Shown one piece after another: positions 1 through 64,000 of a DNA stretch of 64,000 bases. This stretch comes from Comamonas odontotermitis. Its GTDB lineage: Bacteria > Pseudomonadota > Gammaproteobacteria > Burkholderiales > Burkholderiaceae_C. Numbering within the stretch: the stretch's first letter is position 1; each line of letters starts with the position of its first letter. A program made the position numbers and the translations under genes. The notes beneath the pieces are model-generated. The model saw only the letters and a list, made by a program, of their open reading frames with translations, was not told where the DNA came from and did no database searches. The stretch is taken from assembly GCF_020080045.1 (NCBI RefSeq), contig NZ_CP083451.1, forward strand, positions 310,001 to 374,000, in the 5' to 3' direction.

Positions 1-1
1 G

Positions 2-400
2 CGCACCGCGCTGCAAGACCCGGAGGCGCTGGCGCGTGCACGCATTCACGTGGAAGACATCGCGGGGCCGGTGATGCTGCTGTCGGGCACCGACGACGGC
101 TCCTGGCCTTCGAGCATCTACGCAGGCATCGTGCGCGACAAGCTCGCCGAGGTGCAGCATCCGCACGATGTGCAGTGGCTGGATTTCGAGCGCGCCGGCC
201 ACGCAATTCTCTTTCCCTATGTGCCGACCACGCAGCTGGTCTACGCCCACCCGGTGTCGGGCAAGGTCAGCACCGGCGGCGGCAACCCGGCCGATAACGC
301 CCATGCCGATGCGGCGTCGTGGCAAGGGGTGCTCCGCTTTCTCGAACGCGCGGTGCAGGCACGTGCCAATGTTGCCCAAGCATCAGCCACCCATTCATAA
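2..400 (+). CDS. BAAT-type acyl-CoA thioesterase / alpha-beta hydrolase, C-terminal part
   Basis: This is the 3' end of a gene that begins before the window; about 132 residues are visible in an open frame. The segment GPVMLLSGTDDGSWPS, then RAGHAILFPY, then a GGGNPADNAHADAASWQ stretch before the stop, matches the C-terminal region of the BAAT/acyl-CoA thioester hydrolase family. In that family the Asp of the GxDDxxWPS loop and the His of the GH motif complete a catalytic triad whose nucleophile lies upstream of this window. The two CMD-domain genes that follow at 16 bp and with an ATGA overlap suggest one operon. The substrate is unknown. The family call is fairly secure but the function is not. 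Confidence 0.75.
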   Translation, partial: RTALQDPEALARARIHVEDIAGPVMLLSGTDDGSWPSSIYAGIVRDKLAEVQHPHDVQWLDFERAGHAILFPYVPTTQLVYAHPVSGKVSTGGGNPADNAHADAASWQGVLRFLERAVQARANVAQASATHS

Positions 401-416
401 ATCCAAGGAGTCCTGT

Positions 417-944
417 ATGACCACCCCTGTCACCGATGACCTGATCGACCAGTTGGTTGGCCTGGCACCTGGCAGCCGTACCTATGCGGCGCGTCACCAG
501 CGCGAGAAGGTTGCCGCCGCCACCCAGGGCAGCTACAACGCGTTGTTCGATCCGGCACTGCCCGATCTCACGCTCACCGAGCGTCTGCTGGTGGCGCTGT
601 ACGCCAGCCGCCTGACGCCTGCGCCCGAACTGGCCGCGCATTACCGGGAGCGCCTGCAGCAGGCGCAGGCCGATGCCGCACTCATCCAGGTGGCTGAGGC
701 CGGCGAGCCGCAAGATGCCCAGCGCCTGAACCAGCCGCGGCTGGCCGCCATCCTCTCCTTCACCCGCACGCTGATCGAAAAGCCGGTGGAAGGCGACAAG
801 GCCGTCTTGCTGGCTTTGCCTGCAGCGGGCATCAGCACACCCGCCGTGGTGGCGCTGTCGCAGCTGATTGCCTTTCTTTCCTACCAGGTGCGGCTCGTGG
901 CCGGCCTCAAAGCCATGAAAGCATCCGAGGAGGCACACGCATGA
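417..944 (+). CDS. CMD-domain protein, Avi_7170-like
   Basis: This 175-residue protein is alpha-helical and resembles the carboxymuconolactone decarboxylase (CMD/AhpD-like) superfamily type called Avi_7170. It lacks the CxxC redox pair, which is present in its partner encoded immediately downstream. The start at the ATG is preceded by AAGGAG, which excludes the longer upstream reading in the same frame. The stop overlaps the next start as ATGA, so the two are probably translationally coupled and may form a complex. The pairing of a CxxC-less and a CxxC-containing CMD protein is typical of this family pair. The physiological substrate is not known. Confidence 0.75.
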   Translation: MTTPVTDDLIDQLVGLAPGSRTYAARHQREKVAAATQGSYNALFDPALPDLTLTERLLVALYASRLTPAPELAAHYRERLQQAQADAALIQVAEAGEPQDAQRLNQPRLAAILSFTRTLIEKPVEGDKAVLLALPAAGISTPAVVALSQLIAFLSYQVRLVAGLKAMKASEEAHA

Positions 945-1549
945 GCACGCCCGCTACTTTCCAGCCCGCCACGGTCATCCGCTCCCACGGCTTCACCAAC
1001 GAGTCGCTCGAATGGAAGGCCTGGCTGGATGTGGTTCAACTGGGCGAGGCCACGCCCGATCAGATGGCCGTTCTGGAAGAAAGCCATCCCAAGGCCAAGA
1101 CTTCGGACTACTACCTCTTTCTGGTGCACCAGCCGCACATCCTGCGTGAGCGCTCCACCGCTTTCAACGCCATCATGTATGCACCGGGTGGCCTCTCGCG
1201 CGCCGAGCGGGAGCTGGGGGCCACGGTGGTCTCGCGCATCAATGGCTGCGTGTACTGCGGCTCGGTGCATGCCCAGCGTTTTGAGCAGCTTGCCAAGCGC
1301 AGCGACACCATTGCGCAGGTGTTTGAGCAACCTGAGACCGCAGGCACTACGGCCCGCGAAAAGGCGATCGTGCAGTTCTCCATCAAGATCACCGAGCAGC
1401 CCGCAGCGCTGGATGCGGGAGACATTGATGCGCTCCAGGCCGAAGGCCTGAACGAAGGCGAGATTCTTGACCTGCTGCATTCCGACGCCATCTTCGCCTG
1501 GGCCAACCGCCTGATGCTGAACCTGGGCGAGCCGCTGCTGCCTGCCTGA
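941..1549 (+). CDS. Alkylhydroperoxidase (CMD) domain protein, Avi_7169-like
   Basis: This 202-residue protein carries the AhpD-type active-site signature INGCVYCGSVHAQRF: two cysteines separated by two residues, with a downstream His. That signature supports peroxidase or thiol-redox chemistry. It overlaps the preceding CMD gene by four bases and is the last gene of this plus-strand group, converging on comM with about 20 bp between the two stop codons. The family, described as Avi_7169-type, commonly sits beside flavin monooxygenase and transporter genes. Those would lie upstream of this window, so the pathway cannot be named here. Confidence 0.8.
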   Translation: MSTPATFQPATVIRSHGFTNESLEWKAWLDVVQLGEATPDQMAVLEESHPKAKTSDYYLFLVHQPHILRERSTAFNAIMYAPGGLSRAERELGATVVSRINGCVYCGSVHAQRFEQLAKRSDTIAQVFEQPETAGTTAREKAIVQFSIKITEQPAALDAGDIDALQAEGLNEGEILDLLHSDAIFAWANRLMLNLGEPLLPA

Positions 1550-1570
1550 AGCGCATTTTTGATCGTGTAA

Positions 1571-3109
1571 TCACCCGGCTGCGCTGAGCAAGGCGCGCCG
1601 GTACTGAATGGCTTCGGCCACATGGGCAGGAGTGACCGCCTTGGATTGCGCCAGGTCGGCAATCGAGCGGGCCACGCGCAGCGCGCGGTGCACGCCGCGT
1701 GCCGACCAGCCAAGCTTGGCTGCCGCGTTCTGCAGCAGTTGCAGTGCGGCTGGCTCGGCCTGGGCGTGTGCATCGAGTGCCTGGCCCTGCAGTTGCTGGT
1801 TGAGCGTGCCTTGCCGCGCAAGCGCCATGGCGCGGGCAGCCGCCACCCGCTCGCGGATGGCGGCCGAGGGCTCGGCGGGCGGGGCGGTCAGCAGTTCATC
1901 CGCAGGCAGCGGCGTCACCTCGATATGCAGGTCGATACGGTCGAGCAAAGGGCCACTGATGCGGGACTGGTAGCGGCTGACCTGATCGGGCGTGCAGCGG
2001 CAGGCGCGCTGGCGCGAGCCGCGAAACCCGCAGGGGCAGGGGTTCATCGCGGCAATCAGTGTGAATCGGGCGGGAAAGCTCGCCTGCTGCGCGGCCCGGG
2101 CAATGGTGATGTGGCCTGTCTCCAGCGGCTCGCGCAGGGCTTCGAGCGCGGCGCGCGGAAACTCCGGAAACTCGTCCAGAAAAAGAATTCCATGGTGCGC
2201 GAGAGAGATGGCGCCGGGTTTGGGTGGACTGCCGCCGCCCACCAGGGCAACTGCACTGGCAGTGTGGTGTGGCGCCATCGTGGTGCGCTGGCCCCAGTGG
2301 CGTGCATCAAAACGGCCCACCAGGCTGTGCAGGGCGGCGTTTTCCAGGGCTTCGGCAATCTGCAGCGGTGGCAGCAGCCCGGCAAAGCGCTGGGCCAGCA
2401 TGGATTTGCCCGCGCCGGGAGACCCGAGCATCAGCACATTGTGTCCGCCGCTCGCTGCAATCTCAAGGGCGCGCTTGCTGGCCGCCTGGCCTTTGACGTC
2501 GCGCATGTCGAAGGCGTCCGCATCGGGCCGCTGGGTCTGCGGGGGCACGCGGCTCCACTGGCTGCGTGCTGCATCTTGCGCACCAGCGCTGGCCGGGGCA
2601 AAGTGCTGCACCACGTCCAGCAGGTGTTCGGCGCGGTAGACCTCGGCGTCAGGTACCAACGCAGCCTCTTCGGCACTGCCCGGCGGAAGGACCTGGCGCA
2701 CCTGCTGGCCGCGCTGGTGCAGGTCCATGCTGGCGGCCAGGGCTCCGCGCACCGGGCGCAGCGCGCCGGACAGCGACAGCTCGCCGGCAAATTCGTAGTG
2801 TGCGAGCTGGCTGGCGTCGATCACGCCCGAGGCGGCGAGGATACCGACGGCAATTGCCAGATCGAAACGGCCCGATTCCTTGGGCAGATCGGCAGGCGCA
2901 AGGTTGACGGTGATGCGCTTGTTGTGGGGAAACTCCAGCCCACTGTTCTGCAGCGCCGAGCGCACGCGCTCGCGGGCTTCCTTCACTTCCAGGTCGGCCA
3001 GACCCACCAGCGTGAAGCTGGGCAGGCCATTGGCCAGATGCACTTCGACAGCAACGGCATGGGCGGTCAAACCCACCAGTGCACGGCTGTGCACCACGGC
3101 GAGACTCAT
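1571..3109 (-). CDS. comM: Mg-chelatase-like AAA+ ATPase ComM (YifB)
   Basis: This 512-residue protein is full length for the ComM/YifB family. An N-terminal Lon-protease-like fold (MSLAVVHSRALVGL, then KRITVNLAPADLPKESGRFDLAIA) precedes the AAA+ module with Walker A GSPGAGKS. A cysteine group follows (MNPCPCGFRGS, then CRC), and the C-terminus has the Mg-chelatase-type SARGVHRALRVARSIADL motif. ComM is a hexameric helicase that promotes branch migration during natural transformation. I chose the internal ATG because an AAAGGA ribosome site lies 8 bases upstream and it matches the conserved family N-terminus; a longer in-frame reading to 3202 exists. An NtrC-like palindrome lies just upstream but more likely serves the divergent porin gene. 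Confidence 0.93.
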   Translation of the reverse strand: MSLAVVHSRALVGLTAHAVAVEVHLANGLPSFTLVGLADLEVKEARERVRSALQNSGLEFPHNKRITVNLAPADLPKESGRFDLAIAVGILAASGVIDASQLAHYEFAGELSLSGALRPVRGALAASMDLHQRGQQVRQVLPPGSAEEAALVPDAEVYRAEHLLDVVQHFAPASAGAQDAARSQWSRVPPQTQRPDADAFDMRDVKGQAASKRALEIAASGGHNVLMLGSPGAGKSMLAQRFAGLLPPLQIAEALENAALHSLVGRFDARHWGQRTTMAPHHTASAVALVGGGSPPKPGAISLAHHGILFLDEFPEFPRAALEALREPLETGHITIARAAQQASFPARFTLIAAMNPCPCGFRGSRQRACRCTPDQVSRYQSRISGPLLDRIDLHIEVTPLPADELLTAPPAEPSAAIRERVAAARAMALARQGTLNQQLQGQALDAHAQAEPAALQLLQNAAAKLGWSARGVHRALRVARSIADLAQSKAVTPAHVAEAIQYRRALLSAAG

Positions 3110-3123
3110 GGGGATCATCCTTT

Positions 3124-3138
3124 GCACCAAATTGGTGC
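3124..3138. promoter_or_regulatory. Candidate NtrC-binding site
   Basis: The palindrome GCACCAAATTGGTGC has perfect GCACC/GGTGC arms five bases apart, as in the NtrC consensus. It lies about 210 bases upstream of a sigma-54-like promoter, a normal distance for an NtrC enhancer. The downstream genes are a porin, glnK and amtB, the classic NtrC regulon. Confidence 0.65.
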
Positions 3139-3344
3139 GATTTCCCGCCTCTGAGACGGACAGGGCTGCTTTGAGCATGGCGAAAGCCGTTATTTCGGGC
3201 AAGCGGTAGCCGCCAGGAGGTGCGGATGCGTCGCCCGGGCGATACAGGCGGCAGCCAACTGCCTGCCGGAAGGCGCCACACTTTCAAAAACCATAGCGCA
3301 CGGCGCTTTCTGGATCAGCACAAGAGGGTGATGAACTTTGAAGC

Positions 3345-3360
3345 TGGCACGCTCTGTGCA
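3345..3360 (+). promoter_or_regulatory. Candidate sigma-54 (RpoN) promoter
   Basis: TGGCACGCTCTGTGCA has GG and GC exactly ten bases apart. It matches the -24/-12 consensus TGGCACG-N4-TTGCA with one mismatch. It is placed 40 bases before the porin start codon and downstream of the NtrC-like palindrome, so transcription would begin near 3372. Confidence 0.65.
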
Positions 3361-3400
3361 TTGCATCGGCCATACGAGATCACCAATAAGGAGTGTGGCA

Positions 3401-4138
3401 ATGGCTGAAAGCAAGCGGGGTTGGGCGGTATGGATCGGGGCTGTGTGCGTGGTGCTGCCGATGGCAGCCAGTGCGCAGCTGACGGCCAATGTGGGTCTGA
3501 CGACCAACTACAAGTTCCGTGGGCAGGATCAAAAGACATCGAGCGCCCGCTGGGTCAAGCCGGCGCTGCAGGGAGGGGTGGATTACACGTTCGGCGAATC
3601 CGGCTTCTACGTGGGTAACTGGAATTCGACCGTGCAATGGCTGGACGGCAACCGCGTGGAAATGGATTTCTACGGTGGCTACAAGTTCAAGGCGGCCGAT
3701 GTGGATTGGGACGTGGGTCTGCTGACCTATGTGTACCCCGGCAATACCACCGGCAACACGACCGAACTGTATGGCGCGGGCACCTATGGTCCGGTGACGG
3801 TGAAATACTCGCACACCGTGTCGAAGGATTACTTTGGCTGGGCGGGCAACAAGATCGACGGATCGATGAAAGGCCGCAACACCGGCTACCTGAATGTGGC
3901 GTTTGCGCAGGAAGTGGCGCCCAAGACGACGCTGAAGGTGTCTGTGGGCTACACGCGGTTTTCCAGCGATATCAAGGACCTTGGGGTGCCCAACTACCTG
4001 GATTACAGCGTGGGCGGCAGCTATGACCTGGGAGATGGCCTGTCGCTCAGCGCCGCCTGGGTGGGGGCCAACAAGACCGGTGATTTCGGGTTCGTGAACA
4101 AGGGCCGTGCGATTGTCAGCCTGGCCAAGACGTTTTGA
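3401..4138 (+). CDS. TorF-family putative outer-membrane porin
   Basis: This 245-residue protein has a signal peptide (WIGAVCVVLPMAASAQ) followed by amphipathic beta-strand sequence ending in Phe (VSLAKTF), typical of outer-membrane beta-barrels. The opening LTANVGLTTNYKFRGQDQ is characteristic of the Gcw_chp/TorF putative porin family. It precedes glnK by 35 bp with AAGGAG before its own ATG. The NtrC-like site and sigma-54 promoter upstream suggest that porin, glnK and amtB are induced together under nitrogen limitation. It might therefore help small nitrogen compounds cross the outer membrane, but the solute is unknown. Confidence 0.85.
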   Translation: MAESKRGWAVWIGAVCVVLPMAASAQLTANVGLTTNYKFRGQDQKTSSARWVKPALQGGVDYTFGESGFYVGNWNSTVQWLDGNRVEMDFYGGYKFKAADVDWDVGLLTYVYPGNTTGNTTELYGAGTYGPVTVKYSHTVSKDYFGWAGNKIDGSMKGRNTGYLNVAFAQEVAPKTTLKVSVGYTRFSSDIKDLGVPNYLDYSVGGSYDLGDGLSLSAAWVGANKTGDFGFVNKGRAIVSLAKTF

Positions 4139-4161
4139 TGCTGCACCGCTGCAGCGCATGA

Positions 4162-4518
<357 letters not shown>

Positions 4519-4519
4519 A

Positions 4520-4567
4520 AGATAGCTAATTGCGCTTGATGGATAAGCGCTAGAGGCCAATTTATCT
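4520..4567. repeat. Dispersed intergenic hairpin element, copy in glnK-amtB gap
   Basis: AGCTAATTGCGCTTGATGG followed by ATAAGCGCTAGAGGCCAAT forms a small hairpin around GCGCTT/AAGCGC. The same AGCT...GCGCTT...GCGC...AGAGGCC layout recurs in other gaps of this window in either orientation. It nearly fills the glnK-amtB gap and could attenuate transcription or stabilise the glnK end. Confidence 0.6.
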
Positions 4568-4583
4568 AAAAGGTGTGAATAAC

Positions 4584-5882
4584 ATGCGACGACTACTTTC
4601 TCTGGCAGGAGCAGCGGCAGCGGCGGTTGCCGCTGGCAGCGCCATGGCAGCCGATGCGGCGCCTGCACTCAACAGCGGCGATACGGCGTGGATGCTGACA
4701 TCCACCATGCTGGTGATCCTGATGGTGATCCCGGGCCTGGCGCTGTTCTACGGCGGCCTGGTGCGCAGCAAGAACATGCTGTCGGTGCTGGCGCAGGTGT
4801 TCGTGATCTTTTCGCTGATCACGGTGCTGTGGGCGGTGTACGGCTACTCGCTCGCCTTTGCGGGAGAAGGCAACTTCTTCGGCGGCTTCGACAAGGCCTT
4901 CCTCGCGGGCATCAAGCCCGACACCTTGTCGGCGGCGCTGGCAACCATTCCTGAGTTCGTGTTCGTCTCGTTCCAGTCCACCTTCGCTGCCATCACCGTG
5001 GCGCTGATCGTGGGTGCATTTGCCGAGCGCATCAAGTTCTCTGCCGTTCTCCTGTTCTCGGTGCTGTGGTTCACCTTCAGCTACATCCCCATGGCGCACA
5101 TGGTGTGGGGTGGTGGCCTGCTGGCCAAGGACGGCGCGCTCGACTTTGCGGGCGGCACCGTGGTGCACATCAACGCTGCCGTTGCTGGCCTGGTGGGTTC
5201 GTACATGGTGGGCAAGCGCATCGGCTTTGGCCGCGAAGCGCTGGCACCGCACAGCCTGACGCTGACCATGGTGGGCGCATCGCTGCTGTGGGTGGGCTGG
5301 TTTGGCTTCAATGCGGGCTCGGCGGGGGCTGCCAACGGCATTGCCGGTCTGGCGTTCATCAACACCATTTTGGCCACGGGCGCCGCAGCGATGGGCTGGA
5401 TTGCCGCCGAAGCACTGCACAAGGGCAAGGCCTCGATGCTGGGCGCCGCATCGGGCGCAGTGGCCGGGCTGGTCTGCATCACGCCTGCTGCGGGTCTGGT
5501 GGGGCCCATGGGCTCGATCATCATGGGCGCCATCGCCGGGCCGCTGTGCCTGTGGGGCGTGTCGGGACTCAAGCGCATGCTCAAGGCCGACGACACCTGC
5601 GACGTGTTCGGCGTGCACGGCGTGGGCGGTATTCTGGGCGCGATCCTGACGGGGGTGTTCTGTGCATCCAGCCTGGGCGGTGTGGAGCCGGAAGGCTACA
5701 ACATGGCCCACCAGGTGTGGGTGCAGGTCAAGAGCGTGCTGATGACCCTGGCGTGGTCTGGCGTGGTGGCAGCGGTGTCGTTTGCCGTCTGCAAGTACAC
5801 CATCGGGCTGCGGGTGTCGGAAGAGGCCGAGCGCGAAGGCCTGGACATCAGCACGCACGGCGAGGTGGCCTACAGCCGCTGA
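4584..5882 (+). CDS. amtB: Ammonium transporter AmtB
   Basis: This 432-residue Amt/Rh-family channel has a cleavable-looking N-terminal signal (AAAAAVAAGSAMAAD) before eleven predicted membrane segments. Family marks include the GLVRSKNMLSVL segment, the first conserved pore His in GGTVVHINAAVAGLVG and the second in DVFGVHGVGGILGAILTG. It conducts ammonium-derived NH3 across the inner membrane and is blocked by GlnK, whose gene precedes it. The ATG used has AAAAGG upstream; a GTG three codons earlier is also possible. A rho-independent terminator follows, so it is the last gene of the porin-glnK-amtB group. Confidence 0.95.
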   Translation: MRRLLSLAGAAAAAVAAGSAMAADAAPALNSGDTAWMLTSTMLVILMVIPGLALFYGGLVRSKNMLSVLAQVFVIFSLITVLWAVYGYSLAFAGEGNFFGGFDKAFLAGIKPDTLSAALATIPEFVFVSFQSTFAAITVALIVGAFAERIKFSAVLLFSVLWFTFSYIPMAHMVWGGGLLAKDGALDFAGGTVVHINAAVAGLVGSYMVGKRIGFGREALAPHSLTLTMVGASLLWVGWFGFNAGSAGAANGIAGLAFINTILATGAAAMGWIAAEALHKGKASMLGAASGAVAGLVCITPAAGLVGPMGSIIMGAIAGPLCLWGVSGLKRMLKADDTCDVFGVHGVGGILGAILTGVFCASSLGGVEPEGYNMAHQVWVQVKSVLMTLAWSGVVAAVSFAVCKYTIGLRVSEEAEREGLDISTHGEVAYSR

Positions 5883-5903
5883 TCGTTCCTCATACTCCTT
5901 GGG

Positions 5904-5940
5904 AGGCCGGACGGGCGAAGAGCCTGGCCGGCTTTTTTTT
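5904..5940 (+). terminator. Rho-independent terminator after amtB
   Basis: AGGCCGG at 5904-5910 pairs with CCGGCTT at 5928-5934 (one G-T pair), followed by a run of T residues to 5940. It begins 22 bases after the amtB stop. Confidence 0.7.
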
Positions 5941-5990
5941 ACTTGCGCTGCTGGCGCTGCAGCTGTGCGGCACCGTGCCGAGGAAGGTGC

Positions 5991-8243
5991 TTATTCCGTT
6001 GCGGTTGCAGGCTCGGGCCACAGGGCCAGGCCTCCTGCCAAACTGAAGGCCTGGTGGTGCCCCAGGCGCCGCAGCGCACGGGCGGCTTGGGCGCTGCGGT
6101 TGCCGCTGCGGCAGTAGAACACCACGGGCGTCTCGGCAGGCAGTGCCAGCCATTGGGGCAGTGCATTGAGCAGGCCGGACAGCGGCACCGCCTGGACGCG
6201 GTCGTCTCCTTCCAGCCCGGGTGCGCTGCCCAGCTGCTGCTCATAGGGCTCGCGCACATCGACCAGCAGCGGTGGGGTGCCTGCCTGCCGCAATGCCTGG
6301 GCCTGCTCCATGGGCAGCTCGACATGCATCGACTGCGTACAGGCATCCACGCGGGCGCCGCAGGCCATGGTCTGGTACGCGGTAGGTGCCAGGTCGCGCT
6401 CCAGCGCCTCCTTGGCGGCGGCAAAGGCCGCTGCATCCAACTGGCCCTGCAACACGCCAGCCAGCAGCGGTTGGGCCGTGCATTCCACGCCCAGCGTGCA
6501 GGCAAAACGGTCTTCGTAGTCGTGCCCCGGCAGCAGCAGCGTGTGCGGGCCAACGGCCTGCTCCAGCGTGCGCAGCGAACTGGCGTAGGCGAGCGGCTCG
6601 CTCTGGGCAAAGTCGCTGCGGCCCAAGGCGCCGGGCATCACGGTGTCGCCCACGAAGGCAAGGCGCAGCGTATCGCCCTCGTGCAGCAGGTATGCGGTGG
6701 AATCGGCTGTGTGGCCCGGCAGCGCCAGGCGCGTGAGGCGATGAGCGCCCAGCGCGATCTGCGCAGCGCCCTCAGGCCAGCCCAGCGCATCTGTGGCGCC
6801 TTCTGCCTGCAACTGGTGTGGCAGGGCTGCGCGCAGCTCGGGTGCGGAGGATTGGTGGTCGCCGTGGCTGTGGGTGTCGACAACCGCAGCCACCGTGAAT
6901 TCCCGGCAGCGCACCCATTGGGCGAGGCGGTCCACCAGCTCAGGCAGCGGATCAATCACCACGCAGCGCTGGCTGGCGGCGTCGGCCAGCAGATAGCAGC
7001 AGGCGCCGTCAACGACAAAGCGGGTCAGCAATGGAACAGCGCCATGTTCGGTAGCCTGTGGGGCTTCCATGATGCAGTTGGTGCGCAGTGCGGCGCCACA
7101 GGCGCGGATACGGGCGCAGGCTTCGTCGATCATCGCGGTGGAGTCTGCTGCGCCGAAGGACATGCGCACGGCAGCGGCCGTCTGCCATGCGGGCAGGCCC
7201 ATGGCTTCGAGCACATAGCTGGGCTGCGCCTTGGATGCGCTGCAGGCCGAACCTCCGCTCACGCGCAGGCCTGCGGCGTCAAACAGATCGAGCAGCAGCT
7301 TGGAGCTGAGCCCGGGCACCGCAAAATTCAGCGTGGTGGGCAGGCTCAGCGCGGGCGGTGCGTTGAACACCAGGCCGGCAAACGCCTCGTTCAAGGCTGA
7401 AGCCAGCCGGCTGCGGTGATCGGCAAGTGTGGCGGAATTGGCAAACGTAGCGTCATCCTGCAGCGCCTGCAGCACTGCGCCCAGCGCCGCGATGCCGGCC
7501 ATGTTCTCGGTGCCCGCGCGAAGTGCGCCTTCCTGGCCACCACCGGCCAGCAGCGGGGTAAATGGCGCGCCTTCACGCACATAGAGCATGCCCACGCCCT
7601 TGGGCGCATAGAGCTTGTGGCCGGAGAAGGGCGCGTAGTCGATGCCGCGCTCCAGGGGCTTGAGCGCCAGCTTGCCCAGTGCCTGCACACCATCCACCAG
7701 CCACAGTGCGGGGCTGCCCTGCAGTGCGCCTGCTATGGCGTCCAGGTCGCTCACAACACCTGTCTCGTTGTTGGCTGCCATGGTGCAGACCAGGCCTGCA
7801 GTGGGCGCTTGCGCGCGCAGCCAGTCCAGGTCATGGCGCCCATCCGTGCCCACCGGAATGGCCTGGATCGGCAGGTGCAGGCCCAGCACCGCGTTCCAGT
7901 GCTTGAGTGCCTCGGGTACGGCCTTGTGCTCGGTGGCGCCGTACAGCAATTGCAGCGTGGCCGTGTCGCCAGCATCCTTGCGCTGGCGCAGTGCGGTCAG
8001 CGCTGACAGCACGGCGGTCTGAATGCCCTCGGTCGCGCCGCTGGTGAACAGCAACTGTCCGGTGGGCACACCCAGCACGCGGCGCGCGGCAGCGCGCACT
8101 TCGTCCAGCAGTGCGCGGGCCTTGAGTCCGCTGCCGTGAATGCTGCTGGGGTTGCCGTAGGCATCGCCCATCACGGCCATGGCGGCGGCGCGGGCTTGCG
8201 GGAGCACGGGGGTGGTGGCGTTGGCGTCGAGGTAGATTTCCAT
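5991..8243 (-). CDS. Cysteine desulfurase / persulfide dioxygenase-like MBL / rhodanese three-domain fusion
   Basis: This 750-residue protein combines three sulfur-handling modules. Residues 1-385 are a class V PLP cysteine desulfurase, with the PLP lysine K210 in SGHK and the catalytic C334 in GGSACSAS. Residues about 400-600 are a metallo-beta-lactamase fold of the ETHE1/persulfide-dioxygenase kind (DTHSHGDH with H458, H460, D462, H463; further ligands H511, D533, H574). Residues about 645-745 are a rhodanese with active Cys711 in CRSGNRS. All key residues are present. A plausible reading is cysteine sulfur taken to persulfide, then oxidised to sulfite or moved to an acceptor within one chain. 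The divergent Lrp-type regulator suggests amino-acid control. The start at MEIYLDANATTP fits the family; a longer in-frame start at 8273 exists. Confidence 0.88.
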   Translation of the reverse strand: MEIYLDANATTPVLPQARAAAMAVMGDAYGNPSSIHGSGLKARALLDEVRAAARRVLGVPTGQLLFTSGATEGIQTAVLSALTALRQRKDAGDTATLQLLYGATEHKAVPEALKHWNAVLGLHLPIQAIPVGTDGRHDLDWLRAQAPTAGLVCTMAANNETGVVSDLDAIAGALQGSPALWLVDGVQALGKLALKPLERGIDYAPFSGHKLYAPKGVGMLYVREGAPFTPLLAGGGQEGALRAGTENMAGIAALGAVLQALQDDATFANSATLADHRSRLASALNEAFAGLVFNAPPALSLPTTLNFAVPGLSSKLLLDLFDAAGLRVSGGSACSASKAQPSYVLEAMGLPAWQTAAAVRMSFGAADSTAMIDEACARIRACGAALRTNCIMEAPQATEHGAVPLLTRFVVDGACCYLLADAASQRCVVIDPLPELVDRLAQWVRCREFTVAAVVDTHSHGDHQSSAPELRAALPHQLQAEGATDALGWPEGAAQIALGAHRLTRLALPGHTADSTAYLLHEGDTLRLAFVGDTVMPGALGRSDFAQSEPLAYASSLRTLEQAVGPHTLLLPGHDYEDRFACTLGVECTAQPLLAGVLQGQLDAAAFAAAKEALERDLAPTAYQTMACGARVDACTQSMHVELPMEQAQALRQAGTPPLLVDVREPYEQQLGSAPGLEGDDRVQAVPLSGLLNALPQWLALPAETPVVFYCRSGNRSAQAARALRRLGHHQAFSLAGGLALWPEPATATE

Positions 8244-8302
8244 ACGCAAATTGTCGGGCCCAGCCCAGGGCATACATATGCGAATTCAGCTGTTTGTGGC
8301 AC

Positions 8303-8324
8303 TATATTTGGAAGTAAATTCCAA
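8303..8324 (+). promoter_or_regulatory. Promoter/operator palindrome before the Lrp-type gene
   Basis: A -10-like TATATT (8303-8308) abuts the inverted repeat TTGGAAGTAAATTCCAA (8308-8324), six-base arms with a five-base spacer. It ends five bases before the regulator's ATG. AT-rich palindromes of this size are typical Lrp/AsnC operators, so autoregulation and control of the divergent sulfur gene are likely. No ribosome site is evident, so the message may be nearly leaderless. Confidence 0.5.
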
Positions 8325-8329
8325 TAATC

Positions 8330-8806
8330 ATGCAAAAGATAAAACTGGATTCCATTGATCGCAAGCTGCTGGAGTTGCTGCAGGCTGACGCCGAGATTCA
8401 GGTCGCCGATCTCGCAGCCCAGGTGGGCCTGTCGGCCACGCCATGCTGGCGCCGTGTTCAGCGGCTCAAGGAGGCCGGCGTCATCAAGCGCCAGGTGGTG
8501 CTGGTGGACCGCGAAAAGGTGAACGTGGGCGTCACCGTTTTCGTTGCGGTGCGCACCAGCACGCACAGCCAGGAATGGTTCGAGCGCTTTCGGGGCGCGG
8601 TGCAGGCCATTCCCGAGGTGGTGGAGTTCTACCGCATGAGCGGCGATGTGGATTACCTGCTGCGCGTGGTGGTACCCGACATTGCCGCCTATGACAAGGT
8701 CTACAAGCGACTGATTGCCGACACCCAGCTGTTCGATGTGTCGTCCAGCTTTGCGATGGAGGAGCTGAAGTTCACCACCGCGCTGCCGCTGTCCTATATT
8801 CCCTGA
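8330..8806 (+). CDS. Lrp/AsnC-family transcriptional regulator
   Basis: This 158-residue regulator has the family layout. An N-terminal winged helix-turn-helix (LDSIDRKLLELLQADAEIQ, VADLAAQVGLSATPCWRRVQ) is followed by a C-terminal RAM ligand-binding domain (IPEVVEFYRMSGDVDYLLRV). It is divergent from the cysteine desulfurase fusion across an 86-bp gap. The DecR/CyuR branch of this family responds to cysteine, so cysteine control of the neighbour is a reasonable hypothesis. The sequence alone does not assign the effector. Confidence 0.9.
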   Translation: MQKIKLDSIDRKLLELLQADAEIQVADLAAQVGLSATPCWRRVQRLKEAGVIKRQVVLVDREKVNVGVTVFVAVRTSTHSQEWFERFRGAVQAIPEVVEFYRMSGDVDYLLRVVVPDIAAYDKVYKRLIADTQLFDVSSSFAMEELKFTTALPLSYIP

Positions 8807-8871
8807 ACAGGTGCGGTGGCACAGAAAATGCAAGGCAGGCCCATGTTTCAAGTTTTTTCCGAAGGAACGCC

Positions 8872-9819
8872 ATGATCTGGCATACCGTGATCAGCCAGCC
8901 GTTTGCGTTGGGAGAATCTCCTTTCTGGCAGGCCAGTGGGGGTGTGCTGTATGGGGTGGATGTGGCGGGCAGAAAGCTGTGGCGTACCATGCCCGGATCG
9001 GGCTACCTTGACCGCTGGGACATGCCCGCCGAGCCCGGCTGCATTGCCCCGGCGCGCAGCGGTGGCGTGCTCGATGGCTGGATCGTGGTGCTGCGCGACC
9101 GCATCTGCCGCGCCACCGACTGGGGTGGCACCCTGCACGACATTGCCCGCCTGCCGATCGACCAGGCTACCGAGCGCGGCAATGATGGCCGCTGCGATGC
9201 GCAAGGCCGCCTGTGGGTGGGCACCATCCACGAGCCAGCCAGCGGCCCGCGCCAACCGGTGGGGGCGCTGTACTGTGTGGATGCCAGTGGAGGCACCACA
9301 ACGGTGCGCAAGGTGCTGGGTGGTGTGGCCAACGCCAATGGCCTGGCATGGTCGCCCGACCGGCGCACCATGTACTGGGCCGATACGCCCACGCACACCG
9401 TCAGGCGCTACGCCTGCGACGTGAACGGCAACCCGCAAGGAGAAGGGGAGGTATTCATCCAGTTCGATGGCAAACCCGAAGGCTGGACGCCAGGCGAGCC
9501 CGGCTACGGCGGGCGGCCCGATGGCGCTGCAGTGGATGTGGAAGGCAATTACTGGTGCGCCATGTACGAAGGCGGGCGTGTGCTGCAGATATCGCCGCGC
9601 GGCGACATTCTGGCCAGCCACACCACGCCCATGCTCTGCCCCACCATGCCCTGCTTTGGCGGCAGTGACGGTCGCACGCTCTACCTGACATCGGCGCGCC
9701 ATGGCCGCAGCCCGCAGGAGCTGGCCCAACTGCCGCTGTCGGGCTGCGTGTTTGCCATGCGCGTGGGCGTGGCTGGGTTGCCTGCACAGCCTTGGCGCGA
9801 GCTGGAGCACGGCTTTTAG
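8872..9819 (+). CDS. SMP-30/gluconolactonase-family protein
   Basis: This 315-residue six-bladed beta-propeller has the expected metal ligands: Glu in FALGESPFW near the start, Asn in RGNDGRCD, Asn in NANGLAWSPD and Asp in GRPDGAAVD. That set fits a lactone hydrolase acting on sugar-acid lactones. The glycolate oxidase subunit genes follow on the same strand after 67 bp, but they need not share an operon. The physiological substrate cannot be read from sequence; homologues include gluconolactonases and regucalcin-like proteins. Confidence 0.88.
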   Translation: MIWHTVISQPFALGESPFWQASGGVLYGVDVAGRKLWRTMPGSGYLDRWDMPAEPGCIAPARSGGVLDGWIVVLRDRICRATDWGGTLHDIARLPIDQATERGNDGRCDAQGRLWVGTIHEPASGPRQPVGALYCVDASGGTTTVRKVLGGVANANGLAWSPDRRTMYWADTPTHTVRRYACDVNGNPQGEGEVFIQFDGKPEGWTPGEPGYGGRPDGAAVDVEGNYWCAMYEGGRVLQISPRGDILASHTTPMLCPTMPCFGGSDGRTLYLTSARHGRSPQELAQLPLSGCVFAMRVGVAGLPAQPWRELEHGF

Positions 9820-9886
9820 GCGAATTTCCGCTGCTGCGCTTTCTTGAGCGGGCGACAGCCCTTGCAACTGCGGCTACCATCGGGCC

Positions 9887-11047
9887 ATGGACCAAGCTGT
9901 GGCTGCCTCTCATCACCCCACCGTGCTCGACTGGCAGGAGCGCGTTCGATCTGCCCATGCCCACAAGGCACCGCTGCGCATCCGTGGCGGCGGCAGCAAG
10001 GATTTTTACGGCGTTCGCCTGGGTGGCGAGCTGCTGGATACGCGCAGCTATGGCGGCATCGTCAGCTACGAGCCGAGCGAGCTGGTCGTCACCGTGCGCA
10101 GCGGCACGCCGCTGGCCGAGCTGGAACAGGTGCTGGCCGAACGTGGCCAATGCCTCGCGTTCGAGCCCCCGCACCTGGGTGCCGGTGTCACCCAGGCTAC
10201 AGTGGGCGGCATGGTGGCGGCAGGCCTGTCGGGGCCTGCGCGCGTGTCGGCCGGTGCCGTGCGCGACTACATCCTCGGCCTGTCGATGATCAACGGCGTG
10301 GGCGAACACCTCACCTTTGGCGGTCAGGTGATGAAGAACGTAGCGGGCTACGACGTATCGCGCCTCATGGCGGGCGCCTGGGGCACGCTGGGCCTGCTCA
10401 CCGACATCAGCATCAAGGTGCTGCCCATGCAGCGGGCCCAGGCCACCCTGTATTACGAATGCAGCCAGCAGCAGGCCATCGACATGCTGGCGGGCTGGCG
10501 TGCACAGCCGTTGCCGATCAACGCCAGCCTGTGGCAGTCGGACGGCAGCAGCGACAGCGGCCACCTGCTGGTGCGCCTGCGCGGCGCCATGGCCGCCGTC
10601 GAGGCCGCGCTCAGCCACATGGGCGGCACCATGCTCGACCACGCCCAGGCCGATGGCGCCTGGCTGGCCTGCCGCGAGCAGCAGCTGCCCTGGTTCACGC
10701 AGATGGAAGCCGACCACGCGCTGTGGCGGTTGTCGGTGCCGGCCACCACACCGGCGCTGCCCTGCACCGAACAGGCCATTCAACCGCTGATGGAGTGGGG
10801 CGGTGCGCTGCGCTGGGTGCAGGCACCCATGCAGCATGCCGCTGCCTTGCACGCCATGGCAGCCAGCGTAGGCGGCAGCGCGGTGTGCTTTCGGCCCGGC
10901 GAGGCCGTGCGCTGGGCGTCGTCCGACGATTTTGGCTACACGCCCACGTCCCCGGCGCTGCGCCAGGTGCAGCAGCGGCTCAAGCAGGCGTTTGATCCGA
11001 ACGGCATCTTCAACCCCGGCCGCCTGGGCGACTGGGCCATCAGCTGA
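9887..11047 (+). CDS. glcE: Glycolate oxidase subunit GlcE (FAD-binding)
   Basis: This 386-residue protein has the FAD_binding_4 fold seen in GlcE: RIRGGGSKDFYG binding the cofactor, GAGVTQATVGGMVAAGLSGP, and GQVMKNVAGYDVSRLMAGAWGTLG. The C-terminus ends in LKQAFDPNGIFNPGRLG, as usual for this family. With GlcD and GlcF it oxidises glycolate to glyoxylate and passes electrons to the membrane chain. The partner glcF follows after 27 bp, but the catalytic glcD subunit is not adjacent; a lactonase gene sits in its usual upstream position. Confidence 0.92.
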   Translation: MDQAVAASHHPTVLDWQERVRSAHAHKAPLRIRGGGSKDFYGVRLGGELLDTRSYGGIVSYEPSELVVTVRSGTPLAELEQVLAERGQCLAFEPPHLGAGVTQATVGGMVAAGLSGPARVSAGAVRDYILGLSMINGVGEHLTFGGQVMKNVAGYDVSRLMAGAWGTLGLLTDISIKVLPMQRAQATLYYECSQQQAIDMLAGWRAQPLPINASLWQSDGSSDSGHLLVRLRGAMAAVEAALSHMGGTMLDHAQADGAWLACREQQLPWFTQMEADHALWRLSVPATTPALPCTEQAIQPLMEWGGALRWVQAPMQHAAALHAMAASVGGSAVCFRPGEAVRWASSDDFGYTPTSPALRQVQQRLKQAFDPNGIFNPGRLGDWAIS

Positions 11048-11074
11048 ATCCGCTAATCCAGGTACCCCTGCACC

Positions 11075-12343
11075 ATGCAAACCCAATTAGCCCCCGAGTT
11101 CAAGAACACGCCCGAAGGCCAGGAGGCCGAAGCCATCCTGCGCAAGTGCGTGCACTGCGGCTTCTGCACCGCCACCTGCCCCACCTACCAATTGCTGGGC
11201 GACGAGCTGGACGGCCCGCGCGGCCGCATCTACCTGATCAAGCAGGTGCTCGAAGGCCAGGAGCCCACCCGCAAGACGCAGGAGCACCTGGACAGGTGCC
11301 TGACCTGCCGCAACTGCGAATCCACCTGCCCCAGCGGCGTGCAATACGGAAAGCTGCTGGACATCGGTCGCCACATCGTCGATGAGAAGGTGGAGCGCCC
11401 ACTGGGCGAGCGCGCCGCCCGCTGGGCGCTGCGCACAGGCATGACATCGAAGGCCTTTGGCGCGGCAGTGGCGCTGGGCCGCATCGCCAGGCCCCTGCTG
11501 CCTGGCGGCTTGAAGGACAAGCTGCCCAAGGCACCGAGCGCGGGCCGTTGGCCGTCGCGCGAGCATGACCGTAAGGTGATGATGCTGGCCGGCTGTGTGC
11601 AGCCTGCCATGTTGCCCAACATCAATGCCGCCACCGCGCGCGTGCTCGATGCCGTAGGCATCCAGACGCTGGTGACGCCCGCTGCCAAATGCTGCGGCGC
11701 CGTGCAGCAACACCTGAGCGACCCACAGGGCGCACTGGAGCAGGCGCGCGCCAATATCGACGCCTGGTGGCCCTGGGTGGCCAAACAGCAGATCGAAGCC
11801 ATCATCAGCACGGCTTCGGGCTGCGGTGTCATGGTCAAGGACTACGGCCATCTGCTGCGGCATGACAAGGAATACGCTGAGCGCGCCGTCACCATCAGCG
11901 CGCTGGCGCGCGATTTGAGCGAGCTGCTGCCCGCCATGCTGCCGGAGCTGGAGCAGCGCCTGCAAGGCAGGCTGCAGGTGCCCGATGCCCCGCTGGCCTA
12001 CCATCCGCCCTGCACCCTGCAGCACGGCCAGAAGCTGCGCGGTGGCGTCGAATCCAGCCTGCGGGCCCTGGGGTTCGATATTCGCGTCTCGCGCGTCGAA
12101 TCGCACCTGTGCTGTGGCTCGGCGGGCACCTACTCGCTGCTGCAGCCCGAAATTTCGCACCAGCTGCGCGATCGCAAGATCAATACCCTGAACGAGGCCT
12201 GCAGCCAGGAAACACCGCCTGCCGCCATTCTGTCGGCCAACATCGGCTGCATCACCCACCTGCAGGCGGGCACCGAGGTGCCGGTGCGCCACTGGATCGA
12301 GGTGATCGACGATGCGCTGCAGGCGGCGCAGACCGCTCGCTAA
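11075..12343 (+). CDS. glcF: Glycolate oxidase iron-sulfur subunit GlcF
   Basis: This 422-residue protein has two ferredoxin-like [4Fe-4S] motifs near the N-terminus (CVHCGFCTATCP and CLTCRNCESTCPSG). Two cysteine-rich CCG modules follow (AAKCCGAVQQH and HLCCGSAGTYSLLQPE). This is the GlcF architecture and length. It carries electrons from the flavin subunits of glycolate oxidase. It follows glcE directly and converges on the gamma-glutamyltransferase gene with a 70-bp gap that holds only a short CCCTTGCGAAGGG hairpin without a T run. Confidence 0.93.
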   Translation: MQTQLAPEFKNTPEGQEAEAILRKCVHCGFCTATCPTYQLLGDELDGPRGRIYLIKQVLEGQEPTRKTQEHLDRCLTCRNCESTCPSGVQYGKLLDIGRHIVDEKVERPLGERAARWALRTGMTSKAFGAAVALGRIARPLLPGGLKDKLPKAPSAGRWPSREHDRKVMMLAGCVQPAMLPNINAATARVLDAVGIQTLVTPAAKCCGAVQQHLSDPQGALEQARANIDAWWPWVAKQQIEAIISTASGCGVMVKDYGHLLRHDKEYAERAVTISALARDLSELLPAMLPELEQRLQGRLQVPDAPLAYHPPCTLQHGQKLRGGVESSLRALGFDIRVSRVESHLCCGSAGTYSLLQPEISHQLRDRKINTLNEACSQETPPAAILSANIGCITHLQAGTEVPVRHWIEVIDDALQAAQTAR

Positions 12344-12413
12344 CCAATAACCGTACCTGCGGTCGCCGCCTCAGGGCTTGGCCCTTGCGAAGGGGTCGCA
12401 AATACAGGTTGCG

Positions 12414-13886
12414 CTACTGCCGGTCAACGGCCAGGGCCATGCCGTCCTTGCGCGGGTCGGAGGCGCCGCAAAGCCGCCCATCCGGCAGACGGACGATGCA
12501 CTGCGCGCCGCCAAAATCGCTGCGCCCGCCCAGCTCACCCTCGCTGCCCGGTTCGCGGTAGCCTGCTGCGCGCAGGGCGGCGGTGACTGCTTCTGGCGTG
12601 CCGGCCTCCACGGCCAATACCCGCTGCCCTTCCAGTCGCCAGCGTGACCGGTTCAGTGCAGCCTGCGGGGCTTCGCCACCCGCCAGCATGCGGGCGAGCA
12701 ATTGCACCTGGCCTTGCGGCTGCATGGCGCCGCCCACCACGCCGATGACGGCGAGGAACTGGCCGTTACGGGTCACCGCGCCCGGCACCACTGTGTGGTA
12801 GGGGCGTTTGCCCGGCGCAGGCCCATTGATATGGCCGGGTTGCGCAAAGCCATGGCCCCGGTTTTGCAGCACAAAGCCACCTTCTGCCACGGCAAGGCCG
12901 GATCCAAAGCGTTTGAAGATGCTGCTCATCAAGGTGATGGCAAAGCCGTCGCCATCGACCACGGTGGTACAGACGGTGTTGCCCGCCGGGTCGGCCACGG
13001 TCTGCTTGGCATATTCCATGGCCGCTTCCATGGCCTGCACCATGCGCACGGCGTCTTCGGGCTGGTCGGCCTGTGGTGGCTGGCTCTCCAGGGCCTGCAG
13101 GGCATGGAGCACGGCCACGCCATGGGTGTTGGGCGGGCATTCATGCACCCGGGCGCCGCAGAAATCGGTGCTGACCGGCGTGCAGAAGTGGCCATGGTGC
13201 GCCGCAAAGTCGGCAGCGGTCAGCACGCCGCCGTGGTGCTGCATGGCGCGCTCGGCGGCCTGGGGAATGCGGCCCTGGTAGAAGGCGCTGGGCCCCTGCG
13301 CGGCAATCTCGTCCAGCAACCGGGCCAGTGCAGGGTTCTCAAAACGCTCACCGGCCTGGGGCGGGTGCTGCGCGCGGTAGAGTGCGGCGCTGGCGGGGTC
13401 GCTGGCGATCACCTGCTGAAACAGGGTCCACTCGCGTGCAGCCACGGGCGCCACCGCAAAGCCATGGCGCGCAGCATCGACGGCTGCATCGAACAGGCTG
13501 GCCCAGGGGCGCTTGCCATAGCGTTGGTGCAGATCCCACCAGCCCTGCACGGCGCCGGGCGTGGTGACGGAGAGCGGATGGCGCTCGGGAATCTTCTGGC
13601 CGGGCAAGGCCTCGACCATGGCTGCAGTCAGGCCGAGCGGTGCGCGGCCCGTGCCGTTATAGCTGATGGGCGCCTGCCCTGGGGGCACCAGCATGGCAAG
13701 CAGGTCGCCGCCCACGCCGGTGGCCATGGGCTCGACCACGCCAAGCACCGCATCGGCAGCAATGGCGGCGTCCACTGCCGAGCCGCCCGCCAGCAACTGG
13801 GCCTGCGCGGCCTGGGCGGCGAGCGGGTGGCCGGTCGCCACCATGGCGCCGCTGCCCACCACCCCCAGCAATGATTCGCCAGCCAT
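12414..13886 (-). CDS. Gamma-glutamyltransferase-family Ntn hydrolase
   Basis: This 490-residue protein is of the gamma-glutamyltranspeptidase family without an obvious signal peptide. Family marks include GSGAMVATGHPLAAQAA, GGSAVDAAIAADAVLGVVEPMATGVGGD and the autoprocessing site in GNTVCTTVVDGDG. There the Thr after Asn should become the N-terminal nucleophile of the small subunit. The large-subunit substrate loop (YNGTGRAP) is present. The start used lies one base after the permease stop, so both genes form an operon. Pairing with a permease under a GTATAC operator suggests a cytoplasmic hydrolase for an imported gamma-glutamyl or related amide rather than periplasmic glutathione turnover. 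That is inference. Confidence 0.88.
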   Translation of the reverse strand: MAGESLLGVVGSGAMVATGHPLAAQAAQAQLLAGGSAVDAAIAADAVLGVVEPMATGVGGDLLAMLVPPGQAPISYNGTGRAPLGLTAAMVEALPGQKIPERHPLSVTTPGAVQGWWDLHQRYGKRPWASLFDAAVDAARHGFAVAPVAAREWTLFQQVIASDPASAALYRAQHPPQAGERFENPALARLLDEIAAQGPSAFYQGRIPQAAERAMQHHGGVLTAADFAAHHGHFCTPVSTDFCGARVHECPPNTHGVAVLHALQALESQPPQADQPEDAVRMVQAMEAAMEYAKQTVADPAGNTVCTTVVDGDGFAITLMSSIFKRFGSGLAVAEGGFVLQNRGHGFAQPGHINGPAPGKRPYHTVVPGAVTRNGQFLAVIGVVGGAMQPQGQVQLLARMLAGGEAPQAALNRSRWRLEGQRVLAVEAGTPEAVTAALRAAGYREPGSEGELGGRSDFGGAQCIVRLPDGRLCGASDPRKDGMALAVDRQ

Positions 13887-13887
13887 C

Positions 13888-15426
13888 TCAGGCACCCCAG
13901 AGCGCCACGGCGGTGAACACGGCGGCAATCAGGCCCAGCACCACCGGGATGAGCAGGGCGCGGGCCAGCTCCAGCACATTGACCCGCGCAAACCCGGCCA
14001 CGGCGATCAGTGACGACCAGGCGATCAAGGTGCCGCCGCCCGTCCATACCGCGCCCATCTGGCCCAGGGCCGCCAGGGCAGAGACATCCATGCCCGAGGC
14101 CGGGCCCAGCGCGCCGGACAGGGTGCCGGTCAGCGGCAGGCCCGCGAAGCCGGAGCCGTCGATTCCGGTAATCATGCCCATGATCAGCACACCAAACGAC
14201 ACCAGCAACTGGCTGTCGGGAATCAGGTGCTGGCTCGCCTTCACCAGCTCGAACAGCAGGTCTGGCACCGGCTGACCGGGCGCAATGCCCAGGATGGGGC
14301 CTGCGGTCTCGTGCGAACCGATGAAGAAGAAGCCGGCAATCGGCAGCACTGCGCCCATGGCCTTGAAGGCAAAGACGAAGCCGTCGGTGATGTGGTCGGC
14401 GGCGGTGTCGAGCATTTTGCGAAAACCGTTACGTGCCGTGGTGGCCCAGATCATCAGCAAGGCCGCCACGCCGCCGATCAGCATGGCCGCATCGCCGCCT
14501 TTGAGGTCAGGTGCACCCTGGATGAACTTGGGGCCGAGCATGACCAGAATCACGATGAGGAAGGCGAGCGGTGTGATGACCGCAAACAATTTGGAGGCAC
14601 CCTCGGTACTCCTGGTCTTCTTGAGGGCTGCTTCCAGCTCCGAATTGGTGCCCAGGTCGGTGTCGTGTGCCGTGCCCTGGGCGATCTCGGCCTTGTTGAA
14701 GGTGCCACCGCCTTCCACCTGGGCGTTGATGCCGACGGGGTTCAGCTCCCAGCGCTCCAGCAAGGCGTTGTTGCCCGGCACGATGTATTTGCGGATCTTG
14801 AAGTACGACAGGAAGAGGGCGATCATGCCCACCACCCAGGACAGCAGCAGCGCCTTGTCGCCCACGGCCACCGCGCTGATGCCGCCTGCAGCCTTGGCGC
14901 TGATGCCGGGCGCCACGCCGATCACATAGTCGGACGACAGTGCCATGCCCTGGCCGGCAATGGCGATAGCCATGGCCCCTGCTATCGGTGGCAGGCCTGC
15001 GGCAATGGCAGCGGGCAGCAGCACGGCGGCCACCAGCGGCACGGCCGGGGTGGGCCAGAAGAACAGCGAGATCAGGTAGGTGACCAGTGCCAGTATGAAA
15101 TAGGCCGTGTGGCCGTTTTTCATGACTGCGCGAAACGGCTTGACCATGCGGATGTCCGAGCCCAGATCCTTGAGGGAATTGAGCAGCGCCGTCATCAGCG
15201 CAATGATCAGGAAGATGTTGAACAGCTCTTTGGCTGCAACCATGCTGGCACTGAAAATGCTACCAATGCCGGTGATGGCACTGCCGCTCCAGGCAAAGGC
15301 CACCACGATGGTGGCAATCAGCGAAGGCACCACCACGTTTGCGCGGAAGGCCATGGTAAGAATGATGACCAGCACCCCGGCCAGATAGGCCCAGTGCGCG
15401 GCACCGATTGAAACTGACGGATCCAT
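13888..15426 (-). CDS. Multi-pass permease (ion-transporter-superfamily-like)
   Basis: This 512-residue integral membrane protein has about 12-13 hydrophobic segments, for example HWAYLAGVLVIILTMAF and LIPVVLGLIAAVFTAVALW. A charged cytoplasmic loop lies near the middle (QGTAHDTDLGTNSELEAALKK). Two-fold glycine-rich re-entrant-looking segments (FFWPTPAVPLVAAVLLPAA; GMITGIDGSGFAGLPLTG) resemble organic-anion carriers of the ion transporter superfamily. I do not recognise a named subfamily. The ATG chosen has AAGGAG eight bases upstream. The GGT-family gene follows with a one-base gap, and the promoter region carries two GTATAC-type elements, so it probably imports the inducer or substrate of this regulon. 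Confidence 0.75.
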   Translation of the reverse strand: MDPSVSIGAAHWAYLAGVLVIILTMAFRANVVVPSLIATIVVAFAWSGSAITGIGSIFSASMVAAKELFNIFLIIALMTALLNSLKDLGSDIRMVKPFRAVMKNGHTAYFILALVTYLISLFFWPTPAVPLVAAVLLPAAIAAGLPPIAGAMAIAIAGQGMALSSDYVIGVAPGISAKAAGGISAVAVGDKALLLSWVVGMIALFLSYFKIRKYIVPGNNALLERWELNPVGINAQVEGGGTFNKAEIAQGTAHDTDLGTNSELEAALKKTRSTEGASKLFAVITPLAFLIVILVMLGPKFIQGAPDLKGGDAAMLIGGVAALLMIWATTARNGFRKMLDTAADHITDGFVFAFKAMGAVLPIAGFFFIGSHETAGPILGIAPGQPVPDLLFELVKASQHLIPDSQLLVSFGVLIMGMITGIDGSGFAGLPLTGTLSGALGPASGMDVSALAALGQMGAVWTGGGTLIAWSSLIAVAGFARVNVLELARALLIPVVLGLIAAVFTAVALWGA

Positions 15427-15797
15427 CGTGGCTACTCCTTGGTATGATTCAACAGCCAATTTGTATACTAAATACAAAAAAGCAAAAAATCATCAGGGAA
15501 TACCAGAGATGTTGCGCTGCATCATGGAATTAGCCCGGGTTTAAATGCTGTTTCTTGCATTCTTGGTATACAAAATTGAATGATTGGCACGGTGCTTCAT
15601 TCCACCCAAAGCCTTGTATGTGCCATGCCTTGTGATTTAGCTGAAAAATTTGTCTTGGAAATTTTCTTTAAAAACAATGCATTGATTGTTCATGCAAGCA
15701 AGCATGGATAGGAAGGGGTTATTGCCGTGGCCGTTGTTCTTGTATTCGTACATTGGATACACTAGGGTTAACACCAGGAACACAAGGGCATCGAGCT
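15427..15797. promoter_or_regulatory. AT-rich divergent control region with two GTATAC elements
   Basis: This 371-base gap has no convincing gene. TTGTATACTAAATACAA at 15461-15477 is an inverted repeat (TTGTAT/ATACAA, five-base spacer). TTGGTATACAAAA at 15563-15575 is a second related element. Both resemble FadR/VanR-type GntR operators and recur in the promoter region at 19.9-20.1 kb. On the other side, TTGTTC (15734-15739) and TACACT (15758-15763), 18 bases apart, could be a promoter for the small gene at 15798. Confidence 0.55.
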
Positions 15798-16025
15798 ATG
15801 AAATCCGCATCTCTTCCCATCACCTCCCGCGAAGCCGCCATGCAACAGCTGACCGCTGTGGTGCAGCCAGCGCTGCCTGCCTCGGTGTCGCTGCTCTCGC
15901 GCATCGAGACTGCTTTCGTCAACTGGCAGGCCAAGCGCCTGGCCGAGATACCTGCTGAGCGCCTGTGGGCACAGGCCATGCAGGACACCCGTTCGTTCGC
16001 AGAAATTCGCCGCTCTGCCCGCTGA
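15798..16025 (+). CDS. Small hypothetical protein, 75 residues
   Basis: This 75-residue protein has no recognised domain. The N-terminal half is uncharged and Ser/Ala-rich (TSREAAMQQLTAVVQPALPA). The C-terminal half is basic and helical (VNWQAKRLAEIPAERLWAQ, then FAEIRRSAR), loosely like small DUF1127-type proteins but without a match I would rely on. The ATG lies 35 bases downstream of a -10-like TACACT. It sits between the permease and the GntR regulator, so it could belong to the same regulon. It could also be unrelated. Confidence 0.5.
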   Translation: MKSASLPITSREAAMQQLTAVVQPALPASVSLLSRIETAFVNWQAKRLAEIPAERLWAQAMQDTRSFAEIRRSAR

Positions 16026-16296
16026 TCCGGCGAAGGCAGCAGGCAGCACATCGCGCGAGTTTCTGAATCTTCGTCAAAACGAGGTGGTTGAGTTGTATCC
16101 AAAGCCGGTGGAGTGCCGCCCGGGCATGTAAACTGATGCGCGGCCTCAGCCTCGGCGGTGGCGCGCTGCCGGTGTATCGTGCCGGGTGCGTGCGCCGTGC
16201 TGCTGCCATCGGCCTGCCATGGCGGATGCACACCTGCCTGCCCTACCAGGGCTGGCGGGGGCTGGGGAACACCACGTATCGATCGGACCGACTTTC

Positions 16297-16950
16297 ATGC
16301 CCATTGCCACCGGAGACAAAAAAACAGGACTCAACCACTCGCCGCTGACGCAGCAGTTGGTGGAAGCGCTGCGCGAAAAGATCATGTCGGGCGAGCTGGC
16401 CTCGGGCGAGCGCCTGGTGGAGGAGCGCCTGTCTGAGGAATTTGCGGTATCGCGCATGCCCGTGCGCGAAGCGCTGCGCCAGCTGGCCTCCAGCGGCCTG
16501 GTGATCATCGAGCCGCGCCGGGGTGCTTCGGTGGCCCAATTCCATGGCGATCTGCTGCGTGAACTGGTCGAGGTGCGCGCCACGCTTGAAGCGCTCAATG
16601 CGCGCCTGGCCGCCAAGCGCCACGACCCCCAGCAGATTGCGGAGCTGGAGGCCCTGCTCGCCGAAGGCGTGAAAAACGCCCATTCCGGCGACGACGAGGT
16701 GCTGGCCACACTGAACCAGAAATTTCACTCCGCGCTGGGCAAGGTGGCAGCCAATTCGGTGCTGCAAGAGGTGATGCTGTCCCTGCGCGACCGCACTGCC
16801 GTGCTGTTTGCACCGCGCAGCCGCGAGCGTGCGCCGCAGAACTGGGAAGAGCATGCCGCCATCCTGCGCGCCGTGATCAAGGGCGACCCCGAGCTGGCGG
16901 GCCTGCTGGCCGCGCGCCATATCTACAACGCGGCGGGCATCGAGCCTTGA
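16297..16950 (+). CDS. GntR-family regulator, FadR/FCD subfamily
   Basis: This 217-residue regulator has an N-terminal winged helix (LTQQLVEALREKIMSGELASG, then LSEEFAVSRMPVREALRQLASSG) and a C-terminal FCD ligand domain. Metal-site histidines are visible in NQKFHSALG, WEEHAAILRAV and AARHIYNA. Such regulators usually repress neighbouring catabolic genes until a small organic acid binds. GTATAC palindromes in front of the permease and the diiron-oxidase groups are plausible targets. The start is the ATG at 16297, which gives the normal family length; longer readings in the same frame exist. A terminator follows within 65 bases. Confidence 0.9.
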   Translation: MPIATGDKKTGLNHSPLTQQLVEALREKIMSGELASGERLVEERLSEEFAVSRMPVREALRQLASSGLVIIEPRRGASVAQFHGDLLRELVEVRATLEALNARLAAKRHDPQQIAELEALLAEGVKNAHSGDDEVLATLNQKFHSALGKVAANSVLQEVMLSLRDRTAVLFAPRSRERAPQNWEEHAAILRAVIKGDPELAGLLAARHIYNAAGIEP

Positions 16951-16987
16951 TATAGTTTTGTAGAAAACTGGGCCTTGGCGCCCACCC

Positions 16988-17012
16988 AGAGCGCGCTAGG
17001 CGCTCTTTTTTT
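16988..17012 (+). terminator. Terminator shared by gntR and the convergent cyclodeaminase gene
   Basis: AGAGCGC (16988-16994) and GCGCTCT (17000-17006) form a seven-pair stem with a GCTAG loop, followed by T to 17012. The stop codon of the minus-strand gene lies in the loop region. The T run followed by GATAGTTCTGG resembles the end of the dispersed hairpin element after alr, so this may be a diverged copy. Confidence 0.7.
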
Positions 17013-17925
17013 GATAGTTCTGGTGGTTTTGGTAGGCAAGACCGGCCAGCGCGATGTCTTCCAGACCCACGCCTACGGCCTTGTAGAGGCGAATGCCCGC
17101 GCCGCCGCGCGCGCTGGCCTGCTTGCCGCAGACGATATCGCCCAGCTCCACCACCTTGCTGGCCACCTGCAGCGCCGGGTCTGCCAGCACCAGGTCGCCC
17201 GCCTCGACCAGCGCCTGCTTTTTCCACTCCACGGCGATCTGTGAAGCGCGCGCCAGGGCGGCGTCGTCGAGCTCCCGCGTATGCGGCAGGCTGGAGCCAA
17301 TCGCCGCCACAAAGGCGCCTTCTGCAATGCGCTCCCCGGCAAACAGCGGGTCCTTGGAGCGCGAGGCGGTGACGACGATCTCGGCATCGGCCACGCCATC
17401 GGTATCGTGCACGCGGGTGACCTGGGCTCCGGTCAGGTGCGCGAGGCGCTCAGCCAGGTCGTCTGCTGCATAAGGGTCGAACACCGCTATGCGCCGCAGG
17501 CCCAGGCGGCGCACCAGTTGCTGCGCATGGGCCATGCCCTGCACACCCGCGCCGCACAGAAACAGCTGCTGCGGTTGGGCAGGAGCCAGGTGCTCGGCTG
17601 CCAGCACCGTGGTTGCGGCGGTGCGCAGGCGGGTGATGGCATTGGCCTCCATCGTGGCAAGAGGCGCGCCGGTCTCGGTGGAGAACAGCAGGATCACAAA
17701 ATTGAACTGGCCCGCGATCGTGGTGTAGACCTTGGCGCCGGTCACGCCCAGCGAGGGAATCACCGCCCCCAGCGTAGAGAGCTTGACGCCTCCGGCATCG
17801 GTGCGTTCGCGCGCCTGCATCGCAGCCTCGCCCTTGCCAAAGGCGGTAAAGGCGGTGCGCATGGCGGCAAGGGCTTCGTCGGCGGACACCAGTGTGTCCA
17901 CCATGGCGTCGGTAATGTGCAGCAT
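16996..17925 (-). CDS. Ornithine cyclodeaminase / mu-crystallin family protein
   Basis: This 309-residue protein has the family's Rossmann glycine motif in LFLCGAGVQGMAHAQQL and the substrate-binding region LSTLGAVIPSLGVTGAKVYTT. A conserved MEANAITRLRTAATTVLA segment is also present. Members act as NAD-dependent ornithine or lysine cyclodeaminases, ketimine reductases or alanine-type dehydrogenases, and sequence does not separate these reliably. It lies downstream of the ferredoxin-tauE group on the same strand, separated from tauE by a 169-bp inverted-repeat element. Its last dozen residues (YQNHQNYQKKSA) come from the terminator/repeat region and look like recent additions. Confidence 0.85.
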   Translation of the reverse strand: MLHITDAMVDTLVSADEALAAMRTAFTAFGKGEAAMQARERTDAGGVKLSTLGAVIPSLGVTGAKVYTTIAGQFNFVILLFSTETGAPLATMEANAITRLRTAATTVLAAEHLAPAQPQQLFLCGAGVQGMAHAQQLVRRLGLRRIAVFDPYAADDLAERLAHLTGAQVTRVHDTDGVADAEIVVTASRSKDPLFAGERIAEGAFVAAIGSSLPHTRELDDAALARASQIAVEWKKQALVEAGDLVLADPALQVASKVVELGDIVCGKQASARGGAGIRLYKAVGVGLEDIALAGLAYQNHQNYQKKSA

Positions 17926-17984
17926 GGTGTGTATGGTTCAGAGTGGGAAAGAGGTGGGGTTGGCAGGCGTCTGGAGGTGCGTTC

Positions 17985-18153
17985 CTAGGGAACCTCTGCA
18001 AAACTCCCTGCCGTGGTCTGAACGCGGTCTCGGGCGATCCGCTGCGTTATCTTTCTCGGCAATAGCTACGGCTATTGCCTTCAAAAGACGCCTTGCGCCT
18101 CATCCCGATCCGCGTCCATTCCATCTGGCGAGGGTTTTGCAGAGGCTCCCTAG
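17985..18153. mobile_element. MITE-like inverted-repeat element (169 bp)
   Basis: The ends match as inverted repeats: CTAGGGAACCTCTGCAAAAC on the left, and CTAGGGAGCCTCTGCAAAAC when the right end is read in reverse. The centre holds a perfect nine-pair hairpin, GGCAATAGC-TACG-GCTATTGCC (18058-18079), and the two halves are imperfectly palindromic over most of their length. TA at both borders fits a TA target duplication. There is no coding capacity, so this is a non-autonomous element. It separates tauE from the cyclodeaminase gene, and the tauE stop codon TAG falls in its right border. Confidence 0.75.
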
Positions 18154-18896
18154 AGCCAGACCTTGAGCAGAATGACGCAGGCGCTTACCGCAGCCGTGCC
18201 TAACAGCCATTGGCGAATGGCGGTCTTGGAGACATGGCGCGCCAGCCGGTTGGATGCGAAAAATCCCACCAGCATCCACGGCAGCAGCACGGCGAAGTAC
18301 AGCCACTCCTGCGCGCCCATCTTGCCGACCCAGGCGAGAGCCGTGATCGAGACGATGGTGCCTGCGAAAAACACCACGCCCAGCGTGGAGCGCATGGTGG
18401 GTGGCGCCAGGTGCTGCATCGCAATGGCAAACGGCGGGCCACCCGCTGCCGTTATCGTGCCCATGATGCCGCTGGCGACCCCGGCAATCGACAGGTTGGC
18501 CGTTGTGGGTTGCACCCGCCAGCCGATGGTGCTGAGGGTGACTGCTATCAAAATAAGAACGGCAAACAAGATGGAGAGGGCGCTGGCGCTGAAATACACC
18601 AACAGGCCCGTCGCCGCAAAGGTGCCGATGACGCGGCCTGCCAGCGTGGCAGCCGCCACATGGCCGTTGAGCGCATCGCGCTCGCGCAGGTAGGCCAGCA
18701 GGGCCAGCGGCGCGCCCACGGCCAGCAGCGGGCCGGGCACCAGCTCCGGAAAGAAAATGGCAGCCAGCGGCGCGCAGAACATCGCGTAGCCCAGGCCGCC
18801 CACGCCCTGCATGGCGGCACCGGCCAGCACCATCAGGCCCATGGCCAGGTAGCGGCCTGCGCCCAGCTGCTCGGCAAAGCTTGCCCAGGCCATCAT
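18150..18896 (-). CDS. TauE/SafE-family membrane exporter
   Basis: This 248-residue protein has about eight hydrophobic segments and the family's two-fold layout. An N-terminal GAAMQGVGGLGYAMFCAPLAAIFFPELVPGPLL and an internal GVASGIMGTITAAGGPPFAI repeat are visible. TauE/SafE proteins are linked to export of sulfite, sulfonates and some other anions, so the name does not fix the substrate. The start overlaps the ferredoxin stop as ATGA, showing translational coupling to the electron-transfer genes. The stop codon lies in the border of a MITE-like element, so the original C-terminus may have been altered. Confidence 0.85.
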   Translation of the reverse strand: MMAWASFAEQLGAGRYLAMGLMVLAGAAMQGVGGLGYAMFCAPLAAIFFPELVPGPLLAVGAPLALLAYLRERDALNGHVAAATLAGRVIGTFAATGLLVYFSASALSILFAVLILIAVTLSTIGWRVQPTTANLSIAGVASGIMGTITAAGGPPFAIAMQHLAPPTMRSTLGVVFFAGTIVSITALAWVGKMGAQEWLYFAVLLPWMLVGFFASNRLARHVSKTAIRQWLLGTAAVSACVILLKVWL

Positions 18897-19183
18897 GCGG
18901 GCAGCTGCCAGCTCACGCTGATGTCGCCATTCACAAAGGTCTGGCAGGCCAGCCGGTGGCCTTGGGCGAACTGCTCTTCAGTGAAGTGCTTGCGCTCCTT
19001 GGGCTTGACGGCGTCGGTGTTGGCCAGGCCTTCGACGATCCTGCACTTGCAGGTGCCGCACAGGCCGCCGCCGCATTTGAAGGGGATGCCGCCTTTTTCG
19101 CGCAGCGATACGCGCAGCAGATTGCTGTTGTCCGGGGCCTCGACGGCCTTGTTGTCATTGGTGACGAAGGTGATGGTGGGCAT
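18893..19183 (-). CDS. [2Fe-2S] ferredoxin (second of two)
   Basis: This 96-residue plant-type ferredoxin has the four cluster cysteines in CGGGLCGTCKC and a later LACQT. It also has the usual FTEEQFAQGHRLACQ helix before the last Cys. It lies downstream of a small unknown gene and a first ferredoxin, and overlaps the tauE-type gene by four bases. Divergent transcription from a diiron-oxidase operon suggests it supplies electrons to that enzyme. Its exact partner among the two ferredoxins is unknown. Confidence 0.92.
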   Translation of the reverse strand: MPTITFVTNDNKAVEAPDNSNLLRVSLREKGGIPFKCGGGLCGTCKCRIVEGLANTDAVKPKERKHFTEEQFAQGHRLACQTFVNGDISVSWQLPA

Positions 19184-19199
19184 GTGTGGATTCCGGCAG

Positions 19200-19520
19200 T
19201 CAGGCAGAGGTTGCGGCTTGCGGCAGGGGAACGGAGATCAGCTGGGCGTCGAGCGAGCCGAAGTTGCACAGGTGCTGCAACTCGGCGTGCGCCTGTGCAA
19301 GCGTGTCAAAACGCTCCAGAAACTTGGAGGGCACGGCGTTGACGGTGCCCGAGGCATCCTCTTCAATCACCTGCACCTTGGTCTCGCGCAGGAGTCTGCC
19401 GAGCACGAACTGGGCCAGCACGCGGCCATAGAACTGGTAGTTCCAGGCTTCCAGCAATTCAATGTCGGCGCTTGGCACGGTGCGGTACTGGCCGGGCTTG
19501 CTGGTGAGGATGACAAACAT
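19200..19520 (-). CDS. Conserved-looking small protein between two ferredoxin genes
   Basis: This 106-residue soluble protein has no family I recognise. It begins MFVILTSKPGQYRT, has an aromatic stretch (EAWNYQFYGRVLAQFVLGRLL) and a mixed alpha/beta pattern, and contains a single Cys (HLCNFG). It therefore does not bind an iron-sulfur cluster by itself. GAGGAG precedes the ATG at eight bases. Gaps of 17 and 16 bp to the flanking ferredoxin genes indicate a true operon member. It could be a small subunit, chaperone or coupling protein for the diiron oxidase, but nothing in the sequence proves this. Confidence 0.75.
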   Translation of the reverse strand: MFVILTSKPGQYRTVPSADIELLEAWNYQFYGRVLAQFVLGRLLRETKVQVIEEDASGTVNAVPSKFLERFDTLAQAHAELQHLCNFGSLDAQLISVPLPQAATSA

Positions 19521-19537
19521 GGTGCGGGCTCCTCGGT

Positions 19538-19861
19538 TCAGGCGGCAGATACGGCAGGGGCGGCAGCCAGCGGGATCTGCTCCAGCTCCAGGTCATGTTC
19601 CAGCCACAGCTGGCAGGCCAGGCGGTAGCCCTGGTCCAGACGGTCGCCGAGCTGTTTCTTTTCCTTCCAGTTCGGGGGCGGCAGGTTTTCGGCGCCCGCA
19701 ATGATCCTGCAGGCGCAGGTGGCGCACTTGCCCATGCCGCACTGGTAGGCCAGGTGGGGATACGGGTACTGCTTGATGCCTGCGCGCACCACCAGGTTGG
19801 AGCCGGCCTTGACCTCGTCCTGGAAGGTCTGGCCGTTCTTGTGAAACGTGATCAGGGGCAT
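19538..19861 (-). CDS. [2Fe-2S] ferredoxin (first of two)
   Basis: This 107-residue plant-type ferredoxin has cluster cysteines in YQCGMGKCATCACR and a later RLACQLW. It is the first gene of the minus-strand group, with its ATG about 26 bases from a GTATAC double palindrome. It differs clearly from the second ferredoxin (CGMGKCATC against CGGGLCGTC), so the two are not a recent duplication and may have distinct electron partners. A third ferredoxin domain occurs in the reductase encoded on the other strand. Confidence 0.92.
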   Translation of the reverse strand: MPLITFHKNGQTFQDEVKAGSNLVVRAGIKQYPYPHLAYQCGMGKCATCACRIIAGAENLPPPNWKEKKQLGDRLDQGYRLACQLWLEHDLELEQIPLAAAPAVSAA

Positions 19862-20165
19862 GGGACATCCTCGTTAGTTCTATTGCGTATACTGTATACA
19901 AATAAGAAATTTTGAGCAATAGGGATAACGTGAGGAGCGCATTGGCGCAAGCGTTCTGCTGGAGTGTCTGTTTTTCATTCTGCAGAGGAGAAATACAGAA
20001 TTCCAGTGAGGTGATCGGGGTGAATTGGCTGTGCCAGTCAGGGAAACTACCGGGGTGAGAAATTTCTGGAAATGGTTGACCTGGTATGTTGTATACAGTA
20101 TTCTAACTCCGTCGCTTGGCTCGGTTTGATTCAGCGACGCACCCACCATCCATAGAGGAGTCGCC
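19862..20165. promoter_or_regulatory. Divergent control region with GTATAC operators
   Basis: This 304-base gap lies between the ferredoxin group and the diiron-oxidase operon. A double palindrome GTATACTGTATAC (19887-19899) inside TTGCGTATACTGTATACAAA lies close to the ferredoxin start. TTGTATACAG (20089-20098) lies 68 bases before the oxidase start. These share the GTATAC core with two sites before the permease at 15.4-15.6 kb. No gene is evident between them. Confidence 0.6.
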
Positions 20166-20903
20166 ATGACGAACAAACTGCTGAACCGCGACGAATTCCG
20201 CGCCGCACTGGAAAACGCCATCAAGGGCAAGAGCGCCAACAAGGCCCCTTTCAGCGTGGCCTGGGCCACCGGTCGCCTGAGCCGCGAGCATCTGGCTCGC
20301 TGGGCCGAGAACCATTACCACTACGTCGGCCCATTTGCCGATTACCTGGGCTACCTGTATGCCCGCACGCCAGACCACATGACCGAGGCCAAGGACTTCC
20401 TGCTGGCCAACATGTATGAAGAGGAAATCGGTGGCGACCGCCATACCGATCTGCTGATCCGCTTTGCCGAGGCCTGTGGCACCACCCGCGAGCGCGTGGT
20501 CAACCCCGACAACATGTCGCCCACTACCCGTGGCCTGCAGTCATGGTGCTATGCCGTGGCGATGCGCGAAGACCCGGTAGTGGCGGTTGCGGGCCTCGTG
20601 GTCGGCCTCGAATCGCAGGTGCCCTCCATCTACCGCAAGCAGACCCCGACGCTGCGCGAGAAATACGGCTTCTCCGACGAGGATGTCGAGTTCTTCGACC
20701 TGCACATCGTCTCGGACGAAATCCATGGCGAGCGTGGCTACCAGATCGTGCTGGAGCACGCCAATACGCCGGAGCTGCAAGCCAAGTGCCTGCGCATCTG
20801 CGAAATCGGCGCCCAGATGCGCTTGCTCTACACCACGGCGCTCTACCACGACTACGTGGCCAAGGATCTGCAGATTCCCGCAGAAGAGCTGCTGGCTGCC
20901 TGA
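20166..20903 (+). CDS. Heme-oxygenase-like diiron oxidase (HDO)
   Basis: This 245-residue all-helical protein of the TenA/PqqC/CADD fold carries what looks like a complete HDO metal site: E86 and H93 (EEEIGGDRH), E149 (GLES), then H180, D184 and H187 (DLHIVSDEIH). The spacing E-x6-H, then E, then H-x3-D-x2-H is that of CADD and BesC/UndA-type enzymes, and is not expected in thiaminase TenA or PqqC. Such enzymes use O2 and reducing power to oxidise or fragment amino or fatty acids. Ferredoxins, a reductase and an aldehyde dehydrogenase nearby fit an oxidative step yielding an aldehyde. GAGGAG precedes the ATG. The substrate is unknown. Confidence 0.85.
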   Translation: MTNKLLNRDEFRAALENAIKGKSANKAPFSVAWATGRLSREHLARWAENHYHYVGPFADYLGYLYARTPDHMTEAKDFLLANMYEEEIGGDRHTDLLIRFAEACGTTRERVVNPDNMSPTTRGLQSWCYAVAMREDPVVAVAGLVVGLESQVPSIYRKQTPTLREKYGFSDEDVEFFDLHIVSDEIHGERGYQIVLEHANTPELQAKCLRICEIGAQMRLLYTTALYHDYVAKDLQIPAEELLAA

Positions 20904-21065
20904 TTCGTCTCTTTCTCCATCTGACTGCAACCCTTCCGGCCGCGCAGCACCTGCGCGTGCCCGGCGGATGGAGAGACGGCATGCACCTTGGCCATCGGCG
21001 GGCCCAGGCCCGAACTCCACTGCCTGCAGTGGCCCACTTCTCCACATCACACAAAAACAACCACC

Positions 21066-22523
21066 ATGGCTGACACAGTCCACACGTTTTTGAACTACAT
21101 CGACGGCGCCTGGGTGCCTTGCCTTCTGGGCAGCACCTTTGACAACCTCAACCCTGCCGATACCCGTGATGTGGTCGGCCGCTTCCAGGCTTCGGGCCCC
21201 GCCGACGCCGAAGCTGCCGTTCAGGCTGCGCAAAAGGCCTTTGATGGCTGGCGCAGGACGCCGATTGGCAAACGCGCCAAGATCCTCAATGACGCGGCGG
21301 CCTACCTGGAGCAGAACGCCGTGCAGTTCGCCAAGGACCTGACGCGCGAGGAAGGCAAGCAGTTTGCCCAGGCCAAGGACGAGTTTCTGCGCAGCGCGCA
21401 GACCTTCCGCTTCTACGCCACCGAAGGCCAGACTTACGGCGGCGAGACCTACCCGCAGGACGACCCGAACATGCATGTGTTCAGCCACCGCGAGCCGCTG
21501 GGCGTGGTCACGGTCATCTCGCCGTGGAACTTTCCCGCCTCGATTCCTGCGCGCAAGCTGGCTCCGGCGCTGATCACCGGCAATACCGTGGTGTTCAAGC
21601 CTTCGTCCGATGCGCCGCTCTCGGGCATCCGCCTGGTGGAAGCGCTGGAGAAGGCGGGCATTCCTGCAGGCGTGGTCAACTGCGTCACCGGGCGCGCTGG
21701 CGAGGTGGGGCCGGTCATCACCAATTCCAGCAATATCCGCGCGATCTCGTTCACGGGCTCGACCACGGCGGGCGCGCAGATCCACCGCACCGTGCACCTG
21801 ACGACCCGCCTGCAAATGGAGCTGGGCGGCAAGAACCCGCTGCTCGTGATGGAAGACGCCGATCTGGACCTGGCCGTTGACCTGGCGGTCAAGGGCGGTT
21901 TCTCGCTCACCGGCCAGGCCTGCACCGGCACCAGCCGCATTCTGGTGGTGCCCAGCGTCAAGGCGGCCTTTACCGAGAAACTGCTCGCCCGCGTGGCGGC
22001 GCTCAAGATCGGTGACGGCATGGAGTCGGGCATGGACCTGGGGCCGCTGGCGACCGAAAAGCAGTTGCAGACCGTACTCCGGTACATCGCCATCGGCAAG
22101 GGCGAAGCGCGCCTGCTGTGCGGCGGCGATCGCCTGACGGGCCCGGCGTTCGAGCATGGCTACTACGTCTCGCCTGCCGTGTTCACCGATGTGAAAAACA
22201 GCATGCGCATCGCCCAGGAAGAAATCTTCGGCCCGGTGCTGGCCATCATCGAGGTGGCCGATTTCAATGAAGCCCTGGCCACGGCCAATGACACCGAATA
22301 CGGCCTGTCGGCCAGCATCGTGACGAACAACCCGCGCTATATGCACGTGTTCACGAACGAGATCCAGTCCGGCACCGTCAAGATCAACCGCACCACCACC
22401 GGCAACCTGGTGAATGCGCCCTTTGGCGGGCTGAAGAACTCCAGCACATCGACCTTCCGCGAGTCGGGCCGTGCCGGGCTGGAGTTCTTCACCCAGGTCA
22501 AGACCGTGTACCGCGGCGTCTGA
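21066..22523 (+). CDS. NAD(P)-dependent aldehyde dehydrogenase
   Basis: This 485-residue ALDH-superfamily enzyme has the active Cys in TGQACTGTSRI, the general-base Glu in MELGGKNP and the oxyanion/cofactor segments VISPWNFPAS and SFTGSTTAG. The overall sequence resembles 2-oxoglutarate-semialdehyde dehydrogenases (start NYIDGAWV, C-terminal TFRESGRAGLEFFTQVKTVY). It could therefore act on an omega-semialdehyde acid. It is the second gene of the oxidase operon, 162 bp after the HDO, and would oxidise the aldehyde released there. The ATG has only a weak ribosome site (AAAAAC region). Confidence 0.92.
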   Translation: MADTVHTFLNYIDGAWVPCLLGSTFDNLNPADTRDVVGRFQASGPADAEAAVQAAQKAFDGWRRTPIGKRAKILNDAAAYLEQNAVQFAKDLTREEGKQFAQAKDEFLRSAQTFRFYATEGQTYGGETYPQDDPNMHVFSHREPLGVVTVISPWNFPASIPARKLAPALITGNTVVFKPSSDAPLSGIRLVEALEKAGIPAGVVNCVTGRAGEVGPVITNSSNIRAISFTGSTTAGAQIHRTVHLTTRLQMELGGKNPLLVMEDADLDLAVDLAVKGGFSLTGQACTGTSRILVVPSVKAAFTEKLLARVAALKIGDGMESGMDLGPLATEKQLQTVLRYIAIGKGEARLLCGGDRLTGPAFEHGYYVSPAVFTDVKNSMRIAQEEIFGPVLAIIEVADFNEALATANDTEYGLSASIVTNNPRYMHVFTNEIQSGTVKINRTTTGNLVNAPFGGLKNSSTSTFRESGRAGLEFFTQVKTVYRGV

Positions 22524-22560
22524 GCGGCGCGACAGCCATCCCAAGAAAAGGAATACACCC

Positions 22561-23037
22561 ATGAAATCCGCACTGAAACTCGAACTGGAAGAAGCCCGCG
22601 TGATGGCCCGCGCAGCCCTGGCCAAGGCCCAGGAGATCGGCGTGCCCGAATCCGTCTGCATCACCGATGAAGGCGGCTTTCCGCTGGTGCTCGAACGCAT
22701 GGACGGCGCCCGTGTCACCGGCCCGCAGATTGCGTGGAACAAGGCCTTCACCGCTGCCGGCCACAAGCGCTCGACGCATCTGTTCAACACGGCACCCAAC
22801 GGCCCCGCCCTGCCGGGCAACGAAGCCTTCGGCATTCAGTGGAGCTTTGAAGGCAAGTTTGCGGTCTTTGTCGGGGGCTACCCCATCGTCGTCAATGGCG
22901 AAGTGATCGGCGGCGTGGGCCTGTCGGGCGGCAACGGCGAGCAGGACACCGCCTGCGGTGTGGCGGCCTTGCAGGCGCTGCGCGAGCACCTGGGCGCCGC
23001 TGCCGACGTGGTGGTACAGGCTGATATCAAAAAGTGA
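22561..23037 (+). CDS. GlcG/HbpS-family (DUF336) protein
   Basis: This 158-residue protein has the GlcG/HbpS fold. The pattern VCITDEGGFPLVLERMDGA, ITWN-like QIAWNKAFTAA, and GGYPIVVNGEVIGGVGLSGGNGEQD is typical. Relatives bind haem or corrinoids, or occur as small accessory proteins in glycolate, propanediol and aromatic catabolic clusters. AAAGGA precedes the ATG. The last codons and stop (ATATCAAAAAGTGA) run into a dispersed hairpin element, so the natural C-terminus may have been trimmed or extended by that repeat. A role in the HDO pathway is inferred from position only. Confidence 0.85.
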   Translation: MKSALKLELEEARVMARAALAKAQEIGVPESVCITDEGGFPLVLERMDGARVTGPQIAWNKAFTAAGHKRSTHLFNTAPNGPALPGNEAFGIQWSFEGKFAVFVGGYPIVVNGEVIGGVGLSGGNGEQDTACGVAALQALREHLGAAADVVVQADIKK

Positions 23038-23080
23038 GCTAATAGCGCTTGCCAGTTGGGCGCTAGAGCCATATTGAACC
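23024..23080. repeat. Dispersed hairpin element after the GlcG-like gene
   Basis: ATATCAAAAAGTGAGCTAAT followed by AGCGCTTGCCAGTTGGGCGC and TAGAGCC is a copy of the AGCT-GCGC-AGAGGCC family. It contains the stop codon of the GlcG-like gene and fills most of the gap to the reductase gene. Confidence 0.6.
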
Positions 23081-23100
23081 AATGGAGCGCGGGGTGTGCA

Positions 23101-24132
23101 ATGAACTACCACGTACTGTGGCTGCAGACGCAGCAATCGTTTGAGGTGGGCGCGGACGAGTCGGTGCTGGACGCCGCCACGCGCCAGGGCGTGAGCCTGC
23201 CGCACGACTGCACCTTTGGCGGCTGCGGCACCTGTCGCATGAAGGTGGAAGAGGGCCGTTTTGCCTATGCCGACGGCGAATTGCCGCTGGCCATGGCGGA
23301 GGAAGAGCATGCGCAGGGCTACGCACTGGCCTGCCAGGCGCGTGCGCAGTCGGACCTGGTCATCAGCGTGGAAACCGGCCCGGCCTGCTCGCCGCCGACT
23401 ATGCTGCGCGCCACGGTGGCCGAGCTGCGCATGCACACGCCCGATATCTACCACCTGGCGCTCGACCTTCCCGAAGGCCATGGTGTGCAGTATGCGGCCG
23501 GGCAGTACCTCAACATCTGCCTAGCTGATGGCGAGCACCGCAGCTTTTCGATGGCGACGCCGCCGCAGGGCAACCGCGTCACGCTGCAGATACGCAAGAT
23601 TGCGGGTGGCCGCTTTACCGAAGGCGTGCTGGCCAGCGCCCAGCCCGGCGATGTGTTCGATGTAGAGCTGCCGCACGGCACCTTCTGCTACCACGCAAGC
23701 GACTACCAGCCCATGGTGTTTGCCGCCACCGGCACCGGCTTTGCGCCGATCAAGGCCATACTGGAGTCGCTGCTGGACGATGAGGATTGCCCGCCTATCC
23801 ACTTCTACTGGGGCATGCGCTGTGAAGCCGATCTGTACCTCCTGGATGAAATCGAGGCCTGGGCGGGCCGCCTGTACGAGTTCACGTTTGTACCCGTGCT
23901 CTCGCGGGCATCGGACCGTTGGACGGGTCGCCGGGGCTATGTGCAGGATGCGATTGCCGAAGATTTCGGCGACCTGTCCGAGCATTCGATCTACCTGTGC
24001 GGATCGCCCCACATGATCGCTGACGCCAAGGCCGTGGTGGCGCTGTCGGGGGCGGCCATGGACAGGATATACAGCGACAGCTTCATCTTCCAGAACGAAG
24101 CGGCCACGGTGGCTGAAATGAACGAGGAGTGA
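23101..24132 (+). CDS. [2Fe-2S] ferredoxin-FAD/NAD(P) oxidoreductase
   Basis: This 343-residue fusion has an N-terminal [2Fe-2S] domain (CTFGGCGTCRMK, later LACQ) followed by a ferredoxin-NADP reductase-type module. That module shows RSFSMATPP for FAD, ATGTGFAPIKAI for the nucleotide, and YLCGSPHMI near the C-terminus. It would draw electrons from NAD(P)H and deliver them through its own or a separate ferredoxin, as reductases of multicomponent oxygenases do. In this cluster the diiron oxidase is the obvious acceptor. The SDR gene starts three bases after its stop, so they are coupled. Confidence 0.92.
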   Translation: MNYHVLWLQTQQSFEVGADESVLDAATRQGVSLPHDCTFGGCGTCRMKVEEGRFAYADGELPLAMAEEEHAQGYALACQARAQSDLVISVETGPACSPPTMLRATVAELRMHTPDIYHLALDLPEGHGVQYAAGQYLNICLADGEHRSFSMATPPQGNRVTLQIRKIAGGRFTEGVLASAQPGDVFDVELPHGTFCYHASDYQPMVFAATGTGFAPIKAILESLLDDEDCPPIHFYWGMRCEADLYLLDEIEAWAGRLYEFTFVPVLSRASDRWTGRRGYVQDAIAEDFGDLSEHSIYLCGSPHMIADAKAVVALSGAAMDRIYSDSFIFQNEAATVAEMNEE

Positions 24133-24134
24133 GC

Positions 24135-24914
24135 ATGGATCTGGGACTGAGCGGTAAATCCGCACTGGTATGGGGCGGCAGCAAGGGCATGGGCTATGCG
24201 GCAGCGCGCCGCCTTGCGTTGGAAGGGGCGGATGTGGTGATTGCTGCGCGCACCGAGGCCACCTTGCAGGGCGCTGCGCAGGCGCTGTCGCAGGATTGCG
24301 GGCGCACCGTGCGCTACGTGGTGGCAGACATCACCAGCAACGCCGGGCGCGAAGCCGCGCTGGCAGCCTGCCCGCAGCCCGATATCCTGGTGAACAACTC
24401 CGACGGCTACCCGCCCGGGGATTTTCGCGAATGGACGCAGGAGACCTGGCACCAGGCGCTGGACATGATGATGGTCGGCCCCATCGACATGATCCGCCGC
24501 GTGGTTGATGGCATGCAGGAGCGCCGCTATGGCCGCATCATCAACATCGTCTCGCGCAGCGTGAAGGCCGCGCATGCGGAGCTGGGCCTGTCCAACGGCG
24601 CGCGTTCGGGCCTGGTGGGCTTCGTGGCGGGCCTGGCGCGCCAGACGGTGCGCCACAACGTCACCATTAATAACGTGCTGCCCGGTGCATTCGATACCGA
24701 TGCCCAGGCGCGCCACATCGACAAGCTCGCCCGGCAGACCGGAAAACCAGCGGAAGAGGTGCGCAGAAGCCGCGAGGCCGGCAACCCCGCAGGCCGCTTT
24801 GGCAGGCCCGACGAGGTGGGCGCGCTGATTGCCTACCTCGCATCCGCCCATACCGGGTACATCACCGGCCAAAGCTGGCTGATCGACGGCGGAGAGTACC
24901 CGGGCACGTATTGA
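24135..24914 (+). CDS. SDR-family protein with non-canonical active site
   Basis: This 259-residue Rossmann protein has the overall SDR layout, but the glycine motif is GGSKGMG (residues 14-20). The catalytic YxxxK is replaced: aligned from Ser140, the sequence is S153-N-G-A-R157 (LGLSNGARSGL). This resembles the BKR-like SDR group described as lacking a perfect catalytic tetrad. It may use a different mechanism or bind rather than reduce. The terminal region (TGYITGQSWLIDGGEYPG) is normal. GAGGAG precedes this ATG by five bases; an overlapping GTG six bases earlier is less likely. It is the last gene of the HDO operon. Confidence 0.85.
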   Translation: MDLGLSGKSALVWGGSKGMGYAAARRLALEGADVVIAARTEATLQGAAQALSQDCGRTVRYVVADITSNAGREAALAACPQPDILVNNSDGYPPGDFREWTQETWHQALDMMMVGPIDMIRRVVDGMQERRYGRIINIVSRSVKAAHAELGLSNGARSGLVGFVAGLARQTVRHNVTINNVLPGAFDTDAQARHIDKLARQTGKPAEEVRRSREAGNPAGRFGRPDEVGALIAYLASAHTGYITGQSWLIDGGEYPGTY

Positions 24915-24973
24915 CGCGCCGACGGCCCGCTGGCGGGTCGCCACAAACCCCTCTCAAGTTTGCAGCTGCTTAC

Positions 24974-25000
24974 TTGGTGACAATAGTGATTCGTTATACT
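24974..25000 (+). promoter_or_regulatory. Possible promoter of proQ
   Basis: TTGGTG (24974-24979) and TATACT (24995-25000) are 15 bases apart, a short but usable spacing. They are followed by a CCTTGG-GTGA-CCAAGG hairpin at 25011-25026 and a single arm of a repeat (25038-25055) before the proQ start, so the leader may be structured. Confidence 0.4.
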
Positions 25001-25037
25001 TGCAGTCCTGCCTTGGGTGACCAAGGCGTTTTGCTTT

Positions 25038-25055
25038 AGAACGTGTTTACGATCT
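25038..25055. repeat. Single arm of the AGAACG...CGATCT repeat
   Basis: AGAACGTGTTTACGATCT differs by one base from either arm of the inverted repeat at 57705-57772. Only one arm is present here, in the proQ leader. It may be a remnant of that element. Confidence 0.55.
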
Positions 25056-25114
25056 TATACCAGTGCAGCCGCTGATGGCGGGTCTGCACTTTTTTCTGTG
25101 CAAGCCCTGTTGAT

Positions 25115-26197
25115 ATGACCGAACCGACCTCCAACACCCCTTCTGATGCCTCCGCACCGGCGCAAGCAGCTCCGGCGGCGCCCGCAGCGGGCGGTGATAC
25201 GCGTCACCAGGGCCAACGCAAACAAGAGCGCCGCGAGCCGCGCGCCGACCGCCCCGCAGGTGGCAAGCAACTGCTGAATTCCGCCATGGCAGATGCGCTG
25301 CGCGCTGCCACCAAGGGCCATGCCCTCGAAGTGGCAGAAGCGCCTGCAGAGGCTGAAGCCCCCGCTGCGGCCCCCCGCCAGGAGCGCGCTGCAGGCGAGC
25401 GCCCTGCGCGCACCGGCCAACGCCACGAGCAGCCACGCCGCAGCAACAAGCCCGGCAACGGTGCCCGCCGCGATGGCGCAGGCCAAGGCCCCCGTGGCCC
25501 ACGCCGCGATGCGGCCCCTGCCGCGCCCAAGGCGCCTCCCCGCCCACGCCACCCGGTGGTCGAAAAGCTGGCTGGCATGTACCCGGCGCTCTTTGGCGAG
25601 CAGCCGCTGCCGCTCAAGCGCGGCATCTTTCAGGATCTGATGGCTGCCCACCCCGACGCGTTCGACAAGAACGAGCTGAAGGTGGCGCTGGGCCTGCACA
25701 CGCGCTCCACGCGCTACCTGAACGCCGTGGCCATGGGCCAGCCGCGCCACGATCTGCAAGGCAATGTGGTGGAAGCCATGGCGCCAGAGCACGTGTTCCA
25801 CGCGCTGGTCGAGGCTTTCCGCCGCCGCAAGCCGCGTGACGGTGAAGACCTGCAGGTCAAGCTGCGTCGCCGTATGGGCATGGCCTACATCGCCTCCAAC
25901 CTGTCGCGCGATGCCTTCCTGGAGCGTGTGCAGGTGAAGGACGAAGCCACCCAGGCTCTGCTTGGCGCTGCCATGCAGGAAGTGGCCGAATTCGATGCCA
26001 AGGCCGAGGCGCTGGCTACTGCCCACGCTGCCAGCGGCAAGAGCGTGGCCGAGTTTGCCGACATGTACGGCATGCACCCAGCCGCTGCCGAGCGCCACCT
26101 GCAACGCGCTGCCCAGATCAAGGCCATTGCCGCGGCGCCTGCTGCAGCCCCTGTGGCAGCCGAGCCCGCAGAAGACGGCGAAGCCGCTGCCGAATAA
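25115..26197 (+). CDS. proQ: ProQ/FinO-domain RNA chaperone
   Basis: This 360-residue protein is built around one ProQ/FinO RNA-binding domain at about residues 145-260 (HPVVEKLAGMYPALFGE, PLKRGIFQDLMAAHPD, LHTRSTRYLNAVAMGQPRHDLQG). About 145 preceding residues are low-complexity, Ala/Pro/Arg-rich and probably disordered. A helical tail of roughly 100 residues ends in an Ala/Glu-rich segment. FinO-domain proteins bind small-RNA terminators and mRNA 3' ends. The long basic N-terminal extension is much larger than in E. coli ProQ and may add nonspecific RNA binding. A strong hairpin from the dispersed repeat family follows the stop. Confidence 0.88.
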   Translation: MTEPTSNTPSDASAPAQAAPAAPAAGGDTRHQGQRKQERREPRADRPAGGKQLLNSAMADALRAATKGHALEVAEAPAEAEAPAAAPRQERAAGERPARTGQRHEQPRRSNKPGNGARRDGAGQGPRGPRRDAAPAAPKAPPRPRHPVVEKLAGMYPALFGEQPLPLKRGIFQDLMAAHPDAFDKNELKVALGLHTRSTRYLNAVAMGQPRHDLQGNVVEAMAPEHVFHALVEAFRRRKPRDGEDLQVKLRRRMGMAYIASNLSRDAFLERVQVKDEATQALLGAAMQEVAEFDAKAEALATAHAASGKSVAEFADMYGMHPAAAERHLQRAAQIKAIAAAPAAAPVAAEPAEDGEAAAE

Positions 26198-26215
26198 GCA
26201 GCACACACAATAGAC

Positions 26216-26292
26216 AGCAAAGCGTCTATTGCTCCAAAAATAATAGCTGCTGGCGCTCTACCAATGAGCACCAGCAGCTATTTTCATATCAA
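26216..26292. repeat. Dispersed hairpin element / terminator after proQ
   Basis: AATAGCTGCTGG (26242-26253) and CCAGCAGCTATT (26271-26282) form a twelve-pair stem, continued inward by GCGCT/AGC pairing and followed by TT. It belongs to the dispersed AGCT-GCGC family and probably terminates proQ transcription. Confidence 0.7.
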
Positions 26293-26300
26293 AAACACGC

Positions 26301-26329
26301 TTGATGCAGTGGTTGCTGCCGCGTACACT
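26301..26329 (+). promoter_or_regulatory. Promoter for the 37-residue membrane protein
   Basis: TTGATG (26301-26306) and TACACT (26324-26329) are 17 bases apart. The -10 lies in the loop of a ten-base perfect inverted repeat, GGTTGCTGCC (26311-26320) / GGCAGCAACC (26330-26339), which ends directly before the ribosome site AGGAG. That repeat could be an operator or an RNA hairpin. Confidence 0.5.
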
Positions 26330-26350
26330 GGCAGCAACCAGGAGAAGCCT

Positions 26351-26464
26351 ATGTCCCCCACCCCCTCCCGTCGCCGTTGGCTGCGCAAGTTCTGGGGCGC
26401 GGTGTGCGTGATTGTCGGCCTCGTCAGTATCGCGGCAGGCCTGGAGTCGGTGATTCTGGAATAG
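26351..26464 (+). CDS. Small single-pass membrane protein, 37 residues
   Basis: This 37-residue protein has a basic start (SPTPSRRRWLRKFW), one hydrophobic segment (GAVCVIVGLVSIAAGL) and a short acidic end. That is the layout of an N-in small membrane protein. AGGAG lies six bases before the ATG and a plausible promoter lies upstream. I do not recognise a family. The combination of promoter, ribosome site and membrane segment makes it more credible than a chance open frame. Confidence 0.55.
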   Translation: MSPTPSRRRWLRKFWGAVCVIVGLVSIAAGLESVILE

Positions 26465-26510
26465 AGGCCAGACACAGGGCGCTTTCGCGCCTTGTGCTTC
26501 ATGTCGTGCC

Positions 26511-27011
26511 TCAGCGGGCCGACAGCGCCCGCTCAATCGCCGCCTGCAGCCTGGCGGGTTTGGTCATTGGTGCAAAGCGCTGCACAGTGCGGCCATCGCG
26601 TCCCACCAGAAACTTGGTGAAGTTCCACAGAATGCGGCCACCCAGCACCCCCGGCGCCTGGGCCTTGAGCCAGGCAAACAGTGCATCGGTGTGCGGGCCA
26701 TTCACTTCCACCTTGGCCAGGCTGGGAAAGCTGGTTGCAAAGCGAACCTCGCAAAACTGCGCAATCTCGGCATTGCTGCCCGGCGCCTGTGCGCCAAACT
26801 GGTTGCACGGCACACCCAATACCTGCAGGCCCTGGGCGCCGTATTGCTGCTGCAGCGCCTCCAGCCCCGCCAGTTGCGGCGTGAAGCCGCAGGCTGTGGC
26901 AGTGTTGACGATCAGCAGGACCTGATTTTGATAGCGCGACAGCGGCACAGGCTGTGCGCTGGCATCATGCAGAACAAAATCTTTGACGGAGTGGGTGGTG
27001 TTGGGCGCCAT
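26511..27011 (-). CDS. Glutathione peroxidase family protein
   Basis: This 166-residue thiol peroxidase has the active Cys in VNTATACGFTPQLAGLEAL (Cys in place of selenocysteine). The supporting Gln is in GVPCNQFGAQ and the Trp/Asn pair in WNFTKFLVGRDG. That is a full catalytic set. It reduces hydrogen peroxide or organic hydroperoxides, in bacteria often with thioredoxin rather than glutathione. It follows the DMT transporter gene on the same strand with a nine-base gap, so they are probably co-transcribed, although no functional link is evident. Confidence 0.93.
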   Translation of the reverse strand: MAPNTTHSVKDFVLHDASAQPVPLSRYQNQVLLIVNTATACGFTPQLAGLEALQQQYGAQGLQVLGVPCNQFGAQAPGSNAEIAQFCEVRFATSFPSLAKVEVNGPHTDALFAWLKAQAPGVLGGRILWNFTKFLVGRDGRTVQRFAPMTKPARLQAAIERALSAR

Positions 27012-27020
27012 GCCCGCATG

Positions 27021-27902
27021 TTACGGCAGCTTGGATTCAATGGCTGCAATCAGCGATGCCGACAGCACCAGCGCGCCGCCCAGCAGCAGGCGGCCCGAGA
27101 GCACGGCGCCTTCGATCAGCACGTTCGACGCGCTGGCAAATACCACTTCGGACAGCATCACCACGGCCGCCGTGGTGGCAGCAAGGCGCGAAGCGCCGTA
27201 TTGCAGCGTCCAGTTGCTGAGCATGATGAGCACGGCCACCACCAGCACCATCAGCGGCCAGCCCCATTGCAACGCAGGCAGAGGCGAAATGCGGCCCAGG
27301 TAGAGACCCAGGAGCGACATCAGCCCGGCCGCGATCACGCCGCCAAAGAACATGGCAAGCATGCGCGCCTCACCCGGCACCTTGTACTGGCTGCGCAGGA
27401 CGACATTGGTTCCGGCAAAGGTAAAGCCGCCTGCAATGGCCAGCAGGTCGGGCAGGGAGAGGTTGGCCGTCAGGCTCGCCCAGGTGGCGCCGGGCGGAAT
27501 CATCACGATCAGCACGCCGCTGAAGGCAAGGAAGAGGCGCAGGATAGAGTACTTGTTGGGTTTTTCACCCAGAAAGTACCAGGCCAGCAAGACCGACCAG
27601 GCGGGCATCAGATAGAACAGCAGCACCACGCGCACCACATCGCCCGTGGTGGCCGCCCAGTTGAACAGCACATTGGTGGTGCCCGAGGTGAAGGCGAGCA
27701 GCAGCAGCAAGGGGTGGCGTCGCGCAATGCCTGCCGCATGGGGCTTGAGCAGCAGCAGGCCGCAGAACAGGATGAGATACACCAGCGCCGTGCCCAGCAC
27801 CGGGTGCACGCCCAGCGCTTGCAGCTGGCGGAAGGGCCACCAGATCGTGCCCCAGATCAGGGCATTGGTCATCAGGGCGAGAAAGGGCAGCGCAGTTTGC
27901 AT
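27021..27902 (-). CDS. DMT-superfamily (EamA) transporter
   Basis: This 293-residue protein has ten hydrophobic segments in two EamA repeats, beginning FLALMTNALIWGTIWWPFRQL and repeating near LPDLLAIAGGFTFAGTNVVLR. The family exports amino acids, nucleotides or other metabolites; the substrate is not predictable. A dispersed hairpin element lies just upstream, between this gene and lplT. The glutathione peroxidase gene follows after nine bases. Confidence 0.88.
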   Translation of the reverse strand: MQTALPFLALMTNALIWGTIWWPFRQLQALGVHPVLGTALVYLILFCGLLLLKPHAAGIARRHPLLLLLAFTSGTTNVLFNWAATTGDVVRVVLLFYLMPAWSVLLAWYFLGEKPNKYSILRLFLAFSGVLIVMIPPGATWASLTANLSLPDLLAIAGGFTFAGTNVVLRSQYKVPGEARMLAMFFGGVIAAGLMSLLGLYLGRISPLPALQWGWPLMVLVVAVLIMLSNWTLQYGASRLAATTAAVVMLSEVVFASASNVLIEGAVLSGRLLLGGALVLSASLIAAIESKLP

Positions 27903-27907
27903 GAAAA

Positions 27908-27958
27908 ACGGTGCTTGCGCCCGTCTGTCAAGCGCTATTAGCTATATATTTTGTAGTG
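27908..27958. repeat. Dispersed hairpin element upstream of the DMT gene
   Basis: GCTTGCGCCCGTCTGTCAAG followed by CGCTATTAGCTATATATTTT matches the copy at 45071 base for base over much of its length (GCGCCC, then TCAAGCGC, then AGCTAT). It lies in the 128-bp gap between lplT and the DMT transporter. Confidence 0.6.
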
Positions 27959-28030
27959 GTAATGGCCCGTGGCCACGGTATGGCAGTGCATGGCAATGCC
28001 TGCGGCCTGCCGTTTTCCGCCTCTCGCCTG

Positions 28031-29335
28031 CTAGTGGCAGTGGTCGTTGCGGGCGATATCAAGCAGCCGCTCGACCTCTTGCGTGTGCTGCTTGCAATTA
28101 TGCCGGTGCCACAGGCCAATCAGCCACATGATGCCCGCGACCAGCAGGCCGAAGCAGGTGATGGCGCCATAGGCCGACAGGCCCATCTTGGTGAATAGGC
28201 TGTAGACCACGCCCAGCGCCAGGATGCAGGCCTGCTCGTTGAAGTTCTGCACGGCAATCGAGCGGCCCGATCCCATCAGGTTGTGGCCGCGGTGCTGTAG
28301 CAGGGCATTCATTGGAACCACGAGGAACCCGCCCAGGCCACCCAGCACGATGAGGAAGGGTACGGCCAGCCAGATGTTGTGGATGAAGTTCATGCACACC
28401 ACCAGCAAGCCCATGGCGATGCCCAGCGGGATGACCTTGGTGGCGCCATCGAGCTTCATGCGCATCGATGCCAGCACCGCGCCCACGGCCGTGCCGATGG
28501 CGACCACGCCCACCAGCGCAGACGCCTTGGTGGTGCTGTAGCCCAGGGCCACGGCGCTCCAGGCCAGCACGATGTAGCGCAGGTTGCCGGAAACCCCCCA
28601 GAACAAGGTGGTGGTGGCGAGCGAGATCTGGCCGAGCTTGTCTCGCCACAGGCGACCATTGCACTGCCAGAAGTCCGGCAGCAGGTCCATGATGTTGGAG
28701 GCCATGCTGCGCGACGCATCCTGGCGCAGCGGCACCAGCTCGGTGTTGGTGCGCGGAATGCGGGTGTTGAACCAGGCGGCGATGGCGTACAGAAGGCCGA
28801 TCACGCAGATGGCCGCTTCCGACGGTGTGTCGATGGGGGTATCGATCAGCGGTAGATCGAACGACAGCAGCCAGCTCGACACCTGCACACCCACCAGTTG
28901 CCCGCCCAGCAGCACGCCCAGGATGATGGAGGTGATCGTCAGCCCCTCGATCCAGCCATTGGCACGCACCAGCTGGCTGGGGGGCAGCAGCTCGGTCAGG
29001 ATGCCGTACTTGGCGGGAGAGTAAGCGGCCGCTCCCAGGCCCACCACGGCGTAGGCCATCAGCGGATGGGAGCCGAACAGCATCAGAAAGCATCCCACCA
29101 CCTTGATGGCGTTGCTGACAAACATGACCTTGCCCTTGGGATACGCATCGGCAAATGCACCCACAAAAGGCGCCAGCACCACGTAGAACAGGGCAAACAT
29201 GGGCACCAGGGCGGCGCGCTGCCACTCGGGAGCGCCGGCATTGATCAACAGGTCAACCGCCGCCACGAACAGTGCATTGTCGGCCAGCGAGCTGAAAAAC
29301 TGCGCCGACATGATGGTGTAGAAACCGCGCTTCAT
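28031..29335 (-). CDS. lplT: Lysophospholipid transporter LplT (MFS)
   Basis: This 434-residue MFS protein has about 11-12 membrane segments and the LplT-like opening KRGFYTIMSAQFFSSLADNALFVAA, with SPAKYGILTELLPPSQLVRANGWIEG in the first half. LplT flips lysophospholipids across the inner membrane for re-acylation. Here the acyltransferase/acyl-ACP synthetase gene is not adjacent. It is divergent from alr across a gap that contains a MITE-like element. The family call rests on overall pattern, not a single residue. Confidence 0.85.
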   Translation of the reverse strand: MKRGFYTIMSAQFFSSLADNALFVAAVDLLINAGAPEWQRAALVPMFALFYVVLAPFVGAFADAYPKGKVMFVSNAIKVVGCFLMLFGSHPLMAYAVVGLGAAAYSPAKYGILTELLPPSQLVRANGWIEGLTITSIILGVLLGGQLVGVQVSSWLLSFDLPLIDTPIDTPSEAAICVIGLLYAIAAWFNTRIPRTNTELVPLRQDASRSMASNIMDLLPDFWQCNGRLWRDKLGQISLATTTLFWGVSGNLRYIVLAWSAVALGYSTTKASALVGVVAIGTAVGAVLASMRMKLDGATKVIPLGIAMGLLVVCMNFIHNIWLAVPFLIVLGGLGGFLVVPMNALLQHRGHNLMGSGRSIAVQNFNEQACILALGVVYSLFTKMGLSAYGAITCFGLLVAGIMWLIGLWHRHNCKQHTQEVERLLDIARNDHCH

Positions 29336-29701
29336 TCGATAGGAGAAAGATAAGGTGGGCTAATGGCGCGAGAAATATATGCAAGCTGCGGGCAAGCAGG
29401 CGTGGTTATAGCACGCAGGGTGGCCGGCAAGGTGCCAGAATATCAAGGCGTTTTCACTTAGATCCGCTAACACAACCCTTGTATGTCGTTGCTACGTCGG
29501 GGGCGCCTGGCCTTTTCGTACGGTTTTGTACTGCCTGCGGCTTCGCCTGACGCTGCCCGGCCTGACGTGGCCCGGCGCTTGGTCTCAACCGCAAATCTGC
29601 GATTTGCTGGCTTGTGTCAGCGGACGATCTCTTCGCGCCGCTGCAGGGCACCGGTGACAACGCCCCTGAGGTTTTCCATTGTCTTGTTGTGAGTCTTCTC
29701 C
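29336..29701. promoter_or_regulatory. lplT-alr divergent gap
   Basis: This 366-base gap contains an inverted-repeat element (29463-29624) and otherwise no gene. Promoters for both flanking genes must lie here, but I cannot place them with confidence. The short open frames in it are repeat-derived. Confidence 0.4.
29463..29624. mobile_element. MITE-like inverted-repeat element (162 bp)
   Basis: The ends TCCGCTAACACAA (29463-29475) and TTGTGTCAGCGGA (29612-29624) are inverted repeats with one mismatch. Between them is a GC-rich sequence with small hairpins (CAAATC-TGC-GATTTG; CGTACGGTTTTGTAC). The sequence type is one I recall as recurring in Comamonadaceae, where it produces spurious basic open frames. 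It has no transposase and sits between lplT and alr. Confidence 0.6.
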
Positions 29702-30805
29702 ATGCCGCGTCCCATTCTAGCCACCATTCATACCGCTGCTGTGCAACATAACCTGGCGCGCGCCAGACAGGCCGCACATGACGCCAGATTATGGTGCGTG
29801 GTGAAAGCGAACGCTTACGGTCATGGTATTGAAAACGTGTTTGAGGGCATGCGCGCCGCCGATGGTTTTGCGCTGCTGGAGCCTTCGGAGGCTGAACGCA
29901 TCCGCAATCTGGGCTGGCGCGGGCCTATTTTGCTGCTTGAAGGCGTTTTTGACGCGCGCGATCTGGAACTGTGCTCGCGCCTGAACCTGTGGCACGCCGT
30001 GCACTGCGACCAGCAGATCGACTGGCTGGCCGCCCACAAGACGCAGCAGCCGCACCGCGTCTTCCTGAAGATGAACTCGGGCATGAACCGCCTGGGCTTC
30101 ACGCCCGAGCGCTACCGCTCGGCCTGGGCGCGCCTCAATGCGCTGCCCCAGGTGGACGAAATCTCGTTCATGACCCATTTCAGCGATGCCGATTCCGCCA
30201 AGGGCATCGGCCCCCAGCTTGCCGTGTTTGAAGAAACCACCCGCGATCTGCCCGGTGAGCGCTCCATCTGCAACAGCGCTGCCATGCTGCGCTACCCCGA
30301 CATGCCCGCCCAGGCACGCGGCGACTGGGTGCGCGGCGGCATTTTGCTGTACGGCAGCGCGCCGGATTTCCCCGAAAAAACCGTGGATGACTGGGGCCTG
30401 CAGCCGACGATGACCCTGTCCACCAAGGTGATCGGGGTGCAGAACCTCCAGCCGGGGGACACCGTGGGCTATGGCTCGCGCTTTACCGCCGAGCAGCCCA
30501 TGCGCATCGGCGTTGTCGCCTGCGGCTATGCCGACGGCTACCCGCGCCACTGCGGCACCGGCACGCCGGTGCTGGTGAATGGCCAGCGCTCGCGCCTCGT
30601 GGGCCGTGTCAGCATGGACATGATCACGGTGGACCTGACAGGCATTGCCGATGCGGGCTTTGGCAGCGAGGTCACGATGTGGGGCCGTGCCTCGAATGGC
30701 GCCGTGCTTCCCATCGACGAAGTGGCGCAGGCGGCAGGCACCGTGGGCTACGAACTGATGTGTGCAGTGGCCCCGCGCGTGCCGATGGTGGTCGACGGCC
30801 GCTAG
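29702..30805 (+). CDS. alr: Alanine racemase
   Basis: This 367-residue PLP enzyme is full length. The PLP lysine is in VVKANAYGHG near the N-terminus and the second catalytic base Tyr in TVGYGSRFTA. The family segments MTHFSDAD, SAAMLRYPD, RGGILLYG and RVSMDMITVD are present. It interconverts L- and D-alanine for peptidoglycan. The ATG has no strong ribosome site (GTCTTCTCC precedes it), so translation may be modest or the start uses another signal. A strong terminator follows. Confidence 0.95.
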   Translation: MPRPILATIHTAAVQHNLARARQAAHDARLWCVVKANAYGHGIENVFEGMRAADGFALLEPSEAERIRNLGWRGPILLLEGVFDARDLELCSRLNLWHAVHCDQQIDWLAAHKTQQPHRVFLKMNSGMNRLGFTPERYRSAWARLNALPQVDEISFMTHFSDADSAKGIGPQLAVFEETTRDLPGERSICNSAAMLRYPDMPAQARGDWVRGGILLYGSAPDFPEKTVDDWGLQPTMTLSTKVIGVQNLQPGDTVGYGSRFTAEQPMRIGVVACGYADGYPRHCGTGTPVLVNGQRSRLVGRVSMDMITVDLTGIADAGFGSEVTMWGRASNGAVLPIDEVAQAAGTVGYELMCAVAPRVPMVVDGR

Positions 30806-30822
30806 CCTCCATTCATCCTAGC

Positions 30823-30886
30823 CATAAAGCTGCCTGGCGCCCAATGAGTGGGCGCCGGCAGCTATTTTTTTGATAGTTGCTGAAGC
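30823..30886 (+). terminator. Terminator after alr, from the dispersed hairpin family
   Basis: AGCTGCC-T-GGCGCCC (30828-30842) pairs with GGGCGCC-GGCAGCT (30850-30863), a 14-pair stem with a one-base bulge, followed by ATTTTTTT. The sequence is a copy of the dispersed AGCT-GCGC element and functions as a typical rho-independent terminator. Confidence 0.8.
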
Positions 30887-30948
30887 CTTTGAATGAATGC
30901 GGGTTTTCCCTGGCTGCAACAGGGTTAGTGCAGAGATATGCCGTTTAA

Positions 30949-30964
30949 CGTACAGTTTTGTACG
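30949..30964. promoter_or_regulatory. Candidate TetR operator for the efflux operon
   Basis: CGTACAGTTTTGTACG is a perfect six-base inverted repeat with a four-base spacer, placed 21 bases before the regulator start. Its position fits autorepression by the TetR protein and control of the whole efflux operon. Confidence 0.6.
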
Positions 30965-30984
30965 GATAAACCATTTGCATACCT

Positions 30985-31569
30985 ATGAACACCCGAGAAC
31001 GCCAACCCCGCAGCGATGCGCTGGCCCACCGCAGCCAGCTGCTGGAAGCGGCCCTGCACGTATTCACCGAGCAGGGTGTGACCGTGGCGCTGGACGTGGT
31101 GGCCGAGCGCGCCGGCGTCAGTCGCACCACGCTCTACCGCAATTTTGCGGACCGTACCGCCTTGATTGCTGCGCTGCTGTGGCACATCGTGGACCGTCTG
31201 GACGAAAAGGCCCGGCGGCTGCAGGTCAGTGAAGGCGACGGCGCGCTGTTCGAATTTCTGCGCCTGTGGGCGCGCGAAGCGGTGCTGACCGTGCCGGTGA
31301 CGGATTACTGGCGCTCGCTGCCGCAGGACAACCCGCTGGTGCAGGACCTGCGCGAACGCCTGCTGGGCGTCGTCGAGCCGCTGCTCTCGCGCGCCGTGCA
31401 GGCGGGCCTGTGCCGGGCCGATCTGCAGCCCGCCGACCTGCTGTTGATCGTGGGCATGTTCAGCGCCGCGCGGCGCGGCCAGACGCCGCAGGAGCGCCTG
31501 GCGCTGAGCGACCGTGCCTGGCTCCTGATCACCGAAGGGCTGCGGCCCGCCGCGCAAGAGGCGCGCTAA
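30985..31569 (+). CDS. TetR-family repressor of the efflux operon
   Basis: This 194-residue protein has an N-terminal TetR helix-turn-helix (LLEAALHVFTEQGVTVALDV, VAERAGVSRTTLYRNFADRTAL) and a variable helical ligand domain. It is the first gene of a four-gene plus-strand group with an inner-membrane pump, periplasmic adaptor and outer-membrane factor. The pump starts two bases after its stop. A palindrome 21 bases before its start is the likely operator. The inducing compound is unknown. Confidence 0.9.
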   Translation: MNTRERQPRSDALAHRSQLLEAALHVFTEQGVTVALDVVAERAGVSRTTLYRNFADRTALIAALLWHIVDRLDEKARRLQVSEGDGALFEFLRLWAREAVLTVPVTDYWRSLPQDNPLVQDLRERLLGVVEPLLSRAVQAGLCRADLQPADLLLIVGMFSAARRGQTPQERLALSDRAWLLITEGLRPAAQEAR

Positions 31570-31571
31570 CC

Positions 31572-33236
31572 ATGCAATACCGTTACGTGGAGCAGCCCCC
31601 CGACTGGGAAGAGCACGAGCGCCCTGCGATGCCCGGCTCTCCCGCGCGCCTGCAGCACTCGCTGGCGCGGCGTCTGGCCTATGTGGCGGTGGGTCTGTTT
31701 GTGGGCCTCGTGGGGGGGCTGGGCAATGGCCTGGTGACTGCCAACCTCACGGCCATTCAGGGCCAATTGGGGCTCACCCAGGTCGAGGCCGCCTGGTTGC
31801 CCGCTGCCTATGTGATGGTGAACGTGACAGCCAATCTGCTCGTCTTCAAATCGCGCCAGCAACTGGGCCTGCGCGTTTTTGCCGAATGGGGGCTGGGCAT
31901 CTATGCCATGCTGGCGCTGGCCCACGTATTTGTCGAGGGCTACACCATGTCGCTGGTGGTGCGAGGTGTCAGCGGCTTTGCAGGCGCCACCACCACGTCG
32001 CTCGCCGTGATGTATGTGATGCAGGGCCTGCCGATGGCGCGTATTCCGGCGGCGCTGATTCTGGCGATGAACATGTCGTCGGTGGCCGTGCCTCTGGCCT
32101 GGGTGCTTTCGCCAGCGTTGGTCACCATCAATCCCTGGCCCCATCTCTATGCCTTTGAAGCGGGCCTGGCCCTGCTGGCGTTTGCGGCGGTGGTGCTGCT
32201 CAAGCTGCCCAAGGGCATGCAGATCCATGTGTTCGAGCCGCTTGATCTACTGACCTTCGCCCTGGTGGCGCCCGCCGTGGCCCTGCTGTGCGCGGTGCTG
32301 GCCCAGGGCGTGAATGCCTGGTGGCTGAATGCGCCCTGGCTGGCCTATGCCTTGATTGCATCGATCGTGCTGTTCACGCTGGCGGGCATTCTGGAGTACA
32401 GCCGACGCACGCCGCTGATTCAGCTGCGCTGGCTGCTGCATCCTTCCACATTGATGTTCATGGCCGGTGCGCTATTGATGCGCTTCATGATTTCGGAGCA
32501 GAACTATGGCGTGGTCGGCCTGCTGCGGGCCATGGGCCTCACCCCGGATCAGCTTCAACCCCTGTACGGCGTGATTCTGACGGGCATGCTGGTGGGCGTG
32601 GTCGCCGGGGCGCTCACCTTCAGCGCCAATACCATCCTGCCGCAGATTCTGGTGTCCATCCTGCTGATCTGCATTGGCGGCTATCTGGATCTGCATTCCA
32701 CCAGCCAGAGCCGTCCGCACGATTTCTTCTTCAGCCAGTTTCTGGTGTCCTGCGCTGCAGCACTGTTCATGGGGCCGCTGATGATGATCGGCTTCAAGCA
32801 TGCCATGAGCCAGGGCGCAGACCACATGATCACCTTCATTGTGCTGTTCTCCGTCACCCAGAGCGTGGGCGGGCTGATGGGCTCTGCCCTGCTGGGCACC
32901 ATCCAGCAGGCGCGTGCCCAGGTGTATACCCAGGCCATTGCGCGCGAAATGCCTGCCACCGACGCGCTGGTCAACCAGCGCCTGGCCCAAACCCAGGCCA
33001 GCTACAGCAAGCTCATCACCGACCCCGTGCAGCGCAACGCCCAAAGCCGTGCGCAATTGGCGCAGACCGTCAAGCGCGAGGCGGCTGTGCTGGCCTTCAA
33101 CGACGTGTTCCGCGTGATCGGCACCATGGCGCTCAGCTTTCTGGGCTGGGCCCTTTACCGCGCGCTGCGCCTGCGCTTTCTGGCCTGGCTGGGCCGCCGC
33201 CGCGCGGCGCGGGCTGTTGCTGAGGCCTCCTTTTGA
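31572..33236 (+). CDS. MFS efflux pump, EmrB/DHA2 type
   Basis: This 554-residue protein has about 14 membrane segments and the DHA2 organisation seen in EmrB. Examples are LVGGLGNGLVTANLTAIQGQLGLTQVEAAWLPAAY near the start and MGPLMMIGFKHAMSQGADHM late. A cytoplasmic N-terminal tail of about 35 residues precedes the first segment. With the downstream adaptor and outer-membrane factor it would export a hydrophobic or aromatic compound from the cell in one step. The ATG used begins directly after the regulator stop; the same frame is open further upstream but overlaps the regulator. Confidence 0.9.
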   Translation: MQYRYVEQPPDWEEHERPAMPGSPARLQHSLARRLAYVAVGLFVGLVGGLGNGLVTANLTAIQGQLGLTQVEAAWLPAAYVMVNVTANLLVFKSRQQLGLRVFAEWGLGIYAMLALAHVFVEGYTMSLVVRGVSGFAGATTTSLAVMYVMQGLPMARIPAALILAMNMSSVAVPLAWVLSPALVTINPWPHLYAFEAGLALLAFAAVVLLKLPKGMQIHVFEPLDLLTFALVAPAVALLCAVLAQGVNAWWLNAPWLAYALIASIVLFTLAGILEYSRRTPLIQLRWLLHPSTLMFMAGALLMRFMISEQNYGVVGLLRAMGLTPDQLQPLYGVILTGMLVGVVAGALTFSANTILPQILVSILLICIGGYLDLHSTSQSRPHDFFFSQFLVSCAAALFMGPLMMIGFKHAMSQGADHMITFIVLFSVTQSVGGLMGSALLGTIQQARAQVYTQAIAREMPATDALVNQRLAQTQASYSKLITDPVQRNAQSRAQLAQTVKREAAVLAFNDVFRVIGTMALSFLGWALYRALRLRFLAWLGRRRAARAVAEASF

Positions 33237-33263
33237 ATCCGTGCGTCCAAAGCAAATAAAACA

Positions 33264-34442
33264 ATGACAAATCCTGTATCCACACCCTCTACCCCATCGG
33301 CAGCCCCTGCCGCTCCTGCTCCTGCCGCACCTGTGGCGGAGCCTTCCCCCACCGCCAAGCTGATCCGTCCCAGCTTCAAGGCTATCGGCCTGATGCTGCT
33401 GGTGGCGGTGGTTGGCATTCTGCTGGTGCTCTGGGCCTGGAAACTGCCGCCCTTCGCGTCTTCCACCATGCGCACCGACAACGCCTACGTGCGGGGCCAG
33501 ATCACCGTGCTGGCACCGCAGGTGAGTGGTTATGTGAATGAAGTGAACGTGGCCGATTTCGGCCATGTGAAGCAGGGCGATGTACTGCTGCGCATTGACG
33601 ACCGTATCTACCAGGAGAAGGTGGCACAGGCCCGGGCGCAGCTCGACAACGCCCGCGCGCAGCTGGCCAATTCCGACCAGACCCAGGCGCAGAACCGCGC
33701 CAATCTGGGCGCGCGCAAGGCCAGCCTGTCGGCTGTTGCCGCAGAGTCGCGCCGCGCCGCCGCCGATCTGCAGCGCGTGGAAGAGCTGGCCGCCAAGGGC
33801 TCGGTGTCGTTGCGCGAGCGCGACCAGTCGCGTGCCACCTCGCAGCTGGCCAAGGCCAATGTGGAAAAAGCCGAGGCCGACATCCATATCGGCGAGCAGT
33901 CCATCAAATCCACCCAGGTGGCGCGCGCCAGCCTGGAGGCGCAGGTCAAGGCCGCCGAAGCCCAGCTGGGGCTGGCCCAGATCGATCTGGACAACACCGT
34001 GGTGCGTGCGCCGCGCGATGGGCAGGTGAGCGAGTCGTCGGTGCGCACCGGCCAGTATGTGGCGGCGGGCTCGCAGCTGCTGTTTCTGGTGCCCGACAAG
34101 CTGTGGGTGGTGGCCAATTTCAAGGAAACGCAGACCGCGCACATGCACGTCGGCCAGCGGGCCAGCTTCACGGTCGATGCCTTGGAGGGTGGGAAGCTGA
34201 ACGGCTACATCGAACAGATTGCACCCGCAACGGGTTCGGAGTTCAGCGTGATCAAGGCTGACAACGCTTCGGGCAACTTCATCAAGATCGTGCAGCGCCT
34301 GCCTATCCGCATTGCGATCGATGCCGATCAGGAGCTGGCCGCGCGCCTGCGCCCGGGCATGTCGGTGGAGGTATCCGTCGACACCCGTGCCGCCGAGCAG
34401 GCCGCCAAGGAAAATGCTGCAAAAACAGGAGCCGCAAAGTGA
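33264..34442 (+). CDS. HlyD/EmrA-type membrane fusion protein
   Basis: This 392-residue periplasmic adaptor has one N-terminal membrane segment (AIGLMLLVAVVGILLVLWAW). A biotinyl-lipoyl half (TVLAPQVSGYVNEVNVADFGHVKQGDVLLRID) is followed by a long alpha-hairpin (QARAQLDNARAQLANSDQTQ onward) and the beta-barrel (VRTGQYVAAGSQLLFLVPDKLWVVANFKET). It links the EmrB-like pump to the outer-membrane factor. The next gene starts inside its stop codon. The extreme N-terminus is a Pro/Ala-rich cytoplasmic tail. Confidence 0.92.
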   Translation: MTNPVSTPSTPSAAPAAPAPAAPVAEPSPTAKLIRPSFKAIGLMLLVAVVGILLVLWAWKLPPFASSTMRTDNAYVRGQITVLAPQVSGYVNEVNVADFGHVKQGDVLLRIDDRIYQEKVAQARAQLDNARAQLANSDQTQAQNRANLGARKASLSAVAAESRRAAADLQRVEELAAKGSVSLRERDQSRATSQLAKANVEKAEADIHIGEQSIKSTQVARASLEAQVKAAEAQLGLAQIDLDNTVVRAPRDGQVSESSVRTGQYVAAGSQLLFLVPDKLWVVANFKETQTAHMHVGQRASFTVDALEGGKLNGYIEQIAPATGSEFSVIKADNASGNFIKIVQRLPIRIAIDADQELAARLRPGMSVEVSVDTRAAEQAAKENAAKTGAAK

Positions 34443-35893
34443 TCAGCAGCAAGCGCACGCTCTTCTTTTTTAGCCCCCTCATAGCTGCGGCCTTGCTCAG
34501 CGGCTGCGCGCCTGCACTGCGCCAGGCGCCGCCAGACAGCCGTGCAGGCCTGCCCACCCGCTGGGCCTACCAGGGCGAAGGCGATCAGGGCGAAGGCGAT
34601 CAGGGCGCATCGACCCCCATTGTGGCGCAGTGGTGGCAGGCGCTGGGCGATGCCGAGTTGAGCCGCCATGTGGAGGCAGCGCTGGCACGCAACGCCAACC
34701 TGCAGGTGGCCGGTACGCGCGTGGCAGCGGCGCGCGCGCAGTTGCAGGCGGCCGACGCTGCGCTGCTGCCCAACCTCAACCTGGGCGCCAGCGCCGGGGT
34801 GACGCATACCTTGACGCCCGTAGGTATCACCACCTCGCGCAGCCTGCAGCCGCAACTGCAGGCGAGCTGGGAGCCTGATCTGTGGGGGCGCCTTGCGGAC
34901 AGAGCCAGCACCGCCGATCTGCAGTACCGTGCCACCCAGGCCGACCGCGATGCTGTGGCACTGACGGTGGCCGCCACCACGGCGCAGACCTATGTGGACC
35001 TGCTGGCGCGCGAAGCCCAGCTGGCCCAGACACGCCAAACCCTGCATACCCGGCGCCAGGCCTTGCAGCTGGCGCAGGACCAGGAATCGGTCGGCTACAT
35101 CTCCAAACTGCAGGTAACGCAGGCGCAGGCCGAGATGGAATCGGTGCAGCAGCAGATTCCCGCGCTGGAGATGGCCATTGCGCGCCAGTTCAATGCCTTG
35201 CAACTGCTGGCAGGCGATGTGCCTGCGCGGCGCGATACAGCGCAGGCCGATGGCAAGGCCTTTGCCGCCCTGGCGGTGCCTGCGGTACCGGCCAGCCTGC
35301 CGTCCGAGCTGCTGCGCCGCCGGCCTGACCTGGTGCAGGCGGAACTGGCCCTGGCCGCCAGCGATGCCAATCTGCGCGCCAGCCGCGCGGCCTACCTGCC
35401 GCAGGTCAGCCTCAGCGCCAGTGCGGGGCGCCTGTTTGTCAATGCCATCGGCTACAACCCGATCAATGTCTGGAGCCTGGGCGCAAGTGCGCTCGCCCCA
35501 TTGTTCGATGGGGGGCGGCTCGACGCGCAGTACGGCACGGCCACTGCGCAGCGCGACCAGGCGGCCTACGCCTACCGGGGCGCGGTTCTGTCAGCTTTGG
35601 GCGATGTGGAAAACGCCCTCGTGGGTGTGGATCGACTGGATGTGCAATTGCAGACGGCCAAGCGCCGCCGCGCCGTGCTGGCGCAAACCTATGGCTATGC
35701 CAAGGACCGCTATGGCGCAGGCTACGCGTCGTACCTGGAGCAGATCGATGCCCAGCGCAACCTGTTTCAGGCGGAGATCGAAGTCATCAACCTGCGCCAA
35801 AGCCAGATGGACAACCTGATTGCCCTGTACCGGGCACTGGGTGGCGGGTGGTCGGCTGCGCAAGTGTTGCCCGCAGAGCCTGGCACACATTAA
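34439..35893 (+). CDS. Outer-membrane efflux lipoprotein (NodT/OprM type)
   Basis: This 484-residue outer-membrane factor has a lipobox LLSGC after the signal segment, then two repeats of the TolC-like fold. The conserved WEPDLWGRLADRAST and ELLRRRPDLVQAELALAASDANL motifs mark the NodT/OprM class. The start is GTG within the stop of the adaptor gene, eight bases after AGGAG. A 15-base tandem duplication at 34571-34600 gives a GEGDQGEGDQ stretch in the N-terminal linker. It is the exit channel of the EmrAB-like system. Confidence 0.92.
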   Translation: MISSKRTLFFFSPLIAAALLSGCAPALRQAPPDSRAGLPTRWAYQGEGDQGEGDQGASTPIVAQWWQALGDAELSRHVEAALARNANLQVAGTRVAAARAQLQAADAALLPNLNLGASAGVTHTLTPVGITTSRSLQPQLQASWEPDLWGRLADRASTADLQYRATQADRDAVALTVAATTAQTYVDLLAREAQLAQTRQTLHTRRQALQLAQDQESVGYISKLQVTQAQAEMESVQQQIPALEMAIARQFNALQLLAGDVPARRDTAQADGKAFAALAVPAVPASLPSELLRRRPDLVQAELALAASDANLRASRAAYLPQVSLSASAGRLFVNAIGYNPINVWSLGASALAPLFDGGRLDAQYGTATAQRDQAAYAYRGAVLSALGDVENALVGVDRLDVQLQTAKRRRAVLAQTYGYAKDRYGAGYASYLEQIDAQRNLFQAEIEVINLRQSQMDNLIALYRALGGGWSAAQVLPAEPGTH

Positions 35894-36094
35894 ACAGCGC
35901 TTAATGTGTGCTGGTCTAGCCAGACCCAGCGTTGCGCCAAATCCTCAGCATTGCAAGCAATCTGTGATCGGAAGGCTGCTTGAAGGTCAGGTACTCTGCC
36001 GTCGTTCCATAATGCGCAATGCCCCATTTTTGGGCGTTCTTGCAGACCACGAAGGCGCACGGTTGCGCCTGTGCAGGCGCCTGGCATTGCTTTC

Positions 36095-39000
36095 ATGTCC
36101 GAGACCGTTGTTTTGCGTGGGCCCGAGCGGCCCGATCTGTTGCGCCACGAAGTGCTGGCCGACCTGTTTGAAGCCACCGCCTATGCCCACCCGGAAACCA
36201 CGGCGCTGATCGCTGGCGGCCAGCAGTTGAGCTACGCACAGCTCGATGCCGACGCCAGCCGCGCCGCGCACCGGCTGATCGAGGCGGGTATCGGCCCCGG
36301 CGACATGGTGGGGCTGTGGCTGCCGCGCGGCATTGCGCTGCTCACCCTGCAGTTGGCCATCGCCAAGACAGGGGCTGCCTGGCTGCCGTTCGACAGCGAA
36401 ACCCCACCCGAGCGCATTGCCACCTGCCTGGATGACGCGCAGGCCAAAGCGCTATTGATTGCAGAGCAGACACCGCGCGACGGACTTGCGCAAGCGGGTG
36501 TTCTGGCCTTGATGCTGGATGATGCGCAACTGCTGGCGCCGCTGCCGGGCGGTACCGTGCTGCGCCGCCGCAGCCATGCGCAGCCAGGCGACCCTGCCTA
36601 TGTCATCTACACCAGCGGATCGACGGGCAAGCCCAAGGGCATTGCCATCACGCAGGGCAGCATCTGCCATTTTCTGCGCAGCGAAAACGCGCGTCTGGGC
36701 GTGCGCCTGGGCGACAAGGTCTACCAGGGTTTCTCGGTCGCGTTCGACATGTCGTTCGAGGAAATCTGGATCAGCTACCTGGTGGGCGCCACCTTGTGGA
36801 TCGCGCCGCGCGAGATTGCGGGTGACCCCGAAGCCCTTCCCGCTGCGCTGGTCGAGCAGCAGGTGACGGTACTGCATGCGGTGCCCACGCTGCTGGCCTT
36901 GTTTGCCCACGATGTGCCCAACCTGCGCATCATCAACCTGGGCGGCGAAATGTGCCCCGAGGCGCTGGTGGCGCGCTGGGCGCAGTCCAGCACCGGGTCG
37001 CCGCGCCAGATGTTCAACACCTATGGGCCGACCGAAGCCACGGTGTCGGCGAGCCTTGCCGAGTTGAAGGCGGGCGAGCCCGTCACCATTGGCACACCCC
37101 TGCCCAACTACAGCATGGTGGTGGTGCAGGTGATCGATGCGGACAGCTTTCCCGCAGGCACGGCGCCCACCCTGGTGGGCCTGCCAGCGGGCGAGACGGG
37201 CGAGCTGTGCATCACCGGCCCCGGCGTGGCTGCCGGTTACCTGGGCCGCCCCGAGTTGACGGCCGAGAAGTTTCTGGACAACCCCTGGACCGCCGGGCCG
37301 CACGACATGCGTCTGTACCGCACGGGCGATCTGGCGCGCATTGACGAACACGGCCAGATGCAATGCCTGGGCCGGGCCGATGACCAGGTGAAGATCCGGG
37401 GCTTTCGCGTGGAGCTGGGCGAGATTGAAGCCGTACTGGCCCAGCAGCCGGGCGTGGGCACCACGGCGGTGCTGCTGCGCTGTGACGATGGCATGGACCA
37501 GCTTGTCGCCTTCTATGTACCCACGGATGTGCCGGGCACCGCGGTGCCGCCCACGCACACTACCTTGCGCAATGCCCTGGCCGAGCGTCTGCCTCCCTAC
37601 ATGGTGCCCGCGCGCTTCGAGGCACTGGCAGAGATGCCGCGGCTGACCTCCGGCAAGATCGACCGCAAGGCACTCAAGGCCATGGAACTGGCGGCAGCGG
37701 TGAACAGCACCGATTCCGACACCGCCCAGACGCCTGCGGAAGAAGTGCTGTTTGCCGCGCTCGCCAAGCTGTTCCCGGGGCAACCGATACGCCGGTCGCT
37801 GGATTTCTTCAGCGATCTGGGCGGCCACTCCTTGTTCGCCGCGCGGCTGACATCGCAGCTGCGTGCCGACCCGCGCTTTGCGCAGGCCACGGTCAGCACC
37901 ATTTACCAGCAGCGCCAGATTGGCCGCATCGCCGACGCCTTGCAGTCTGCGATGGCCGATGAAAGCGCTCCTGCAGCCGAGCGGCCGTTTCGCACGCACT
38001 CTGCGCTGCGCCGCTGGCGCTGTGGCGCGGCGCAGGCGGCAGCCATACCATTTCTGGTGCTGATCAAGATGGCGCAGTGGCTTGCACCGTTCTTCACCTA
38101 CCATTTCTTCACAGGCGACGAAAATGACTCGGTGCCGTTTGCCATCGCCATCTCGGTGCTGGCATTTGCCATTGCCACGGTGCTGGAATTTGCCGTGGCC
38201 TGGGCAGGCAAATGGCTGGTGGCTGGCCGCCTCAAGGCAGGGCGTTATCCGCTGTGGGGGGTGACGTACTTCCGCTGGTGGTTTGCTGACCGGCTGGTGG
38301 AGGCCGTGCCGGTGGCGATGATCACCGGCTCCTCGCTCTTCCCGCTATGGCTGCGCGCGCTGGGCGCCAGGGTGGGCAAGGAGGTGGTGCTGGGTTCGCT
38401 CACGGTGCGTGCACCCGATCTGCTGACCATTGGCGACGGTGCCAGCGTGGGCAATGCCGTCAACCTGGAAAACGCTCGCGTCGAAGGCGGCTGGCTGCTG
38501 CTGGGCCGCATCGACATCGGCGCCAACGCCTGCATCGGCTCTTACGTGGTGCTGGAAGGCAACACCGACCTGGGCGACTGGGCCCACCTGGAAGGGCAGT
38601 CTGCCCTGACCGATGGGCAGGCACAACCCGCGCGCACCGTGTGGGCAGGCTCGCCTGCGCAGCACGTATCGGCTTTTGACGAAACGGCCATGCCCGAGCG
38701 CATCTCGCCCAGTGCGGCCTGGCGCAGCTGGGAGATGCTGGTGTTTGCCATGGGCGGGTTGCTGATTGCCACCCTGTTCTTCATGCCGGTGTTCCCTACC
38801 TTCCTGCTGATCGACTGGCTGGATGTGGATTCGATCTCGGTACGCCCCTTGATCGAAGACGGCACGGTCGATGCGCTGGGCGCGTTCATCTTGCGCTTCT
38901 TCAAATTCTTCGTGCTGGCGCTGCCCGCCAGCCTGGTGCTGGTGGTCTGCACCATGCTGGTGGCCGCGCTGATCCGCTACCTGCTGCTGCCTCGGCTGCG

Positions 39001-40174
39001 GCCGGGCACCTGGTCGGTGCACAGCAAGCGCTACCTGGGCAAGTGGCTCACCAACCAGATCCAGGAGGCCAGCCTGGGAACCCTCCACGGCATTTATGCC
39101 ACCGTGTATTCGGCCACCTGGTACCGCATGCTGGGCGCCAAGGTGGGCAAGCGCACCGAGCTGTCCACCGCCCTGGGCGTGGTGCCCGACATGCTGACCC
39201 TGGGGGATGAATGCTTTGTGGCCGATGCAGTGATGCTGGGCGACGAGCGCATCGACGGCGGCTACATGACGGTGCAGCCAACGGTGGTGTCGCGCCGCAG
39301 TTTCATTGGCAACGGCGCCTATGTACCTGATGGTTCCACCATTCCTGAAGGCGTGCTGATCGGTGTGATGTCGGCCGTGCCGCGCAATGCCGACATGCAG
39401 GACGGCCAGACCTGGATCGGCTCGCCTGCGATGAATCTGCCTGCGCGCGAAGTGGTGCAGGGCTACCCCGATCACCTGACCTTTGCACCTTCGCGCAAGC
39501 GCATCCTGGGGCGGGGCCTTGTCGAGGCCTTCCGCATTGGCGCGCCGCACGCACTGGTGATTGCTGCGGGCTACGCCATCGTGCTCGATGCCATGCCGCT
39601 CGCGTCTGCAGGCCGCTGGGGTGCGGTGGTGGTGGATCTGGCCATGGCAGGCATCGTGTTTGGCCTGGGGGCTTTCCTTGCGGTGGCCTTGTTCAAATGG
39701 CTGCTGGTGGGGCGCTACAGCAAAAAGGCGGTGCCGATGTGGACGCCCTTTGTGTGGCTGTCCGAAGCGGCAACCAGCATGTATGAAGGTATCGCCATTC
39801 CCAATTTCCTGCGTTACCTGCGCGGCACACCCTGGCTCAATCTGGCCATGAACGCCATGGGCAGCAGGATTGCCACGAGCGCCTACCTGGACACGACCGA
39901 CATCACCGAGCACGATTGCGTGACCGTGGGTGCGCACAGCGAGCTGAACGCGCTTGCATGCCCGCAGACCCATTTGTTTGAAGACCGGGTGATGAAGATC
40001 GACCATGTGGTCATCGGCGAGCGAGTGACGATTGGCGCGCGCTGCACCGTGCTGTACAGCGCCCAGGTGGGCGATGGCGTGCAGCTGGGACCCATGACCC
40101 TGGTGATGAAGGGCGAAAACCTGCCTGCTGGCACCCGCTGGCACGGCGCCCCTGCAGCGCCATGGCGGGCCTGA
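36095..40174 (+). CDS. Pls/PosA-type membrane-bound single-module NRPS
   Basis: This 1359-residue protein has the architecture of epsilon-poly-lysine synthetase relatives. An adenylation domain (YTSGSTGKPKG near 172, NTYGPTEATV, YRTGDLA, KIRGFRVELGEIE, GKIDRK) is followed by a carrier domain (DLGGHS, Ser near 578). From about residue 650 there are six membrane segments in three pairs, separated by three soluble domains with left-handed beta-helix repeats. There is no condensation or thioesterase domain; in Pls the C-terminal domains catalyse peptide bond formation. By eye the ten specificity residues read D-M-E-H-I-L-T-V-S-K. The product is probably a short isopeptide homopolymer or an amide. 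The phosphopantetheinyl transferase gene overlaps its stop. Confidence 0.88.
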   Translation: MSETVVLRGPERPDLLRHEVLADLFEATAYAHPETTALIAGGQQLSYAQLDADASRAAHRLIEAGIGPGDMVGLWLPRGIALLTLQLAIAKTGAAWLPFDSETPPERIATCLDDAQAKALLIAEQTPRDGLAQAGVLALMLDDAQLLAPLPGGTVLRRRSHAQPGDPAYVIYTSGSTGKPKGIAITQGSICHFLRSENARLGVRLGDKVYQGFSVAFDMSFEEIWISYLVGATLWIAPREIAGDPEALPAALVEQQVTVLHAVPTLLALFAHDVPNLRIINLGGEMCPEALVARWAQSSTGSPRQMFNTYGPTEATVSASLAELKAGEPVTIGTPLPNYSMVVVQVIDADSFPAGTAPTLVGLPAGETGELCITGPGVAAGYLGRPELTAEKFLDNPWTAGPHDMRLYRTGDLARIDEHGQMQCLGRADDQVKIRGFRVELGEIEAVLAQQPGVGTTAVLLRCDDGMDQLVAFYVPTDVPGTAVPPTHTTLRNALAERLPPYMVPARFEALAEMPRLTSGKIDRKALKAMELAAAVNSTDSDTAQTPAEEVLFAALAKLFPGQPIRRSLDFFSDLGGHSLFAARLTSQLRADPRFAQATVSTIYQQRQIGRIADALQSAMADESAPAAERPFRTHSALRRWRCGAAQAAAIPFLVLIKMAQWLAPFFTYHFFTGDENDSVPFAIAISVLAFAIATVLEFAVAWAGKWLVAGRLKAGRYPLWGVTYFRWWFADRLVEAVPVAMITGSSLFPLWLRALGARVGKEVVLGSLTVRAPDLLTIGDGASVGNAVNLENARVEGGWLLLGRIDIGANACIGSYVVLEGNTDLGDWAHLEGQSALTDGQAQPARTVWAGSPAQHVSAFDETAMPERISPSAAWRSWEMLVFAMGGLLIATLFFMPVFPTFLLIDWLDVDSISVRPLIEDGTVDALGAFILRFFKFFVLALPASLVLVVCTMLVAALIRYLLLPRLRPGTWSVHSKRYLGKWLTNQIQEASLGTLHGIYATVYSATWYRMLGAKVGKRTELSTALGVVPDMLTLGDECFVADAVMLGDERIDGGYMTVQPTVVSRRSFIGNGAYVPDGSTIPEGVLIGVMSAVPRNADMQDGQTWIGSPAMNLPAREVVQGYPDHLTFAPSRKRILGRGLVEAFRIGAPHALVIAAGYAIVLDAMPLASAGRWGAVVVDLAMAGIVFGLGAFLAVALFKWLLVGRYSKKAVPMWTPFVWLSEAATSMYEGIAIPNFLRYLRGTPWLNLAMNAMGSRIATSAYLDTTDITEHDCVTVGAHSELNALACPQTHLFEDRVMKIDHVVIGERVTIGARCTVLYSAQVGDGVQLGPMTLVMKGENLPAGTRWHGAPAAPWRA

Positions 40175-40779
40175 ACGCGGTGCAGCAGGCGGTATCGCTG
40201 CCTGCTGCCTGCCAGGGCACGGCGCAGGTGTTTGCGGTTTGCCTGGCGCACGTTGCGGGGCCGCCTGCACCCTTGCGTGAAAGCCTGCGCCATGCAGTGC
40301 ACCAGTCCATTTGCAGTGCGTTGGCGGAGGTGCTGCAGTGCGATGCGCGGCAATTGTCTGTGCAGCGCATGCCCGGCCAGGCACCGATGCTGCTGCTGGG
40401 CGGCAGCGTGCATGCTGCCATTCGCCTCTCGGTGGCCTATGCCGGTGCGTCTGCACTGTGGGCATGGTCGGATCGTGCTGCCATTGGCGTGGATGTGCAG
40501 GCGGTGCCCGCCGATGGCGATGACGCTGAATGGCACGCCGTGGCGCGGCAGTTCATCGGGCCTGCTGCACAAGAGCTGGCACCGCTGCAAGGCACGGCCC
40601 TGCGCGCTGCCTTTGCCCAACAGTGGGCGCAGCTGGAGGCGCGGCTCAAATGTGCTGGCCTGCCGCTTGCGGAGGCGGATGCCCGCCTTTCCGGCTGGGA
40701 TGCCGGCGTGCAGTGCGCGCCACTGCCCTGGCGCACGTCTGGGGGTGTTGCCGCAGTGGCCCTGGCCTGGCGTTCTTGA
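40162..40779 (+). CDS. 4'-phosphopantetheinyl transferase (Sfp-type)
   Basis: This 205-residue protein has the two conserved Sfp-family regions. IRLSVAYAGASALWAWSDRA runs into IGVDVQ, the magnesium-binding GVD/E site. FAQQWAQLEARLKCAG corresponds to WxxxEAxxK. It would activate the carrier domain of the overlapping NRPS by attaching phosphopantetheine. The 13-base overlap with the NRPS stop implies co-translation and a dedicated partnership. The first conserved His/Ser is less typical (AYAG in place of SHS), so activity should be regarded as likely, not certain. Confidence 0.85.
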   Translation: MAGLNAVQQAVSLPAACQGTAQVFAVCLAHVAGPPAPLRESLRHAVHQSICSALAEVLQCDARQLSVQRMPGQAPMLLLGGSVHAAIRLSVAYAGASALWAWSDRAAIGVDVQAVPADGDDAEWHAVARQFIGPAAQELAPLQGTALRAAFAQQWAQLEARLKCAGLPLAEADARLSGWDAGVQCAPLPWRTSGGVAAVALAWRS

Positions 40780-40783
40780 GGGG

Positions 40784-40811
40784 TTGAGCCCGGCAGCGGC
40801 ACTGCTACACT
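40784..40811 (+). promoter_or_regulatory. Promoter for the Gly-rich membrane protein
   Basis: TTGAGC (40784-40789) and TACACT (40806-40811) are 16 bases apart, placed just after the phosphopantetheinyl transferase stop and about 30 bases before the first candidate start of the next gene. Confidence 0.45.
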
Positions 40812-40841
40812 GCGGGCGTCTTCACTCCCTCCCTCAAGCCG

Positions 40842-41687
40842 TTGGCACCAACACCCAAACGCCGCCCCGGCCACCATGCACGGCGCTATTCGAGCTGGTG
40901 GGCGCTGCGCATGCAGCCCCAGCGCATGGCGGCAGCCTTGCAGCAAAAGCACTGGTTGCGCATGCATGGCCTGTGCATGGGCTTGCTGGTGCTGCTGGTG
41001 ATGTGGGTGGTAACCGCTGCCATGCTGAAGACAGGGGTGGAATCGATGGCGGTGCGCTACGCCGTCAGCCTGGGCGTGGGTTATGCCGTGTACCTGGCGG
41101 TGCTGCGGCTGTGGGCGGCCTATCTGGTGCGCAACGCATACGAGCGCAGGCGCGAAGATTCCTCGGCAGACGGCGCAGATGTTCTCGATGGGTTCCCTGA
41201 TCTGCACCACCACCATGGCCCGGCTGATGTGCAGGCGGGTGGCGGCGGCGATTTTGGCGGCGGTGGCGCATCGGGCAACTGGAGCAGCGCGGCAGATGTG
41301 CCCCAGGGCGGCAGCGGCTCCTGGGTTGACAGCGTGGACATTGGCGATATCGGCGGCGGTGATGAAGGCATCGTGATCGTGCCGATCCTGGCCGTCTTTG
41401 CGGGCCTGGTGCTGGCCTTTTTTGGCCTCGGTGCCCTGCTGTGGCTGTACTTCGGGGTGGATGTGCTGCTGACCGTGGCAGTCGAGCTGGCTTTTTCGAT
41501 GATGACGGCGCGTGCACTGGTGCGTGTGGAGCGCGCAGGCTGGCTGGCCTCTGCGGTGAAGCTGACCTGGAAGCCGCTGCTGGGCGCCCTGGTATGCGCT
41601 GTGGCTGTCGGAGCGCTGGCCGACTGGTGGGTGCCCGACGCAGACACCTTGCGCGAGGTGGTCACCCATGTCCGGGGCCCGCGCTGA
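40842..41687 (+). CDS. Multi-pass membrane protein with His/Gly-rich loop, unknown function
   Basis: This protein of up to 281 residues has an RRYSSWWALRMQPQRM basic start and about four membrane segments (two at roughly residues 45-100, two at 185-265). Between them is a soluble loop with HHHH and glycine repeats (GGGGDFGGGG). I do not recognise a family. The start is uncertain: the TTG at 40842 gives the longest protein and the ATG at 40911 (MQPQRM) is an alternative; neither has a good ribosome site. It has its own promoter-like sequence, so it need not belong with the NRPS pair. Confidence 0.65.
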   Translation: MAPTPKRRPGHHARRYSSWWALRMQPQRMAAALQQKHWLRMHGLCMGLLVLLVMWVVTAAMLKTGVESMAVRYAVSLGVGYAVYLAVLRLWAAYLVRNAYERRREDSSADGADVLDGFPDLHHHHGPADVQAGGGGDFGGGGASGNWSSAADVPQGGSGSWVDSVDIGDIGGGDEGIVIVPILAVFAGLVLAFFGLGALLWLYFGVDVLLTVAVELAFSMMTARALVRVERAGWLASAVKLTWKPLLGALVCAVAVGALADWWVPDADTLREVVTHVRGPR

Positions 41688-41793
41688 CGGGCAGATGCCG
41701 ACCATATGGATACAACCAAAGGTTTGTTGGTAACCCGCGGTTTCGCTGCCATAGTACGGGTTTGGTTTTGGTATGAATAAGAAGGAATCTGTG

Positions 41794-43413
41794 ATGTATC
41801 CCACCACATTCTTGCAGCACCGAGCGGCCCTGACCCGGGCGGCATCGGCACTGGCGGTTGCCGGCGCGCTTGCAGCCATGGCGCTGCCCGCTCAGGCGTC
41901 CACCTTCCGCTGGACGCGCTCTGCCGATCTGTCGTCGTGGGACATCCATGCGCAGAATGTCGGCGTCAACAATTCGGTGCACCGTGCGGTGTATGAGGCG
42001 CTGGTCGAATACAACAGCCAGACCCAGAAGCCAGAGCCGTCGCTGGCCGCCAAATGGGAGCGCATCAACCCCAAGCAGCTGCGCGTCACCTTGCGCGAAG
42101 GCGTCACCTTCAGCGACGGATCGCCGCTGACGGCCGATGACGTGAAGTTTTCGCTGGAGCGCGCGAAGGCCAAGACCTCGGGCTTCGTGGTCTATACGCA
42201 GGGCATCGACCGCGTGGAAGTGGTGAACCCAACCACCGTCGATATCTTTTCGGAGGTGCCCAACCCGGTGCTGGTGAACCAGCTGACCGAGCTGCGCATC
42301 ATGAGCAAACCCTGGGCCGAGAAAAACAACTCTACCGTGCCCAAGGACATCAAGGCCAAGGATGAGAACTATGCCCACCGCCATGCCCTGGGCACCGGGC
42401 CACTCGTGCTCGATTCATGGTCGCCCGACTCGCGCCTGGTCCTCAAGGCCAACCCACACTGGTGGGGCAAGGGCAAGTACCCCACCAATGTGACCGAGGC
42501 GGTGTACACGCCCATCAAATCGGATGCCACGCGCACGGCAGCGCTGCTGTCGGGCGAAGTCGATTTCATCATCGACCCGAGCATGAACGATCTGCAGCGC
42601 ATCAAGCAGGCGCCCAATCTGCAGGTGCTCGAATCGGCAGCGGACCGCACCATGTTCCTGGGGATGGACCAGTACCGCGATGAGCTGGAGCATTCCAGCG
42701 TCAAGGGCAAGAACCCGTTCAAGGACGTGCGCGTGCGCCAGGCGCTCTACCAGGCGATTGACATGGGCACCATCCAGCGCGTGGTGATGCGCGGCCTCGC
42801 CCAGCCCACCGGCACCTTGATCGCCCACCATGTGAACGGCTGGACCCCGCAGGTCGACAAGCGCCTGGCATTCAACCCGGAGGCATCGAAGAAGCTACTT
42901 GCGCAGGCAGGCTATCCCGATGGCTTCGAAGTGGAATTCTCGTGCCCTGCGGGCCGTTACCCGAGCGACGAGGCGCTGTGCCAGGCCATCAGCGCGCAAT
43001 GGGCAAAGGTGGGTATCAGGGCCAAGCTGCGCACGCAGCCGTTTGCCACCTATTTTCCGATGATCCAGCGCTACGAGGCCAGTGTCTACCTGCTGGGCTG
43101 GTCGGTACCCACGTTTGATGCCTACTACAGCCTGCAGGCGCTGATCCGCTCGCCAGGCGGCGGTGGTGACGGCAACTTCAACCTGGGCCGTGCATCCAAC
43201 CCGCAGCAGGACGCGATGATCGAGCGGGTCAAGACCGAAACCGATCTGAAGCTGCGCAACCAGCTGATTGAAAAGGTGCTCCTGAACGAACACCAGGCCA
43301 TCTCGCACATCCCACTGTTCAACCTGATCACGCCCTGGGCCACGGCCAAGAAAGTGCAGATTCCGACGCGCGCGGACAACTATATTGACTGGCGTGCGCT
43401 GAAGGTCAATTGA
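41794..43413 (+). CDS. ABC transporter solute-binding protein, family 5 (peptide type)
   Basis: This 539-residue secreted protein has a signal peptide (ASALAVAGALAAMALPAQAS) and the SBP_bac_5 fold of dipeptide/oligopeptide-binding proteins. Family marks are SLAAKWERINPKQLRVTLREGVTFSDGSPLTADDVKFSLERA and DVRVRQALYQAID. The ATG at 41794 is preceded by GAAGGA at seven bases and is preferred over an ATG seven codons earlier. No permease or ATPase gene is adjacent, so it is an orphan binding protein here. Its ligand, a peptide or other compound, is unknown. Confidence 0.9.
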   Translation: MYPTTFLQHRAALTRAASALAVAGALAAMALPAQASTFRWTRSADLSSWDIHAQNVGVNNSVHRAVYEALVEYNSQTQKPEPSLAAKWERINPKQLRVTLREGVTFSDGSPLTADDVKFSLERAKAKTSGFVVYTQGIDRVEVVNPTTVDIFSEVPNPVLVNQLTELRIMSKPWAEKNNSTVPKDIKAKDENYAHRHALGTGPLVLDSWSPDSRLVLKANPHWWGKGKYPTNVTEAVYTPIKSDATRTAALLSGEVDFIIDPSMNDLQRIKQAPNLQVLESAADRTMFLGMDQYRDELEHSSVKGKNPFKDVRVRQALYQAIDMGTIQRVVMRGLAQPTGTLIAHHVNGWTPQVDKRLAFNPEASKKLLAQAGYPDGFEVEFSCPAGRYPSDEALCQAISAQWAKVGIRAKLRTQPFATYFPMIQRYEASVYLLGWSVPTFDAYYSLQALIRSPGGGGDGNFNLGRASNPQQDAMIERVKTETDLKLRNQLIEKVLLNEHQAISHIPLFNLITPWATAKKVQIPTRADNYIDWRALKVN

Positions 43414-43528
43414 CCGGCATCCGCATTGGCTGGCTACGGGCTTGGAGGTCTGGGAGCGTCGAAGCGCACTCCAGATTCGCCAAGCCCCATTTTTTCAGAT
43501 CGCCATACAGTCCACCCATAATCAACGC

Positions 43529-44365
43529 ATGCCATCCATGCACCGCCGCCGCTCTTTCCTGCTCTGTCTGGCCGCTGCCGTGCTGGCGGGCTGTGCGTCT
43601 GATGGGCCGGGTGTTCAGCGAACGCCGGATGACGAGGCGCTCGCCAGCCTGCCCGTCAAGGTACTGATGGTTCAGGGCTTTGCCGGTGTGCATCGGGCGT
43701 TGGCGGCGCGGCTCATCATTCCCACGCAGATCCAGACCGAGACGGGTTACGGCACCATTCCAGCCATTGCGCTGGCCATGGCGCCGCATCTGCAGGAAGG
43801 CGACTCGGTGGATGTGGTGGTGGCGCCGGTTGCGGTGCTGGAGCAATTACAGGCCCAGGGGCTGGTGCGGCGGGGCAGCCTGCTGCCGGTGGTGCAGACG
43901 CCGCTGGCGGCTGCCGTAGCGGCGGGTCGAACGCTCCCGCCACTGCAGAGCGAGCAGGATGTGCGCGCGCTGTTGCAGTCGGCCCGGGCGATTGCCTACC
44001 CGTCTTCAGAAGGCAGCGCCTTCATCGAAAAGCAGTTGCTGCCCCAACTGGGCATGGCGGATACCGTGCTGCCCAAGAGCATCAAGGTGTTCGGCCCGCA
44101 GGTGGCGCAATTGGTGGCGCGGGGGGATGCCGAGCTGGGCCTGCAATTGCGCAGCGAGCTGCAGCAGTCAGGCGGTATTCGCATCGTCGGTGACCTGCCA
44201 GCGCCACTGGCCTATGCTGCCGTGTATGGCGTGGCCATTGCGGCGCACGCGCCCAGCGCAGCCGGTGCGCAGGCGCTGGCCCGCTTCTACCAGCGCGAAG
44301 CTGCGCAGCACGACTGGGCAGGAACGGGCTGGGAGGCTCCCGCAGCAGGGCGCCAGGAGCGTTGA
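43529..44365 (+). CDS. ModA-like solute-binding lipoprotein
   Basis: This 278-residue protein has a lipoprotein signal (FLLCLAAAVLAGC) followed by a type II periplasmic binding fold resembling extracellular molybdate/tungstate-binding proteins. Examples are GDSVDVVVAPVAVLEQLQAQGLV, IAYPSSEGSAFIEKQLLPQLGM and YGVAIAAHAPSAAGAQALARF. The specific anion ligands cannot be assigned. The strong oxyanion-binding serines of true ModA are not clearly conserved, so a different small solute is possible. A second ATG three codons later is an alternative start. Confidence 0.75.
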   Translation: MPSMHRRRSFLLCLAAAVLAGCASDGPGVQRTPDDEALASLPVKVLMVQGFAGVHRALAARLIIPTQIQTETGYGTIPAIALAMAPHLQEGDSVDVVVAPVAVLEQLQAQGLVRRGSLLPVVQTPLAAAVAAGRTLPPLQSEQDVRALLQSARAIAYPSSEGSAFIEKQLLPQLGMADTVLPKSIKVFGPQVAQLVARGDAELGLQLRSELQQSGGIRIVGDLPAPLAYAAVYGVAIAAHAPSAAGAQALARFYQREAAQHDWAGTGWEAPAAGRQER

Positions 44366-44432
44366 TCGGTTTATCGGTCGGGTGTTGAAAGCTGTTGTTC
44401 TGATCGCATTCACCCGCCACCAGACGTCTGGC

Positions 44433-45053
44433 TCAAGCCAGCGCCCGCTGCACCGCAGGCCGGGCCTTGACGCGCTCGAAATGCGCAGCCACACGCGGGA
44501 ACTCCTGGATATCGACGCCGTCGCTCTTGAGCCAACCGGCCATGGTGAACAAGTAAGGGTCGGCGACGGAGTACTCGTCGCCCAGTACCCAGGTCTGGTC
44601 GCCCAGGTAGTGTTGTTCGATGAGGGTGAAGGCATCGCGCATGTTCTGCGGCACCTTGGCCTGCATGGCTTTGTGCGCGGCCTCGTCGTCTGCCCAGCGT
44701 GCGGCACGGGGGCGGTGGGCGTGGTTGATATGCACGGTCGAGGCGAGAAAGCTGTTGAATTCCTGCATATGCGCGAGGCGGAAGGGGTCGTCCAGCGGCG
44801 CCAGCTTGGCCTGTGGGTGGGTTTGCGCCACGTACAGAAGCAGTGCCAGGGTTTCCGACAGCACGCCCTGCGGTGTGCGCAGCGCAGGCACTCGGCCCTT
44901 GGGGTTGATGGCCAGATAGGCGGCGCTGCGCTGTTCGCCTTCGGCCATGTTCAGCCGCTTGGCTTCAAAGTCGGCGCCGGCTTCGTGCAGCGCAATCAGC
45001 ACGGCCTGGGCGCAGGTGCCGGGGGCGTAGTATAGGGTCAGGGGGGCGCTCAT
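44433..45053 (-). CDS. Glutathione S-transferase
   Basis: This 206-residue protein has a thioredoxin-like N-terminal half (LTLYYAPGTCAQAVLIALHEAGADF, INPKGRVPALRTPQGVLSETLALL) and an all-helical C-terminal half (YLGDQTWVLGDEYSVADPYLFTMAGW). The TC pair near the start and the SETLA glutathione-binding stretch resemble beta-type bacterial GSTs. The substrate is unknown. It faces the lipoprotein gene end to end, with a dispersed hairpin element upstream between it and radA. Confidence 0.9.
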   Translation of the reverse strand: MSAPLTLYYAPGTCAQAVLIALHEAGADFEAKRLNMAEGEQRSAAYLAINPKGRVPALRTPQGVLSETLALLLYVAQTHPQAKLAPLDDPFRLAHMQEFNSFLASTVHINHAHRPRAARWADDEAAHKAMQAKVPQNMRDAFTLIEQHYLGDQTWVLGDEYSVADPYLFTMAGWLKSDGVDIQEFPRVAAHFERVKARPAVQRALA

Positions 45054-45070
45054 TACAATCTCCTTGGGTA

Positions 45071-45130
45071 AAAATCAATGGTTGGCGCCCATCCATCAAG
45101 CGCCATCAGCTATGGTTTTCATACTAAACC
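45071..45130. repeat. Dispersed hairpin element between GST and radA
   Basis: GGTTGGCGCCCATCCATCAA followed by GCGCCATCAGCTATGGTTTT is a copy of the AGCT-GCGC family, closely matching the copy at 27908. It is situated in the divergent GST-radA gap. Confidence 0.6.
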
Positions 45131-45208
45131 AAGCCTTCAAACCAGGGTGTCGCGTGCCGGTCCGCCAGCACGTATACCATTGGCGGCAGTATCAGCAATC
45201 GCGGTGAC

Positions 45209-46594
45209 ATGGCCAAAGACAAATCGATTTATACCTGCAACGAATGCGGCGGCACGAGCCCGCGCTGGCTGGGCAAGTGCCCGAGCTGCGGTGCCTGGAA
45301 CAGCCTGGTGGAGACGGCGGCCGAGCCTGCAGGCGGTGGCAAGAACCGCCTGAGCCAGACCGGGCGCACCGGTTATGCCGGCCAAGCGCAGGCGGTCACC
45401 CCGCTGTCGGCGATCGAAGCCACGGATGTGGCGCGCACGCCCAGCGGCATCAGCGAACTGGACCGGGTGCTGGGCGGCGGCATTGTCGAAGGTGGCGTGG
45501 TGCTGATTGGCGGAGATCCGGGCATTGGAAAGTCCACCTTGCTGCTGCAGGCAGTCGATGCGCTGCAGCGTGAGGGTTTGCCTGCGCTGTATGTGACGGG
45601 GGAGGAGAGTGGCGCGCAGGTGGCGTTGCGCTCGCGGCGCCTGGGGCTCGACAACAGCCAGGTCAATGTGCTGTCCGAAATCCAGCTGGAAAAGATTCTG
45701 GCCACTTGCGAGAGCACGCAGCCCGCTGTGGTGGTGATCGATTCGATCCAGACCATGTACTCCGACCAACTCAGCTCGGCACCCGGCTCGGTGGCCCAGG
45801 TGCGCGAATGCGCGGCGCACCTCACGCGCATGGCCAAAAGCACCGGCATTGCCGTCGTCCTGGTCGGCCATGTGACCAAGGAAGGGGCACTGGCCGGCCC
45901 GCGCGTGCTGGAGCACATGGTGGACACCGTGCTGTATTTTGAGGGTGACACGCACAGCAGCTTCCGCCTCGTGCGCGCCATCAAGAACCGCTTTGGCGCG
46001 GTCAACGAGATCGGCGTGTTCGCGATGACGGAAAAAGGCCTCAAGGGCGTTTCCAACCCGAGCGCTATTTTCTTGTCGCACCACACCGATCCGGTACCCG
46101 GCAGCTGTGTGCTGGTGACCCTGGAAGGCTCGCGCCCGCTGCTGGTCGAGATTCAGGCGCTGGTCGATGACGGTGGCCCCAGCCCGCGTCGCCTCTCCGT
46201 GGGCCTGGACCGCGACCGCCTCGCCATGCTGCTGGCCGTGCTCAACCGCCATGCTGGCGTGGCCTGCGCTGATCAGGATGTTTTCGTCAATGCCGTTGGC
46301 GGCGTGCGCATTGGCGAGCCTGCGGCTGACCTGGCGGTGATGCTGGCCATTACCAGCAGCCTGCGCGGCAAGGCGCTGCCCAAGGGCTTCATCGCATTCG
46401 GCGAAGTGGGTCTCGCCGGCGAGGTGCGCCCCGCCACGCGCGGACAGGAGCGCCTGAAGGAAGCCGCCAAGCTGGGCTTTACCGTCGCCGTCGTCCCCAA
46501 GGCCAATGCCCCCAAGAAGCCGATCGAAGGGCTGACCATCCATGCGGTGGAGCGGGTGGACGATGCGATGCAGATTGTTCGGGGGCTGGAGTAG
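45209..46594 (+). CDS. radA: DNA repair protein RadA (Sms)
   Basis: This 461-residue protein is full length. It has an N-terminal four-Cys zinc finger (CNECGGTSPRWLGKCPSCGAW), RecA-type Walker A GDPGIGKSTL, the RadA-specific KNRFGAVNEIGVF motif and a C-terminal Lon-like domain (NAVGGVRIGEPAADLAVMLA). RadA is a hexameric helicase that extends recombination intermediates. The gene stands alone and is followed by a sharp change to AT-rich sequence, where the surface-protein island begins. Confidence 0.95.
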   Translation: MAKDKSIYTCNECGGTSPRWLGKCPSCGAWNSLVETAAEPAGGGKNRLSQTGRTGYAGQAQAVTPLSAIEATDVARTPSGISELDRVLGGGIVEGGVVLIGGDPGIGKSTLLLQAVDALQREGLPALYVTGEESGAQVALRSRRLGLDNSQVNVLSEIQLEKILATCESTQPAVVVIDSIQTMYSDQLSSAPGSVAQVRECAAHLTRMAKSTGIAVVLVGHVTKEGALAGPRVLEHMVDTVLYFEGDTHSSFRLVRAIKNRFGAVNEIGVFAMTEKGLKGVSNPSAIFLSHHTDPVPGSCVLVTLEGSRPLLVEIQALVDDGGPSPRRLSVGLDRDRLAMLLAVLNRHAGVACADQDVFVNAVGGVRIGEPAADLAVMLAITSSLRGKALPKGFIAFGEVGLAGEVRPATRGQERLKEAAKLGFTVAVVPKANAPKKPIEGLTIHAVERVDDAMQIVRGLE

Positions 46595-46797
46595 GGCATG
46601 CAGGCATGTCCTGACGCATGCGCTCATGCATGGTGGCTTTGTGACTGCTTGCCATCCTCGCCTCAGAAATTCGAAATCATGGGTGCACTCTATGATGATG
46701 AGTATCTGTAATTTACTATATTCAGAAAATATAAATATATTATCTTTTTGATAAAAAAGCGATTTTCTTAAAAATCTACATCAAGGTGGATGTGAAA

Positions 46798-47493
46798 TCA
46801 CGTAATTCGAACTACAGCAGATAGAGAGTAGCCGGTTTTGTGCATGGCGCGGATAGCAGGTGCACTGGCGCCTGCTACCAGTAATTTACGCCGAAGCCTG
46901 ACCATGCGCTGGTCAAGGTTGTTTCGGTGAATGCTTTCAATGTTCGCCCCAATCAATTCCGCTATTTGCCATCGTTCCAGTTGACTATTGCGAGATCTGG
47001 CAAACGCTCCAATGATTCGTGCCTCATGAATATAGAGTTCGACTGAGTCATTGGGACCCATCAAGGTCATCGTTTTCAAGCATAAAGTCAGATGGGTATC
47101 TGCCCCTGTTGAAGGTACTGTGCGAAGGCGACGTCCAAGCGACCCAAGGCAAGCTAGTAGTTCAAGAAAGTCAACAGGTTTCGATAACGTGATATCTGCG
47201 CCAGACTCATAGCCATGAGTTCTTTCATGTGCAGTACCTTCTCCCGTCATCATGATGATTCCAGCAAATGGCTCTGCTGCACGAAGCCTTCTGGAAAGCT
47301 CAAATCCCTCCTTGCTCGGTGGGCTCAAGCCCAGAATGTAGACATCTATAGCAGAGTGCTGGCCATTCTCCTCCAACTCCTCCGCATGACTGATCCCAAT
47401 GGCATGGTGACCAGCTTGACCAAGAATGCCAACGATCGCCTCGCGCAGAGCGTCATTCCCATCAAGAATTAATATATTTAGAGATTCTATCAT
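46798..47493 (-). CDS. OmpR-like response regulator with degenerate receiver
   Basis: This 231-residue protein has a receiver domain and a C-terminal winged helix (RWQIAELIGANIESIHRNN, QRMVRLRRKL, AMHKTGYSL). In the receiver the first Asp is kept (D11), but the second acidic residue is Gly12 and the phosphoacceptor position is Gly55 (IDVYILGLSPP). Thr83 and Lys105 remain. It is therefore unlikely to be switched by phosphorylation. It lies divergent from a giant surface protein across an AT-rich 287-base gap, and no histidine kinase is adjacent. Base composition is clearly lower in GC than the flanks, suggesting transfer with the surface genes. The ATG at 47493 is used. Confidence 0.8.
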   Translation of the reverse strand: MIESLNILILDGNDALREAIVGILGQAGHHAIGISHAEELEENGQHSAIDVYILGLSPPSKEGFELSRRLRAAEPFAGIIMMTGEGTAHERTHGYESGADITLSKPVDFLELLACLGSLGRRLRTVPSTGADTHLTLCLKTMTLMGPNDSVELYIHEARIIGAFARSRNSQLERWQIAELIGANIESIHRNNLDQRMVRLRRKLLVAGASAPAIRAMHKTGYSLSAVVRIT

Positions 47494-47780
47494 TTGATTT
47501 TTTCTTGAAAAAGAACGTATCAAGATAGGTATATTGCTGCTATTTTTGAATAGCTGTGATAACTCTAATGCAATAATTAATATGCATTCATGGAATTAAT
47601 AAGATAATTATATCTATGGGGGGCATGGTGAACTATTTTTAACTATGAAACAGTTTTTTGCCATATGAGAGCATTATTGTTGCATTCTCTACACTAGAGG
47701 TGTTTGCTTGTCATATTGAGTCAGATTTGAAGCTGGCTGCACATGTATCCTCGGGGCAAATCTAATGCTAAAGGTCCCAG

Positions 47781-48776
47781 ATGCTTATATCAAAGTTGAT
47801 GGCGAGGAAAGATGCTGTCTGCGATAGCAGAATAAACCCTGTAGAAAATAACCTGAGCCGATGGGCTTCCCATGTATTCGGATTGGTTGCGATTTGCCTG
47901 CTGTCGGGTGGTATTGGTTTTTCCAATGCCCAGTCGACCAATAACACATTCCTTGTCAACAAGAAATTTGTGAACCAGACGGGTGTGCCCAATACCCAGG
48001 TGAACAGCCTCGCGCCCAATCAAACAGCGTATCTGGAGTTCAACCTCTTCAGTGCGCAGGCTCCAGCCAATGGCAACCTGTTGGTCAACTTTATTGACAA
48101 CATGCCTCCTGGGCTGTTGGTGGATACCAGCTTTGCCCCCTTGATGACCGATGGGGCTGGTGTTGTCGGCGGAAGTGGGTGCTCGGCAGGCTCGGGCTCC
48201 ATCACCACCACGGCCACCTCGGTTACGGTGACCAATGTAACGCTGCCCAATCCATCGTCCACAGGACCGGATTGCCGGGTTGTGATTCGTGTCAAACCTG
48301 ATCCTGCGGCGATCCCTTCTACGCAGAGCAATGTCACCAATTCCGTGCCATCCAGCCAGACTTCGGCGACTGGTGTGGGTGGGCCTTATCAAAGTGATCC
48401 ATTCTCGGCTACGGTGCTTGTTTATCAGCCGACAGAGCCTACTGTCTCTAAGAGCTTCCAATTCCCCAACATCGGCGAAGGCGCTGGCAGTCAGCTCACC
48501 ATTACGATCAGGAACAATTCCACCACCTACCCGCTCACCGGGGTAAATCTGACCGATGCGCTCCCTGTAGGGCTATTGCCTCTCGCCTCTCCTATACCCA
48601 CTGCTGTGGGTTGTGGTTCGGGCGCAATCGCTATCAGTGGGCAGAACGTTAGTCTCAGCAACGGAACGGTTGCCGTGGGGGAACTTGTACTATCACGGTC
48701 ACCGTGCAGGGCAGTGTTGCAGGTTCCTATACCAATACCATTCCGGCAAACGGACTTATCACTTCTGAGGGGTTGA
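47781..48776 (+). CDS. N-terminal part of giant DUF11-repeat surface protein, frameshifted
   Basis: This frame encodes a signal region (HVFGLVAICLLSGGIGFSNAQ) after an unusual N-terminal extension of about 30 residues. Two DUF11-like beta-sandwich repeats follow (VNKKFVNQTGVPNTQVN; PTVSKSFQFPNIGEGAGSQLTITIRNN). After SNGTVAVG, around 48677-48681, the sequence continues in the -1 frame as GTCTITVTVQG. The final 32 residues here are therefore out of frame and not native. A missing G in the GGGGG run is the simplest cause. The true gene would span 47781-54514, about 2240 residues. AAAGG lies before the ATG. Confidence 0.75.
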   Translation: MLISKLMARKDAVCDSRINPVENNLSRWASHVFGLVAICLLSGGIGFSNAQSTNNTFLVNKKFVNQTGVPNTQVNSLAPNQTAYLEFNLFSAQAPANGNLLVNFIDNMPPGLLVDTSFAPLMTDGAGVVGGSGCSAGSGSITTTATSVTVTNVTLPNPSSTGPDCRVVIRVKPDPAAIPSTQSNVTNSVPSSQTSATGVGGPYQSDPFSATVLVYQPTEPTVSKSFQFPNIGEGAGSQLTITIRNNSTTYPLTGVNLTDALPVGLLPLASPIPTAVGCGSGAIAISGQNVSLSNGTVAVGELVLSRSPCRAVLQVPIPIPFRQTDLSLLRG

Positions 48777-51700
48777 CCAATCCTAGCCCGGCAACGGCGC
48801 CGATCAATGTGTTGAATGACTTGCGTTTGGACAAGACGTTAATCATCAGTGATCAGGATCAAGTTTCCTCCACAGATGGTGTGGCTGTGGGCACGACTTT
48901 TACTGTGCATCTGAAACTCACCAACTGGAGCACTGCGGCGCGTACCAATGCCAGCATTACTGATAACTTGCCGTCGTCGCTCGTAGTTGCTTCCGTGCCA
49001 AATGTGCATACTACCTGCGGAGGAAGCTCAACGGCGGCGCCCGGAAACAGCAACGTAACGGTTACTGGGATGACTGTGCCGGCGGCCAATCCAACAATCG
49101 GTGAATTGGGGATCTGTGACATTTATTTCAATGTGACGGTGACCTCCGCAGCACTAGGTCAGCCTATTGTGAACTATGTGCCACGCACCAATGTTCATAA
49201 CGACCAGAACGTTCTACCCACTTTTTCCGCGTCTGCATCTACAGGTCCTACCTATGATCCAGGCCCCAATGGTGATTTGGAAGCGCACAAGGCATTTATG
49301 ACGGAAACGGCATACTGGTACAACAGTACGCCGCCTGCTCCCTTCCCTGCGGTTGGGCAGCCTGTTTATCTGGAGATTGGCGTATTAAACCGGTTTGACC
49401 GAAACATCACCGGTGGCACTGTTACTGACGTTCTGCCTTTGGGTATTCAGGTCGCGGCAAATCTGACGCCAGGGGTGCCGTATACATTGGTGAACAATGT
49501 AGATGTTCAGTACAACAGCAGCAACTGGGTTCCGCCTCTGACTGGTTACGGGCCCAATGCAAACGCAACACCTGCCTCAACATGTTCCAACACGGGGGTG
49601 GCGACTGTTACCCGCTCTGCTACTGGGCAAGACACTATTACTTATTCGGGTTGGGATATCGACTCGCCCGCTACGTTGCCATCGGTGCCGACATTGACAA
49701 ATGGATTGCGATGCTTTGTCAGTGTAAAGGTTGTCGCCGTTGCGCCCGGCAATTACGTGGCCGCACCAAACACTAATCCGGTTCCGCCTAACAAGCCCTA
49801 TAACCTCATTCCGGCCAATACGGTAGCCACTGATCAGGGCGTGACCAACAACAGTCCGAAAAGTGACACCTTGGTCGTGCCCAGCAATGTCAGTGTAGTA
49901 AAGGCGTTCAATTCGGCCACGGTGACCTCGGGTACACACACCGCGCGGTTGACCATCTGGTTGAGAAACACCTCAGCCACGCCAGAGACTGGAGCATCAC
50001 TTACTGATACGTTGCCTGTAGCTAGCGGATGGACGCTAGCCATAGCAAGTCCGGCCAATGCTTTTACAAATTGCGCGAACGGGGTTGTTACCAACACTTC
50101 CAACAGCGTAACCATCACCGGTGCAACCATACCGGGTGGCAGCACCGCAACTCCCGGAGTCTGCTACGTTGCGATAGACGTAACTGCCACTGGAACGGCG
50201 GGTGCAACTCCAATTATCAACACGATTCCTGCGGGAGCCTTGACCACCAGCAATCCTGGGGTCACCAACACTGCACCTGCAACGGCTTCGCTGAGTTACC
50301 TGGCTACAGGCCTTACTTTGAATAAAACTTTTGGTAATGGCGGTACTGCGTTGGGCGGACAAGCCGTGCCAATGATTATTCAGGTTGATGTGGGCGCGGA
50401 TTCGAAAACCAATATAGCCTTTACAGATAACTTTCCCGCAGGCCTGGTGGTAGCGCCTACGCCTAACGTGTCCACCACATGTGTGACGGCGGATTATGCT
50501 CGCGCGCCCTATGCATGGACGGATGGATCGCAGATCCCCTACATGTCCACAACACCGGCCACCGTTACAGCGTCGCCAGGTGCTGCCTCCATTTCTCTGT
50601 CGGATGCTTACCTGATTGGTTTCACGTACGCCAGCACGATAGGGGGTAATTCCAGCAGCGTCTGCACGATTTCCGTCGATGTAGTGCCTCTCACAACGGG
50701 TAACAAGACCAATACGATTCCTGCAGGTGCAGTGAGCTCCTCTTCAGGGGATACCAATGCCAGCCCCACATCGGCCACGTTGACTTTGCAGGCCAATGCC
50801 AATGTCATGAAGGTATTCAACCCATCACAAGTGCGAGTGAATCAGCCCTACACACTGACATTTAATATCATCAATGCCAGTGCTGCATCGCTGAGCGACT
50901 TTATCGTGCAGGACGCATTGCCCGCAGGCACCACTGCTACCTCGATAGTTGCTGGTTCCAATACCTGTGGAGGTAATCTCTCTATTACCGGCGGAGGCAC
51001 GGGCGTTTCTCTCGTTGGCCCTGGCACGAATGTGAATGCCAACAGCCAATGCAGCTTTGTTGTCAACATGGTCAGCAGCACACCAGGTGTGTATACCAAC
51101 AACAGTAGTAACCTGACAACTACACCAAACACGTTGACGCACGACACGACCACCACAGTTACGGTCACTGATGCGATTGATCTCTCCGTGGAAAAGAGTG
51201 TGGATTCCAGTACGCCTGCACCCTATCTGTCGGGTACCAGCCAGGTTAGGCTCAATTTGTTGGCGACCAATAATGGCCCGGCTGCAGCCCAGGAGTCCAT
51301 CGTTGTCAAAGACTGTTTGCCTCAGGGACTCACTTACGTAAATGCCAGCGGTGCTGGTTGGAGCTGCGTGAGCCAAAGCGGCCCCACGATATTTGGTGCG
51401 CTCACTTGTTCGGCGCAAGTTGTCTGTACGCGTAATAGCGGAACCGGAGTACTTGCAGCGGGTGCTGCAGCCTCTCCTATCCAGGTGACCGCCAGCGTCG
51501 ATAGTGGTGCCAGTGGCCTGTTGACCAACTACACGCAGGTCAACCCTGCGAGCAATGAAACCCTTCTCGAATCCAATCCATTGGGTACGACCAATGGAGG
51601 CTATGAGGATGGCAACCCTGCAGCTGACTCCAACAACGATGCCAAGGCGTCTATCACTCCTGGAGCACCCGCCACTATTACGGTGACCAAAGCCTATAGC

Positions 51701-54514
51701 GGCGATAGCACCAAGATCACTGTAGAACCATCGATCACGGTAACGGCTACCTGCGATTCGAGTGGTGTCCACACCACCACTTTCACCCCTCCATCCGGTG
51801 GCAGCCTGAGTGGCATGATTGCTGGTGAAAACTGCACATTCGCCGAGGCCTACAGTGGTCAGGTACTCAGCGGTGGTTACACCATGACTGGCAGCGGTAC
51901 GTTCAACCCAAGCAGCCTTGCCTTGGTGGCAGGCAGCAATGCATTGAGCGTGACCAACACCATCACGGCTCCAGCGCAGATGGATCTGAAGCTTGTTAAA
52001 ACCATTACCAGTAGCGGCCCCTACAAGGCAGGCAGCACGGTGACGTTCCAGTTGGTGGCAACGAACACTGGCCCGGGCGTGGCGCAAGCGGCGATTGTGG
52101 TCAAGGATCAGTTGCCAACAGGACTGACTGCTGTGGGTGCAACGGGCCCGAACTGGACCTGCTCGCCTCAAACTGGAGCAGCGGTGGAGATCACCTGCAC
52201 CCGCTCTGGCGCGGCTGGCACCTTGGCTGCGGGCGCGAATGCAGAGCCCATTACTGTGACTGCCACCATTGACAACAACGTAGACGCGAACACTACGACC
52301 AGCCTTAAAAACCTGGCCAAAGTGCAGCCTGCTGCCAATGAGACGCTGACCGAAACCAATCCTGTTGGTACCACCAACAATGGCTATGAGGACGGCAACT
52401 CGGCCACAGGCTCGAACAACGACACTGGCGTAGATGTCAACTTGGCCCCCGTGTACTCGCTGGGTAACCGTGTGTGGTTTGACACCAGTAACAACGGTGT
52501 TGTTGATGGCACTGAGTTTGGCATTGATGGTGTAACTGTCCAGTTGTGGGCGGCAGATGCCAGTGGCAACCCCACCGGTACAGCGCCCGTAGCGACTGAT
52601 ACCACCCAAAGCAGCGGCTACTACCTGTTCAAGAATCAGTTTGCAGGTGATTACGTGGTCATCATTCCAAGCAGCAACTTCGGTGCAGGCCAAGTGCTGT
52701 CAGGTCTCTATTCCAGTGGCACCAGTCAAGATGCCACAGGAGCACTGACTGACACCATCGCCAGCACTGACACCACTGCTGCAGGTACGAACCATGACCA
52801 CGGTACTCTGATGATTGCTGCCTCTGGCAGTGTTCCGGCAGCCAGCATCAAGAGTGGCTTGTATACCTTGGGTGCAGGCCAGCCAACGGGCGAAGACGGC
52901 AACGTGACGCCCGGACGCACCGACACCACGCTCGACAACCAGTCCAACCTGACGGCTGACTTCGGCTTCTACAGCATGGCAATTGGCAATAAGGTATTTA
53001 TGGACAGTGGTGCTGGAGGAGGCGTTGCCAATAACGGCGTCCTGGACGGAACCGAGCCACCGGTCATCGGTGCAACGGTGAACCTGTACGTAGATGCCAA
53101 TGACGATGGCGTGCCCGACAGCACAACCGCGCTGGCGACTACCACGACAGATGCCAACGGTAACTACCTGTTCACAGGTCTGCCAGCTGGCAAATACATT
53201 GTGGGTGTCGTGCCTCCTGCAGGCAGCCAGCCCTCAAGCCCAGTCACTGCATCCGGTAACTCGGCAGCGGACGACGGTAAAAACCATGGCAACCCAGCGG
53301 TCGGTGGCACTGTTTACAGCACCACCATCACCCTTGTGCCAGGAGCAAGTCCTACGGGTGAAGCGAATGCGACCGCGACTGCGGCAGCGATAGCGCAGCC
53401 TGGAGGCATTGCTGCCGGCGGTCTGTCGAGTAATCTGCCTGATGCCAATATCAACTCCACCATTGATTTTGGTTTCGTGAGCAATACCATTGACCTGACA
53501 CTTGCCAAGAGCGTGACCAGCACAGGCTCGTACAGCCTGGGTAGCACCGTGACCTTTAACCTCGTTGCCACAAATCTTGGCCCTCAAGCGGCACAAGCGG
53601 CGATCGTGGTGAAGGACCAGCTGCCAGCAGGTCTGACTTTTGTGAGCGCAAGCGGCACCAATTGGACGTGTTTGGCTGGTGGTCAAGTCATCACCTGCAC
53701 CCGTTCGGGAACTGCTGGCACATTGGCGGCAGGCGTGGCAGCAGAAGCGATCACTGTCACGGCCACGGTCAACACCAGTACTCCGGGTAGCTTGGTCAAC
53801 TATGCCCAGGTAAACACGGCTGCCAATGAGACGCTGGTGGAAAGCAATCCGCTTGGCACGACCAACGGCGGTTATGAAGACGGCAACTCGGCCACAGGCT
53901 CGAACAATGATGCAAGTGCCCCTATTACTGTCGACATTCCTAACACCATCGATCTGAAGCTTGTTAAAACCATTACCAGCAGCGGCCCCTACAAGGCTGG
54001 CAGCACGGTGACGTTCCAGCTGGTGGCAACGAACACTGGCCCGGGCGTGGCGCAAGCGGCGATTGTGGTCAAGGATCAGCTGCCAACAGGGCTGACTGCT
54101 GTGAGTGCAACGGGCCCGAACTGGACCTGCTCGCCTCAAACTGGAGCTGCGGTGGAGATCACCTGCACTCGCTCTGGCGCGGCTGGCACCTTGGCTGCAG
54201 GCGCGAATGCAGAGCCCATTACTGTGACTGCGACTATTGATGCTGGTATCAGGGGTGGAAATAGCCTCCAGAACTTCGCAAAGGTATCGCCTGCTGCCAA
54301 TGAAGTCCTTGCCGAAATCAATCCCGTTGGTACAACCAACAATGGTTATGAAGACGGCAATCCTCAGGCAGGCTCCAACAATGACGCCAGTGCAACCGTA
54401 ACGGTTGGGTCTGACGTGCCCGTTGCTCCAGTTCCAGTGCTCAATGCATGGCAATTGATCGCATTGGCTTTGTCGCTCGGCTTCCTGGCAACTGCATTGC
54501 AGCGTCGTCGGTGA
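48704..54514 (+). CDS. Giant DUF11/SdrD-B-repeat surface protein, main part, IPTL-CTERM-like end
   Basis: This open frame of 1936 residues is the continuation of the preceding frame; by homology the coding starts at about 48680, and the GTG at 48704 is nominal. It contains repeated DUF11 domains (LDKTLIIS, VVKAFNSA, LNKTFGNG, VMKVFNPS, LSVEKSVDSS, LKLVKTITSS, LTLAKSVTST). In the middle are two SdrD-B-like domains (LGNRVWFDTSNNGVVDGTEF; IGNKVFMDSGAGGG) with Asp/Asn-rich loops likely to bind calcium. The C-terminus PVLNAWQLIALALSLGFLATALQRRR is an IPTL-CTERM-like sorting signal. It is predicted to be an exosortase-processed surface or secreted adhesin-like protein. Two repeats are nearly identical at DNA level. 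Confidence 0.8.
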   Translation: MQGSVAGSYTNTIPANGLITSEGLTNPSPATAPINVLNDLRLDKTLIISDQDQVSSTDGVAVGTTFTVHLKLTNWSTAARTNASITDNLPSSLVVASVPNVHTTCGGSSTAAPGNSNVTVTGMTVPAANPTIGELGICDIYFNVTVTSAALGQPIVNYVPRTNVHNDQNVLPTFSASASTGPTYDPGPNGDLEAHKAFMTETAYWYNSTPPAPFPAVGQPVYLEIGVLNRFDRNITGGTVTDVLPLGIQVAANLTPGVPYTLVNNVDVQYNSSNWVPPLTGYGPNANATPASTCSNTGVATVTRSATGQDTITYSGWDIDSPATLPSVPTLTNGLRCFVSVKVVAVAPGNYVAAPNTNPVPPNKPYNLIPANTVATDQGVTNNSPKSDTLVVPSNVSVVKAFNSATVTSGTHTARLTIWLRNTSATPETGASLTDTLPVASGWTLAIASPANAFTNCANGVVTNTSNSVTITGATIPGGSTATPGVCYVAIDVTATGTAGATPIINTIPAGALTTSNPGVTNTAPATASLSYLATGLTLNKTFGNGGTALGGQAVPMIIQVDVGADSKTNIAFTDNFPAGLVVAPTPNVSTTCVTADYARAPYAWTDGSQIPYMSTTPATVTASPGAASISLSDAYLIGFTYASTIGGNSSSVCTISVDVVPLTTGNKTNTIPAGAVSSSSGDTNASPTSATLTLQANANVMKVFNPSQVRVNQPYTLTFNIINASAASLSDFIVQDALPAGTTATSIVAGSNTCGGNLSITGGGTGVSLVGPGTNVNANSQCSFVVNMVSSTPGVYTNNSSNLTTTPNTLTHDTTTTVTVTDAIDLSVEKSVDSSTPAPYLSGTSQVRLNLLATNNGPAAAQESIVVKDCLPQGLTYVNASGAGWSCVSQSGPTIFGALTCSAQVVCTRNSGTGVLAAGAAASPIQVTASVDSGASGLLTNYTQVNPASNETLLESNPLGTTNGGYEDGNPAADSNNDAKASITPGAPATITVTKAYSGDSTKITVEPSITVTATCDSSGVHTTTFTPPSGGSLSGMIAGENCTFAEAYSGQVLSGGYTMTGSGTFNPSSLALVAGSNALSVTNTITAPAQMDLKLVKTITSSGPYKAGSTVTFQLVATNTGPGVAQAAIVVKDQLPTGLTAVGATGPNWTCSPQTGAAVEITCTRSGAAGTLAAGANAEPITVTATIDNNVDANTTTSLKNLAKVQPAANETLTETNPVGTTNNGYEDGNSATGSNNDTGVDVNLAPVYSLGNRVWFDTSNNGVVDGTEFGIDGVTVQLWAADASGNPTGTAPVATDTTQSSGYYLFKNQFAGDYVVIIPSSNFGAGQVLSGLYSSGTSQDATGALTDTIASTDTTAAGTNHDHGTLMIAASGSVPAASIKSGLYTLGAGQPTGEDGNVTPGRTDTTLDNQSNLTADFGFYSMAIGNKVFMDSGAGGGVANNGVLDGTEPPVIGATVNLYVDANDDGVPDSTTALATTTTDANGNYLFTGLPAGKYIVGVVPPAGSQPSSPVTASGNSAADDGKNHGNPAVGGTVYSTTITLVPGASPTGEANATATAAAIAQPGGIAAGGLSSNLPDANINSTIDFGFVSNTIDLTLAKSVTSTGSYSLGSTVTFNLVATNLGPQAAQAAIVVKDQLPAGLTFVSASGTNWTCLAGGQVITCTRSGTAGTLAAGVAAEAITVTATVNTSTPGSLVNYAQVNTAANETLVESNPLGTTNGGYEDGNSATGSNNDASAPITVDIPNTIDLKLVKTITSSGPYKAGSTVTFQLVATNTGPGVAQAAIVVKDQLPTGLTAVSATGPNWTCSPQTGAAVEITCTRSGAAGTLAAGANAEPITVTATIDAGIRGGNSLQNFAKVSPAANEVLAEINPVGTTNNGYEDGNPQAGSNNDASATVTVGSDVPVAPVPVLNAWQLIALALSLGFLATALQRRR
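51983..52272 (+). repeat. Near-identical 290-bp internal repeat, copy 1
   Basis: It starts at GATCTGAAGCTTGTTAAAAC and encodes the LKLVKTITSSGPYKAGSTV module. The second copy is at 53951-54240, with only scattered synonymous changes. Such identity far above other repeats points to recent duplication or gene conversion. Confidence 0.8.
53951..54240 (+). repeat. Near-identical 290-bp internal repeat, copy 2
   Basis: This is the second copy of the module at 51983-52272, the last DUF11 domain before the sorting signal. The two copies begin with the same bases and diverge after TGTGACTGC, near the end. Confidence 0.8.
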
Positions 54515-54535
54515 TCATGGGTTGAGATTTTTTGG

Positions 54536-54576
54536 TGCGAACGCTTTCGATAAGTTTTCTTAGCGGGGCGTTCGCA
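54536..54576 (+). terminator. Hairpin after the giant surface gene
   Basis: TGCGAACGC (54536-54544) and GCGTTCGCA (54568-54576) form a perfect nine-pair stem with a 23-base loop, followed by TTAATTA instead of a T run. It is a likely weak terminator or mRNA end stabiliser, located 22 bases after the stop. Confidence 0.45.
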
Positions 54577-54699
54577 TTAATTATCTGTCTTGCCATTGGA
54601 GCGTACGGATAAACCTATGACTTGCTGGGCTGTGTTGGCCGCTCTAAGAGCAGGTACAACAGGTTCTAAGTCGTTATATTTCACTGTTGATTTTAAATT

Positions 54700-56391
54700 A
54701 TGCATTATTTGAAAAATAAATTCCTCATCCCCCAGATGATAGTTCTTGCATTCGCCACAAATGCGTGGTCAAACACATCCACAAAAGACTATTGGGCATC
54801 ATTTCCTACAAATGGGATTGCAGGCAATACAGTAACCGGAACATTTGCCAATGGGAATAGTGTTGTTTTTCAAGATTCAGGAAGCGCAAACACAATATTC
54901 GGGACAACATCTACCAGCGCGCAGGGCTATATCGTTTGGGATACCAGCTACAATACAGCAAGCAATCCTAGCACCACGGGCTATACCAATGCTGCTATCT
55001 GGCCTGCATCGATAAACTCAATTTCTTCTCAATTGGTGAGTAGGGAAAACTCATCCGGCTATGCCATTAAATTCACGCAGCCGGTCAATCAGCCTCGCTT
55101 GGCAATCTATAGTCTAGATATTACAGATGTAAATTTCTCAGGTACCTATAAGGTGGGTGGCACACCTATTACCGGGAGTGACGTTGCTGCCGTTACCAAT
55201 ACCGCTGGGTATTTCAATCTAACCACACTCAGCAGTATTCGCAGCCCGATTGCTGGGGCTGGAAGACCGTCTGAGGGGTGCTTTAATGATTCAACTCGAA
55301 TGTGCATGTATTTGCAATTCAGTGGGCAGTACTCAGAAATTGATTATGTTTCCACCCCCGCTGGTTGGAGCGACGGGGTAGGTTGGCAGGTTGGATATGC
55401 GATTACATTAGTATCGAGCGATTACGTAGGCGCTGCCCTGGCTGGCACTGCTGCCACACCTATCGCCAGTGTCTTTGCCAACAACACAGTGGCCGGAGTG
55501 GTGGCAACCGCGACCAATGCTACGCTTGCTCCGGTTGGAATCTGGCCTACTGGTATTACGCTCAATCCAGATGGATCTGTCAGTACTACGGCTACCGTGC
55601 CTGCAGGCAGCTATCCATTGCAATATCAAATGTGCGACGCGTCTGATCCCACGCACTGTGTGACCTCCAACATCACTTTGAACATTGCGCAAATATCAGC
55701 ACAGCTCGATACGGGAACTGTTCCTGCGGGCGCGGCATCGGTAGCCATTGCCAATGTGCTGTCCAACGATACGACTGATGGGCAGCCATCGACATTGGTT
55801 AATTCGACATTGACTGTGGTCACGGCTGCGTCCAATCCGGGGGTTGTGCTGGATCCAACCACGGGCAAGGTGACTGTTGCAGCCACAGTTCCACCAGGGA
55901 TCTACACGATTACCTACCAATTGTGCGACCAAGGATCTCCGGCAGCTTGCTCTATGACGACAGCTACAGTTACTGTTACAGGCGCAGCCAACCCACTAGC
56001 CGATACAGCGAGTGTCCCCGCCGGCGTAGCCTCTACGCCAATTGCTAATGTGTTGGTCAATGACACGACGGACGGCCAGCCATCGACGCTGACGAACTCG
56101 ACGCTGACGGTGGTAACGCCCGCCTCCCATCCTGGCGTGGTGCTGGATTCGGCAACGGGTATGGTCACCACGACGGCGGCAGTTCCTGCAGGTACCTATA
56201 CCATCGTTTACCAGCTGTGCGACAAGGCGAACCCTCCGGTGTGCGCCACTGCCACGGTGACCGTGACGGTAACGGACAAGAGCGGAGGAAAGGCAACGAA
56301 TGTGCCAACCCTCTCTGAGTATGGCCTGATGATCATGGGCGGCTTGCTGATGGTGTTCGGCATTCCATATATGCGGCGCCGTCGCAAATAA
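54700..56391 (+). CDS. IPTL-CTERM surface/secreted protein with tandem repeats
   Basis: This 563-residue protein has a short signal peptide (FLIPQMIVLAFATNAWS), an N-terminal beta-rich domain of about 230 residues and three tandem repeats of about 90 residues. The repeats carry TVPAGAASVAIANVLSNDTT, PGVVLDPTTGKVTV and YTITYQLCDQ-type motifs, each with a Cys pair. It ends in NVPTLSEYGLMIMGG and a hydrophobic stretch followed by RRRR, a clear IPTL-CTERM sorting signal read by exosortase H-type enzymes. Composition is AT-rich like its neighbour. No ribosome site is obvious before the ATG. Confidence 0.85.
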   Translation: MHYLKNKFLIPQMIVLAFATNAWSNTSTKDYWASFPTNGIAGNTVTGTFANGNSVVFQDSGSANTIFGTTSTSAQGYIVWDTSYNTASNPSTTGYTNAAIWPASINSISSQLVSRENSSGYAIKFTQPVNQPRLAIYSLDITDVNFSGTYKVGGTPITGSDVAAVTNTAGYFNLTTLSSIRSPIAGAGRPSEGCFNDSTRMCMYLQFSGQYSEIDYVSTPAGWSDGVGWQVGYAITLVSSDYVGAALAGTAATPIASVFANNTVAGVVATATNATLAPVGIWPTGITLNPDGSVSTTATVPAGSYPLQYQMCDASDPTHCVTSNITLNIAQISAQLDTGTVPAGAASVAIANVLSNDTTDGQPSTLVNSTLTVVTAASNPGVVLDPTTGKVTVAATVPPGIYTITYQLCDQGSPAACSMTTATVTVTGAANPLADTASVPAGVASTPIANVLVNDTTDGQPSTLTNSTLTVVTPASHPGVVLDSATGMVTTTAAVPAGTYTIVYQLCDKANPPVCATATVTVTVTDKSGGKATNVPTLSEYGLMIMGGLLMVFGIPYMRRRRK

Positions 56392-56418
56392 AATCTGCCG
56401 AGAAAATCCGCTGATTGA

Positions 56419-56450
56419 AAGGCCAGTCTCTCGACTGGCCTTCTTCATTT
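56419..56450 (+). terminator. Terminator after the second IPTL-CTERM gene
   Basis: AAGGCCAGTC (56419-56428), loop TCTC and GACTGGCCTT (56433-56442) make a perfect ten-pair stem followed by CTTCATTT. It closes the surface-protein island. Confidence 0.75.
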
Positions 56451-56616
56451 CGGACCATGGCTTCGTTCACCCATGTTGCGAATTCTTTGCTTCAGGCCAT
56501 GGATTTTCTGTTGCAGCGTACTGTGCAATGCAGCCGCGTGCGGGGGGAGTCTGGCATGCCCCGGATCACGCGATGGCTGCGCTCTTTGCGCAGTGCATTG
56601 CCCGTGTGATCATGTG

Positions 56617-57621
56617 CTAGGCCCGCCGCCCCTGCGGCCACAGGTGCGCAGGATCGTTGTACCCGGGCGTTGATGGATGGCCTGGGCTGACCAGCCTGCT
56701 GATGAGGCGTTCGTCTTCCACCGTTATCTGGTAATCCAGCGCGGGCAGGTAGTCCTGCCACTGCTGCAGGGTACGCGGGCCGGCGATGACGGCGCTGATG
56801 GCCTGGTGGGCCAGCACCCAGGCGGTGGCAAACTGTGCGGCGCTGATGCCTTGATGCTGGGCGTGCTGCTGCACCTGCTGCGCGATCAGCAGGGATTCGG
56901 GGCGGAACTCGGTCTGCATGATGCGCGTATCGTTGCGACCGGCACGGCTGTCCTTGGGCGGCTCCATGCCCGGCTGGTACTTGCCGCTGAGCACGCCGCG
57001 CGCAATTGGGCTGAAGGGCACGACGCCGATGCCGAAATGCTGGCATGCGGGCAGGATGTCGGTCTCGGGCATGCGGTTGAGCAGGTTGTAGTATGGCTGG
57101 CACACCACGGGCGGCGGCAGGCCGATCTGGCGGGCGATGAACACGGCCTCTGCAATGCGCCAGCCGCGGAAGTTGGATATGCCCCAGTAGAGAATCTTGC
57201 CGCTGTCGATCAGGTGTTTGAGGGCGTACAGGGGCTCTTCCAGATTCAGCCCGGCGCGGTCGCGGTGCAGGTAGAGGATGTCGATGCGGTCGGTCTGCAG
57301 GCGCTGCAGGCTGGCCTCTACTTCGCGCAGCATCCAGGCGCGCGAGTAGTAGCCCTGGTTGGGCTTATCGCCCATGGTGTTGCCCAGTTTGGTGGCCAGC
57401 ACCCAGTCATCGCGCTGGCCTTGCAGCAGGCGGCCCACCATGCTTTCGGAGGCGCCCTTGCTGTAGATGTCGGCAGTGTCGATGAAGTTGACGCCGCGTT
57501 CGCGCGCATCGGCCACGATGGCGGCAGCCTCCTGCGCATCGATCTGGTCGGCAAACATCATGGTGCCCAGGCACAGGGCAGAAACCTGAAGCGGGCTGGC
57601 GCCGAGTTGGCGGTAGTGCAT
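56617..57621 (-). CDS. Aldo/keto reductase
   Basis: This 334-residue (beta/alpha)8 enzyme has the catalytic tetrad elements Asp/Tyr in FIDTADIYSKG, Lys in ATKLGN and His in LYLHRDR. The C-terminal NADPH-binding region (AVIAGPRTLQQWQDYL) is present. It reduces aldehydes or ketones with NADPH; the physiological substrate is unknown. The ATG at 57621 has AAAGGG six bases upstream and fits the family start (YRQLGASPLQVSALCLGTM); a longer reading exists. An inverted-repeat element lies just upstream, between it and the FHA gene. Confidence 0.9.
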   Translation of the reverse strand: MHYRQLGASPLQVSALCLGTMMFADQIDAQEAAAIVADARERGVNFIDTADIYSKGASESMVGRLLQGQRDDWVLATKLGNTMGDKPNQGYYSRAWMLREVEASLQRLQTDRIDILYLHRDRAGLNLEEPLYALKHLIDSGKILYWGISNFRGWRIAEAVFIARQIGLPPPVVCQPYYNLLNRMPETDILPACQHFGIGVVPFSPIARGVLSGKYQPGMEPPKDSRAGRNDTRIMQTEFRPESLLIAQQVQQHAQHQGISAAQFATAWVLAHQAISAVIAGPRTLQQWQDYLPALDYQITVEDERLISRLVSPGHPSTPGYNDPAHLWPQGRRA

Positions 57622-57704
57622 GGCAATCCCTTTGGCAAATGGTGGGACTATCGTAGCCATGCACGGCGCCCCTGTCTGTCGCTTGGGGTGTGCAGGCAGT
57701 ACGT

Positions 57705-57772
57705 CTCAGAACGTGTTCACGATCTCCTCGCGCCGCGACCGTGCTGCGTAGAGATCGTAAACGCGTTCTCAG
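57705..57772. mobile_element. Short inverted-repeat element (68 bp) at the FHA gene end
   Basis: CTCAGAACGTGTTCACGATCTC (57705-57726; core AGAACGTGTTCACGATCT) is mirrored by 57751-57772, whose reverse reads CTGAGAACGCGTTTACGATC and then TC. Three mismatches separate the 22-base arms, with a 24-base loop between them. A single matching arm occurs at 25038. The FHA gene stop codon lies inside the right arm. It probably acts as a terminator and may be mobile. Confidence 0.65.
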
Positions 57773-58866
57773 TCGAGGCCGCTGTCTTCCTCCGCGCCAT
57801 CTTCGTCTTCGTCCTTTTCCAGCTGGCTGCGGGTCTGCAACTGCTGGCGGATGGAATCCGTGTCCTGCACGAAGCGGTCCACCGGTACAGTGGGCGCCAT
57901 GCGCCACTGCGGCGGCATGAGGTTGGACATGTACAGTCCGTCACCCAGGCGCTTTTGCGATTGCCATTGCAGGCCCAGCTTGGCGCCCACGCCCAGCACC
58001 AGCAGGCTCAGCATGGCGATGGCAAGCGTGCGGCTGCCCACCTGGGTTGCCGCGCGCAGGTGGAACCACAGCACTACCACCAGCAAGGCGATGGCCACGC
58101 TGGAGTCAAACCGCGACAGCAGCGGCATCGACAATGCAAATGCGCCGGCTGACAGCAGCTTGCCCACCAGCGCCGTGGTCACCATGCCGACCGAGGCGAT
58201 GCAGACATGGCGCCAGAAGGCGGTGGCTCCCGTGAACAGCTTGCCCATCAGCGACCAGAGAAGAGACCACACCAGCAGGCCGCCAAACAGCCACAGCAGC
58301 ATGGATGGCAACTGGCGCGCCATGGTTCCGGTCTCGGTGGCGCCCAGCCAGGTCTCCAGCGCTGCCAGCAGGGCAAGCGCTACCAGCGCAAAGGCCGTGA
58401 GCATGCCTTGCGCGCGCGAGAAGGGCCGCCAGCGCTGCGTGGGTGCCAATGGTTGCGCCGCGGTGCGCAGCGCCAGTTGTACGCCGCGACCCAGAACGAG
58501 GCGGGTGCCCGGCGTCCAGGTGCAGCGCTCCCCCGCGCTGTAATGGCGCTTGCCCAGCCAGATGCCGTTGACGCTGTCGAGCACTTCGATTTCGTACTGG
58601 CCATCGCCGCTGCGGTGCAGGCGCACATGCTCGGGCGCGATGCTGGTGTCGGTCAGCACCAGATCGGCGGTGGCGGCGCGGCCAATGGTGCAGGGCCAGG
58701 CAAACACCGGCAGCGCGAGCGCCAGGCGGTGGCCGCGTTCCACCAGTTCCAGCACGGCGCCTTCGGGCGGCGCAGCGGCGGGCTGCGCGGGGGCTGCGGC
58801 ATCCAGGGCCGCCATTTCGGTATCGGGCGCGACTTCGGTCAGCTCGGGGTAATCGTGTTCGCTCAT
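57769..58866 (-). CDS. FHA-domain membrane protein
   Basis: This 365-residue protein has an N-terminal FHA domain at about residues 50-130 (CTIGRAATADLVLTDTSIAPEHVRLHR, LDSVNGIWLGK) followed by about six membrane segments and a charged tail. FHA domains bind phosphothreonine, so it is a likely phosphosignal reader at the inner membrane. Its start overlaps the stop of the upstream protease gene as ATGA. The stop codon falls in an inverted-repeat element, so the acidic tail (EKDEDEDGAEEDSGLD) may be partly repeat-shaped. No kinase gene is adjacent. Confidence 0.85.
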   Translation of the reverse strand: MSEHDYPELTEVAPDTEMAALDAAAPAQPAAAPPEGAVLELVERGHRLALALPVFAWPCTIGRAATADLVLTDTSIAPEHVRLHRSGDGQYEIEVLDSVNGIWLGKRHYSAGERCTWTPGTRLVLGRGVQLALRTAAQPLAPTQRWRPFSRAQGMLTAFALVALALLAALETWLGATETGTMARQLPSMLLWLFGGLLVWSLLWSLMGKLFTGATAFWRHVCIASVGMVTTALVGKLLSAGAFALSMPLLSRFDSSVAIALLVVVLWFHLRAATQVGSRTLAIAMLSLLVLGVGAKLGLQWQSQKRLGDGLYMSNLMPPQWRMAPTVPVDRFVQDTDSIRQQLQTRSQLEKDEDEDGAEEDSGLD

Positions 58867-60332
58867 CGCGCACTCTCACTGGAAAAACCTTGCAGGAAAT
58901 GGCTGGCCAGGCGCTGGGCGTTGTCAAAACTGACGGCGCTCACGTTCAGCCTGCCCAGTACGCCCTGGCGCGGCTGGTCTACCGAGACGGCCAGCACGGT
59001 CAGGTCGTACAGGCCGCTGAACTTGCGGTAGGCCGACATGCAGACCACGGCGCGCAGTGGCAGTTTGGCGTCGCCCGCGACAAAGTCTTCGCGGCATTCA
59101 AAGCCGGTGCGCACGCGGTTGCCGCGCTTGCGCATGGGCTCGTTGGCAAAGCTCTGGCTATAGGTGTTGGCAAACTGCCAGGGATTCAGGCGCGGGGCGT
59201 CGTAGGCCTCGTAGCGCAGCCCCAGGCCGCCCACATCGCCGTCGCCGGTAAAGACTTCGCTGTCGATGCGGCACTGGCTGCGCTCGAAATCGAACAGCGA
59301 TTCGCTGCGTCGCTCGCGGCCATCGCCCCAGCAGCGGGCCAGGCTCTCCGATGGCACAGGCACGCGGTAAGGGCCGTAGCGCTCGGTGCGCGCCGGGCCT
59401 GCGAGCAGCCGGTCGGTCAGGGCCTGCTGGTGTTCGGTGAGCTGGCGGGTCAGCTCGGCATGCAGCGCGCCTTTGACGGGTTCTGCACCGCGGCTGCGCG
59501 CGAGCAGCTGCTCGACAAATTCCACCGGTACCAGAAAGCTCACCTGCTCGGCGCCCAGGCGCTTGGCCACGTTCACGCCCACCACGCGGCCCTGGGTGTC
59601 GATGGCGGGGCCGCCGCTCATGCCGGGGTTGAGCGTGCCGCCAAAGAAGATGCGGGGGTAGAAGCTGCGCTGCACCAGGCCGTTGTAGGTGCCTTCGGTG
59701 ATGGCAAAGCCCACATCGAGCGGGTTGCCCAGCGAAAAGATGCGCTCGCCGCCGTTCAGCGGGTTGTTGGCGGGCCGCAGCGAAAGTGCGCCGTGGTGGG
59801 GAGCGTTGCCGTCCTTGTCTGCCTTGGCAATGCGCAGCAGGGCGAGGTCGTGCAGGGCATCCACGGCCAGCAGCTGCACGGGGGCTTCCTTGCCATCGAC
59901 GGCCACCAGCACGGCCCGGTGGCGTTCGGGCTCCAGCGCCAGCTGGCTGATCACATGGTAGTTGGTGATGAGCAGGCCATCGGCTGATACGAAAAAGCCC
60001 GATCCGGTGCTGCTTTGCGTGTTGGTCTGGCGCCGCAGGGTGCGGATCTGCACGAGTTTGTCGCGCGCGGCCATGTAGGCCTGCTGGGCGTCGGGCGAGG
60101 GCGGCGGCAACGGTGCATCAGCGACCGAAACGGCCGGGCGAGATGGTGGCTGGGCGGTTGCTGCAGCTGCCGCGTCCGCAGGCGCAGCCTGCGGGTGGGC
60201 GGCGGTAGGGGCCGGTTGCGCGGTGTTGGCCAGCGGCGTGGCGGCTTCGGCCTGGGGCTGCGCCATGGTGGGGCCTGCCAGCAGCGCAGCCAGTATACCG
60301 GCCAAGCAGTTGATTCGGGTCAAGGATGTCAT
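58863..60332 (-). CDS. Secreted trypsin-like serine protease (S1C/DegP-like)
   Basis: This 489-residue protein has a signal peptide (CLAGILAALLAGPTMAQ), an Ala/Pro-rich linker and a trypsin-like domain. Catalytic His is in ITNYHVIS, Asp in HDLALLRI and Ser in PGMSGGPAID. No PDZ domain is evident; a unique domain of roughly 200 residues with several Cys follows (ARCWGDGRERRSESLF, GFECREDFVA). The start overlaps the DNA glycosylase stop and its stop overlaps the FHA gene, so three genes are coupled. Its role might be processing or quality control in the periplasm. Confidence 0.87.
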   Translation of the reverse strand: MTSLTRINCLAGILAALLAGPTMAQPQAEAATPLANTAQPAPTAAHPQAAPADAAAAATAQPPSRPAVSVADAPLPPPSPDAQQAYMAARDKLVQIRTLRRQTNTQSSTGSGFFVSADGLLITNYHVISQLALEPERHRAVLVAVDGKEAPVQLLAVDALHDLALLRIAKADKDGNAPHHGALSLRPANNPLNGGERIFSLGNPLDVGFAITEGTYNGLVQRSFYPRIFFGGTLNPGMSGGPAIDTQGRVVGVNVAKRLGAEQVSFLVPVEFVEQLLARSRGAEPVKGALHAELTRQLTEHQQALTDRLLAGPARTERYGPYRVPVPSESLARCWGDGRERRSESLFDFERSQCRIDSEVFTGDGDVGGLGLRYEAYDAPRLNPWQFANTYSQSFANEPMRKRGNRVRTGFECREDFVAGDAKLPLRAVVCMSAYRKFSGLYDLTVLAVSVDQPRQGVLGRLNVSAVSFDNAQRLASHFLQGFSSESAR

Positions 60333-60763
60333 GGTTCGGGGCGTTCCCAGTCGGCAATCGGGCCGGGGCCCGGCTGCAGCAAAGGATGGCATTGCGGATC
60401 GGTGGTGTGGCGCCATTGCTCCCACAGCGCCGGGTTGCGTGCCTGCAGCTTGCGCAGCAGATGTTCCCATTCGTAGGCCATCTGGCCGCTGGTGACGGCA
60501 ATGGGCGCCACTACGGAGTTGGGGCCGAGCTTGCTGCTGTCAAAACGGTAGCCGCGCTCGGTGGCCTGCTGCTGCACGGCCCACAGGTAGGCATCGATGG
60601 CCAGCTGCGGCGTGGCGTGGGCTTTGAAGCGGTTCAGCTGGGGATGGTTGCGATAGCCCTTGGTGAGGCCATGGAGCACATGGCGCGCGAGCAAGCCCTC
60701 GCGCCACAGCGCAACCAGGCCCTGCGGATCAAGGTACCGGGGGTGCAAAGACCAAAGACGCAT
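60329..60763 (-). CDS. Pyrimidine-dimer DNA glycosylase (endonuclease V family)
   Basis: This 144-residue protein has the Pyr_excise layout: MRLWSLHPRYLDPQGLVALWREGLLA at the start, then GYRNHPQLNRFK and AYLWAVQQQATERGYRFD, and a later YEWEHLLRKL. This resembles the pyrimidine-dimer DNA glycosylase/lyase group (bacteriophage T4 DenV-like by family name). It is the first gene of a tightly overlapping group with a protease and an FHA membrane protein, which is not an obvious DNA-repair context. A dispersed hairpin element lies upstream. Confidence 0.85.
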   Translation of the reverse strand: MRLWSLHPRYLDPQGLVALWREGLLARHVLHGLTKGYRNHPQLNRFKAHATPQLAIDAYLWAVQQQATERGYRFDSSKLGPNSVVAPIAVTSGQMAYEWEHLLRKLQARNPALWEQWRHTTDPQCHPLLQPGPGPIADWERPEP

Positions 60764-60771
60764 GGGTGAAT

Positions 60772-60838
60772 GCTATCAAAATAAAAGTGCTTGCGCGCAT
60801 GGTACGGACGCCAGTGCTGAAATTGCTTCAAAACCACT
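60772..60838. repeat. Dispersed hairpin element upstream of the glycosylase gene
   Basis: CTATCAAAATAAAAGTGCTT, then GCGCGCATGG, then GCCAGTGCTG and a trailing TTCAAAACC give a diverged copy of the AGCT-GCGC element family. It lies in the marC-glycosylase gap. Confidence 0.45.
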
Positions 60839-60851
60839 GTGTGCCACGGCT

Positions 60852-61571
60852 TCAGCTGCGCAGCTTGTAGGCCTCGGTCACGCCGTGTTCGATGGCGTCG
60901 CTGATCAGGTTGCCCAGGCCGCTCCAGGCAATCTGTATGCCCAGGCACAGCAGGATGAAGGCCGAGATGCGCAGGAAGACGATGGTACCGGTCTCGCCCA
61001 GCGGCTTGAGCAGCTTGTCCGCATAGCGGTTGCACACCAGCAGGATGACGCCCACCACAATGCTGCCGACCGTGGCGCCGATGACGTTGACGACGGTGAG
61101 TGCGGGCGAGCTGCGGTCCAGCAGGCTGACACCGATGGTGATGGTGGCGGCCAGGCTGCCGGGCCCATAGGTGAGGGGAAAGGTCAGCGGGTAGAAGGCG
61201 CGGCGGCGTGCCATCTCGGGGGTGAAGGCCTCGGCCAGCTTCTCGGTCCGGCCTTCGGAGGAGTTGGTGTTGATCATGTTCCAGCCGATCACTGCCACCA
61301 GAAGGCCCCCGCCCAGGCGCACGATGTCGATCGACAGGCCGAACATTTCCAGCATGTACGAGCCGATCAGCATGAAGAAGATGATCAGCAAGGTGACATT
61401 GATGGCAATGCGCGTGGCAATGGCCCGCCGGGTTTCGTGTGATGCGCCCTCGGTCAGGGTCAGAAAGATCGCAGACACGCTGACCGGGTTGAGGATGGGC
61501 AGCATGGTGGCGACCACCAGCAGAAAACTCTTGCTGAAGGCGGCAAAGGCGATGGCGAAACTCAGAGACAT
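60852..61571 (-). CDS. MarC-family membrane protein
   Basis: This 239-residue protein has six membrane segments and the MarC/UPF0056 pattern: VATMLPILNPVSVSAIFLTLTEGAS, RLGGGLLVAVIGWNMIN, YPLTFPLTYGPGSLAATITIG. The family is linked to multiple-antibiotic-resistance loci by name but its function is unresolved. It stands alone with a repeat on each side. Confidence 0.9.
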   Translation of the reverse strand: MSLSFAIAFAAFSKSFLLVVATMLPILNPVSVSAIFLTLTEGASHETRRAIATRIAINVTLLIIFFMLIGSYMLEMFGLSIDIVRLGGGLLVAVIGWNMINTNSSEGRTEKLAEAFTPEMARRRAFYPLTFPLTYGPGSLAATITIGVSLLDRSSPALTVVNVIGATVGSIVVGVILLVCNRYADKLLKPLGETGTIVFLRISAFILLCLGIQIAWSGLGNLISDAIEHGVTEAYKLRS

Positions 61572-61581
61572 GAAAGCGGTT

Positions 61582-61636
61582 CAAAAAGATATAGCGCGCA
61601 AGCATGCCAGCCAATGCCTGTGCGCGCCAGAGGCAG
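61582..61636. repeat. Dispersed hairpin element near the marC start
   Basis: GATATAGCGCGCAAGC, GCCAGCCAATGCCTG and TGCGCGCCAGAGGC form a hairpin around GCGCGCA/TGCGCGC with the family's trailing AGAGGC. It lies upstream of marC, in the divergent gap before the small membrane protein. Confidence 0.5.
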
Positions 61637-61793
61637 ATACCGGGTTGTAGGGACAAACCAGAAGAGGACACGTTGCCCGCAGGTCGAAATTTGCAGTGCC
61701 CGCTGTAGCTACCTTCGGCAGCTACCCAACGGAGCCCGGTCAATTGGCCCCTGGCGTTGGCACTGCCCGCCCGGCAGTGGACAATAGCGCCCC

Positions 61794-62225
61794 ATGAACT
61801 GGAGAAACATACTGATTCCCATTGGTTTGCTGGTGCTGCTGGGGGCTGCTTACCAAAATTACAAATGGATGGGGGTGCTGGCCGTGGGCGGCGGCATCGT
61901 GATGTGGCTGATGCTGCATTTCACCCGCTTGATGACGATCATGAAGCGCGCTTCCGAGCGCCCGCTGGGCTATGTGGCCAGTGCCGTCATGCTCAACGCC
62001 AAGCTCAAGCCGCAGATGCCGCTGGTGCACGTGGTGGCGATGACGCGCTCGCTCGGTCTGCGCCAGTCCAAGGACCTGGAGCAGCCCGAAGTCTTTGTGT
62101 GGCGCGACAACACGGACTCGACCGTGACCTGTGAATTTGTGGGCGGACGGCTGCGCACATGGACGCTGGAGCGTCCTGCAGTGGCGGAGCCCGCACCCAT
62201 TGCAGGCCCTGGCAACCTGAATTGA
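61794..62225 (+). CDS. Small two-segment membrane protein (often labelled glycerate kinase)
   Basis: This 143-residue protein has two N-terminal membrane segments (ILIPIGLLVLLGAAYQ; MGVLAVGGGIVMWLMLHF). A cytoplasmic domain follows (LGYVASAVMLNAKLKPQMPL, EVFVWRDNTDSTVTCEFVGG). I recall this family from Comamonadaceae, where it carries the misleading name glycerate kinase. Nothing in it resembles a kinase: there is no nucleotide-binding motif and it is far too short. Function unknown. Confidence 0.75.
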   Translation: MNWRNILIPIGLLVLLGAAYQNYKWMGVLAVGGGIVMWLMLHFTRLMTIMKRASERPLGYVASAVMLNAKLKPQMPLVHVVAMTRSLGLRQSKDLEQPEVFVWRDNTDSTVTCEFVGGRLRTWTLERPAVAEPAPIAGPGNLN

Positions 62226-62466
62226 GTGCGCGTAATTTGTAACAAAAGTGCCTTGCCAGCGTCCAACGCAGGGCAGGCGGCTGCCTTGGTCAGGTACTCC
62301 GGGGGGGTAGGCAATCCCTCATATTGTGTAAAGCGGGCTCCCGTCCACGTAAAATCTCAGCCCAGCACGAAGACGGGTGCCAGATACCGGGCCACTCGTC
62401 TCGCACAATCATTGATCGTTGCCAGAGCACAGGGGCGCCTGGCAAGCACAGGAAAGTTTGAACACC

Positions 62467-62673
62467 ATGACGCAGGCAGTTGTTGAGTTGCTGGCCAAAG
62501 ATCTGAACGCGCAGGGCGGCGTGTTCTGTCCCAATCCCAAGGCGGATATGAAGCTGTGGAACGGCCACCCCCGCGTCTTTCTGGACGTGGGCCACTCCGG
62601 CGAGGCCAAGTGCCCGTACTGCGGCACCGTGTATCGACTCAAGGCAGGTGAAACCTTCCACGGCGGCCATTGA
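62467..62673 (+). CDS. Zinc-finger (NDUFS6/CHCC-type) small protein
   Basis: This 68-residue protein has the zf-CHCC pattern: VFCPNP, then GHPRVFLDV, GHSGEAKCPYCGTVYRL, giving a C-H-C-C metal site. Relatives occur with LPS biosynthesis genes in betaproteobacteria and with complex I as subunit NDUFS6 in eukaryotes. The glycosyltransferase gene begins right after its stop, suggesting an operon with LPS functions. The ATG has a weak ribosome site. Confidence 0.85.
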   Translation: MTQAVVELLAKDLNAQGGVFCPNPKADMKLWNGHPRVFLDVGHSGEAKCPYCGTVYRLKAGETFHGGH

Positions 62674-63486
62674 GTGACAAACTCTCCATTGGGCGGTGCT
62701 GCAGCTTCCCGCAAGCTGACGCTGACCATTGGCATCCTGACGCTGAACGAGGAAGACAACATCAAGGCCTGCATCAGCAGCGCCTCGTTTGCAGACCAGG
62801 TGATCGTGGTGGACAGCGGCAGTACGGACCGCACCACCGCCATCGCCTGCGAGCAGGGAGCCCAGGTCTACCGCTATGACGACTGGCAGGGCTTTGCCGT
62901 GCAGCGCAACCGCCTGCTCGCGCATGCCACGGGCGACTACGTCTTCTTTCTGGACGCGGATGAGGTCATTTCGCCCGCGTTCCGCGAAGAACTGCAGGCT
63001 ATCGTGCAATCGGGCACCGAAGCCATCTGGATGGTGCGCTGGCGCATGGTGGCCTTTGGCAAGGAACTGAAGTACCTGCGCTCCACCGCCAAGGTCGAGC
63101 GCCTGTTCTGGCGTGGCCTGCTGCGCGAATACACCGGCGTGGTGCACGAAGAGGCGCAGCTCTCGCGCGGCGATGTGCCGCGCCATCTGATGAAGACGCC
63201 GCTGCTGCATTACTCGCGCAATACCGTGCATTCCAGCCTGGAAAAACTCACCCAGTACGCCATGCTCGGCGCTGCCAAGCGTGCGCAGGAAGGCGCGAGC
63301 GGTGGCATCTGGCGGGGCATGGCCTCGTCGGTGGCGATGTTTCTGCGCCTCTATATCCTGCATTTCGGCTTTCTGTGCGGCGGCGCGGGCTTTCTGTACT
63401 GCGTGTTCGTCGCGCTGGAGAGCTTTTTCCGCTATGTGGCGCTGGCCTACGACCGACCTTACCTGAGCGGAGACGTACGCCGATGA
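62674..63486 (+). CDS. Family 2 glycosyltransferase (WaaE/KdtX-like, LPS core)
   Basis: This 270-residue GT-A enzyme has the start LTIGILTLNEEDNIKACISS, DSGSTDRT and the metal motif FFLDADEVIS. The second half (LLREYTGVVHEEAQLSRG, TLEKLTQYA-like SLEKLTQYAMLGAAK) resembles WaaE/KdtX glucosyltransferases of LPS inner core. The start is GTG directly after the zinc-finger stop. The stop overlaps the ATG of the next gene as ATGA. Together they form an LPS assembly group. Confidence 0.9.
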   Translation: MTNSPLGGAAASRKLTLTIGILTLNEEDNIKACISSASFADQVIVVDSGSTDRTTAIACEQGAQVYRYDDWQGFAVQRNRLLAHATGDYVFFLDADEVISPAFREELQAIVQSGTEAIWMVRWRMVAFGKELKYLRSTAKVERLFWRGLLREYTGVVHEEAQLSRGDVPRHLMKTPLLHYSRNTVHSSLEKLTQYAMLGAAKRAQEGASGGIWRGMASSVAMFLRLYILHFGFLCGGAGFLYCVFVALESFFRYVALAYDRPYLSGDVRR

Positions 63487-64000
63487 CGCGCGCGGCGGCC
63501 GTGCCGCCTGCATCCACGCTGGCCTTGCGGGCCAGCCAGCTGGCCGCTTTCCTGGTGCCGGGCGTGGCACTGTCCGTGCCTTCGGGCTATTCGGTCGGGG
63601 CTGCGGTGCTGGCGCTGGCCGCGCTGGTGTTCGTGCGCCAGTGGTGGGGCCAGCCCTGGGACCGGCGGGCCGTGCTGCTGGGCAGCCTGATTGCTGTCAT
63701 GGGCGTGTTGTGGTCATTGAGCTTTGATGGCTGGTCGCTCAAGCCGCGCAACGACCAGTTCTACAAGTACCTCTTCGCCATTGCCGGCCTGGGCTTCCTG
63801 CAACTGTATGCGCCCAAGGTACGCCCGCTGGGCTGGGGCATGCTGGCCGGTGCCCTGGGCGCAGGCCTGGTGGCCGCCTGGCAGGCGGGATGGACCGACG
63901 CGCACCGGGCCAATGGCTTTACCAATGCAATCCAGTTCAGCGGTCTGGCGCTCATTCTGGCGCTGGGCTGCTGCTTTGGCGTATTGCTGCTGTGGCGCTC
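63483..64000 (+). CDS. O-antigen ligase-like membrane protein, N-terminal part
   Basis: This gene is cut by the window end: about 172 residues are visible from an ATG that overlaps the glycosyltransferase stop. The sequence is highly hydrophobic, with several membrane segments (SQLAAFLVPGVALSVPSGYS; VGAAVLALAALVFVRQWW). HRANGFTNAIQFSGLALIL follows, a family mark of O-antigen ligase/polymerase-type proteins. It would join O-antigen or another glycan to the lipid A core. The assignment is limited by truncation. Confidence 0.75.
   Translation, partial: MTRAAAVPPASTLALRASQLAAFLVPGVALSVPSGYSVGAAVLALAALVFVRQWWGQPWDRRAVLLGSLIAVMGVLWSLSFDGWSLKPRNDQFYKYLFAIAGLGFLQLYAPKVRPLGWGMLAGALGAGLVAAWQAGWTDAHRANGFTNAIQFSGLALILALGCCFGVLLLWR

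Follow-up and report, generated by a model that had tools for sequence, protein, structure and literature searches.

The window, a 64,000-nt stretch of Comamonas odontotermitis DNA within which all positions below are given, carries two divergent gene groups next to a GntR regulator, an arrangement confirmed from coordinates and strands (Table 1). Every gene named in an earlier, sequence-only reading was found where that reading had placed it, and Pfam matches bear out its family assignments: a heme-oxygenase-like diiron oxygenase (HDO), two ferredoxins, a ferredoxin-FAD reductase (FNR), an aldehyde dehydrogenase (ALDH), a GlcG/HbpS protein, an enzyme of the ornithine cyclodeaminase (OCD) family and a TauE-type membrane protein. 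The short-chain dehydrogenase/reductase (SDR) had been called atypical, and it does have SNGAR at the place expected for YxxxK, the usual SDR motif. Three genes had been overlooked, namely those of the 106-residue protein P106, of a carrier and of a GGT-family hydrolase. The TauE start overlaps the ferredoxin B stop, and the hydrolase gene begins one base past the carrier stop codon on the same strand.

Table 1. Genes and operator-like sites of the locus (positions within the 64,000-nt window).
Feature	Position	Strand	Match or remark
GGT-family hydrolase, acylase-like	12414..13886	-	PF01019 365 bits, cut-off 27
Carrier, 512 aa, predicted ion-transporter (IT) superfamily fold	13888..15426	-	shares operator-like motif
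Operator-like site TGTATTTAGTATACA upstream of carrier	15462..15476	-	2 mismatches over 12-base core
GntR/FCD regulator	16297..16950	+	Pfam GntR 73.7 bits, FCD 92.9 bits
OCD/mu-crystallin-family enzyme, accessory	16996..17925	-	PF02423 137.8 bits
TauE/SafE-family membrane protein, accessory	18150..18896	-	PF01925 64.4 bits, cut-off 32.6
Ferredoxin B, [2Fe-2S] type	18893..19183	-	PF00111 53.8 bits
P106, 106-aa core protein	19200..19520	-	between ferredoxins A and B
Ferredoxin A, [2Fe-2S] type	19538..19861	-	PF00111 40.0 bits
Operator-like site ATACTGTATACA, perfect copy 1	19889..19900	+	HDO/ferredoxin A divergent promoter region
Operator-like site, perfect copy 2	20090..20101	-	motif match; conservation in relatives
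HDO, proposed terminal oxygenase	20166..20903	+	PF14518 131.3 bits, cut-off 28.9
ALDH, ATG at 21066	21066..22523	+	PF00171 541 bits
HbpS-like protein	22561..23037	+	PF03928 119.3 bits
FNR (Fd-FAD-NAD reductase), BenC/MmoC architecture	23101..24132	+	PF00111 + PF00970 + PF00175
Atypical SDR, accessory	24129..24914	+	PF13561 133 bits

A pattern search of an 84,980-species collection gave 510 matches; in 468 of these, more than chance would give, tblastn (E 1e-3) detected an encoded relative, and 80 were kept. After deduplication, 81 related loci, none shorter than 15 kb and with 15 named genera among them, were compared; they are not independent, as 22 are from Cupriavidus and 22 from Achromobacter. 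Presence was scored as a tblastn match of more than 60 bits to the window's protein anywhere in the locus, with exceptions for the SDR (150 bits) and for the carrier and the GGT-family hydrolase (E 1e-20). The HDO, GntR, the HbpS-like protein, both ferredoxins and P106 are all kept in 81/81 loci, followed by the carrier (77/81), ALDH (76/81) and FNR (68/81). Since FNR is absent from 13 loci and ALDH from five, neither is strictly required nearby. The unit proposed from sequence alone thus holds for the HDO, the electron chain and ALDH, but its boundaries had left out P106 and the carrier, and three of its members, TauE (52/81), OCD (45/81) and the SDR (11/81), are by their distribution optional, lineage-specific additions; the SDR was rejected as a core enzyme for its rarity.

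Ligands, cysteines, the position of P106 and identities were measured on a redundant core set of 101 loci with 90 unique HDO sequences, and part of the relatives' gene calls, including those in the more distant loci described below, come from a homology-based script rather than from annotation. The protein labelled c22, which on inspection by eye looked like a cytochrome, has no Pfam match. The HDO has the highest median identity to its relatives among the parts measured (88%). Among 398 genomes of the phylum P106 occurs in exactly four, those carrying an HDO at least 85% identical, and all five carrier-bearing genomes among 300 of the order have the HDO, a relation that was counted in this direction only.

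The HDO belongs to its superfamily by a PF14518 match well above the cut-off, and all six metal ligands claimed for it could be mapped from an alignment with CADD, whose ligand numbering we take as given (E86, H93, E149, H180, D184 and H187). These residues are invariant in the 101 core loci and in 24 loci (18 unique HDOs) of a cousin clade whose HDO is 42-48% identical to the core. Because this 3H/3C set is invariant, a thiaminase-type enzyme is unlikely. The closest solved relatives in a PDB sequence search are the p-aminobenzoate synthases CADD (73.5 bits) and NePabS (67.5 bits), which have the same six metal ligands; however, the window HDO scores 97.8 bits against the CADD subfamily model TIGR04305 (NCBIfam, cut-off 200) and, unlike these two enzymes, shares its operon with an electron chain. 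CADD sacrifices its Tyr27 and Lys152, according to the excerpt available (PMC11965152), and these residues correspond to Ser30 and Gln159 (with Lys158 adjacent) in alignments of the window HDO with CADD and NePabS, therefore a self-sacrificing p-aminobenzoate synthase was rejected. A match to the PQQC/TenA family (PF03070, 38.1 bits) is shared with the metal-free PqqC, whereas the full metal-ligand set distinguishes the window HDO, and PqqC itself was rejected at 49.4 bits against a cut-off of 240 (NCBIfam TIGR02111). BesC, UndA, SznF, AetD and PolF have the diiron HDO fold with 3H/3C or 3H/4C ligands, as described in the excerpted review (PMC13108848); they are biosynthetic, whereas the window HDO is read here as catabolic, and none of them is among the six PDB sequences that match it at E 0.001. 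Cleavage of an amino acid or a fatty acid by this HDO is hypothetical.

The electron chain is conserved down to its cluster ligands, as C41, C46, C49 and C83 of ferredoxin A, C37, C42, C45 and C80 of ferredoxin B and the cluster cysteines of the reductase are invariant in the redundant set. The reductase adjoining the HDO is of the NAD(P)H/flavin/[2Fe-2S] type and reaches 207 bits with the BenC model (cut-off 430). P106 lies between ferredoxins A and B in 98/98 loci of the redundant set and is predicted by AF2 with a pLDDT of 90.1. It has no Pfam match above noise and no PDB sequence match, and the comparisons made, sequence searches of Pfam and PDB among them, detected no relation to known coupling proteins. 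The gene order points to an electron chain apparently dedicated to the HDO, and from its strict co-location P106 is proposed to be a coupling or docking subunit. An HDO is likewise paired with an NAD(P)H/flavin/Fe2S2 reductase in MboA/MboB of mangotoxin synthesis, which the authors describe as possibly the first dedicated HDO-redox pair; that system is biosynthetic and has a peptide substrate, unlike our reading of the window system, and the likeness is one of description, the excerpt mentioning no separate ferredoxins, P106, carrier, ALDH or GntR (PMC13185094). The architecture of FNR is also that of the MmoC and BenC reductases of multicomponent diiron and Rieske oxygenases, which have a small non-redox subunit beside their electron carriers to which P106 may be likened by analogy, but in the window system the terminal oxygenase is an HDO.

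The operator-like motif, with at most two mismatches allowed, has six matches in the window against 0.55 expected. In the 90 loci of the redundant set that span 9 kb or more, two of which repeat others, a site lies upstream of the HDO in 84 (4.8% of random stretches), and a site with up to two mismatches lies upstream of the carrier in 64/85 (control 5.2%); the two counts overlap, as divergent loci share one promoter region for the HDO and the carrier or ferredoxin A. Because the operator-like site is common to the HDO and the carrier, these genes seem to form one regulon, as the site distribution suggests, and GntR/FCD is probably the repressor of the cluster. A site with at most two mismatches was not found before the GntR gene in the window, and 34/90 relatives have one there.

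The carrier matched no family in a Pfam profile search, and its predicted fold is of the elevator-type IT class. The GGT-family hydrolase follows it on the same strand in all eight relatives that have the gene, and scores 267.5 bits with the gamma-glutamyltransferase equivalog TIGR00066 (cut-off 357.85). Its QNRGHGF and GVVGGA motifs, which correspond to NNQMDDF and GSPGGS in E. coli GGT, are nearer to those of 2nlz, deposited as a cephalosporin acylase. In the alignment with 2nlz, Thr304 falls on a Thr that would be the catalytic, self-cleavage residue; the E. coli GGT alignment begins two residues later. Another GGT-family protein is found in locus L102, an amidase cluster (one member tested) in 17 loci, 15 from Cupriavidus and two from Paraburkholderia, and a RutB-like isochorismatase cluster (one member tested) in four loci from Candidimonas, Caldimonas and Variovorax. 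The best NCBIfam model for ALDH is alpha-ketoglutaric semialdehyde dehydrogenase (NF042993, 549.5 bits, below the cut-off of 770). The HbpS-like protein has as solved relatives 2a2l (78.1 bits), whose molecule is named 'unknown' in the deposit, NahX (61.2) and EfgA (59.9), and the closest solved relative of OCD is 3hdj (318 bits). The TauE/SafE protein carries the PF01925 domain and had no match in an NCBIfam profile search; a role as sulfite exporter is putative.

The set looks like an inducible pathway that uses a small acidic compound, an unusual role for the HDO family, and we put the probability that it is an inducible catabolic regulon with a diiron HDO as the terminal enzyme at roughly 0.6. 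GntR acting on ATACTGTATACA-type sites would control the carrier and oxygenase genes, presumably by binding, repression and response to an effector, and the IT-fold carrier would import the substrate. The Fd-FAD-NAD reductase would take electrons from NAD(P)H and hand them to ferredoxins A and B, which would in turn supply the HDO, with P106 coupling or docking the partners. The HDO may then activate O2 and oxidise a small organic anion, one that perhaps contains an amide or ester linkage, at a position beside a heteroatom or a C-C bond to give an aldehyde, which ALDH would convert to a central acid. Amide hydrolases, a GGT-like one in the window and an amidase or isochorismatase in other loci, would release the substrate or act on the product. 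This reading draws on the conserved core, the co-occurrence of P106 and the carrier with the HDO, the shared operator-like site, the invariant ligands and cysteines, the reductase type, the apparent exchange of electron carriers in the cousin clade and the precedent of MboA/MboB. Weighing against it are the loci that lack FNR or ALDH, the non-independence of the loci, the overlap of the site counts, the window's GntR gene without a site before it and the cousin loci that lack a Rieske-type neighbour; moreover, no matched sequence family of the locus points to the substrate. The statement that no named pathway has this gene set agrees with the open-licence literature, where none was found among the matches listed. 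Homarine degradation, considered as a candidate pathway, was rejected; none of the literature matches listed concerns such an operon by title.

Among the specific forms of this reading, an oxidative C-N cleavage with an amide or lactam anion as substrate, in which the HDO hydroxylates the carbon beside the amide nitrogen and the hemiaminal opens to an aldehyde for ALDH and a primary amide for the GGT-like hydrolase, amidase or isochorismatase, would account by a single reaction for the recurrence of ALDH together with amide hydrolases, both those next to the carrier or in L102 and the amidases and isochorismatases, and the acylase-like motifs of the GGT-like protein fit it. It is nevertheless doubtful, as no amide hydrolase was recognised among the annotated neighbours of the Achromobacter and named Bradyrhizobium operons, the hydrolases of the Caballeronia, Pseudolabrys and MAG L048 loci are esterase-like, and amide hydrolases are common genes whose recurrence counts are raw, without a background rate. 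An oxidative desulfonation appears improbable: hydroxylation of a sulfonate-bearing carbon would release an aldehyde and sulfite, the latter leaving the cell through TauE or undergoing oxidation by SorA, but TauE is absent from 29/81 loci, including all seven of named Bradyrhizobium, TauE/SafE proteins are diverse, the SorA cluster is limited to Achromobacter, variable within the genus, on the opposite strand and outside the operon, and several non-sulfur carriers fit the carrier fold equally well or better.

BesC fragments an amino acid with release of formaldehyde, and EfgA has a formaldehyde role. A similar fragmentation, in which the formaldehyde is sensed or handled by the HbpS-like protein as it is by EfgA, would suit the presence of HbpS in every core locus and in the 14 cousin loci fetched and the solved relative EfgA, and most known HDOs have amino or fatty acids as substrates, according to the excerpted review (PMC13108848). 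This form is the least probable of those weighed, as HbpS scores higher with 2a2l and about equally with NahX, a formaldehyde dehydrogenase is absent from the conserved set and ALDH resembles semialdehyde dehydrogenases. The regulated cluster could also serve detoxification or synthesis. Only about a dozen HDOs have been characterised and linked to biosynthesis, from which those covered by the review excerpt come (PMC13108848), and the HDO DtpC has a protective role; however, a biosynthetic or protective (detoxification, stress) function is unlikely here, as a carrier lies under the same operator-like site, ALDH is present and the conserved genes include no peptide ligase or synthetase.

The set is widespread and strictly conserved, and it includes an electron chain, a regulator and a predicted importer of its own. 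If the catabolic regulon is correct, the HDO fold would be placed in catabolism, and an HDO would be encoded alongside its natural reductants. It is conceivable, at a little under even odds, that this is the first catabolic multicomponent oxygenase of the HDO fold, with a reductase, two ferredoxins and the new coupling subunit P106, and that many proteobacteria use it to grow on a common, unrecognised environmental compound taken up by a transporter outside Pfam. Two protein families lacking in Pfam, P106 and the carrier, would be named, and through the conserved operator-like site the inducer, and with it the substrate, can be approached directly.

All cousin loci belong to a single family, where the cousin HDO is found in 29/75 genomes, 14 of which were fetched. 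In three of the 14 loci the clustered Rieske-type neighbour is absent, and in one of these (L121) the HDO neighbour matched no Pfam family. HbpS and GntR are both kept in 14/14, the ferredoxins and P106 are missing, and a Rieske-type protein usually lies nearby, as if the electron carriers had been exchanged in this clade.

All genes that the sequence-only reading had named are present, each with a clear family match, and the two divergent groups that it described are borne out, with a single promoter region between them. From this region, the minus-strand group runs ferredoxin A (Fd A), the 106-residue protein P106, ferredoxin B (Fd B), a TauE/SafE-family membrane protein (TauE) and an ornithine-cyclodeaminase-family enzyme (OCD), and the plus-strand group runs the heme-oxygenase-like diiron oxygenase (HDO), an aldehyde dehydrogenase (ALDH), HbpS, the Fd-FAD-NAD reductase (FNR) and the SDR.

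Features flanking the divergent groups (window positions)
Feature	Coordinates	Strand	Remarks
GntR	16297-16950		faces the end of OCD
Carrier, 512 aa	15426-13888	-	outside the span of the sequence-only reading; counted as part of the system
GGT-family hydrolase	13886-12414	-	begins one base past the carrier stop codon; outside the span of the sequence-only reading; likewise counted as part of the system

A pattern scan of genome contigs gave 510 matches, 468 of them encoding a relative, and the 80 loci retained were combined with plasmid records and further genomes into a core set of 101 loci (HDO more than 75% identical), of which 90 remained after removal of identical HDO sequences, 81 of these with a length of 15 kb or more. 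Each of the 81 has GntR, Fd A, P106, Fd B and HbpS; next in frequency come the carrier (77), ALDH (76), FNR (68), TauE (52), OCD (45), SDR (11) and GGT (8). These loci are not independent because Cupriavidus (22), Achromobacter (22) and Bradyrhizobium (7) recur among them, next to 12 more named genera. Fd A, P106 and Fd B are contiguous and in constant order in 98/98 loci of the redundant set. With the own-genome locus and duplicates still included, HDO varies least among the parts, its median identity being 88%, compared with 70% for ALDH, 63% for the carrier, 55% for FNR and 48% for P106. One locus (L005) carries an identical HDO, its remaining cluster proteins being 96-100% identical to those of the window. 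Cupriavidus basilensis KF708 (L011) has, within a single locus, two HDO genes (5897-6619 and 10001-10723, both 87.6% identical to the query) and also two carrier genes.

HDO (E 1e-30) was found in 5/398 genomes spread over the phylum, own genome included, four at 85% identity or more and one at 46%, and P106 (E 1e-4) occurs in exactly those four. Among 300 genomes of the order, 5 contain the carrier (E 1e-20), and HDO is present in each of these.

Between HDO and Fd A lie two perfect copies of ATACTGTATACA, which with up to 2 mismatches has 6 matches in the window against 0.55 expected. At this threshold, such sites precede HDO in 84/90 loci (4.8% in random stretches of the same loci), the carrier in 64/85 (5.2%), GntR in 34/90 (4.3%), OCD in 9/48 (5.3%) and ALDH in 5/84 (4.9%), and Fd A in 16/89 (3.8%), a gene that lies away from any promoter position in many loci; the counts overlap because divergent genes can share one site. 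The own genome holds 13 matches with at most 1 mismatch, the HDO/Fd A pair being the sole perfect ones, and inspection by eye of 7 of the other 11 recognised no partner gene. We infer that GntR binds these sites.

The six metal ligands of HDO are invariant, and the cluster cysteines of Fd A, Fd B and FNR, a reductase of the BenC/MmoC type, are all kept. The closest solved relatives of HDO are the CADD-type pABA synthases and PqqC; the residues consumed in CADD align with Ser30 and Gln159, the latter adjoined by Lys158. HDO scores under the cut-offs of both families; PqqC was rejected on its score, and a self-sacrificing pABA synthase on the unmatched residues.

In 14 cousin loci, which come from a single family and have HDO at 42-48% identity, GntR and HbpS are kept throughout, while the ferredoxins, P106, ALDH and FNR are found in none, and the carrier in none of the 10 that reach 15 kb. 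In 11/14 cousins, HDO has near it a clustered protein of some 275 residues, and a Rieske domain was detected in 4/4 members tested; the neighbour at this position in L121 matched no Pfam family. Thus the presumed electron carriers vary around a constant HDO, HbpS and GntR. L123 carries two cousin HDO genes in tandem (9068-9772 and 9867-10571; 42% and 45% identity to the query), which may encode a heteromer.

As for the substrate class, cleavage of an amide or lactam is rather unlikely, desulfonation more doubtful and fragmentation the least probable, and all three overlap with the preferred reading, an inducible catabolic regulon in which HDO would oxidise a small organic anion to an aldehyde (probability about 0.6). 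Amide or ester hydrolases recur among the loci, in raw counts: the GGT-like gene directly follows the carrier in 8/8 relatives possessing it, L102 has a different GGT-family protein, an amidase cluster in 17 loci accompanies an MFS carrier cluster found in 18 (a single member tested per cluster), an isochorismatase cluster occurs in 4 loci of three genera (one member tested), some Achromobacter loci have an M20 hydrolase, and esterase-like proteins occur in Caballeronia, Pseudolabrys and the MAG locus L048. Bearing on the sulfonate form, TauE proteins recur (again a raw recurrence), and 15 Achromobacter loci have a SorA-type sulfite dehydrogenase cluster close to HDO, L012 (8117-9349) among them, although its presence varies across the genus; one member was tested. 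The MAG locus L048 has no ALDH and carries a carboxylesterase (12348-13874) that follows HDO and HbpS in the same orientation.

A 2026 review counts about a dozen characterised HDOs (PMC13108848), and the MboA paper describes MboAB as possibly the first dedicated HDO-redox pair (PMC13185094). According to the DtpC paper, the HDOs studied make small molecules, with DtpC added as a protective one (PMC13232832). Neither a catabolic HDO nor the present gene set was found in searches of the open-licence literature.

Within the window, an inverted-repeat element of about 166 bp (17985-18150) between TauE and OCD is MITE-like, with 21 matching stretches in the own genome; counting the element itself, 7 of these are almost full-length (83-100% identity). 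The genes adjoining the regulon (10166-12343) resemble those for glycolate oxidase subunits: there are weak matches to FAD oxidases, and a CCG/Fe-S protein is encoded that clusters in 5 loci, the window among them. A second Haem_oxygenas_2 match in the own genome (39.8 bits, G000:C1:881234-881605) lies inside a 655-residue open frame.
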